Shown here piece after piece: positions 1 to 31,318 of a stretch of DNA of 31,318 nt; positions within the stretch are counted from its first letter, which is position 1; each line of letters starts with the position of its first letter. Below the pieces are notes generated by a model that was given only the letters and a program-made list of their open reading frames with translations, was not told the origin of the DNA and ran no database searches. This DNA is from an uncultured Prevotella sp. (GTDB lineage: Bacteria; Bacteroidota; Bacteroidia; Bacteroidales; Bacteroidaceae): the NCBI GenBank assembly GCA_900770515.1, contig CAAHDP010000339.1, positions 1 to 31,318 on the forward strand, given 5' to 3'. A program made the translations under genes and the position numbers.

Positions 1-162
1 CGAGAGATAGATGGCTTACTCCTGGCTCATAAAAAGACGAAATGCACCAACCTGCTGTTGCTCACAGACCATGAGTATAGTCAAATTACAGAAAATAAGG
101 TTGACATCAAGATACAACCAGTATATGATTGGGTATTAGAAATAGGAAAGAGAAAAGAGTGA
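1..162 (+). CDS. C-terminal end of a DUF4143-type ATP-binding protein (partial)
   Basis: The window opens inside a reading frame of 53 codons ending in TGA. The translation includes REIDGLLLAHKKTKCTNLLL, then LLTDHE, and ends near IKIQPVYDWVLEIGKRKE. This resembles the tail of the AAA_14/DUF4143 ATPases that are abundant and multicopy in Bacteroidetes, where LLLTDHE and a final PVYDWLL-type motif are common; this is recognition by memory, not a search. The ATPase core lies outside the window, so no catalytic residue can be checked. The gene converges on the minus-strand genes that follow, separated from them by a nested palindrome and a terminator. The cellular role of this ATPase family is not well established. 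Confidence 0.6.
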   Translation, partial: REIDGLLLAHKKTKCTNLLLLTDHEYSQITENKVDIKIQPVYDWVLEIGKRKE

Positions 163-176
163 ATTGGACATGAAAG

Positions 177-240
177 TTTTTATTCGCTACCACCGAATAA
201 AATTAAGCATTTTTATTCGGTGGTAGCGAATAAAAATGCT
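177..240. repeat. Nested palindrome: two hairpins with complementary loops
   Basis: Positions 177-202 and 211-236 are a perfect 26-base inverted repeat around an 8-base spacer. Each arm is also a hairpin by itself. The left one has a 9-bp stem (178-186 with 194-202) and loop CTACCAC. The right one has a 14-bp stem (206-219 with 227-240) and loop GTGGTAG. The two 7-base loops are exact complements, so the element can fold as one long hairpin or as two kissing hairpins. It lies just downstream of the ATPase gene. Confidence 0.9.
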
Positions 241-281
241 ATTTGAAAGAATATTGGAGGAGAGATATTCTTGGATAAAGA

Positions 282-323
282 AAGCGACGAAACGCATTAT
301 CTGCATTTCGTCGCTTCCTTTTT
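282..323. terminator. Probable bidirectional terminator between convergent genes
   Basis: An 11-bp stem (282-292 with 306-316) is extended by three more pairs past one mismatch and closes a 5-base loop. A T-rich run follows on the plus strand (319-323) and a shorter one on the minus strand (TTCTTT just below 282). It sits between the plus-strand ATPase end and the end of the minus-strand DUF4249 gene, where a shared terminator is expected. Confidence 0.7.
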
Positions 324-384
324 ATAAGTCTATCAGATTCCTGAAGAATCTAAAACATTAAAAATCACCAGGTCCTTTTCCCCT

Positions 385-1233
385 TCATTCCCCCACCATA
401 ATCCTCACTTCATAAAAGCTGGAGCCGTAGCCTTGCCAATAGCCCAGGGCACCATGCACATTCGACTTCAGATTGGTATTCATCGGCATCAGGGGGATTC
501 TGGATAATGCCAGCATATCCTCAAAACTGCGCCAGAAGGCATACCCCTCATCGGTTAAGGTGGATAACTTTACCCTTACAACCTCATCCTTCTTGAAAAA
601 AGGGGTGAAATCCTTCTGCAGATTATCCCTGCCACGCTTCACAGACAACTTACCATCCTCTCCTATCATCCCATCATCAAAAAGCCCCAACTCTGCTGAC
701 GACATTTCCCTTTGCTTACCAACCACCTGCGTAAAAAGCTTGCACTTTCCACGATAAGAAGTATAAGCATAAAGTTGGAAAAGACTGTCCACATCCGTAG
801 GCTCTACACGAAATGAATCTATCTTTGCCGACACAGGTATGCGGGTTCTGGCTTCAGACACCTTGCCATCCGAAGCCTCAACCCGCAAGCTGTACTCCCT
901 GCCCTCCTCGCCACGCATATCATAAGTGGTATATATAAAAGGTGGAAAATACTTTTTATCATATCGCCCCGCCAATATCTCTGTTCTCTCGCCATCAGAA
1001 ATGGTGACCTTTGCCCAACGGTCCATATAACGGGAAAGACTATCCAGCGACAACGCATCATCACTCAACGGTATCGTGCGGGTCAACTTAACCACTGGGA
1101 AGCCACCTGCATCTATCCACCCCTCAACCACCAGTTGCGACTGGCTGGAAGTGGAAACATCCTGACTGCATCCTCCCGACAGAAAAGATAAAGACAAGAC
1201 TATCATGACGATGTAACTGCGACTGATTTTCAT
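385..1233 (-). CDS. DUF4249 family lipoprotein
   Basis: A protein of 282 residues with a lipoprotein signal: a basic start, a hydrophobic stretch and lipobox LSGGC with the lipidated cysteine at residue 22. After it come the pattern LVVEGWIDAGGFPVVKLTRT and a DSLSRYMDRWAKVTISDG segment, which fit the start of DUF4249 (PF14054), a Bacteroidetes-specific beta-rich family. Members are usually encoded beside a TonB-dependent receptor and are thought to act as its surface or periplasmic partner, though the substrate is unknown. Here the receptor gene ends only 11 bases upstream, so the two are almost certainly cotranscribed. It is the last gene of the minus-strand run. Family assignment is from memory of the pattern and the pairing with the receptor. 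Confidence 0.75.
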   Translation of the reverse strand: MKISRSYIVMIVLSLSFLSGGCSQDVSTSSQSQLVVEGWIDAGGFPVVKLTRTIPLSDDALSLDSLSRYMDRWAKVTISDGERTEILAGRYDKKYFPPFIYTTYDMRGEEGREYSLRVEASDGKVSEARTRIPVSAKIDSFRVEPTDVDSLFQLYAYTSYRGKCKLFTQVVGKQREMSSAELGLFDDGMIGEDGKLSVKRGRDNLQKDFTPFFKKDEVVRVKLSTLTDEGYAFWRSFEDMLALSRIPLMPMNTNLKSNVHGALGYWQGYGSSFYEVRIMVGE

Positions 1234-1244
1234 AACCGAATTGA

Positions 1245-3311
1245 TTAAAATTTATAATAATAATTGATGGATGGCATAATGGGCATCAGGAACTTGAAAG
1301 AACCATATCTCACGTGATTATCATACACCTTGATACGGTAGAACAAATCGTTGCCATGCATGGTTGCATTGTAAAGAGAGAAATTAATGCCACTGCGACG
1401 GGTGCCCCTGGCAACGAAATCATAACTCAACGACAAATCGAGTCGCATATAAGGGCTTACCCTGTTTCCATTGTGAGGTCCATACTCCGTAACGATATTA
1501 CCCGACATCAGATAGGCGTAATTCACTTTTGTATAAGGAGTTCCGGATGCCAGAACATAGGTTGCCCCTAAATTGAGACGGCGGTTAATGCGATAAGTAG
1601 CCACGGCATTCAGTTCATAAATACGTTCATGTCCGGCAGGATACCATCCCTGATATTGTGCGCCATTAAACTTTCGCATGGCTCTTCCCAGGGAAGCGCT
1701 CAACCATCCCGTGAGTTTTCCCCTTCTCTTTTCGAGAAGAAGATTCAAGCCATAGTTGTAGCCCTTGCCATGCAACAGGGATCCATCAAAGGAATAAGAA
1801 GAGAAGAGTATGTCAAACATGTTGCTGCTATTCTCCATCTGGTGCTTCAGCCATTTATAGTAAGTTTCAACACTCAACCGATATTCCTTCTCGGCAAACC
1901 AGAACTCTCCCTGCAGGGCTACGTGATAGGCATACTGCGGACGATGGTCCGCATCGGCAGCAAACCAGAATTCCGTAGGAAGTCCTGCTGAAGAAAAACC
2001 TGTCTGGAAAAGATATTGGTTCCGGATACCCAGATTGAGGTTCAGCTTTGCCGATGGCGACAGATTGTAATCAAACTTAAGATGAGGCATCACCCGATAG
2101 TAGGATTTCTGACAATGATACCCCGAAGCCCTTGTTCCCAGTTCCATCAGGAGCTTTTCACCCAAAGGTTGGCAATACTGCAGATAAGCACTTGTTTCCA
2201 TCGCATTCTGGCGCTGTGTATCAGACTGATAATTAGCCAGATTACCCGATATTTCGACATTTTGCGGCAACAATTGATGGCGAATCACTTCAGCCCCCAT
2301 CTTCCATCTTCCCCAGGAAAGATTTCCCTTATATCCCAAATCGAAGATATAGGAACGCATTCCTACCTGGAAGGAATATTCATCGATGTTCAGGCGATTG
2401 GCGTAGCGGGAATAATATACCGTCTGCTCCATCGTCCAATCACTCTTTCCTTCATCCGAAGTTTCCTTCGAGCGCGAATACCAATGGAGTGCTGCCATCG
2501 TATTATCCCATTTCAGTTTGCCCAGCAAGCCATGACTTGCCTGCCCCAATTTCATGTTATCAAATCCCCAGTAGCCCTCCAGTTTCAACACATTGGCATC
2601 ATCAATCTGGGTGATATAAGAGAGATTATAATCGGAGAAATCATACTTCACTTCATCGCCATCTACCTCAAGCCACTTGGAATAGAGCAGATTGAGATAG
2701 GCGGCACGAGCTGAAAGCAAAAGCAGGGAGCGTCTGCCAAGAGGCAAGCGAAGAGTACCCTGCGAAGACATCGGACCTACCGACAGTTCACCATGTGTAC
2801 CACCCGCCGAAAGACTATCTTCTGCCCCAAGCCAAGTAGGGGTCAACATATCCACGCTACCCCCAAGCCTATTGGGAAAAGAAGCGGAAGCAGGAGATTT
2901 CAGCAGACTCATCTCGTTGAAATGCCCGGCATTGAAGATGGAGAAGAAACCCAGCAGATGTGCCGCATTATAAATAGGTACACCGCCGAGGGAAACAAAA
3001 TTATGGGAATTATCGCATCCCTGGATATGCAGACCGGCATCATATTCAGAATTGGTCTGTACCCCAGGCAAGAGTTGGGCATAATGCATAGGGTCGGCAT
3101 TGCCCAGAATATGAGGCATATCATCCATGGGCTGCATGTTGATGATGCTGGCACCCTCTATCTCCCTCAACTGAGAGCGAAGGCGCTTGCCCCGAATCTC
3201 CACATCCTGAAGTCCATAATGATTGAGCGTGTCGGTCAATTCAGCCGACACGCCCTTGAATATGCAGAATGCTACATAAATAAATATGCAGAAAACTCTT
3301 TTCACTATCAA
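1245..3311 (-). CDS. TonB-dependent outer-membrane receptor
   Basis: A protein of 688 residues with a cleavable signal peptide (about residues 1-23). A plug domain follows at about 29-155, with plug-type motifs such as PGVQTNSEYDAGLHIQG, SLGGVPIYNAAHLLGFFSIF and NRLGGSVDM. The rest is a beta-barrel rich in alternating aromatic strands, ending in NYYYKF; a terminal phenylalanine is the usual barrel-assembly signal. It lacks the N-terminal carboxypeptidase-like or STN extension of many Bacteroidetes receptors, so it is short for the class and not an anti-sigma-coupled transducer. No SusD gene is adjacent. The neighbours are a DUF4249 lipoprotein downstream and an unrecognised lipoprotein 41 bases upstream. 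It should import an unknown ligand across the outer membrane using TonB energy. Confidence 0.85.
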   Translation of the reverse strand: MIVKRVFCIFIYVAFCIFKGVSAELTDTLNHYGLQDVEIRGKRLRSQLREIEGASIINMQPMDDMPHILGNADPMHYAQLLPGVQTNSEYDAGLHIQGCDNSHNFVSLGGVPIYNAAHLLGFFSIFNAGHFNEMSLLKSPASASFPNRLGGSVDMLTPTWLGAEDSLSAGGTHGELSVGPMSSQGTLRLPLGRRSLLLLSARAAYLNLLYSKWLEVDGDEVKYDFSDYNLSYITQIDDANVLKLEGYWGFDNMKLGQASHGLLGKLKWDNTMAALHWYSRSKETSDEGKSDWTMEQTVYYSRYANRLNIDEYSFQVGMRSYIFDLGYKGNLSWGRWKMGAEVIRHQLLPQNVEISGNLANYQSDTQRQNAMETSAYLQYCQPLGEKLLMELGTRASGYHCQKSYYRVMPHLKFDYNLSPSAKLNLNLGIRNQYLFQTGFSSAGLPTEFWFAADADHRPQYAYHVALQGEFWFAEKEYRLSVETYYKWLKHQMENSSNMFDILFSSYSFDGSLLHGKGYNYGLNLLLEKRRGKLTGWLSASLGRAMRKFNGAQYQGWYPAGHERIYELNAVATYRINRRLNLGATYVLASGTPYTKVNYAYLMSGNIVTEYGPHNGNRVSPYMRLDLSLSYDFVARGTRRSGINFSLYNATMHGNDLFYRIKVYDNHVRYGSFKFLMPIMPSINYYYKF

Positions 3312-3352
3312 ATAATTCCCTGATAATTCAACAATAGAAATAATGAATTCTC

Positions 3353-4642
3353 TTAATTATACATTCTGATGAAATCGTCCACGATGCTCTGCACCTTATC
3401 CACGACACTCTTGAACGACTTCTCGTTGAAGTAATCGTAGTAAGAATACTTGGAACCGTCAGAGAATTCCAACCATGGCTCAGCATACCAATAGTGGTAG
3501 TTGCCATAGCCATCGTCTACAGGTGCGAGATAAACCTTAGAGCAGCTCTTTGAGCTGTTGTTGAGGTATAACTTGGCATCAATCAACTTGTTGGCATTCT
3601 CAAGATACTGCTTAAACTGCGCCTCGTTTTCATCATTACTGCCCGCTTTATCAAGGTTTTGAATCAGCAGATCAACATCCGAAAGCGTAGCAATCACCTT
3701 AGCCTTGCCCAAGATGTCAACCGACACAGAAACCTTGCCGTAAGATCCCTGCAAATCATTGCCGATAGAACCCGTGGCACTGGCAGCAACCATAATCAGC
3801 GTTTCGTTGCCCTTAGAGACAGTTGCCTTAGCCTCAGCCGACTTTCCTGCCTTGAAAGCCGCCTTGTTAACCACTACCTTATAAGCACCAACCTGAGTTG
3901 TGGAAGTAATCTCTACCTCATCCTTGGTCAGGTCAATCTCACCACTGGTCTTCACCTGGGTTTCAACCGTGGTCATGGCTCTTACCTCGCCATTTCTAGT
4001 TAGAGTAAGTTCCATCTTCTTAGGCAAGAAAAGGCGATATTCGTCTTTATACTCCTGCCACTTGTAGCCATCCCAATAGCCATCCTCGTCGTCGAAGCAA
4101 TCGTGATGAATTTCTGTCCCCTCTTTGCTGGCCTTCAAGGTAAGCACGCATTTGTTGCCCTGCTTGTCGTTGAAGATGAAAGAAAGATGATCGCCACCCT
4201 TCTGAGTCTGTTTCCACACTCCGTTCTGAAGCGTAAACTCACCTACAAAGTTAGATGCAATGATCAGGTATTTGGTACCATAGTCGCTGCTTGAAACCAC
4301 AGAAGCATCTCCACATGCCTCGAACCAACGAGACACGGCATCGTCATCTTCGTAATCAACGCCATCAATCATGTTCTTGAACTCCTGCAGATCACTCACG
4401 TTCATCTTGCCCAACAATTCCTGGGCTGTAGCTTCCAGACTCTGCTTGGCTTGTGCGGCGGTCATATCTGCCGTTCCGCTGCCACCGCCAGGATTATCAC
4501 TTCCTCCGCCAGGGTTCTCTGTGCCACCACCCGGATTCTCTGTACCTGGGACATCAGGATCATCACTGCTACTGCAAGACACCATGAAAAAGGTCATTGC
4601 CATAGCCAAAAAAGATACCAATAAGAAATTATTCTTTTTCAT
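3353..4642 (-). CDS. Uncharacterised lipoprotein with NPGGG linker
   Basis: I choose the ATG at 4642 over one five codons upstream because it gives a clean lipoprotein signal, MKKNNFLLVSFLAMAMTFF, then VSC. The mature N-terminus is an acidic/serine stretch followed by a linker of three 7-residue NPGGG units, which would hold the folded part away from the membrane. The remaining roughly 380 residues are hydrophilic, with alternating beta-like segments and a helical C-terminus. I do not recognise the family. No signal for a terminator is seen before the receptor gene 41 bases downstream, so it may be a third member of the receptor/DUF4249 complex. The gap to the LytTR gene upstream is 109 bases, and I see no convincing promoter or terminator there. 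Confidence 0.75.
   Translation of the reverse strand: MKKNNFLLVSFLAMAMTFFMVSCSSSDDPDVPGTENPGGGTENPGGGSDNPGGGSGTADMTAAQAKQSLEATAQELLGKMNVSDLQEFKNMIDGVDYEDDDAVSRWFEACGDASVVSSSDYGTKYLIIASNFVGEFTLQNGVWKQTQKGGDHLSFIFNDKQGNKCVLTLKASKEGTEIHHDCFDDEDGYWDGYKWQEYKDEYRLFLPKKMELTLTRNGEVRAMTTVETQVKTSGEIDLTKDEVEITSTTQVGAYKVVVNKAAFKAGKSAEAKATVSKGNETLIMVAASATGSIGNDLQGSYGKVSVSVDILGKAKVIATLSDVDLLIQNLDKAGSNDENEAQFKQYLENANKLIDAKLYLNNSSKSCSKVYLAPVDDGYGNYHYWYAEPWLEFSDGSKYSYYDYFNEKSFKSVVDKVQSIVDDFIRMYN
4479..4541 (-). repeat. Three 21-base tandem repeats encoding an NPGGG linker
   Basis: Three imperfect 21-base units each encode a seven-residue block of the type NPGGG plus a Ser/Thr and an acidic residue, just after the lipidation site of the lipoprotein. 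Such repeats can change copy number by slippage, altering linker length without a frameshift. Confidence 0.8.
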
Positions 4643-4751
4643 ACCAGTTAGTTCCATGCTTGTCTATCCTCAAGAACAAGCGGTTAAATGTACATAGGTG
4701 GTGAGGACATCATTCCACCTTTTTCTATATTAACTTTAATTTTCTATATCC

Positions 4752-5558
4752 CTACAATATCTCCAGCTTCTCCTTCACCGCCTTGTAGCAGCGGCGGGAA
4801 ACGGTGATGTTCTCCTGGTCGAAGGGAGGAGAGAAGATGCAGCGAAGGGTGTAGTTCTCGATGCTGATGAGGTAGTCGAGATTGATGATGCAATCCTGAC
4901 GGACCTGAGCCAGCGATGGAGACAGGGAGAGAACTGCCTTCGCCGTGGTCTGCTTCTTCAACTTGTGAACCTGACCATTAGCCAACCTCAGATGCCATAG
5001 GCGGGTATCCTCATCAAATGTACAGCAGAACACCTCGTCGGGCTTCACCATCAGCAAGCCCGAAATGGACTGAATGGCAAGACGCTTGCCCGATGTTCCT
5101 AACAAGCCATTCACCCCCAATAAATTCTGAGGATCCTGATGGGATTCAGAAGAGGATGACGAACCATCTCCCCCTTCCATTTTCTGGCGAATGCGTCCCA
5201 CCACCAGTTCCAGTTCCTCCTGCTGATAAGGTTTCAGCAGGAAGTCGAAGGCGGAAGCACGCAGCGCATCAATCATATACTTGTTGAAGGCGCTATAGAA
5301 CACCACGATGAGGTCCATCGGCATCTCATCTCTCAGAGATTGCAACACCTCGAAACCCGTCTGTCCCGGCATCTCTACATCAATGAACAGCACATCGGGC
5401 TGCATGCTCATCACCAAGGTCTTTGCCGACATCGCCGAAGAGGAAGTGGCTATCACCTCGAAATCATCCAGGGCAGCCAAATCGTTCTCCAATCTCAGGA
5501 TGCTCTGTGGTTCATCATCCACAATCACTACCTTGATTTTATCTTGATCCGTTTGCAT
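4752..5558 (-). CDS. LytTR-family response regulator
   Basis: A protein of 268 residues. An N-terminal receiver domain (about 8-125) has the acidic pair D14/D15, the phospho-acceptor D60 in FIDVEMPG, S89 and K109 in LLKPY. A serine-rich linker (about 130-142) leads to a C-terminal LytTR DNA-binding domain (about 165-268) with the typical pattern QDCIINLDYLISIENYTL and VSRRCYKAVKE. It should bind DNA when phosphorylated by the histidine kinase encoded 43 bases upstream, the standard LytS/LytR-type pair. The regulated promoter cannot be named from sequence. The lipoprotein/TonB receptor genes just downstream on the same strand are the obvious candidates, as are other loci. All key receiver residues are present, so it should be active. 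Confidence 0.92.
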   Translation of the reverse strand: MQTDQDKIKVVIVDDEPQSILRLENDLAALDDFEVIATSSSAMSAKTLVMSMQPDVLFIDVEMPGQTGFEVLQSLRDEMPMDLIVVFYSAFNKYMIDALRASAFDFLLKPYQQEELELVVGRIRQKMEGGDGSSSSSESHQDPQNLLGVNGLLGTSGKRLAIQSISGLLMVKPDEVFCCTFDEDTRLWHLRLANGQVHKLKKQTTAKAVLSLSPSLAQVRQDCIINLDYLISIENYTLRCIFSPPFDQENITVSRRCYKAVKEKLEIL

Positions 5559-5601
5559 ATTATTCCATTTTTTACATATTTACGAAAGGAGTCTCCCCAC
5601 C

Positions 5602-7716
5602 CTACTGGCATACGCTATAATCGTATTCGCATGGTACTCCGATACTTACACACGTTCCTTTCTGCCGGTCACTTCCGCCACCAGCAGCACCCGCACGACT
5701 CTGCATCTTGAAATACATTTTGCGTGCATTTCCGGCATTGAGCATCTCGATGGTACTGTTCAGGATTCTCAATCCCGTGCCCGTGCTTGCCGCAGCATTA
5801 GTCTTCCTTGTACCCATGCCAGCCACGGCACCCACGCCGCCACAGCCATTGTCGATGACATCGATGCGGAGCATGCCGTCTTCTATCCAGATTTTCACAT
5901 CGAGCTGCGGCTTCTCTCCCGATTCCTCCATTCCCACGAAAGCATGCTTCAGGGCATTCTCCACAGGAATCTGGAGAATCATGGAAGGCAGCATCAGCGA
6001 CATGTTAACCTCCTTGGCTATGTCAAAACGGGGCATCGGAAGCAACGGATTGGTTTCGTGGCGAAGAGCCGAATAACTCATCACCATCTGCAACTCATCC
6101 TCCAGACTCACAGCCACCTGATCGCAGGTAAGCAGATTGGCACGGAGCACCTGTATCAGGAGACGCAGCGGCTTCACGTTGACGCCCTTTGGCAGATTAG
6201 AGATAAAGATGTTGAGCACGTTGAACACGAAGTGGGGCGAGAAGCGATTGCGTACGTTCTCCATCTTCAGTGCCATCATGCGGTTCATTTCCTCCCGATG
6301 CTGATGCTTGTGGCGCAACGACTTATAGCGATAGAACACCACCAGTGCCAACACACCCACCACCAGCAAGCCGATGACCAGGAGCAGGATTAACCGGGAT
6401 GACTTTGCCTCTGCCTGCGTACTTTGAAGAATCAGGTCGCGGCGCACGATGGCTGTATCCTGCTTGAATCGCAGCTCGTTCTCCTGCACATTCGATACCA
6501 TCGTGGCATTGCGCAGCGAGTCATCGTATTGCTTCATCAGTTTCTGATATTGCAAAGCCTTGGCAAACTGTCCCTTTCGCTCATAAAGATCAGCCCATCC
6601 TTTGTGGTAGAGATAAAGGTAGTTGGGCGACATCTTCGAGAGGTCGTATGGCTTGCTCAATATCGCCGAAGCCTTGTCCAGACGGTTCTGCTTCAGCGCC
6701 AGAGCGGCATTCAAGCCATCAATATAGAATTGCAGGTCGTTCTGCATGTTGGGTTGCACGAAGAAGAACTTGGTGGTATTAGCCAGATATTTCTGGGCAG
6801 AATCCAGACGGTTGAGTTCCAGATAGGTCTGTCCCAGGTTGGCATCCACCACTGCCGTCATGAAAGGCTGTCCCATCTGCAGGGTTGCTTTCTGTGCCTT
6901 CAGGAAGCACTTCAAAGCCTCAGCCGGCTTTTCCTGACTGCTATACACATTTCCCCAACTGTTGTAGAAGAAATGGGCATCCTTCGGATTCCGGGGCGGA
7001 TACTGGCGTTCTGCCTTGCGGAAATAGAAATGCGCCAACTGATAGTTGCGCAGGTCGTTATACACCTGTCCCAATCCTGCCAGAATACTGTTCTGAGCCT
7101 CATGCAGATTCAGGGAATCTGCCAGGAAATTGGCACGGCGATACCACGAGGATGCATCCGCCAGCTTACCCAACTGTCTGGAAGCATCGGCTATATTGAT
7201 GCAGATGTCGATGGCATCATTGTGATGATCCAGTTTCATCAATTCCCGGTAAGCCTTTATGTAATAAGTGCGGGCAGGTTCCCGCTTGCCCACAGCCTGC
7301 AGCAATACACCCTGCAGGTTGTCGGCATACGACTGTATCTTGAAGGTGGTTTCCTGGTCGGGATGCTGGCGGCAAAAGCCGTTTACCGAGTCGATAAGCG
7401 CCTGGCATTCCGGATCGGCGCCTTTCAGATAGCAGCATTTCGCCACAATCAGTCTTTTCCATTGCTCTACCAGTTCCGGCTTGCCTCCGCATTTCAGATT
7501 TCTGATTTGCTGAATCATCGAGTCGGGCTGGCTTTGCATCATCTGCTGATGCTGGGTTACAAACTCATCGATGGGTCTGTACCAGGAGTCATCCTTCTTT
7601 TTCTCTGAGGAGCACGCTGCCAGCAGTATCATGCATCCCATCAGCCATAGCCAGGTATATTTTTTCAGTTGTGTCATAAGTCTGTTTGCTTTAGATTGGT
7701 TTTCCGGGAAGATCAT
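5602..7716 (-). CDS. TPR-containing LytS-type sensor histidine kinase
   Basis: A protein of 704 residues. Numbered from the ATG at 7716, residues 14-34 form a lipoprotein-like signal ending LLAAC, about 35-430 are helical TPR-like repeats placed in the periplasm, and about 438-464 is a membrane helix. Then comes a His_kinase domain (PF06580) with NRFSPHFVFNVLN, whose phosphorylated histidine is H495, and an ATPase domain with ENALKHAF, DNGCGG and GTGLRILNS boxes. The 7716 start overlaps the stop of the transporter gene as ATGA, which favours it. However, the internal ATG at 7677 would give a tidier signal peptide, and I cannot decide. It presumably senses an envelope signal through the TPR part and phosphorylates the LytTR regulator encoded next to it. 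Confidence 0.9.
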   Translation of the reverse strand: MIFPENQSKANRLMTQLKKYTWLWLMGCMILLAACSSEKKKDDSWYRPIDEFVTQHQQMMQSQPDSMIQQIRNLKCGGKPELVEQWKRLIVAKCCYLKGADPECQALIDSVNGFCRQHPDQETTFKIQSYADNLQGVLLQAVGKREPARTYYIKAYRELMKLDHHNDAIDICINIADASRQLGKLADASSWYRRANFLADSLNLHEAQNSILAGLGQVYNDLRNYQLAHFYFRKAERQYPPRNPKDAHFFYNSWGNVYSSQEKPAEALKCFLKAQKATLQMGQPFMTAVVDANLGQTYLELNRLDSAQKYLANTTKFFFVQPNMQNDLQFYIDGLNAALALKQNRLDKASAILSKPYDLSKMSPNYLYLYHKGWADLYERKGQFAKALQYQKLMKQYDDSLRNATMVSNVQENELRFKQDTAIVRRDLILQSTQAEAKSSRLILLLVIGLLVVGVLALVVFYRYKSLRHKHQHREEMNRMMALKMENVRNRFSPHFVFNVLNIFISNLPKGVNVKPLRLLIQVLRANLLTCDQVAVSLEDELQMVMSYSALRHETNPLLPMPRFDIAKEVNMSLMLPSMILQIPVENALKHAFVGMEESGEKPQLDVKIWIEDGMLRIDVIDNGCGGVGAVAGMGTRKTNAAASTGTGLRILNSTIEMLNAGNARKMYFKMQSRAGAAGGGSDRQKGTCVSIGVPCEYDYSVCQ

Positions 7717-8609
7717 GATTCTCCTCTGGTTTTCTTGTCTGTCACATACATGCCCAACAGGATGCAGGTGGCGCCCACCAGGAAATAGGGGGTGATTTTC
7801 TCATCGAGCACCCACGAAGCAAATATCATGGTGGTGATGGGGTTGAAGTACACCCAGTTGGTAGCCTTCACCGTTCCCAGTTTCGAGATGCACCAGTTCC
7901 AGGTGAGGAAGCAGATCATGGAGGCGAGACAGCCCAGGAAGATGAGGTTGCCGAAGACCTGCGGACGGCAGAAGACCTCTATCGGCGGGAATCCCGGAAT
8001 GAAGAGATAATAGGGCAGAATGGTCAGCACGCCATAGAAGAACACCTTCCGGGTGATGAATGCCGCCCCATAATGATTGCTCACCGACTTCATCAGCAGC
8101 GAATAAATCGCCCAGCACATGCAAGCCGTAAACGCCAGGGCATCGCCCACCGGAGAGAGATGGAGCACGAATCTGCCGTTCAGCACCACGATGATCATTC
8201 CCACAAATGCCAGCAGCGAACCGAGCAGCTGCACGATGTGGATGCGGGAGGAATCCTTATAGACCATACGCACCAGCAGGGTGGCGAAGAGCGGACAGGA
8301 ACACACAATGAGCGAAGTATTCGTGGTGGTGGTGAAGTTCATCGCCTCGTTCTCGCTGTAGAAATAGAGCGAGCCGCCCGTAATGCCCAGCAGCGCCATC
8401 TTGGCCTCATCCTTCCATGAATCGGCAAGGAAGCGGCGGTGGTTGAAGCAGAGCATCAGCACGTAGGCGATGGAAAAGCGCAAGGTGAAGATCTGGGCTG
8501 GCGAAAGCCCATTGAGCATCAACACCTTGGTAGCTACAAAGGTGGTACCCCAAATCGCCACCGTGAGGAAGGCGACGAGGTGATAGAATATATTGCTATT
8601 TCTTGTCAT
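7713..8609 (-). CDS. EamA-family (DMT) transporter
   Basis: A protein of 298 residues with about ten hydrophobic segments arranged as two EamA halves. The pattern AIWGTTFVATKVLM near the start, LRFSIAYVLM after it, and NWVYFNPITTMIFASWVLDE near the end are typical of the drug/metabolite transporter superfamily in the inner membrane. Substrates in this superfamily range from amino acids to purines and drugs, and none can be inferred here. Its start overlaps the stop of the AraC-type regulator (TAATG), and its stop overlaps the kinase start (ATGA). It is therefore locked into a signalling operon, which suggests the regulators control export or uptake of the same small molecule they respond to; that is inference. 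Confidence 0.9.
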   Translation of the reverse strand: MTRNSNIFYHLVAFLTVAIWGTTFVATKVLMLNGLSPAQIFTLRFSIAYVLMLCFNHRRFLADSWKDEAKMALLGITGGSLYFYSENEAMNFTTTTNTSLIVCSCPLFATLLVRMVYKDSSRIHIVQLLGSLLAFVGMIIVVLNGRFVLHLSPVGDALAFTACMCWAIYSLLMKSVSNHYGAAFITRKVFFYGVLTILPYYLFIPGFPPIEVFCRPQVFGNLIFLGCLASMICFLTWNWCISKLGTVKATNWVYFNPITTMIFASWVLDEKITPYFLVGATCILLGMYVTDKKTRGES

Positions 8610-10933
8610 TATCTTATTAACTGTTTTGATGACTTAAATTGCTGGGAATATTGCGTAGGCGATACACCAACTCGTTTCTTAAACACCTTGGCAAAGTATT
8701 TCGGGTCTGTGAATCCCACCCGATAAGCAATCTCGTTGACACGCAGATCATGCGTTTCCATCAGTTGCATGGCACGCTTCATGCGTATCTCCAGGATGAA
8801 AGCGGCAGGCGTCTTATCCAGGGTATCCTTGCATTGTGAATACAGCTGCGAACGGCTCATACCCATATCATTACCCAGTTTTTCCACATCATAATCCGGA
8901 TTGTCGATATGCTGCTCAATGCAATCCACCAGACGTTTTGCCAACTGACGGTCGTAAGGAGTAACATCAGGGGTAGACGGAAAGATATCCTGCGCCGTAT
9001 CCACGGTGGTATCGGAAGTGGTAATCAGCTTAGGATGCTGCATCTTCCATACCAGGCAGGCTATCACCACGAGAGCCACTACCAACAGCACCAGAATGCA
9101 ACATTGCCACCAGGATGGAACAACGTAGAATTCGGCTTCGGTAATCTGATTCACCCAGAACCCTAAGGCATCTGTGCTTCTGAACTCCACGACGTGCTTT
9201 CCCGGCAGAATCCACGAAAGGGCAATTTCATTCTTTCCGCCCGTCAGATAATGCCAGGTGCTGTCTCCCTTGTTGCGCCAGGCATAGCTCACCGTGCGTG
9301 GAACACGATAGTCGATAACCGTAGGATTGACTATCAGTTCGCCACCCATGCTCACCGAAGCTCCGGCATTAGGAATCAGAAGAGTGGGACGGAAAGAAGA
9401 ATGAGAAGGATGATTGCCCAACTGCAACTGCAGGATTCCATTCTTCAGACCCGTTATCAGCATATTTTTTTCCAGACGAGGCTGAATCTCGCTAAAAGCC
9501 ACATCCTCGCCAAAATAACTATGATCGAAATATCTGACGCTTCCCCGCTGTGTATCATACAAGATCAGTCCATCGGGATTCGTGAACAATACCTGATTGC
9601 CCAGACAGCCTTGTATGGAATGGATGCAATCTCCCAATCTCGGAATATCTATCTGCTGCAACTCATTGGCCTTATCTACCAGGAAAGCCCCCTGACTGTA
9701 GGCACCCACATAGAGCTGCTTACCCACACGAACGATGCCTGACACATCAATGTCGCCGATACGAGAAATCAGCTTACCCTTTTGGGTATACAAGAAAATG
9801 CCCGTGGTAGTACTCACCGCCACGGTATCACCCAGTTCCTGGATACGGCGCACCTTTACCAGTTCCGGGCTATCCACATTCTGGATGGATGCGGAAAGGG
9901 AATTCAGGTTGAGCTTTGGCGATCGGGTATCGATGAAGACAACGCCTTCTCCCCAGGTGGCAATCCAGAGCCACCCCGTCTTGGCAGAGAGATGGAGGTC
10001 AAAGACCTGATTCTTCGGAAGGCGCGGTGTGTCTTGATTCTGATAATGATACAGTTTCTGCTGACTGGTAAAGGGCTTGTCGATACAGACCAGTCCTTTG
10101 GTACGCAATCCTATCCACAATCTGCCATAACTATCCTGCTGCACATTATAGGCAGAGCCCAGGAACTCCGCAGCCTGCAGTTGCATTTTTCCCTGCTGAT
10201 TGATAAAACCCATGAAAGTACCCTCTTTCGTATAGCGAATCAGCTGTTTTGCCTTTGTTCCCACCAGGAGGGTACCATCCTTCAGACGAGTAATGCATCT
10301 CACATCTCCCGTAAAATCCGTACCGGCAGCATCTCCCACCTTTTTATATATATGATAGTCAGCCTTTGAGAAGGTAATCTGATAGACGGCATTGTCAAAG
10401 CTAGCCCAAATGTTTCCCTGCCTGTCGATAAAATTCTCGCAATGCATAATTTCCGATGGGGTTGCACCCATATAGGCAATCATGTGTTCCTCGCCATGAT
10501 GGTGAAGAATCACCCCCTTGTCGCCATAGCGAAATACATCGGTAGGCAATTTCTGGTCACCCAGCTCTATCTTTTCGGATAAAGGAGTAAGCTTACGGGT
10601 AGCCGGATTATAAGAGACAAACTTATCATTGTTGATTTTCATCAGCAAGGCATGTCCGTCCTTATCCACACGTATCCGTCGCACCCATCCAATCTTCTTG
10701 CCGTCGGCAGTAAGATTGAAGGGAACAAACCGGTTTCCGTCGAAACGGCAGAGGCCCGAACGGGAACCAATCCAGATGTATCCATCCTTATCCTGAGCAA
10801 AAGTGGTGGCATAATTCTGCAACAATCCATCCGCCGTGGTGTAACGGCGATAGCGCATCACCCCCTTGCCTGCCATATCTATGGCTGGCAACAGGGTAAG
10901 CAATATGATAAATATGTATCTACTCATTCTCAT
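8609..10933 (-). CDS. Membrane-tethered propeller/Y_Y_Y/AraC-type regulator without kinase
   Basis: A protein of 774 residues. A signal peptide or anchor (1-20) is followed by two-component-regulator propeller repeats (DKDGYIWIGSRSGLCRFDG, DSYGRLWIGLRTKG, KTGWLWIATWGEG). A Y_Y_Y-like domain ends near TEAEFYVVPSWWQ, then a membrane helix lies at about 608-628 and a cytoplasmic AraC HTH domain at about 661-774 (GMSRSQLYSQCKD, VNEIAYRVGFTDPKYFAKVFKK). Hybrid two-component systems of Bacteroidetes have the same outer sensor but contain kinase and receiver domains and exceed about 1300 residues. Both are missing here, with no gap or frameshift, so this is a one-component transmembrane regulator. 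Its ligand is probably a carbohydrate fragment. It is divergent from the pectinesterase gene, making pectin-derived sugar a reasonable guess. Confidence 0.88.
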   Translation of the reverse strand: MRMSRYIFIILLTLLPAIDMAGKGVMRYRRYTTADGLLQNYATTFAQDKDGYIWIGSRSGLCRFDGNRFVPFNLTADGKKIGWVRRIRVDKDGHALLMKINNDKFVSYNPATRKLTPLSEKIELGDQKLPTDVFRYGDKGVILHHHGEEHMIAYMGATPSEIMHCENFIDRQGNIWASFDNAVYQITFSKADYHIYKKVGDAAGTDFTGDVRCITRLKDGTLLVGTKAKQLIRYTKEGTFMGFINQQGKMQLQAAEFLGSAYNVQQDSYGRLWIGLRTKGLVCIDKPFTSQQKLYHYQNQDTPRLPKNQVFDLHLSAKTGWLWIATWGEGVVFIDTRSPKLNLNSLSASIQNVDSPELVKVRRIQELGDTVAVSTTTGIFLYTQKGKLISRIGDIDVSGIVRVGKQLYVGAYSQGAFLVDKANELQQIDIPRLGDCIHSIQGCLGNQVLFTNPDGLILYDTQRGSVRYFDHSYFGEDVAFSEIQPRLEKNMLITGLKNGILQLQLGNHPSHSSFRPTLLIPNAGASVSMGGELIVNPTVIDYRVPRTVSYAWRNKGDSTWHYLTGGKNEIALSWILPGKHVVEFRSTDALGFWVNQITEAEFYVVPSWWQCCILVLLVVALVVIACLVWKMQHPKLITTSDTTVDTAQDIFPSTPDVTPYDRQLAKRLVDCIEQHIDNPDYDVEKLGNDMGMSRSQLYSQCKDTLDKTPAAFILEIRMKRAMQLMETHDLRVNEIAYRVGFTDPKYFAKVFKKRVGVSPTQYSQQFKSSKQLIR

Positions 10934-10952
10934 AAGCTAGTATTTTTGTCTG

Positions 10953-10984
10953 CAAAGGTAGTAAAAAACGTATAAAATAACAAA
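10953..10984 (-). promoter_or_regulatory. Promoter of the AraC-type regulator operon
   Basis: On the minus strand TACCTTTG (10960-10953) matches the Bacteroidetes -7 box TAnnTTTG and continues GCA. TTTG at 10984-10981 serves as the -33 element, with 20 bases between them. The start codon lies about 20 bases downstream of the box. Confidence 0.75.
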
Positions 10985-11035
10985 ATTATCCCTCTTTTTT
11001 TATAATTTTACCACCTATCCTTTTTAAATAGTTCG

Positions 11036-11043
11036 TAATTTTG
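11036..11043 (+). promoter_or_regulatory. -7 box of the pectinesterase promoter
   Basis: TAATTTTG followed by CA matches TAnnTTTG. No TTG is present about 20 bases upstream, unlike most other promoters in the window. This fits a promoter that needs an activator, for which the divergent AraC-type protein is a candidate. The predicted leader to the ATG is about 180 bases. Confidence 0.55.
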
Positions 11044-11075
11044 CAGCACAGAAACGAACATCGAACCAATTTTAA

Positions 11076-11115
11076 TAAGAAACATTATATTCAATTTAAT
11101 TAAGAAACATTATAT
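11076..11115 (+). repeat. 15-base exact direct repeat in the pectinesterase leader
   Basis: TAAGAAACATTATAT occurs at 11076-11090 and again at 11101-11115, a 25-base period. Similar bases (TTTAA before, CAA after) flank both copies. It lies downstream of the -7 box, so it is in the leader or marks a second regulatory site. Confidence 0.8.
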
Positions 11116-11160
11116 CAAAACCTATCAAAATGGGCGGCCATAAGCCGTATTCAATTAACG

Positions 11161-11188
11161 GGAGTTGAGGCGGCAACGCCTTGACTTC
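11161..11188 (+). promoter_or_regulatory. Leader hairpin with GNRA tetraloop
   Basis: Bases 11161-11172 pair with 11177-11188 over 12 positions (three of them G-U), closing a GCAA loop. GCAA is a GNRA tetraloop and the wobble pairs suggest a structure that matters as RNA. It lies about 44 bases before the pectinesterase ATG. A smaller CGGC/GCCG hairpin is at 11135-11147. No clear T-run follows, so it is not an ordinary terminator. Confidence 0.5.
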
Positions 11189-11231
11189 TCTTTTACAGAA
11201 CATTTTATAGAACATTTAATAACTTAACAAA

Positions 11232-14200
11232 ATGAACAAATCAATGAGATTTTTGCTTGTCCTGATTCTGGCAATCATCGGACAAGTGAGCATGTGGGGC
11301 GCAAATAGCAGTACTCCCACAGATGTAGGCAACTACATCAACCTGAAGGATGGTTCCTATAGTGGAGCCAAGCCCATTGCAAATGCAACCTCCGAAGGCG
11401 GTTACAAAGTGGGTTACATCAAGAACAGCTGCTGGTGCAGCTATGACATCAACGTAACAGAGCAAGCCTACTACAGCCTCTGCATGGCGATTCACTACAA
11501 CTCAGGAGGAGTCATGAACGTCACCATCACCGATGCTAAAACAGGAGCAGAAGAAGTAAACCAGAACATCACTATCACCAAAGACCTGGCAAAAGATTAT
11601 GGAAATGAGGTGGCGATGCCAATCAGCTATCCGTTGAGCAAGGGCGTAAAGACCATGAAACTCTCCTTTACCAATTCAGGAGGTTACGTCATGGACTTCG
11701 AAAACCTGCGAGTAACCAAACGTGCAGATTACACCCCTGATGCAACCACTACCTTGATAAGCGCAAAGGTGGACGGTATCTCTCTTCCTGCCGAGGCACT
11801 CCAGGCACTCAAAGACAACAAGGGTACCTACACCCTTACAGGAAACACCTATACCCAGGTGCCGGAACTCATTGCGTGGATGAGCGACAATACCCAAGCC
11901 AATGTCACATCTGCCATTGAAGGAACTAGCGTTATCTACACCATCAAGGCTCTGAACTACGAGGCAAATCTTACCGTTGAGGGTTTGAACATCTATACCC
12001 CAGGAGAAAAAGACAAGACCGTACAGCTGAAATACACCAACGAGGGAGCTGATGGAAAGGGAAACTGGAGCAATGGCTTATACTCTCTCCTTTCATCAAG
12101 CCTTGACGGATGGAACAACAGTTCGTTCAAACTGAACGACACAAAATACACCCTCCAGATTCCATCAAACATCAAGGTAAAGCAAATCATCTTCAAGGAT
12201 TTGAGCAACAACTACGATGGCAATGCATCTATCTCTTCTGTAACTTCAGAAGGGGCTACAGCCTATCTGCCAACCCGACGAGATGCAACGAAAGGCCAGA
12301 AATACGACCTTTGTGTAAATATCGAAGGTCATCAGACTGGCAAGGATCTTGTCTTCAACCTCGTTAAGGCTGGTCAGCCAACTACTTGGATAGAACTCAC
12401 AGTAGAGGAAACCACAGCGGGAAACCCATCAGTAGTTTCTACCAACTCTACCGTTGTGGATAACCACGCCGTTATCACCGTCAACTTCGACCGTGAAGTG
12501 AAGGCAGCCATAGCAACCTGCAACAACCAGACATTGTCAGCAGATGGTGGCAGCACCTCTCTTCAGTTTGCCGTTTGGGATTTGGAGTACAACAGCAATT
12601 ACACCCTCCAGCTTCCGGCAAAGAATGTTTCAGACAACTATGGCAACCATGCCAAGGAAAACATCGTTGTTAACTTCTCAACCGCAGCCGCACCAGTGGT
12701 AGAGCAAGCCGTTTACGACTACGTGGTTAGCAATGCTGAAGAACTTAACGCAGCCATCGCAGCCCTGAGAGAAAGCAACAAGACTGCCGATGCAGCCCGC
12801 AAGGTGGTTTTCCTGAAGAACGGCAAATACACCTATGGAACCCTTACCGGCCCTTACCAGCACAACGTATCCTTGAAGGAAAACAAGAACAACATCTATA
12901 ATGTATCGTTGATTGGTGAAAGCAAGGAAGGCGTACTCATCGAGGGAACCACAGATGGCATCACCTCATCCACCCTCGACCTTGGCGATGGAACAGGCAA
13001 CTATCTGCAGGACATCACCATCCGCAACAACTATGATTTCCGTTCTACCCTCAAGGGTGTGAGCGTTGCAATGAATGGCGGTAACAAGACCGTATTGAAG
13101 AATGTAGCCTTGCAGGCTAGTCAGGACACCTACGTTACAGGAAAGCGTACTTATCTGGAGGATTGCGACATCTATGGTACTACAGACTTCATCTGTGGCG
13201 GTGGCAACATTTATTTTGAGCGTTGCAACCTGATTCTCGGCAACAAGACCGGCAATGTCATCTCTGCTCCAAACACAGACGCAGCAACCAAGTGGGGATA
13301 CGTATTCCAAAACTGTACAGTAAAGGCTGACGAGGGAGCTTCGCTGGTAGCTGATGGCAACTGGAACCTCGGCAGACCATGGCAGAACGAGCCTCGCACC
13401 TACTATCTGAACACCAAGATGGAAGTACTCTGCAGCGATGTCGGATGGACCAGCATGGGCGATCTCACTACTCATTTCTATGAGTATCAGTCATACGACA
13501 AGGATGGCAATCTCATTGATTTGAGCACCCGCAAGAACTCACCTACTTCACTCAACCAGTACTCTCCTATCCTTACCGACGAGGAGGCTGCACAATTCAC
13601 CTTGCGCAACGTATTGGGCGGCAGCGATTCATGGGACGCCATTTCTGAAACCAAGTTGTGTGCTGCTCCTGAGCAGGTAACCATCCAGGAGAACACCCTC
13701 TCATGGCAGGCAGTAGCAGATGCCCGTAGCTACGTCATCTTCAAGAATGGCGAGTACATGGGTAACACCACCTCAACTTCCTTTACCATCGATGGTGCCG
13801 GCAATTATGCCGTTTGCGCAGCCAACAAGAATGGCGGTTTGGGCATCAAGGCAAATGCTTACCTCGTAACAACCAACGCAGCCGGTTGGGCTTCATTCTG
13901 CGCAGCAGAAAACACCACCCTTTCTGGCGAAGCCAAGACTTATGTCTGCACAGCCGTAGACAACAACATCGTTACCCTGGAACCTGTGACTCACATTCCA
14001 GCCAACGAAGGCGTATTCATCAAGGGTGAACCAAATGCCACCTATCAGATTGCCCCAGCAAAAACAGGCGATGCCGTAAGCATCAACCTGATCAAGGGTT
14101 GCCTTACAGCCACTACCCTCGCTGGCACCGAAGGAGCCTATATTCTCGGCGTGAAGAACGGCAAGGCAGGCATCTATCAGGTAACATCCAGCATTACGGT

Positions 14201-14411
14201 TCCTGCCGGCAAGGCTTATCTGCAGCCAGCCACTACCGGACTTGCCAAGTTCCTGAGCATCGCCTTCCCTGGTTCCACAACAGCCATCGAGGGAATTGAA
14301 GCCGACGGCAAGATTTCTTCTGCCAACAAGAAATACAATCTGGCTGGTCAGAGAACAGAGAGCAAGCAAGGCATCATCATCATGGATGGCAAGAAATACA
14401 TCATTAAATAA
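11232..14411 (+). CDS. Secreted pectinesterase (CE8-like), multidomain
   Basis: A protein of 1059 residues with signal peptide 1-24. Residues about 30-165 resemble a carbohydrate-binding beta-sandwich (NLKDGSYSGAK to DFENLRVTK). Then come Ig-like segments to about 495 and a pectin methylesterase beta-helix at about 495-790. The catalytic set is present: Q631/D632 in SQDTYV, D652 in GTTDFICGG and R715 in LGRPW. The C-terminal part has small beta domains and ends in YNLAGQRTESKQGIIIMDGK plus KYIIK, a tail common on secreted Prevotella proteins that may be a sorting signal. It would remove methyl esters from pectin, preparing it for lyases. No lyase or SusCD pair is nearby, so it stands alone. 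It is divergent from the propeller/AraC regulator. Confidence 0.9.
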   Translation: MNKSMRFLLVLILAIIGQVSMWGANSSTPTDVGNYINLKDGSYSGAKPIANATSEGGYKVGYIKNSCWCSYDINVTEQAYYSLCMAIHYNSGGVMNVTITDAKTGAEEVNQNITITKDLAKDYGNEVAMPISYPLSKGVKTMKLSFTNSGGYVMDFENLRVTKRADYTPDATTTLISAKVDGISLPAEALQALKDNKGTYTLTGNTYTQVPELIAWMSDNTQANVTSAIEGTSVIYTIKALNYEANLTVEGLNIYTPGEKDKTVQLKYTNEGADGKGNWSNGLYSLLSSSLDGWNNSSFKLNDTKYTLQIPSNIKVKQIIFKDLSNNYDGNASISSVTSEGATAYLPTRRDATKGQKYDLCVNIEGHQTGKDLVFNLVKAGQPTTWIELTVEETTAGNPSVVSTNSTVVDNHAVITVNFDREVKAAIATCNNQTLSADGGSTSLQFAVWDLEYNSNYTLQLPAKNVSDNYGNHAKENIVVNFSTAAAPVVEQAVYDYVVSNAEELNAAIAALRESNKTADAARKVVFLKNGKYTYGTLTGPYQHNVSLKENKNNIYNVSLIGESKEGVLIEGTTDGITSSTLDLGDGTGNYLQDITIRNNYDFRSTLKGVSVAMNGGNKTVLKNVALQASQDTYVTGKRTYLEDCDIYGTTDFICGGGNIYFERCNLILGNKTGNVISAPNTDAATKWGYVFQNCTVKADEGASLVADGNWNLGRPWQNEPRTYYLNTKMEVLCSDVGWTSMGDLTTHFYEYQSYDKDGNLIDLSTRKNSPTSLNQYSPILTDEEAAQFTLRNVLGGSDSWDAISETKLCAAPEQVTIQENTLSWQAVADARSYVIFKNGEYMGNTTSTSFTIDGAGNYAVCAANKNGGLGIKANAYLVTTNAAGWASFCAAENTTLSGEAKTYVCTAVDNNIVTLEPVTHIPANEGVFIKGEPNATYQIAPAKTGDAVSINLIKGCLTATTLAGTEGAYILGVKNGKAGIYQVTSSITVPAGKAYLQPATTGLAKFLSIAFPGSTTAIEGIEADGKISSANKKYNLAGQRTESKQGIIIMDGKKYIIK

Positions 14412-14440
14412 TGATCAAGATTAAATAAAAATCAAGCAAC

Positions 14441-14623
14441 ATGAAAAAATATCAGAAACCTTCCATTCAAGTAATGGAAATAGAGAGCCCAAGCATTCTG
14501 ACGGGCTCACAATTCGATACAGCCCAGGATTTCGGCGACTTCGGAGAGACGAGTGCAGAAGACAACATCACGGTTTCGTCTAAAAAGCACTTCAATATCT
14601 TCGATGACGACTGCGATGATTAA
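14441..14623 (+). CDS. Small acidic protein of unknown function
   Basis: A protein of 60 residues starting MKKYQKPSIQVMEIESPSIL, then TGS, with a strongly acidic tail ending FDDDCDD. It begins 29 bases after the pectinesterase stop and is followed by a strong terminator, so it is probably cotranscribed. Many short Prevotella proteins share the MKKYxKPxIxVxxIE start and a following small/Gly-Ser spot; I recall the pattern but know no function. The Gly-Ser spot after a conserved start resembles a leader with a cleavage region, yet there is no modification enzyme nearby and no hydrophobic signal core. The function is open. Confidence 0.65.
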   Translation: MKKYQKPSIQVMEIESPSILTGSQFDTAQDFGDFGETSAEDNITVSSKKHFNIFDDDCDD

Positions 14624-14670
14624 ACAGAATAATTGCATAAACATCAATAATTTTTAGTATCTAAGTTAAC

Positions 14671-14710
14671 ATCCCACAAGTTCCTCGGAAGAGGCTTGTG
14701 GGATTTTCTT
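14671..14710 (+). terminator. Rho-independent terminator after pectinesterase and small protein
   Basis: A 10-bp stem ATCCCACAAG (14671-14680) with 14695-14704 is extended by CCTC/GAGG around a GGAA loop. A T-rich run (14704-14710) follows. Confidence 0.9.
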
Positions 14711-14720
14711 GTTTAAAAAG

Positions 14721-14751
14721 TTGGGGAATTGGAAAAAACATCGTAACTTTG
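14721..14751 (+). promoter_or_regulatory. Promoter of pseudouridine synthase, possibly leaderless
   Basis: TTG at 14721-14723 and TAACTTTG at 14744-14751 are separated by 20 bases, the usual Bacteroidetes layout. The ATG at 14756 begins only four bases after the box, about where transcription should start, so the message may have no leader. Confidence 0.75.
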
Positions 14752-14755
14752 CAGT

Positions 14756-16522
14756 ATGATTTTGCATTCCATAGACCAAGTCCTGTTATCAGGCATCGAC
14801 ATTCCCGAGCGCATGAACAATCCGCTCGATTATCAGCCTCATCCTCTTTGCATCGCCGTATGCAAGGAGCTGCAAACCTATCTATCTGAGCGTAAAGACT
14901 GGCGAGAGGAGATAGATAAAGGAAAAATGTTTGGCGTACTCATCGTTGAGAATGCCCAACCGGAACCTGGTGCCTCAGAAATAGGCTATCTTGCTGCCTA
15001 TAGCGGACAGATAGGCGGAAGAAGCGACTGGGATGACTTTGTGCCAGCCGTATTCGACTATCTGCAACCCGACGGATATTTCAAGACCCATGAGGCTGAA
15101 ATATCCGATATCAACCAGAGAATCAAGCAATTGGATGGCAATGAGCATATAAAGGAAGCCAAGAGCCTCATCCAGCAACTTCAGGAAGAGCGGAAGCAGA
15201 CCATCGCTGCCTATCAGGAAAAGATGAAGGAGGCGAAGGCAAAGCGTGATGCCCGGAGAAAGACAGGAAATCTTACCCCGGAGGAAGAGGCTGAGATGGT
15301 GAAGGAAAGCCAGTTTATGAAGGCTGAACTGCGCCGACTCAAGAAATCGCTTTCAGAAAAGACCACCCTGGAAACGGAATATGAAGTCTTTCAAGCGGAT
15401 ATTCTTCGCCTGAAGCAACTGCGCAAGACATTATCTGATGCCTTGCAGCAATGGCTGTTCTCGCAGTTCCGCATGCAGAATCATGAAGGCAAGATGAAGG
15501 ACCTGCTGGAGATTTTCAGAGATGCAGCCCTCAGGGATTATCCGCAAGCCACCCTTGCAACGAGCAGAATAGCTGCCCTGAAGATGGTGCCGCCAGCCGG
15601 AAGTGGCGAGTGCTGCGAACCGAAACTGCTGCAATATGCTTACCTGCATGGTTACAGGCCTTTGCAGATGGCGATGTTCTGGTGGGGCGAAAGTCCGAAG
15701 GAGGAGATTCGCCATCATCTGCAGTTCTATCCTGCCTGCAATGGCAAATGCAAGCCGATATTGCATTGGATGCTGCCGGATAGGGTCTTTGATTCTAAAA
15801 TTGCCGAAAAGCAGGCTTTGGAAATCTTATATGAAGACGACCAGCTGGCTGTCATCTACAAGCCTTCGGGATTGCTGTCTGTGCCGGGCAAGGATTCATC
15901 CCAGCCATCCGTCTATTCCATCATGCGGAAGAAATATCCAGCAGCAAGCAGTCCGCTGATTGTTCATCGTCTCGACATGGCGACGAGCGGTCTGATGATT
16001 ATTGCCAAGACGGATTTCGCCTACCATCGTCTGCAGAAGGAGTTTCTTCACCATCGGGTTCAGAAGAAATACATTGCCATCATTGGATGTAAGGACCAGG
16101 AAGCCTGCGATAAAATCTGGGAAAAAGCAAAGAAGAAAGAGATGAGAGAAGAAGAAAGATCTTCTATTGCCACAGAAAAGCAGAAGATTTCCCTTCCGTT
16201 GATGCCCGATTACCTGGACCGCCCCCGCCAGATTGTGAATCATGATCAGGGCAAGGAGGCGATTACGGAGTATGAGGTTCTGGATCGCATCGATGCCACC
16301 CATCTCCGTCTGGCACTCTATCCCAAGACGGGCAGGACCCATCAGCTCCGTGTGCATTGTGCCCACCACGAAGGCTTGAATGCTCCCATCCTTGGCGACC
16401 CGCTCTATGGCAACGAGAAGGCAAGCCGCCTTCATCTCCATGCCGAGGAGATTACCTTCGAGCATCCTCTTACGGGGAAGGAAATCAACATCAAGCGAGA
16501 GGCTGATTTTATTTACCCTTAA
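14756..16522 (+). CDS. RluA-family RNA pseudouridine synthase with long N-terminal extension
   Basis: A protein of 588 residues. The catalytic domain starts at about 354 (LEILYEDDQLAVIYKPSGLL) and has the RluA motif HRLDMATSGLMIIAK with catalytic D407, then KKYIAII and TGRTHQLRVHCAHHEGLN, PILGDPLYG. It would isomerise uridine in rRNA or tRNA. Classical RluA enzymes are about 220-330 residues. The extra N-terminal part has a globular start, a charged coiled coil at about 110-231 and a cysteine-containing segment (C286, C287, C328, C332 in GECC and CNGKC). Long RluA homologues with this GEC(C)-PKLL and FYPAC-GKC pattern occur in other bacteria. Target site unknown. It converges with the transporter gene that follows. 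Confidence 0.9.
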   Translation: MILHSIDQVLLSGIDIPERMNNPLDYQPHPLCIAVCKELQTYLSERKDWREEIDKGKMFGVLIVENAQPEPGASEIGYLAAYSGQIGGRSDWDDFVPAVFDYLQPDGYFKTHEAEISDINQRIKQLDGNEHIKEAKSLIQQLQEERKQTIAAYQEKMKEAKAKRDARRKTGNLTPEEEAEMVKESQFMKAELRRLKKSLSEKTTLETEYEVFQADILRLKQLRKTLSDALQQWLFSQFRMQNHEGKMKDLLEIFRDAALRDYPQATLATSRIAALKMVPPAGSGECCEPKLLQYAYLHGYRPLQMAMFWWGESPKEEIRHHLQFYPACNGKCKPILHWMLPDRVFDSKIAEKQALEILYEDDQLAVIYKPSGLLSVPGKDSSQPSVYSIMRKKYPAASSPLIVHRLDMATSGLMIIAKTDFAYHRLQKEFLHHRVQKKYIAIIGCKDQEACDKIWEKAKKKEMREEERSSIATEKQKISLPLMPDYLDRPRQIVNHDQGKEAITEYEVLDRIDATHLRLALYPKTGRTHQLRVHCAHHEGLNAPILGDPLYGNEKASRLHLHAEEITFEHPLTGKEINIKREADFIYP

Positions 16523-16574
16523 GGCAAAAAATATTTTCCCTTAAGGGTAATAATATTTAGCCTTAAGGGAAAAT
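16517..16574. repeat. CCTTAAGG palindromes at 22-base period; bidirectional terminator candidate
   Basis: The 8-base palindrome CCTTAAGG occurs at 16517, 16539 and 16561, exactly 22 bases apart, with AATATTT in both spacers. Copies 2 and 3 also form a 14-bp inverted repeat (16533-16546 with 16561-16574). TTTT follows on the plus strand and a six-T run on the minus strand, fitting a shared terminator for the two convergent genes. The first copy contains the TAA stop of the synthase. Confidence 0.8.
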
Positions 16575-16595
16575 TTTGTACTATAAAAAAGTCTA

Positions 16596-18254
16596 TTATA
16601 CAAAGAACATGATAATAACCTGGGCGATGATGACTCGGATAAACATTCCCAGCGGATACACCGTGGCGTAGCTGATGCTAGGGGTGTCGCCATCCAGCGT
16701 CTCGTTGGCATAGGTGAGTGCCATCGGATTCGCCATGCTTCCACAGAGGATTCCACAGATGCTTCCGAAATCATACTTCTTGGTCTTCAGGATGATGAAG
16801 CCCACGATGACCACAGGAACCACCGTGATGAGGAAACCGATGCCTACCCACATCAAACCCTCGGGACGAATCACCGTCTCGAAAAACTGTCCACCTGCCG
16901 ACAAGCCCAAGCAGCCCAGATAGAGAGCAAGACCCAGTTCGCGCAGCATCAAACCGGCACTTCGCGTCATATAAGAGATGAACTGCACACGAGGACCGAG
17001 GGCACCAATGAGAATACCCATCACGATAGGACCGCCGGCAATGCCCAGACGCACAGGCGCCGTCATGCCCGGAATATGAAGCGGAATGGTTCCCACGGCA
17101 AGACCGAAGATGATTCCCAGGAAGATGGCACCCAGATTAGGCTCGTTGAGCGTCTTCACGGCATTACCCAGAAACTGCTCCACGTGGTCGATGCTCGTTG
17201 GGTCGCCCACCACGGTAAGGCGGTCGCCGTATTGCAGACGGAGGTCGTCGGTGGCAAGCAGTCGGATATCACCACGCAGCACTCGGCTCACGTTCACACC
17301 GTAGGTGTTGCGCATCTGGAGGCTTCCCAGTCGCTTTCCGTTGAGTCCCGGACGGGTCATCACGATGATTCGGCTTTCCAGTTTGGCATCGATGGCATTC
17401 CAGTCTACCTTATCATTATTCCACTCCTTATCCACCTTCTTTCCGAAGAGAATCTGCATGGCTGATACCTCATCCTTGTTGGTAACCACGAGCACATTGT
17501 CGTTGGTATGAAGCACGGTATCAGCCTCAGGCACAATAACCTGTTCGCCTCGCCACACTCGGGAGATGATGAACTTGCGATGGGTCATCATCGAAATTTC
17601 GGCGATGGTATTGCCATTGAGTGCCGGATTCACGATGATATACTGTCCGATGGCAGTATGGTCATCCTCATCGGCACGTCGAATCTCTAGGTCTTCGGGC
17701 TTGACAAATAGCTTGCGCAGGAACATCATCGCCAGGATGACGCCCACCACACCCAGCGGATAGGTGACGGCACAGCCCAAGGCAGCCCCGCCGCTAGGCA
17801 AGCCCAACTGCTGCAATGCCTGCTGGGCAGCACCCAGGGCAGGCGTATTGGTGGTGGCACCGCAGAGGATGCCCACCATATCGGGCAGACTTACAGGCAG
17901 CACCAGGCAGAGGAGGAGGGAAAACAGAGTTCCTACCACGATGACCGCCAGGCTCCAGAGATTGAGCGCGATGCCTTCGTGGCGCATGGAGCCGAAGAAG
18001 TTAGGGCCCACATAGAGTCCCAGCACGTATACAAACATGGTAAGTCCGAAACTCTCGGCAAACTCCAGCATGTCAGGGTCGATGGAGAGTCCGAGATGGC
18101 CCGCCACGATTCCCACGAAGAAGACGAAGGCGATGCCCAGGGAGATACCTTTTACATGGAGCTTGCCGAGGGCAAGTCCCAAAGTACAGATCAATGAAAG
18201 AATGACGATGCCTTGCACCGCCGAATGCACGTTGATTAAATTATCAAACCACAT
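16596..18254 (-). CDS. AspT/YidE-type transporter with paired TrkA-C domains
   Basis: I start the protein at the ATG at 18254 (MWFDNLINVHSAVQGIVILS); an in-frame extension upstream runs through the promoter and is not coding-like. The 552 residues fit the AspT/YidE/YbjL duplication family. It has an N-terminal membrane half with GLTMFVYVLGLYVGPNFFGS and GATTNTPALGAAQQAL, two cytoplasmic TrkA-C domains in the middle (MTHRKFIISRVWRGEQVIVP and LGSLQMRNTYGVNVSRVLRG), and a second membrane half with GPIVMGILIGALGP and GILCGSMANPMALTYA. AspT itself exchanges aspartate and alanine, but most relatives have no known substrate. It stands alone, with its own promoter, divergent from the sugar kinase. 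Confidence 0.9.
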   Translation of the reverse strand: MWFDNLINVHSAVQGIVILSLICTLGLALGKLHVKGISLGIAFVFFVGIVAGHLGLSIDPDMLEFAESFGLTMFVYVLGLYVGPNFFGSMRHEGIALNLWSLAVIVVGTLFSLLLCLVLPVSLPDMVGILCGATTNTPALGAAQQALQQLGLPSGGAALGCAVTYPLGVVGVILAMMFLRKLFVKPEDLEIRRADEDDHTAIGQYIIVNPALNGNTIAEISMMTHRKFIISRVWRGEQVIVPEADTVLHTNDNVLVVTNKDEVSAMQILFGKKVDKEWNNDKVDWNAIDAKLESRIIVMTRPGLNGKRLGSLQMRNTYGVNVSRVLRGDIRLLATDDLRLQYGDRLTVVGDPTSIDHVEQFLGNAVKTLNEPNLGAIFLGIIFGLAVGTIPLHIPGMTAPVRLGIAGGPIVMGILIGALGPRVQFISYMTRSAGLMLRELGLALYLGCLGLSAGGQFFETVIRPEGLMWVGIGFLITVVPVVIVGFIILKTKKYDFGSICGILCGSMANPMALTYANETLDGDTPSISYATVYPLGMFIRVIIAQVIIMFFV

Positions 18255-18309
18255 AGTGTTGTTTAAATTTCTATTCCCGAGATAATGTTCGTTTATTCTA
18301 TTTCGGCTG

Positions 18310-18340
18310 CAAAGGTACATTAAAATAAGTATTCTACAAA
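18310..18340 (-). promoter_or_regulatory. Promoter of the AspT/YidE-type transporter
   Basis: On the minus strand TACCTTTG (18317-18310), followed by GCA, has TTTG at 18340-18337 upstream with 19 bases between. The leader is about 50 bases to the ATG at 18254. Confidence 0.75.
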
Positions 18341-18399
18341 AGAAAAATGTTCTTTTCTTCCCAATAATTCCAACAAAAGTAGAAATAAAAGAAGAGACG

Positions 18400-18431
18400 T
18401 TGCCCTGAATCGAAGATTTTTTGTAACTTTG
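18400..18431 (+). promoter_or_regulatory. Promoter of the PfkB kinase
   Basis: TAACTTTG (18424-18431), followed by CA, has TTG at 18400-18402 with 21 bases between. The ATG lies about 19 bases downstream. Confidence 0.75.
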
Positions 18432-18450
18432 CAGCCGTTTTAAAATAAAA

Positions 18451-19323
18451 ATGATGAAAGATATTTGTTGTATTGGACACGTAACGAAGGATAAGATTGT
18501 TACTCCCCACCGCACGGTTTACATGGCAGGCGGCACTTCTTTTTATTTTGCCTACGCCATCAACCAGTTGCCCAAGGACGTAAGTTTCTCGCTGGTTACG
18601 GCAATGGATCCTACAGAAACTGAACCGATAGAGAAGATGCGCCAGGCTGGCATCGACGTCACCCTGAACCCATCGCGCAACACGGTGTTCTTCGAGAACA
18701 TCTACGAGGAAGACCAGAACAAGCGCAAGCAGCGCGTGCTTGCCAAGGCAGACCCATTCACCATCCGGCAGCTGGAGAAGGTGGAGGCGAAGGTTTACCA
18801 CCTGGGCAGTTTGCTGAGCGATGATTTCTCGCCAGAGGTAGTGGAGTTCCTCTCACGCAGCGGCAGGGTTTCCATCGACGTGCAGGGTTATCTGCGCGAG
18901 GTGAGAGACGAGAAGGTTTATCCCATCGACTGGAAGGACAAGCTGGAGGTACTGAAGCACACCTATTATTTAAAGGTGAACGAAACGGAGATGGAGACCA
19001 TCACGGGACTGAAGGAACCCCGGGAGGCAGCCAAGCTCATCCATTCGTGGGGCGTTACCGAGGTAATCGTCACCCTGGGCAGCGAGGGTTCTCTGATTTA
19101 TGTAGATGACACCTTCTACGAGATTCCCGCCTATCCTCCTCACGAGGTGGTGGATGCCACTGGATGCGGCGACACCTATTCGGCAGGTTATCTCTACAAG
19201 CGACTGCAGGGTGCCACCCCTACCGAAGCAGGCAAGTTTGCTGCAGCCATGTGCACCATCAAGCTGGAGCACAACGGTCCGTTCAACCGCAGCATCGAGG
19301 ATGTAGAGCAGATTATCAAATAA
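18451..19323 (+). CDS. PfkB/ribokinase-family sugar kinase
   Basis: A protein of 290 residues. The N-terminus (GHVTKDKIVTPHRTVYMAGG) matches the substrate-binding start of PfkB kinases. Near the C-terminus is the family signature DATGCGDTYSAGYLYKRLQG, with the catalytic base D241. NETEMETITG and VTLGSEGSLIY are further typical segments. It would phosphorylate a sugar or nucleoside with ATP in the cytoplasm, but the substrate cannot be told: it is slightly short for ribokinase and its neighbours give no pathway. It is monocistronic, with its own promoter and a strong terminator 12 bases after the stop. The start could be the first or second of two adjacent ATGs. Confidence 0.88.
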   Translation: MMKDICCIGHVTKDKIVTPHRTVYMAGGTSFYFAYAINQLPKDVSFSLVTAMDPTETEPIEKMRQAGIDVTLNPSRNTVFFENIYEEDQNKRKQRVLAKADPFTIRQLEKVEAKVYHLGSLLSDDFSPEVVEFLSRSGRVSIDVQGYLREVRDEKVYPIDWKDKLEVLKHTYYLKVNETEMETITGLKEPREAAKLIHSWGVTEVIVTLGSEGSLIYVDDTFYEIPAYPPHEVVDATGCGDTYSAGYLYKRLQGATPTEAGKFAAAMCTIKLEHNGPFNRSIEDVEQIIK

Positions 19324-19334
19324 ACATGTTATTT

Positions 19335-19379
19335 CAGAACCCCAAATAGGAATATAAAGCCTGTTTGGGGTTCTGTTTT
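19335..19379 (+). terminator. Strong rho-independent terminator after PfkB kinase
   Basis: A perfect 12-bp stem (19335-19346 with 19364-19375) is extended by AGG/CCT inside. The run TTTTG follows at 19376-19380. It separates the kinase from the fimbrillin operon. Confidence 0.92.
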
Positions 19380-19453
19380 GTTATATTTTCCGCTTATTTG
19401 TATCAAATTGAGGTTCATCATGAAAGAAAAATCAGAAATGAACCATTATGAAC

Positions 19454-19484
19454 TTGTATAGTTTCCCATTTTTCATTATCTTTG
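19454..19484 (+). promoter_or_regulatory. Promoter of the fimbrillin/protease/kinase operon
   Basis: TTG at 19454-19456 and TATCTTTG at 19477-19484, followed by CA, are separated by 20 bases. The leader to the ATG at 19524 is about 33 bases. It is the only convincing promoter I see before 30400 on this strand. Confidence 0.78.
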
Positions 19485-19523
19485 CAAGCAAAATCATAAA
19501 CTAATAATTTAAACTACGAACAA

Positions 19524-20444
19524 ATGAAAGCAATGAAGCAATTCGGAATCCTAGCATGCAGCCTACTCGCTCTTGCAGCATGCTCATCGGGAAGCAGCAG
19601 CGACCCTCCTTCATCAACAGGACAAGAGAGCAAGAAGTTGCCAATCCATATCAATACCTCTATTGATACACGAGTCATCAACAACTCTTTCGAGGAAGGA
19701 GACAACATCGGTTTGTTTGTAGTCAACTACAATGCAGACGGTTCTGCAGCCACCCTCAAGGCAACAGGCAATCATGTGGACAACATGAAGTTTACCTATA
19801 ACGGCACATGGACTCCAGCCTCTCCTACCTATTGGAAAGACGACACCACCCCTGCCGATTTCTATCTGTATTATCCATACACCACCACTATCGGCGATGT
19901 AACTGCCCTGGCATGGAGCGTGAATGCAGACCAGAGCACAAGCGAGAAATACAAGGCAGGCGATCTGCTGATAGGCAAGACCACCCATGTGGCTCCTACC
20001 GAGAATGCCGTGAAGATTGATGCGAAGCACGTGATGAGCCAGATGGCCATTTCCCTGAAGCCAGGCAATGGCTTTACCGAGGAATCGCTGGGCAAGGCAA
20101 AGATCAGCGTAAAGATTAACCAGCTGAAAACCCAGGCTACCGCCAATCTCGTAACTGGCGAATTGACTGCCAAGGGCGATGCTGTCGACCTCACTCCGCT
20201 GAAGGAAGAAGGCAACAACTATAAGGCACTCATCATTCCGCAAGCTGCAGGCGAGGGCGTGCTCATCACCGTGAACGTGGATGGCAGAGACTACCAGCTG
20301 AAGAAGGCAGACAATTTCACCGCCTTCGAAGCAGGAAAGAAGCATCAGTTTACCGTAACCCTGGGCAAGACCAGCAATGGTGTGAATGTAAACATCACCA
20401 AGTGGGAAGACGACGGAATCGACTACGGAGGCACAGCAGAATAA
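19524..20444 (+). CDS. Fimbrillin-family lipoprotein (Mfa-like), first copy
   Basis: A protein of 306 residues with lipobox LAAC (C20) and a serine-rich mature start. It has the features of the Mfa_like_1/fimbrillin family: R50 in IDTRVINNSFEEGDNIGLFV, a YWKDDTTPADFYLYYPY strand, a DQSTSEKYKAGDLLIGK loop and a KHVMSQMAISLKPGNGF segment. In known Porphyromonas fimbriae an arginine-specific protease cuts at a TR site to free a groove for the next subunit; the TR here may play that role, which is inference. It heads an eight-gene operon and is clearly paralogous to the N-terminal part of the next protein and to the third gene. No dedicated FimCDE or Mfa tip genes are seen. Confidence 0.88.
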   Translation: MKAMKQFGILACSLLALAACSSGSSSDPPSSTGQESKKLPIHINTSIDTRVINNSFEEGDNIGLFVVNYNADGSAATLKATGNHVDNMKFTYNGTWTPASPTYWKDDTTPADFYLYYPYTTTIGDVTALAWSVNADQSTSEKYKAGDLLIGKTTHVAPTENAVKIDAKHVMSQMAISLKPGNGFTEESLGKAKISVKINQLKTQATANLVTGELTAKGDAVDLTPLKEEGNNYKALIIPQAAGEGVLITVNVDGRDYQLKKADNFTAFEAGKKHQFTVTLGKTSNGVNVNITKWEDDGIDYGGTAE

Positions 20445-20471
20445 AAAGATTCACTCTTAAACAAAGACGAT

Positions 20472-23400
20472 ATGAGAACAATTCATATTTCCAAGCACAC
20501 CTTATTATATTATATGGTGGCTTTGGCAGCCATGCTCTTCACAGGCTGTAGCGATGATTTCTTCGGCAGCAGCGAACAGCATGACAGCAACCGCATCCAG
20601 CTATCGGGCGATATCGAACAGGTTGCCGTGACCCGCGTCAACGACAACGGTTTCTGCAATGGCGACGTGATGGGTGTTTACATCGTAGATTACGATGGCA
20701 ATACTCCTGGAACCCTGAAGGTTAGCGGCAACCGTGGCGACAATGTGCGCCACACCTTTGATGAGCCTAACTATAAATGGAGTTCGGCCTACGATCTTTT
20801 TTGGAAAGACAAGCATACTCATATTGATGTGTATGGTTACTATCCTTTTGCCAACCCTGAGAGCATCGAAGACTATCAGTTTGAAGTGCAAAAGGACCAG
20901 AGCAGCACAACGTCAGAGGGTGAGATGGGAGGTTACGAAGCGAGCGATTTTCTCTGGGGGAAGGTGTCCGATGTGGCTCCTACCACCAGCGTTATCCGTT
21001 TGCCTCTGGCTCATCGCATGTCTAATGCCCGTGTTACCCTGATTCAGGGTTCAGGTTTTGCCGAGGGCGAATGGGCGAATACCAAGAAGATAGTCTTGAC
21101 AGCCAATGTGGCTCGCAAGGCAAGCATCAACCTTTCTACCGGCGAAATCAAGACTGCCGGAAGTGCAGAAAGCACCATGACCATCCCATCTCGTGTCAAC
21201 GACGAGTGGCGCACCATCGTGGTTCCTCAAACCGTGGCAGCCGGCACTACCCTCTTCAGCATCACCATCGGTGGTGTGCCTTATAAGTTCACTAAGAACG
21301 AGGCACTTACCTACGTGGCAGGCAAGATGATGAACTTCGGTATCAAGGTGGATAAGCAGGCAGGAAGCGGCGCTTACAAGCTGACATTGGTAAGCGAAAG
21401 CATCACTCCTTGGGAGAATGATTTGGTAAGCCATGATGCTACGGCGAAGGAGTATATTGTCATCAACTCTACAGCAGGTCACCTGAAAGAGGCGATTGCT
21501 GCGGCAAACAAGGACTATACCAAGATTAAGAATCTGAAGATTACGGGTGAGATAGATGCGCATGATTTCTATTTCATGCGAGATTACATGCCTTCTCTTT
21601 CAGCGGTCAACTTGAAAGAAGTAAGAATCAAAGAAGGATTCGAAACAGAGGGAGGTTTGCCCATTGGGGGAAGAGATGACGAATTGCCTACTTATTGCTT
21701 TTTAGAAAAAAAGATTTTAACTCGTATTGTTTTTCCAGACTCTCTTAAAAGAATAAATACTTATGCACTAAAGTCTTCAGGATTGAGCGGTTCGTTACAA
21801 ATTCCAGAAGGTGTAGAAGGAATCGAAGAGCAAGCTTTTAGCTACTGCCCAAATCTCAATGGTACTTTAACACTACCATCGACTCTCAAAGAAATGGGTA
21901 AAAGCGTATTCGGTGGCGATAGTTTTACTGGCGAATTAAAATTACCTGAAGGACTTGAGGAAATAGGTGAAACTTGCTTCTGTGGAATTCAAGGTTTTTA
22001 TGGCGAATTAAAGCTACCAAGTCATCTCAAGAAACTGGGTGCGGGCGCATTTAGCGGCTGCAGTAATCTTACAGGAGATCTCGTTATACCTCAAACTATA
22101 ACAGAAATTCCTTCTGGTGCTTTCTCTGGCTGTGGTTTTGGTGGCAATCTTCAGCTTCATAATGGTATTATTACTATTGGCGAGGGGGCTTTTTCCGGCT
22201 GTAGTTTCAGGGGAGAACTTATCTTGCCAAAAGATTTGCAAACCATTTCACCAGAATGTTTCTACGGAAACGATTTCTCGGGTGAACTGAAATTACCGAA
22301 GAACGTGGCTAATATCGGTAGAAAAGCCTTCGCTTGTAACAGGCGTTTAACGGGAACCCTAGAGATTCCGGAAGATGTTGCCAATATTGGAGCTGGCGCT
22401 TTCGCACAATGTAGCAATTTAGAGAAAATTATTCTCCCAAGCAATCTAGAGATCATTGCTTATGAGAATCATGAAGGCGGTGCTTTCGAAGACTGTTTTG
22501 GCATTAACAGCATTGTATGCAAGGGCACGATGCCTCCTGACATACAAAGTGGTGCTTTCGATGGCGTAGCCAAGGATAACTTCACAGTAGAAGTTCCTGA
22601 ATCTGCCGTTTCCCTGTATCAATCAGCCAACGGCTGGCGCGAATTCAAGCGCATCGCAGCCCACCACGAGCTCGTTTGCCGTCCATCTGTGGCCTCCGCC
22701 CTGAGCACGGAGCACAAGCAGAAACTGGTGATTAACGCTGAAGGCGAATGGGAAGTAGCCAGCAAGCCAGACTGGTGTGAGGTTTCTCCTGCCAGCGGCA
22801 ACAAGAAAACAAAAGTTACCCTGACCATCAAGGGAATGGCCAAGAATGCTGATAGCCGTGATGGAAAGGTGGTGTTCCGTCTGAAGGACAAAGACTACAC
22901 CCACGAGTGCAACGTTTCTCAGTATGGCTATGAATACGGCGAGGACGAATGGATTACCCTGCAGAAGGCTACCAAGGGCAACAAGGGTGGAATCAACATC
23001 GTTCTGCTCGGCGACGGCTTTAATGCAAAGGATATTGCCAGCGGAGACTATCTGAAGGATATCAAGCAGGAAGTGGAGTATTTCTTCGGTATTGAGCCTT
23101 ACAAGACTTACCGTGATTACTTCAACGTCTATACCGCCATTCCACTTTCTGCGGAATCGGGCGTGGGAACCGTGAATACCATCCGCTACAACCGATTCAA
23201 CACCACCTTTACCGGTGGCGTAGGCTTGAAGGCAGATTACGACGAAGTATTCAGTTATGCTCTGGGTGCTCCAACCGTAAACAAGAGCAATCTGAACCAG
23301 ACGCTGATTATCATCGTTCCTAATTCTACCGATTACGGTGGCATCTGCCAGATGTGGCAAGACGGATCGGCAATAGCCTTCTGTCCTCAGAGCACCTACG

Positions 23401-23960
23401 GCTATCCACTCGATACCCGAGGCGTGATTCAGCATGAGGCAGGCGGACACGGATTCGGAAAGTTGGGCGATGAGTACATTTATCACAATGCCTTCATCGA
23501 TGCCTGCAAATGTATGTGCTGTGAACACGAAAATGCAGTCATCACAGCCAAATCGCACGGCTGGTATGACAACCTGGAGCTTACGGGCAAGATGCACAGC
23601 GTAGGCTGGAGCCATCTGATCTTCGACGACCGCTACAGCGACATCGTGGATATTTACGAGGGAGGCTACATGCACAGCCGTGGCGTCTTCCGCTCGGAAC
23701 CGAACTCTTGCATGAACAACGATATTCCTTACTACAGCACCATCAGCCGTGAGAGTATCGTGAAGCGCATCAAGGCTTATGCCGGAGAAACCTACAGTTT
23801 CGAAGACTTCGTGAAGAACGACAAGCGAGATGCAGGAATCGTGGAAAGCCGTACCTTTGGCGGCAATGGCGACCAGCGCACCGCAGGAACCTATCAGCAT
23901 GCTCCTATGATTCACAAGAGCAGTCCGCTGAAGATGGCAAAGGTGAGAAGGCATCGCTAA
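20472..23960 (+). CDS. Fimbrillin-LRR-BACON-M64 metallopeptidase fusion lipoprotein
   Basis: A protein of 1162 residues. The lipobox is FTGC (C26). A fimbrillin-like domain covers about 40-320, with R55 in VTRVNDNG, FWKDKHTHIDVYGYYPF and GGYEASDFLWGK. A BspA-type leucine-rich repeat region (about 380-729) has a period near 24 residues of the form GELKLPxxLxxIGxxAF. A BACON-like domain (about 730-818) precedes an M64 (IgA-peptidase-type) metallopeptidase domain at about 825-1150. The presumed metal site is HEAGGHGFGKLGDEY with H988, E989, H993, D1000 and E1001; note three residues, not two, between E and the second H. A cysteine cluster CKCMCC (C1012-C1017) follows. It is probably surface-exposed, joining adhesion to proteolysis. 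The LRR region is visibly more AT-rich than the flanks. Confidence 0.87.
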   Translation: MRTIHISKHTLLYYMVALAAMLFTGCSDDFFGSSEQHDSNRIQLSGDIEQVAVTRVNDNGFCNGDVMGVYIVDYDGNTPGTLKVSGNRGDNVRHTFDEPNYKWSSAYDLFWKDKHTHIDVYGYYPFANPESIEDYQFEVQKDQSSTTSEGEMGGYEASDFLWGKVSDVAPTTSVIRLPLAHRMSNARVTLIQGSGFAEGEWANTKKIVLTANVARKASINLSTGEIKTAGSAESTMTIPSRVNDEWRTIVVPQTVAAGTTLFSITIGGVPYKFTKNEALTYVAGKMMNFGIKVDKQAGSGAYKLTLVSESITPWENDLVSHDATAKEYIVINSTAGHLKEAIAAANKDYTKIKNLKITGEIDAHDFYFMRDYMPSLSAVNLKEVRIKEGFETEGGLPIGGRDDELPTYCFLEKKILTRIVFPDSLKRINTYALKSSGLSGSLQIPEGVEGIEEQAFSYCPNLNGTLTLPSTLKEMGKSVFGGDSFTGELKLPEGLEEIGETCFCGIQGFYGELKLPSHLKKLGAGAFSGCSNLTGDLVIPQTITEIPSGAFSGCGFGGNLQLHNGIITIGEGAFSGCSFRGELILPKDLQTISPECFYGNDFSGELKLPKNVANIGRKAFACNRRLTGTLEIPEDVANIGAGAFAQCSNLEKIILPSNLEIIAYENHEGGAFEDCFGINSIVCKGTMPPDIQSGAFDGVAKDNFTVEVPESAVSLYQSANGWREFKRIAAHHELVCRPSVASALSTEHKQKLVINAEGEWEVASKPDWCEVSPASGNKKTKVTLTIKGMAKNADSRDGKVVFRLKDKDYTHECNVSQYGYEYGEDEWITLQKATKGNKGGINIVLLGDGFNAKDIASGDYLKDIKQEVEYFFGIEPYKTYRDYFNVYTAIPLSAESGVGTVNTIRYNRFNTTFTGGVGLKADYDEVFSYALGAPTVNKSNLNQTLIIIVPNSTDYGGICQMWQDGSAIAFCPQSTYGYPLDTRGVIQHEAGGHGFGKLGDEYIYHNAFIDACKCMCCEHENAVITAKSHGWYDNLELTGKMHSVGWSHLIFDDRYSDIVDIYEGGYMHSRGVFRSEPNSCMNNDIPYYSTISRESIVKRIKAYAGETYSFEDFVKNDKRDAGIVESRTFGGNGDQRTAGTYQHAPMIHKSSPLKMAKVRRHR

Positions 23961-24010
23961 TGGCGATAGCCAGGTTCATCATAGTATAGACCATTAAAAT
24001 ATAGAAAAAC

Positions 24011-24907
24011 ATGAAGAAACATATAATAAGATACGCAAGTTTTGCGTTCGCTATATTAGGAATGGTATCTTGCAGCGAAGAGCAGGAAACGGCTCTTCGC
24101 CCGCAGGATGCGAAATCCACACCGATGACTTTCCTGGTAAGCCATCCGGGACAAGCAACCCGTGCCACAGAAACCAGCTTTGAGCAAAACGACAGGATTG
24201 GTCTCTACGTGGCAGACGCAAAGGCGCAGCTGGAAATAGGAGGCAACCTGGTGAACAACGAGGCGCTTACCTACGACGGAAGCAAATGGGCGGCAGCCCG
24301 AACCCTCTACTGGGACAAGGGCACCTATACTGCCTATGCTTACTATCCCTACATGGAAGATGTAAGCAGCATTACAGACCAGCCCTTCAGCGTAGTCCTA
24401 GATCAAAGCACCGCCAAGAGCAAAGAAGCCCTGGGCGGCTATGAGGCAAGCGACCTGCTCTTTGCTACCAGCAAGAACATTTCGGCATCAGCCTCACCCA
24501 TCCCGCTCAACTTCAAGCACATCATGAGCAAGCTCAAGATAAGACTGGTAAAAGGAGAGGATTTCGAGGGCGACATGCCTACCACGGCACAGGTAACCAT
24601 CCACAACACGGTGCCTACTGCCACCATCGACCTGCAGGCAGGAGTGGCAACCCGTTATGTAAAGGGAACCCGAAAGAGCATCATCGCCCATCAGGACGAT
24701 GCAACCAGCTATTCCGCCATCATCGTGCCTCAGCGCATCGAAAACCGAATGCCGCTCATCGAGGTGGTGATGAAAGGCGTGAGCTATCTCTTCGAGAGCA
24801 AGTTCCAGTTTAAGCCGGGAACCGAGCATCTCGTCAACCTCATCATCTCCGACAATCCGGACCAGGTGAAGATTGACATCGGTGGAGAAATAACAGATTG
24901 GCAATAA
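24011..24907 (+). CDS. Fimbrillin-family lipoprotein (Mfa-like), third copy
   Basis: A protein of 298 residues with lipoprotein signal and C21 in MVSC. It shares the fimbrillin layout with the two genes before it: R51 in ATRATETSFEQNDRIGLYV, YWDKGTYTAYAYYPY, LDQSTAKSKEALGGYEASD and FKHIMSKLKIRLVKGEDF. The GGYEASD segment is shared with the M64 fusion but not with the first fimbrillin, so this copy seems closer to the fusion. It ends at ITDWQ, the usual C-terminal strand of the family. It probably forms part of a surface fibre or a lipid-anchored partner of the protease. It is followed after 12 bases by the NTF2-like gene, so it is cotranscribed. Confidence 0.87.
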   Translation: MKKHIIRYASFAFAILGMVSCSEEQETALRPQDAKSTPMTFLVSHPGQATRATETSFEQNDRIGLYVADAKAQLEIGGNLVNNEALTYDGSKWAAARTLYWDKGTYTAYAYYPYMEDVSSITDQPFSVVLDQSTAKSKEALGGYEASDLLFATSKNISASASPIPLNFKHIMSKLKIRLVKGEDFEGDMPTTAQVTIHNTVPTATIDLQAGVATRYVKGTRKSIIAHQDDATSYSAIIVPQRIENRMPLIEVVMKGVSYLFESKFQFKPGTEHLVNLIISDNPDQVKIDIGGEITDWQ

Positions 24908-24919
24908 GAATAAAAAATA

Positions 24920-26002
24920 ATGAAGAAGACGGTAAGTATTTTATCCCTTCTGGTTCTCCTTCTTGGAGTTTGGGCGGCAGCATTATGGCTGTCGCCCTTC
25001 AATGCTTATAATGGGAGCAGCAAGGAAAACCGATACGGAGTGAACGAAGGATTGGAACTGGTAGAACAGGAAAACGCCCAAGAGGGCAAGCGATACGTGG
25101 TGGAAGATGAAGACGGCAAAGAGCTGTTTGTCATCCCCTTACGTGGCTGTCTGCTCGACACCCGCTATCGCAACGGGCAACTCCGATTCCGGGAGAAGAA
25201 CACGAAAAGAGAAGGATACATAGACCGTCAAGGCAGGATTTTCCTGAATGAAAATGCCGGAGAATACAAACCGGCAGAAGACCGGAAAGACTTCGCAAAT
25301 CTGACGGGGGAAAAGAAGGGCTTGGCAGATAGACCATCCGCAGGAGGCACAGAATCTACTGGAGGCACAGGCTCAACAGGAACCGCAGGATTTGCTGCAT
25401 CCGCCCAACCAGGCAGGAAGTCAAGCGCCCTCTCGCAGGTAAATCTCAAGACGATGGCGCAGAGCAATCCCTTCTATAAGGAAGCCTCGAAAATCATGCA
25501 GGGAAAACTGGCAGAAACCGATGCCCAGCGCCGCCGCACCATCCTGAACTACTGCGAGCATTTCCGCACAGCCTACACCACCAAGGACATTGATTTCCTG
25601 CGACAGGTGTTCAGCGACAAGGCGCTCATCATCGTGGGAAATGTGGTGAAATCTATCGCCAACGACGATAAATGCCAGGCAGAAAGCCGGGTTACCTTCG
25701 CCATCCATTCCAAGCGCGATTATCTTGCAAGGCTTTCAAAGGTGTTTGCTGCCAACCAGAAAATCGACGTCAGATTTTCGGGGTTCCGCATCCTACGCCA
25801 CCCTACGATGGACGGAATCTACGGTGTAACGCTCAGACAGCAATACAAGAGCGACCGGTATAGTGATGACGGCTACCTCTTCCTGCTCTGGGATTTCAGA
25901 GACAAGTCGATGCCGCTCATCCATGTGCGCACCTGGCAGCCAGCTGCCACCGTACACTCAGGCGATGATGTGATTAATATTCAAGACTTTAATTTAGAAT
26001 AA
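24920..26002 (+). CDS. Membrane-anchored NTF2-like protein of unknown function
   Basis: A protein of 360 residues. A hydrophobic N-terminus (about 5-25) serves as a signal or anchor. It is followed by a small region with a WG-repeat-like strand (EGYIDRQGRIFLN), a Gly/Ser/Thr linker (GGTESTGGTGSTG) and a C-terminal domain at about 185-345 that resembles the NTF2/SnoaL fold (RRRTILNYCEHFRTAYTTKD, IDFLRQVFSDKALIIVGNVV, then YGVTLRQQYKSDRYSDDGYL). I recall this C-terminal pattern as strongly conserved across Bacteroidetes, always uncharacterised. NTF2-like domains often bind small ligands or form dimers; no catalytic residues can be named. The gene lies 12 bases after a fimbrillin and 9 bases before the next gene, within the operon. 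Confidence 0.7.
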   Translation: MKKTVSILSLLVLLLGVWAAALWLSPFNAYNGSSKENRYGVNEGLELVEQENAQEGKRYVVEDEDGKELFVIPLRGCLLDTRYRNGQLRFREKNTKREGYIDRQGRIFLNENAGEYKPAEDRKDFANLTGEKKGLADRPSAGGTESTGGTGSTGTAGFAASAQPGRKSSALSQVNLKTMAQSNPFYKEASKIMQGKLAETDAQRRRTILNYCEHFRTAYTTKDIDFLRQVFSDKALIIVGNVVKSIANDDKCQAESRVTFAIHSKRDYLARLSKVFAANQKIDVRFSGFRILRHPTMDGIYGVTLRQQYKSDRYSDDGYLFLLWDFRDKSMPLIHVRTWQPAATVHSGDDVINIQDFNLE

Positions 26003-26011
26003 AAGAAAAAT

Positions 26012-26989
26012 ATGATGGGAGAAGTTAAAACCCAATGCCTGCTACTAGCCATGATTCTCTGGCTAGCCATTCCTTCTGCCCTTCGGGCACAGGAGTTTTC
26101 GGTGGCTAGTTTCCGCCAGCTGCCTAACGATGTGAGCGCCTTTATCAACAATGTGCGTGACCTGAACGATGAAGCCTGCGCCCTGATCAAGGTGGTGGCA
26201 CCATCCGACTTTGCCTTCTCCTCCCCTCTCGGCATCGTGAAGCGAAAGGACGAAGTGGGCGAAATCTGGCTCTATCTGCCGAAAGGCACCAAGACCCTCA
26301 CCCTGAAACATCCCGAATGGGGCGTGCTGCGCAATTACCGACTGGGCAAACCGCTGGAGAGCCGAATGACCTACGAGATGAAGCTCAACCTGCCCAAGCC
26401 TCCCATCACGGAACTCCACGATACAATAGTAGAGATAAAGACCATCACCGACACCATCGCCATCGAGAAAGTGCGCCCCAAAATGCCACTCGCCTTCTAC
26501 AGTCTGGCTACCCTTGCCCTGCACAAAGACGGACCCTCTTACGGCATCTTCCTTGCCCTGATGCGCCGCCATGGTTTCTTTCTCCATGCCAGCAGCAATC
26601 TGAAAAGCCTGGGAAGCACGGAGGGCAACTGCGACAAGGATGGCTTCATCGGCGGAAGCAACATCAAGCCCTATTATTCGGGCGAAACCCGCCACACCAA
26701 CTATACCATGACGGCAGGACTCATCCACCACATCACGCATGGCGTCTGCCTTTTCGAAGGCGTAGGATACGGCAAGTCGGCCACAGCCTGGCAACTGAGC
26801 GAGAGCGAAGGAAAAGGTTATCTGATCAACGACGGACTTTCTGATAAAGGAGTAACCGCAGAACTGGGAGCCCTGGCTTCCTTCGGAAAACTCAGTATTT
26901 CAGCCTCAGCCATCACCATCGCCGGAAAGCAATGGCAGGGCAGCATCGGAATAGGAATCAAACTGGGAAAATCAAAAACCGGGAAATAA
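26012..26989 (+). CDS. Secreted PEGA-like protein with C-terminal barrel-like half
   Basis: A protein of 325 residues with a cleaved signal (about 1-27, ending ALRAQ). The N-terminal half, FRQLPNDVSAFINNVRDLND followed by EACALIKVV, GEIWLYLPKGTKTLTLKHPEWG and MTYEMKLNLP, looks like the PEGA-type beta domain often found in Bacteroidetes envelope proteins. The C-terminal half has alternating glycine-rich strands (YGIFLALMRRHGFFLHAS, TAGLIHHITHGVCLFEGVGYG, GSIGIGIKLGK), like a small outer-membrane barrel. I infer an outer-membrane location. It pairs with the NTF2-like gene 9 bases before it; I recall the two families as frequent neighbours. The last codons and the following gap consist of short CYGGGAAA repeats. 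Confidence 0.65.
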   Translation: MMGEVKTQCLLLAMILWLAIPSALRAQEFSVASFRQLPNDVSAFINNVRDLNDEACALIKVVAPSDFAFSSPLGIVKRKDEVGEIWLYLPKGTKTLTLKHPEWGVLRNYRLGKPLESRMTYEMKLNLPKPPITELHDTIVEIKTITDTIAIEKVRPKMPLAFYSLATLALHKDGPSYGIFLALMRRHGFFLHASSNLKSLGSTEGNCDKDGFIGGSNIKPYYSGETRHTNYTMTAGLIHHITHGVCLFEGVGYGKSATAWQLSESEGKGYLINDGLSDKGVTAELGALASFGKLSISASAITIAGKQWQGSIGIGIKLGKSKTGK

Positions 26990-27025
26990 TCTGGGAAATC
27001 AAACCTGGGAAAATAATCCGGGAAA
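26963..27025 (+). repeat. Five CYGGGAAA repeats across a stop codon and gene gap
   Basis: The word CTGGGAAA or CCGGGAAA occurs at 26963, 26979, 26991, 27005 and 27018, spaced 12-16 bases apart. It covers the final codons of the PEGA-like gene and the gap to the LRR gene. It looks like slippage-generated DNA. Confidence 0.75.
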
Positions 27026-27031
27026 ATAAGA

Positions 27032-28747
27032 ATGAACATCAAGATGAAAAGTAAACTGATTATATATTTAGGAATAATGCTGGCTATTCTCACGGCATGC
27101 AGCAGCGAGAAACCCACCCATCTGGAACCGCATCTTGCCACTCTCCCTGCTTCCTGCATTACCCGAAACGAGGCCACTCTGCACGGTTCGGTTTCGCTGG
27201 AGGGAGAGACCACCCTGCCTACCCTTTCCTTCAGGTATGGAGAGACGGAGGAAATGGCGCTCACTTCAAATCCTATCAGCCTTTCAGATGAAGACAGCAA
27301 CCCTTCGGGGAATGGCCAGTCCACCAAGGAAGTGGCACTCTGCATGATGGGGCTGAAGGCAGGTACCACCTATTATTATATGCTGCAGGGAAGCAACGGC
27401 AGAATCATGCTCAGCAGTAACCCGATGAGCTTCACCACCCTGCCCAACGAAAAGCCAACCCTTAACGATCCGCAGGTTCTGAGCTATGGTCCCTGTAGCA
27501 TCATCGTGGGCTTCGACATCGCGGCAAATGGCGGTGAAGAGATTACGGAAGCAGGATGTTATTATGCAGAAGATGGAGAGAATGGAGAAAATGGAGAGGA
27601 AAGCGGAGATGGCGATGCAACCCCTACGCAGCAAAAGGCGAAGATAGAAAACTACCAGGGAGCCATCGGAGCGCAGCAGGTGAAACTCAACGACCTGAAA
27701 TTCAACACCACCTACAGAATCTGGGCTTACGCCCAAAACCGGGTAGGCGAAACCAAGAGCCAAGCCATCACCTTCAGGACTTCAGACGCCGTAAAACTGC
27801 AGGAAGCAGGAAAACTGAGCGAACTGATGGGCAATCATCTCAACGAATACACCCAGCTCACGATAGCCGGCGACCTGAATGGAGACGACCTGAGATGCCT
27901 GAGAACGATGGCAGGAAGAGACATCAACAATGAAACCACGGAAGGAAAACTTGCCGACATCAACCTGGCTGATGCGCACATCGTAGCAGGAGGAGGCGAC
28001 TTCGGACCTTATCATCGCCACACCGAAAATCAGGTGGTGGGTCAGGGATTCCTTGCCCAATGCAATCAGCTCAGCCACATCCTCCTTCCATCGGATGTCA
28101 TCAAGATAGAGAAAGATGCGTTTGCCGGCTGCACATCGCTGAAGGAAATAGAGATTCCAGCCTCTGTAAGCCAGCTGCTTCCATCAGCCGGTTGCACGGC
28201 GCTGGAAAGCATCCAGGTTTCGAAAGCCAACACCCACTACAGCAGTCTGGATGGAGTACTGTTTAATGCAGCCGGAACCGAAATTCTCTGGTTCCCGATG
28301 GGAAAAAAGGGCGACTACACCCTGCCTTCCACTCTTTCTGGCATCGGAGATTATGCTTTCAAGGAATGCAGCATCACCCGCTTCATCTTTCCGAATAGTT
28401 TTTCTGAAATAGGACAGGGAGTGCTGATGAACAGTCAGGTGGAAGAGGTTTCTCTGCCAGCCCAACTCAAGCTGATTCCTACGGGCACCTTCCAGGGATG
28501 CACCCGCCTGAAGGTGGTAAGATTGGGAGAGAAGACAGAGCTCGTCTCTGATTACGTGTTCGACGGCTGTCCGCTCACCGACCTCTACGTCGATGCCCCC
28601 TATCCACCCGTATGCAATACGAATGCCTTCACCACCAAGGGCACTCGTTTCCTCCCTACCTGCGTGCTTCACGTACCGGCAGGCAAGAAGAAGCTCTATC
28701 AGAACAACAAAAGCTGGAGCAAGTTTGAACACATTGTTGAGCAATAA
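27032..28747 (+). CDS. Lipoprotein with FN3-like and BspA-type leucine-rich repeats
   Basis: A protein of 571 residues with lipobox LTAC; the start may be the first ATG or the one four codons later. Two fibronectin-III-like segments follow (FRYGETEEMALTSNPISL with GLKAGTTYYYMLQG, then NDLKFNTTYRIWAYAQN), separated by an acidic low-complexity stretch (EDGENGENGEESGDGD). The second half has BspA-type LRRs: SHILLPSDVIKIEKDAFAGC, LKEIEIPASVSQLLPSAGC and LPSTLSGIGDYAFKEC. It ends with the usual C-cap ending LHVPAGKKKLYQNNKSW. BspA-type proteins are surface adhesins binding host matrix proteins or other bacteria. It stands in the operon between the PEGA-like gene and the regulator/kinase pair, so it may be the adhesin or sensor arm of that system. 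Confidence 0.82.
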   Translation: MNIKMKSKLIIYLGIMLAILTACSSEKPTHLEPHLATLPASCITRNEATLHGSVSLEGETTLPTLSFRYGETEEMALTSNPISLSDEDSNPSGNGQSTKEVALCMMGLKAGTTYYYMLQGSNGRIMLSSNPMSFTTLPNEKPTLNDPQVLSYGPCSIIVGFDIAANGGEEITEAGCYYAEDGENGENGEESGDGDATPTQQKAKIENYQGAIGAQQVKLNDLKFNTTYRIWAYAQNRVGETKSQAITFRTSDAVKLQEAGKLSELMGNHLNEYTQLTIAGDLNGDDLRCLRTMAGRDINNETTEGKLADINLADAHIVAGGGDFGPYHRHTENQVVGQGFLAQCNQLSHILLPSDVIKIEKDAFAGCTSLKEIEIPASVSQLLPSAGCTALESIQVSKANTHYSSLDGVLFNAAGTEILWFPMGKKGDYTLPSTLSGIGDYAFKECSITRFIFPNSFSEIGQGVLMNSQVEEVSLPAQLKLIPTGTFQGCTRLKVVRLGEKTELVSDYVFDGCPLTDLYVDAPYPPVCNTNAFTTKGTRFLPTCVLHVPAGKKKLYQNNKSWSKFEHIVEQ

Positions 28748-28769
28748 AAACAAAAAAAACACTTAGAAT

Positions 28770-29339
28770 ATGACAACACCTGAAATAGAAGAATTAAAGT
28801 CTCTCGTGGAGCAGGAATACGGCAAAATACTAGCCACCACCACCGACTTTGAGGAATTCTCGTTCTTCCTCGAAAAGCATACAGGCGGCAAGGTTTCACC
28901 CTCAACCCTGAAGCGACTCTACGGTTATGTGAGCGACAACCACAAGCCACGCATGGTGACGCTCGATATTCTTGCGCAATATATTGGGCACAAGAACTAC
29001 ATGGAGTTCAAGCAATGGCTGAAGACCAGTACCCGCTACAACTCCTCGTTCTTCAAGGCAAGCCAGCTGGTAAGCAGCGACCTGAAGAAGGGTACGGAGA
29101 TAGCCATCGGATGGAGCCCCAACCGCATTCTGCGCCTACGCTATCTGGGCGAGAGTACCTACGAAATACTTGCCTCAGAAAACAGCAAACTTGAAGCAGG
29201 CGATCATTTCGTTACTGGATGCTTCATCAAGGAGCAGCCGCTCTATCTGCCTTACATCGAGCGAAACGGCGAGCGTACCGCATCGTTCGTGGCAGGAAGA
29301 AACGGAGGTCTCACCCTTATCAGCATCATCAGCCAATGA
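28770..29339 (+). CDS. Bacteroidetes-type predicted DNA-binding regulator
   Basis: A protein of 189 residues, predicted cytoplasmic (no signal peptide). The N-terminal about 85 residues (EKHTGGKVSPSTLKRLYGYV, then MVTLDILAQYIGHKNYMEFK) match an HTH-like segment seen in many Bacteroidetes proteins, where the TLKRLxGY and LDILAxxxG words recur; DNA binding is predicted but, as far as I know, unproven. The C-terminal part (GTEIAIGWSPNRILRLRYLG, EAGDHFVTGCFIKEQPLYLP) is a small beta domain of unknown role. Its stop overlaps the kinase start as ATGA, so the two proteins are made together. It is a natural candidate for the kinase's substrate or the operon's regulator; that is inference. Confidence 0.65.
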   Translation: MTTPEIEELKSLVEQEYGKILATTTDFEEFSFFLEKHTGGKVSPSTLKRLYGYVSDNHKPRMVTLDILAQYIGHKNYMEFKQWLKTSTRYNSSFFKASQLVSSDLKKGTEIAIGWSPNRILRLRYLGESTYEILASENSKLEAGDHFVTGCFIKEQPLYLPYIERNGERTASFVAGRNGGLTLISIISQ

Positions 29340-30340
29340 AAACAACGTCAGATAAGTCAATAAACACAACGTCAGATAAGCCGATGAAGACAACATCAGG
29401 ATTCACGGAAGATATCAACAAGGAGATGAACGTTGCCGAACCCCAGCCGGTGGAGTCCAGGTTCAGCAACCTCAGCCAATGCTACGTCTCCATCTCTGGG
29501 CACACCCGCATCTTCACAGCCACAAGATACGGCAAGCGCTACATGCTGAAATGCCTGAAGAACGACTTTCTCTATACGCCCATCTACCGACAGGCTTTGA
29601 CCAAGGAATTCGAGATAGGTCTGCAGTTGGAGCACCCCAACATCTGCCATACCATAGGCATGGAAGAAGTGGAGAACCTGGGCACCACCATCGTGATGGA
29701 ATTCATTGATGGCGACACGCTGCAATATCTGATAGACCAGCAACTGCTCACGGCGGAAATGGCGCACAAGATAGCCCACGAACTGATGGACGCCCTGGAA
29801 TACATGCATAACAAGCAGATGATTCATCGCGACCTGAAACCCGCCAACATCATGGTAACCCACAATGGCAAGAACGTGAAGCTCATCGATTTCGGACTTT
29901 CCGACAGCGATTCCTTCACCATTCTCAAACTGCCGGCTGGAACCTCGGGCTACATCGCCCCGGAACAACTCCTGCCGGGAGCCAAATCAGACCCTCAGGC
30001 AGACATTTATTCGCTGGGCATGGTGCTTCTCGACATGGCGAAGGCCACCCACGACAGGCACCTCAGGCAGACGGCAGAAGTATGCATAAGCCGCGACCTG
30101 AGCATCCGTCCCAAGAGCATCCGCGAGATAAGAGAACACAAGCATGAATCGCCCCTGCTGAAGGCAGGCGGCATCGTTCTCGGCATCATCGCCCTGCTGC
30201 TCATCAGCCTCATCGCCTTCACCTATTATCATAGGGCGCAGTCAAAAGAGAAGCAGAATGTGCCGACAGAAAACGGCAAGAATGATTCGCCGGATGATAA
30301 CGCCAACGAGATTCAGGACTATCAACTCTGGCAGAGATGA
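29336..30340 (+). CDS. Hanks-type Ser/Thr protein kinase with C-terminal membrane anchor
   Basis: The ATG at 29336 is chosen because it overlaps the previous stop (ATGA); a longer frame upstream lies inside that gene. The protein has 334 residues. Kinase motifs are complete from the lysine on: K72 in YMLKCLK, HRDLKPAN (D166, K168, N171), D185 in IDFGLSD, GTSGYIAPE (E210), D223 and R258. The glycine-rich loop is degenerate (SISGHTRIFTATRYG). The late lobe is short. A membrane helix at about 276-297 is followed by a 37-residue polar tail, presumably periplasmic, with no PASTA or other sensor domain. The N-terminus has a TTSDK-type repeat. It is the last gene of the operon and probably phosphorylates its neighbour or envelope-associated targets. 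Confidence 0.9.
   Translation: MKTTSDKSINTTSDKPMKTTSGFTEDINKEMNVAEPQPVESRFSNLSQCYVSISGHTRIFTATRYGKRYMLKCLKNDFLYTPIYRQALTKEFEIGLQLEHPNICHTIGMEEVENLGTTIVMEFIDGDTLQYLIDQQLLTAEMAHKIAHELMDALEYMHNKQMIHRDLKPANIMVTHNGKNVKLIDFGLSDSDSFTILKLPAGTSGYIAPEQLLPGAKSDPQADIYSLGMVLLDMAKATHDRHLRQTAEVCISRDLSIRPKSIREIREHKHESPLLKAGGIVLGIIALLLISLIAFTYYHRAQSKEKQNVPTENGKNDSPDDNANEIQDYQLWQR
29341..29399 (+). repeat. ACAACGTCAGATAAG tandem repeat in the kinase N-terminus
   Basis: Two exact copies of ACAACGTCAGATAAG and a third partial copy encode TTSDK blocks within the first 21 codons. They sit before the kinase fold, in a part likely to be disordered. Confidence 0.75.
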
Positions 30341-30391
30341 TGGGAAAAATGATAGTCTTTAAACATAATTATCCTATTATCTTCTTATTTT

Positions 30392-30449
30392 TGCCTGAAT
30401 TGGTGTAACTTTGCAACCAATTATGGAACAGATTTCACCAATTCAGGCA
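30392..30449 (+). promoter_or_regulatory. Promoter box framed by a 14-bp inverted repeat
   Basis: TGCCTGAATTGGTG (30392-30405) is perfectly inverted at 30436-30449. The -7 box TAACTTTG (30406-30413) begins at the next base after the left arm, and the right arm lies in codons 5-9 of the helicase gene. The arm starts are 44 bases apart. No TTG lies about 20 bases above the box. This is a good candidate operator. Confidence 0.7.
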
Positions 30450-31318
30450 TTGTTGCAGCAACGCACCCTGCTCCAACTGGAGTATTACACCGAGAAGGAA
30501 GCCTTCCGCAAGCTCACCGAACAGATGGGCATGAAGCGAAAGGTGAAACGAGGTGATGCCTGGTTCCCGCTACAGGTGGGAAAGAGCTTTTATAATTCGC
30601 TGAACCAAACAGCCATCGAGGTATTCCGTACCTCGGATCAGGATATCGAGCACAATTTTGAGTTCGGTCGCCCTGTCATGTTCTTCAGAGGTGAAGAACA
30701 GATCAAATACTTTTCCTTTACCGGCACCGTGAGCTATGTAGATGGTGACAGAATGGTGATTACCGTTCCTGATTCAGCCCCGCTGCTCGATTTGCAGCAG
30801 TCTACGGAGCCTATCGGCGTACAGTTGTCCTTCGACGAAACCAGCTACAAGCTGATGTTCGAGGCCTTGGATAGAGTGATGAAGGCGAAGAACAACCGTC
30901 TGGCTTATCTCCGCGACTTGTTCTATTCGCATCAGAAGGCGGGCAGATTCTCGTTTGCCCCGATGAAGTTTCCTTGGCTCAATCCTACCCAGGAAAGAGC
31001 TGTGAATGAGGTGCTCTGGGCAAAGGATGTGGCTATCGTTCACGGACCTCCGGGAACCGGAAAGACCACAACCCTGGTGGAAGCCATCAACGAAACCCTG
31101 ATGAGGGAGAGCCAGGTGCTGGTGTGTGCACAGAGCAACATGGCGGTGGATTGGATTTCAGAAAAACTGGTAGATAGAGGCATCAACGTGCTCAGAATAG
31201 GAAACCCTACCCGTGTGAACGACAAGATGCTGGGCTTCACCTACGAGCGCCGTTTCGAGAGTCATCCCGACTATCCGCAGCTCTGGGCTATCCGCAAGGC
31301 TATCAGAGAATTAAGAAA
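30423..31318 (+). CDS. IGHMBP2/UPF1-like superfamily 1 helicase (partial, 5' part)
   Basis: The frame opens at ATG 30423, ten bases after a -7 box, and runs off the window end after 298 codons. The first about 190 residues include a beta-rich part (FEFGRPVMFFRGEEQIKYF, TGTVSYVDGDRMVITVP). Then come a PTQERAVNEVLWAKD Q-motif-like segment, Walker A GPPGTGKTTTLVEAI and motif Ia CAQSNMAVDWISEKL. This order is that of the SF1B helicases related to IGHMBP2 and UPF1, which unwind nucleic acid with ATP. Motifs II to VI lie beyond the window, so activity cannot be confirmed. The gene seems separate from the kinase operon, with its own promoter. Confidence 0.85.
   Translation, partial: MEQISPIQALLQQRTLLQLEYYTEKEAFRKLTEQMGMKRKVKRGDAWFPLQVGKSFYNSLNQTAIEVFRTSDQDIEHNFEFGRPVMFFRGEEQIKYFSFTGTVSYVDGDRMVITVPDSAPLLDLQQSTEPIGVQLSFDETSYKLMFEALDRVMKAKNNRLAYLRDLFYSHQKAGRFSFAPMKFPWLNPTQERAVNEVLWAKDVAIVHGPPGTGKTTTLVEAINETLMRESQVLVCAQSNMAVDWISEKLVDRGINVLRIGNPTRVNDKMLGFTYERRFESHPDYPQLWAIRKAIRELR

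Follow-up and report, generated by a model that had tools for sequence, protein, structure and literature searches.

An eight-gene surface cassette of Prevotella that carries a Hanks-type kinase, a regulator candidate and a tandem repeat at its promoter

In a contig of an uncultured Prevotella sp. (CAAHDP010000339.1; the whole stretch analysed, of 31,318 nucleotides, is called the window here), genes for predicted surface lipoproteins stand in one row with genes for envelope proteins, a regulator candidate and a Ser/Thr kinase, raising the question of whether this set is a genuine unit and, if so, what the kinase does in it. A preliminary description, made from the DNA letters, had proposed that the kinase reads envelope or fibre status and controls the regulator. 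No described system with this gene set was found in a literature search, the partial coverage of which makes this weak evidence.

Layout and conservation of the cassette

ORF calls and genome comparison define eight ORFs on the + strand at 19524–30340 as one conserved unit (Table 1). The successive gaps are 27, 50, 12, 9, 42, 22 and −4 bases, in agreement with the preliminary account of eight genes on one strand with gaps of 50 bases or less (measured range, −4 to 50). The negative value is the ATGA overlap by which regulator and kinase had been said to be coupled, gene 7 ending at 29339 and gene 8 starting at 29336; the kinase start was set at this ATG; extended to 29219, the ORF would run through part of the regulator gene. 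The absence of an internal terminator was also borne out, since the sole + strand terminator-like site in the scanned region (17500–31318) lies at 19072–19089 and none lies within 19524–30340. As to the single promoter proposed in front, sigma-70-type matches, a promoter type of no relevance at this locus, occur at chance level (11 found versus 12.8 expected); a −7 element of the Bacteroidetes type (consensus TAnnTTTG, according to PMC7366714) does precede gene 1, and one other + strand match lies inside the unit, at 23852 within the M64 gene, again at chance level (1 found versus 1.2 expected in shuffles). Two further TAnnTTTG matches are located 3′ of gene 8, ahead of the next gene (30386 and 30406). 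No known RNA element was detected at gathering scores in the whole window.

Table 1 Features of the cassette in the window
Feature	Length	Positions	Strand	Basis
Tandem direct repeat TATGAACCATTATGAACTTG = AATGAACCAT TATGAACTTG, candidate operator	20 bp	19437..19456	+	Near-invariant in window + 14 genomes
Bacteroidetes-type −7 element TATCTTTG		19477..19484	+	20 bp after repeat
Gene 1, fimbrillin-like lipoprotein	306 aa	19524..20444	+	PF13149 E 9e-65; lipobox read by eye
Gene 2, fimbrillin–BspA-type LRR–BACON–M64 peptidase fusion, lipoprotein	1162 aa	20472..23960	+	Pfam; M64 structures 4df9 and 3p1v as relatives
Gene 3, fimbrillin-like lipoprotein	298 aa	24011..24907	+	PF13149 E 2e-64
Gene 4, N-terminal hydrophobic segment and NTF2-like domain	360 aa	24920..26002	+	Cds6_C 28.2 bits, cut-off 27 (Pfam)
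Gene 5, N-terminal beta domain and predicted C-terminal 8-stranded outer-membrane barrel	325 aa	26012..26989	+	Model
Gene 6, FN3-like plus LRR lipoprotein	571 aa	27032..28747	+	LRR_5 E 2e-29; FN3-type hits under threshold
Gene 7, regulator candidate; five-helix domain at the N-terminus, beta domain at the C-terminus	189 aa	28770..29339	+	AlphaFold2 pLDDT 89, pTM 0.53
Gene 8, Ser/Thr kinase of the Hanks type with a single hydrophobic segment and a 39-residue tail after it	334 aa	29336..30340	+	PF00069 E 1.5e-36

Twelve further genomes, of which the genus sample newly contributed five, show the identical eight-gene order, which places the unit beyond chance; four of these recurrences are incomplete, three (L033, L036 and L097) ending at contig edges and one (L035) having its M64 gene as two ORFs. 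Close matches to gene 5 (E < 1e-40), the kinase (< 1e-90), the regulator (≤ 1e-80) and the M64 domain (< 1e-170) coincide in one set of 6 genomes out of the 120 in the genus sample, the cut-offs having been placed at gaps in the match lists, with weaker relatives in further genomes. In the family sample, 12 of 201 genomes have a close gene 5 match; a related kinase lies within about 13 kb of gene 5 in all 12, and a related regulator adjoins that kinase in 11, G037 being the exception. Flanking genes are common to only five pairs among the 13 loci compared, all within L033–L036, and thus, within the extent of these loci, the cassette occupies different genomic sites. The association of kinase and surface genes survives rearrangement: the kinase is on the strand opposite the surface genes in five genomes (G009, G037, G150, G180 and G466), and in G150 and G180 it is more than 10 kb from gene 5. 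A pattern scan of genome contigs returned a single relative, and its patterns may fall on variable parts.

The surface genes were largely described correctly from the start. Pfam matches the fimbrillin family PF13149 in genes 1, 2 and 3 (E 7e-54 to 9e-65), together with LRR_5, BACON and Peptidase_M64 in gene 2, confirming the fusion; in gene 6, the LRR part of the proposed FN3-LRR protein is substantiated, and the FN3-type matches remain under the Pfam cut-off. The profile of the M64 (IgA peptidase) family, PF09471, scores 54.1 bits in gene 2 against a cut-off of 26, and the domain is related to the solved M64 structures 4df9 and 3p1v. The canonical HExxH zinc motif is absent from it, its place being taken by HEAGGH, one residue longer, as in 15 of 15 cassette M64 genes with this stretch read (14 plus L154); the solved M64 relatives, and L078 and L083, have HEFGH. 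The M64 gene of the G180 cassette has a stop codon after HEAGGH.

Envelope proteins, regulator candidate and kinase

The NTF2-like assignment of gene 4 is upheld by its Pfam match, and its hydrophobic residues 4–22 may be a membrane anchor or a signal peptide. Gene 5 has no Pfam match, PEGA (PF08308) included, and the modelled fold of its C-terminal part is an OmpX-like outer-membrane barrel having the eight strands of the small OmpX/OmpA type; the earlier "PEGA-like" reading is accordingly rejected. A far gene 5 relative in L102 (3142–4908) contains PEGA, but outside the stretch matched by the gene 5 protein. A phage origin was also considered and rejected: among viral contigs, the gene 5 protein has one 24-residue match of 50 % identity, in a 5.3-kb contig, and relatives of gene 7 were not found; PHROGs gave one match for the gene 4 protein (E 0.042) and nothing for the gene 5 or gene 7 proteins.

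Gene 7 has 632 homologues and no accepted Pfam or NCBIfam match, with no helix-turn-helix family (lambda-repressor-like/XRE) among them. For the DNA-binding role first ascribed to it, the fold comparison gave weak helix-turn-helix matches, which may hint at such a motif. Among the fold families listed for its C-terminal domain, the galectin- and Sm-like ones scored too weakly to be of use.

Gene 8 is a Hanks-type kinase with one predicted transmembrane helix, as the preliminary description had it: besides the Pkinase match, the window protein has HRDLKPAN, DFG and the lysine in YMLKCL (DFS replaces DFG in 11 of 13 eight-gene cassettes). No PASTA repeat was matched in it, and the NCBIfam model NF033483 scores 128.7 bits, under its cut-off of 450. 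General kinases make up the best 60 of 2382 matches in a PDB sequence search and the 25 listed of 37 PADLOC matches, and a defence system was rejected on the latter ground. A motif DxxxW near the end of the kinase tail occurs in 11 of the 13 eight-gene cassettes and is absent from L038 and L095, in which gene 4 is also shorter (275 and 273 aa, respectively); because these two may be sister lineages, the coincidence is at most a hint.

A hydrophobic segment follows the kinase domain in 59 of 59 kinase ORFs, the window's own included (mean hydropathy at least 1.69). Six of these ORFs are fusions, in which the membrane segment is followed by the same NTF2-like domain as in gene 4 (L040) or by LRRs (L049, L052, L053, L063 and L090), and which would agree with a kinase reading the envelope or the surface. 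In the wider family, a regulator relative lies within 5 kb at 60 of 70 kinase places and gene 5 is nearby at only 12, so that this family pairs with the regulator family, not with the present surface set. The co-occurrence asked for in the preliminary description thus holds around gene 5 (kinase in 12 of 12 genomes, regulator in 11 of 12), and what it had named as counter-evidence, kinases and regulators apart from the surface genes, is found in part, outside the close relatives.

A tandem repeat in place of the −33 element

In the window and 14 other genomes, the tandem repeat is placed rigidly before the first fimbrillin gene: its last four bases, CTTG, occupy the position of the −33 element, and TAnnTTTG follows at +40/+41, that is, after a gap of 20 or 21 bp. 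In G180, a 212-aa ORF lies between the site and the first fimbrillin gene. Allowing three mismatches, the repeat is matched once in the window and never in 100 shuffles; allowing two, it is found in 13 of 17 cassette-type genomes versus none of 18 others, a reversed control pattern matching in 2 of the 35. Across 201 genomes, all eight sites with at most one mismatch are in cassette-type genomes. Sites with two mismatches number 15 outside such genomes, as many as the 15 matches of the control pattern, and none of these two-mismatch sites has a −7 element. The composite pattern of repeat and −7 element gave three new genomes among 399, two with fimbrillin and M64-fusion genes after the site, G466 having the whole set, and the third without cassette genes following.

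Outside the cassettes and G138, whose site pair is a duplication, only five extra copies of the site were found (G049, G070, G001, G289 and G430), followed by genes for a dynamin-like GTPase, a zinc-finger or an LRR protein. Four of these genomes (G049, G070, G001 and G289) have a cassette. Covariation of the two sites within a genome was downgraded as support, since G070 and G289 have one common departure each and G001 has none.

We consider it slightly favoured that the gene 7 regulator binds this repeat. Before gene 1 of G037, the first repeat, the −33-like end and the −7 element are kept and the second repeat has decayed (4 mismatches), and this genome is the only one of the 12 with gene 5 that has no regulator relative beside its kinase. 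At the other regulator–kinase loci (L039–L092), no convincing comparable repeat was found except at the cassette locus L075.

A possible trans-envelope switch and its alternatives

Taking these results together, we tentatively propose, at a little under even chances for the mechanism as a whole, a surface cassette that is self-contained and brings a trans-envelope switch of its own. Genes 1, 2, 3 and 6 would supply surface lipoproteins, namely fimbrillin-type subunits, one of them fused to LRRs and an M64-type protease, and a separate LRR adhesin, and genes 4, 5, 7 and 8 would form the control line. The gene 5 barrel and the membrane-anchored NTF2-like protein of gene 4 may inform the single-pass kinase of the state of envelope or fibres, and the kinase would alter the activity of the HTH-type regulator; this, in turn, may bind the repeat at the −33 position and, in some genomes, the copies before dynamin-like GTPase, zinc-finger or LRR-protein genes. 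The computations themselves show the conserved unit, the domain composition, the fusions and the rigid placing of the repeat with its tie to the cassette; sensing, phosphorylation, contact of the regulator with DNA and the sign of control are the steps that we infer. The original model of an envelope-reading kinase in control of the regulator is partly supported, by the conserved unit and the kinase fusions, and is limited by the rarity of gene 5 near kinases of the wider family.

The cassette may be a real unit and yet have its repeat read by another regulator, for example of the LytTR type, with the kinase–regulator pair otherwise employed in the envelope, such as in adjusting the secretion of fibre parts. 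The other strand of the repeat holds GTTCAT twice, which resembles LytTR half-sites; a LytTR response regulator is encoded in the window at 4752–5558, a response regulator (PF00072) follows the cassette in L001, and the paralogous regulator loci have no comparable repeats. However, the 10-bp spacing is unlike that of LytTR sites, the sites with at most one mismatch among 201 genomes are confined to those with a cassette, where four of the five extra copies lie too, and the decayed site of G037 goes with a kinase that has no adjoining regulator, and we regard this explanation as rather unlikely. That the adhesin genes and the kinase–regulator pair merely travel together on a horizontally moving island, the kinase having no control of the adhesins, would suit the patchy presence (6 of 120 genus and 12 of 201 family genomes) and the differing flanks; co-transfer alone would not predict kinases fused to NTF2-like and LRR domains, a gene order that is maintained, the window's ATGA overlap or a conserved promoter site common to unlinked genes, and it appears improbable. 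A shade more improbable still is a response to envelope damage, in which membrane or surface damage is sensed and answered by surface remodelling and dynamin-like GTPases, the fibres being output rather than input. Dynamin-like operons do lie 3′ of the extra site in G049 (LeoBC E 9e-90, LeoA E 1e-89), G001 and G289, and a zinc-finger-like small protein comes first after it in G049 and G070; yet the extra sites are few, that of G289 has an imperfect −7 element, the next large gene in G070 encodes a DUF4011/helicase/nuclease-type protein and no dynamin, and a scan of two large ORFs 3′ of the site in G430 gave no dynamin.

The proposed switch is worth comparing with known systems. The cassette resembles the FimA/Mfa-type (type V pilus) loci of Bacteroidales in joining PF13149 fimbrillin-like lipoproteins in one operon, but differs from their layout and regulation in that its fimbrillin domains number three, one of which is joined to LRR-BACON-M64, and a Ser/Thr kinase with a regulator candidate lies in the operon; the curated Fim/Mfa subunit models do not match the cassette proteins at their cut-offs. 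With the single-pass Hanks receptor kinases of the PknB/StkP class, gene 8 shares the kinase domain, the one transmembrane segment and a part beyond the membrane, whereas it has a short tail in place of PASTA repeats, an NTF2-like or LRR ectodomain being present only in relatives, and is paired with a regulator candidate. The combination in one locus of an outer-membrane barrel, a membrane-anchored part, an inner-membrane protein and a regulator candidate resembles the FecR/anti-sigma trans-envelope signalling of Bacteroidetes, with a kinase in place of the TonB-dependent receptor, FecR and sigma factor; none of these, including an ECF sigma factor, was matched by Pfam among the eight proteins. 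The dynamin-like GTPases after the extra site in G049 are of the same type as the bacterial dynamins LeoABC (PMC4159319), but no such dynamins are in the window, the link being the common promoter site only. Finally, the five kinase–LRR fusions unite kinase, transmembrane segment and LRR in one protein, as do the LRR receptor-like kinases of plants; the bacterial proteins have an N-terminal kinase and BspA-type LRRs, the window encodes LRR and kinase in two different genes, and the resemblance is likely convergent.

These kinases may, with less confidence than we give the switch itself, constitute a trans-envelope signalling class of Bacteroidales' own, in which single-pass Hanks kinases are paired with a dedicated regulator family and their ectodomains are exchangeable, being NTF2-like, BspA-type LRR or provided in trans by an outer-membrane barrel and an NTF2 protein; here the pair would govern a small regulon through the rigid 20-bp repeat at −33, joining fibres, LRR adhesins and dynamin-like GTPases. 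The LRR–kinase fusions would offer a bacterial counterpart to receptor-like kinases, and the promoter site provides a handle for finding regulon members in unannotated genomes, having already yielded two more genomes with cassette genes and the dynamin-like GTPase operons. If the proposed switch is true, bacteria of a widespread gut group would control adhesive surface proteins by a receptor-type kinase, and not by a two-component or anti-sigma system.

Composition and recurrence of the eight-gene cassette

The eight genes of the cassette are separated by 27, 50, 12, 9, 42, 22, and −4 bases (with the kinase start taken at ATG 29336), in agreement with the preliminary description of same-strand genes with gaps of at most 50 bases; its further claim that no terminator lies inside the operon also stands, the + strand of 19524-30340 holding no terminator-like site. 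By Pfam, genes 1–3 carry fimbrillin domains, followed in gene 2 by LRR_5, BACON, and Peptidase_M64; gene 4 carries a Cds6_C NTF2-like domain, gene 6 LRR_5, and gene 8 Pkinase, with zero accepted matches for gene 5 (barrel) and gene 7 (regulator candidate).

The nearest named relative among those found is Prevotella sp. P5-50 (genome G001, locus L001), whose family was sampled in 201 genomes; many of the genomes used are fragmented, and ORFs were called mechanically. Matches were obtained in 41 of the 201 for gene 5 and 67 for gene 4 (both E up to 1e-3), 72 for gene 7 (E up to 1e-10), and 58 for the kinase (E up to 1e-25), the kinase and regulator counts varying with the E-value cut-offs. Close gene 5 matches (E <1e-60) occur in 12/201: in all 12, gene 5 has a kinase relative no more than about 13 kb away, a regulator relative adjoins that kinase in 11 (in the exception, G037, none was found beside the kinase in the stretch read), and fimbrillin/M64 genes are present in the stretches read of 10 (absent there in G009 and G138). 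Seven keep the one-strand order of the window (G001, G023, G049, G070, G104, G119, and G139), counting G070 and G119, which end at contig ends, and G104, with its M64 gene split over two ORFs. Within a genus sample of 120 genomes, close matches to gene 5 (E <1e-40), kinase (<1e-90), regulator (no weaker than about 1e-80), and M64 (<1e-170) coincide in six, weaker relatives being found in 32 (kinase, 1e-40), 47 (regulator, 1e-20), and 26 (M64, 1e-20); the five genomes new in this sample have the gene order of the window, interrupted in G258 by a contig end, with gene 1 and the M64 fusion on another contig. The recurrent co-occurrence of kinase, regulator, and surface genes, on which the earlier proposal had been made to depend, is borne out among close relatives in both samples. 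Rearranged layouts are seen in G009, G037, G138, G150, G180, and G466, and among 13 loci compared, flanking genes (≤6 kb) are common only to L033-L036. The eight-gene unit is almost certainly real. Separately, kinase-TM-LRR fusions adjoin a regulator relative at five loci (see the table), and their domain make-up suggests bacterial receptor-like kinases.

Coordinates of features in the window and in loci (L) from other genomes
Sequence	Position	Feature	Remark
Window	4752-5558	LytTR response regulator	Upstream of operon
Window	5602-7716	TPR histidine kinase	Upstream of operon
Window	8609-10933	Reg_prop/AraC hybrid-type regulator	Upstream of operon
Window	11232-14411	Pectinesterase	Upstream of operon
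Window	19437-19456 (+)	20-bp tandem repeat	Candidate operator
Window	19477-19484 (+)	−7 element	
Window	19524-30340 (+)	Eight-gene cassette	
Window	20472-23960	Gene 2, M64 fusion	
L149	301-5060	Dynamin-like GTPase operon	Behind extra site
L151	2723-8887	Dynamin-like GTPase operon	Behind extra site
L152	507-7054	Dynamin-like GTPase operon	Behind extra site
L150	2-7950	G070 extra-site region	
L155	17600-17882	G430 site and small ORF	
L098	1921-13327	Three neighbouring fimbrillin-M64-type proteins, extra fimbrillins	Kinase, regulator, NTF2, barrel absent from stretch read
L099	3100-13581	As L098	As L098
L100	1574-12834	As L098	As L098
L049	4357-5970	Kinase-TM-LRR fusion	
L052	4057-5937	Kinase-TM-LRR fusion	
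L053	448-2769	Kinase-TM-LRR fusion	
L063	2789-5314	Kinase-TM-LRR fusion	
L090	3714-5579	Kinase-TM-LRR fusion	
L102	1260-4908	Gene 4 and 5 relatives, adjacent or near; larger gene 5 relative has PEGA + outer-membrane barrel	Kinase relative absent from stretch read
L103	4952-8762	Gene 4 and 5 relatives, adjacent or near	As L102
L105	6702-13530	Gene 4 and 5 relatives, adjacent or near	As L102

A tandem repeat upstream of gene 1

Comparison of the regions upstream of the cassettes brought out a common 20-bp tandem repeat, which has a single match in the window at ≤3 mismatches (0 in 100 shuffles). Across the window and 14 other genomes, the repeat is near-invariant with a variable spacer, TAnnTTTG begins 40 or 41 bases past its start, and the first fimbrillin is the next annotated gene, except in G180, where a 212-aa ORF without Pfam match intervenes. 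The Bacteroidetes promoter consensus is given as −7 TAnnTTTG/−33 TTTG in PMC7366714; one such −7 element precedes gene 1, and another, at chance level, lies within the M64 gene. In G070 and G119, one contig carries the site with gene 1 and another the rest of the cassette, G258 has a 3-mismatch site ahead of gene 1 with −7 at +42, the site of the G289 cassette itself has 3 mismatches, and in G037, the exception noted above for the regulator, the site just upstream of gene 1 keeps the first repeat, the −33-like end, and −7, with the second repeat decayed.

At ≤2 mismatches, the site is present in 13/17 cassette-type genomes (G289 counted by an off-cassette match) and 0/18 others, against 2 matches of the reversed control pattern in all 35. 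The 201 genomes hold 27 sites, of which 12 are in cassette-type genomes (8 with ≤1 mismatch); the 15 elsewhere all have two mismatches, equal the 15 of the reversed control, and include none with the −7 element. With the composite pattern at zero mismatches, 399 genomes (including the 201) yielded 12 sites, spread over 10 genomes, and the control pattern matched nowhere. These ten are seven known cassette genomes, G466 (whole cassette, rearranged, at the site), G360 (fimbrillin and M64 fusion after the site, then contig end), and G430. The site at ≤4 mismatches with −7 at +40/41 gave 47 matches listed in 1,280,138 bases of loci, all cassette or extra sites and many being one place counted twice; since these loci were chosen, the matches give no genome-wide rate. 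We have very little doubt that the site is real.

Extra copies of the site

The extra site is followed in G049 first by a zinc-finger-like protein and next by dynamins resembling LeoBC and LeoA (for LeoABC, see PMC4159319), in G001 by a row of three dynamin-like GTPases, in G289, with an imperfect −7, by dynamin-like GTPases, and in G070 by a zinc-finger-like small protein, with a DUF4011/helicase/MTES_1575 nuclease-type protein further downstream. G430 has a perfect site, then a small ORF that appears zinc-ribbon-like by eye, cassette genes being absent across the 19.5 kb read. G138 has two sites, both of a single variant form, in a duplicated block (154/220 bases alike); one lies about 400 bases upstream of a minus-strand gene run with LRR/Big_2 proteins, some having a weak, below-cut-off type IX sorting-tail match, and this run adjoins the regulator and a kinase-NTF2 fusion. 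Paired sites within a genome share one departure each in G070 and G289 and none in G001, so their covariation is not established.

Domain conservation and the proposed switch

Between the window and eight complete cassettes, identity is 79–92% for the M64 domain, 62–88% for the regulator, 57–76% for the catalytic part of the kinase, 53–63% for the gene 2 LRR, 46–74% for the gene 5 barrel, 31–49% for the FN3 part of gene 6, and 18–31% for the kinase TM and tail. Overall, constraint is thus strongest on the protease domain, with more variation in surface-facing parts, a pattern that a surface system would be expected to show. The zinc motif of gene 2, HEAGGHGFGKLGDEY (HEAGGH), is the HExxH of solved M64 proteins (HEFGH) plus one residue, and is found in 15/15 cassette M64 genes having that stretch (14 and that of locus L154); in the G180 copy a stop codon directly follows it. 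Since dipeptidyl peptidase III has an HExxGH motif, the longer M64 motif could by analogy be a working zinc site.

We propose a switch in which the barrel and NTF2-like protein would signal to the kinase, the kinase to the regulator, and the regulator to the repeat. The repeat at −33 is compatible with an activator or a repressor; we lean to activation because the weak −33 (CTTG) forms part of the repeat. Binding of the repeat by the regulator is somewhat favoured, and action of the kinase on the regulator is rated slightly probable to the same degree, while for the NTF2-like protein and barrel as input the balance is even. As a whole, the mechanism is tentative, a little below that balance; through it, surface lipoproteins would be the output of the cassette.
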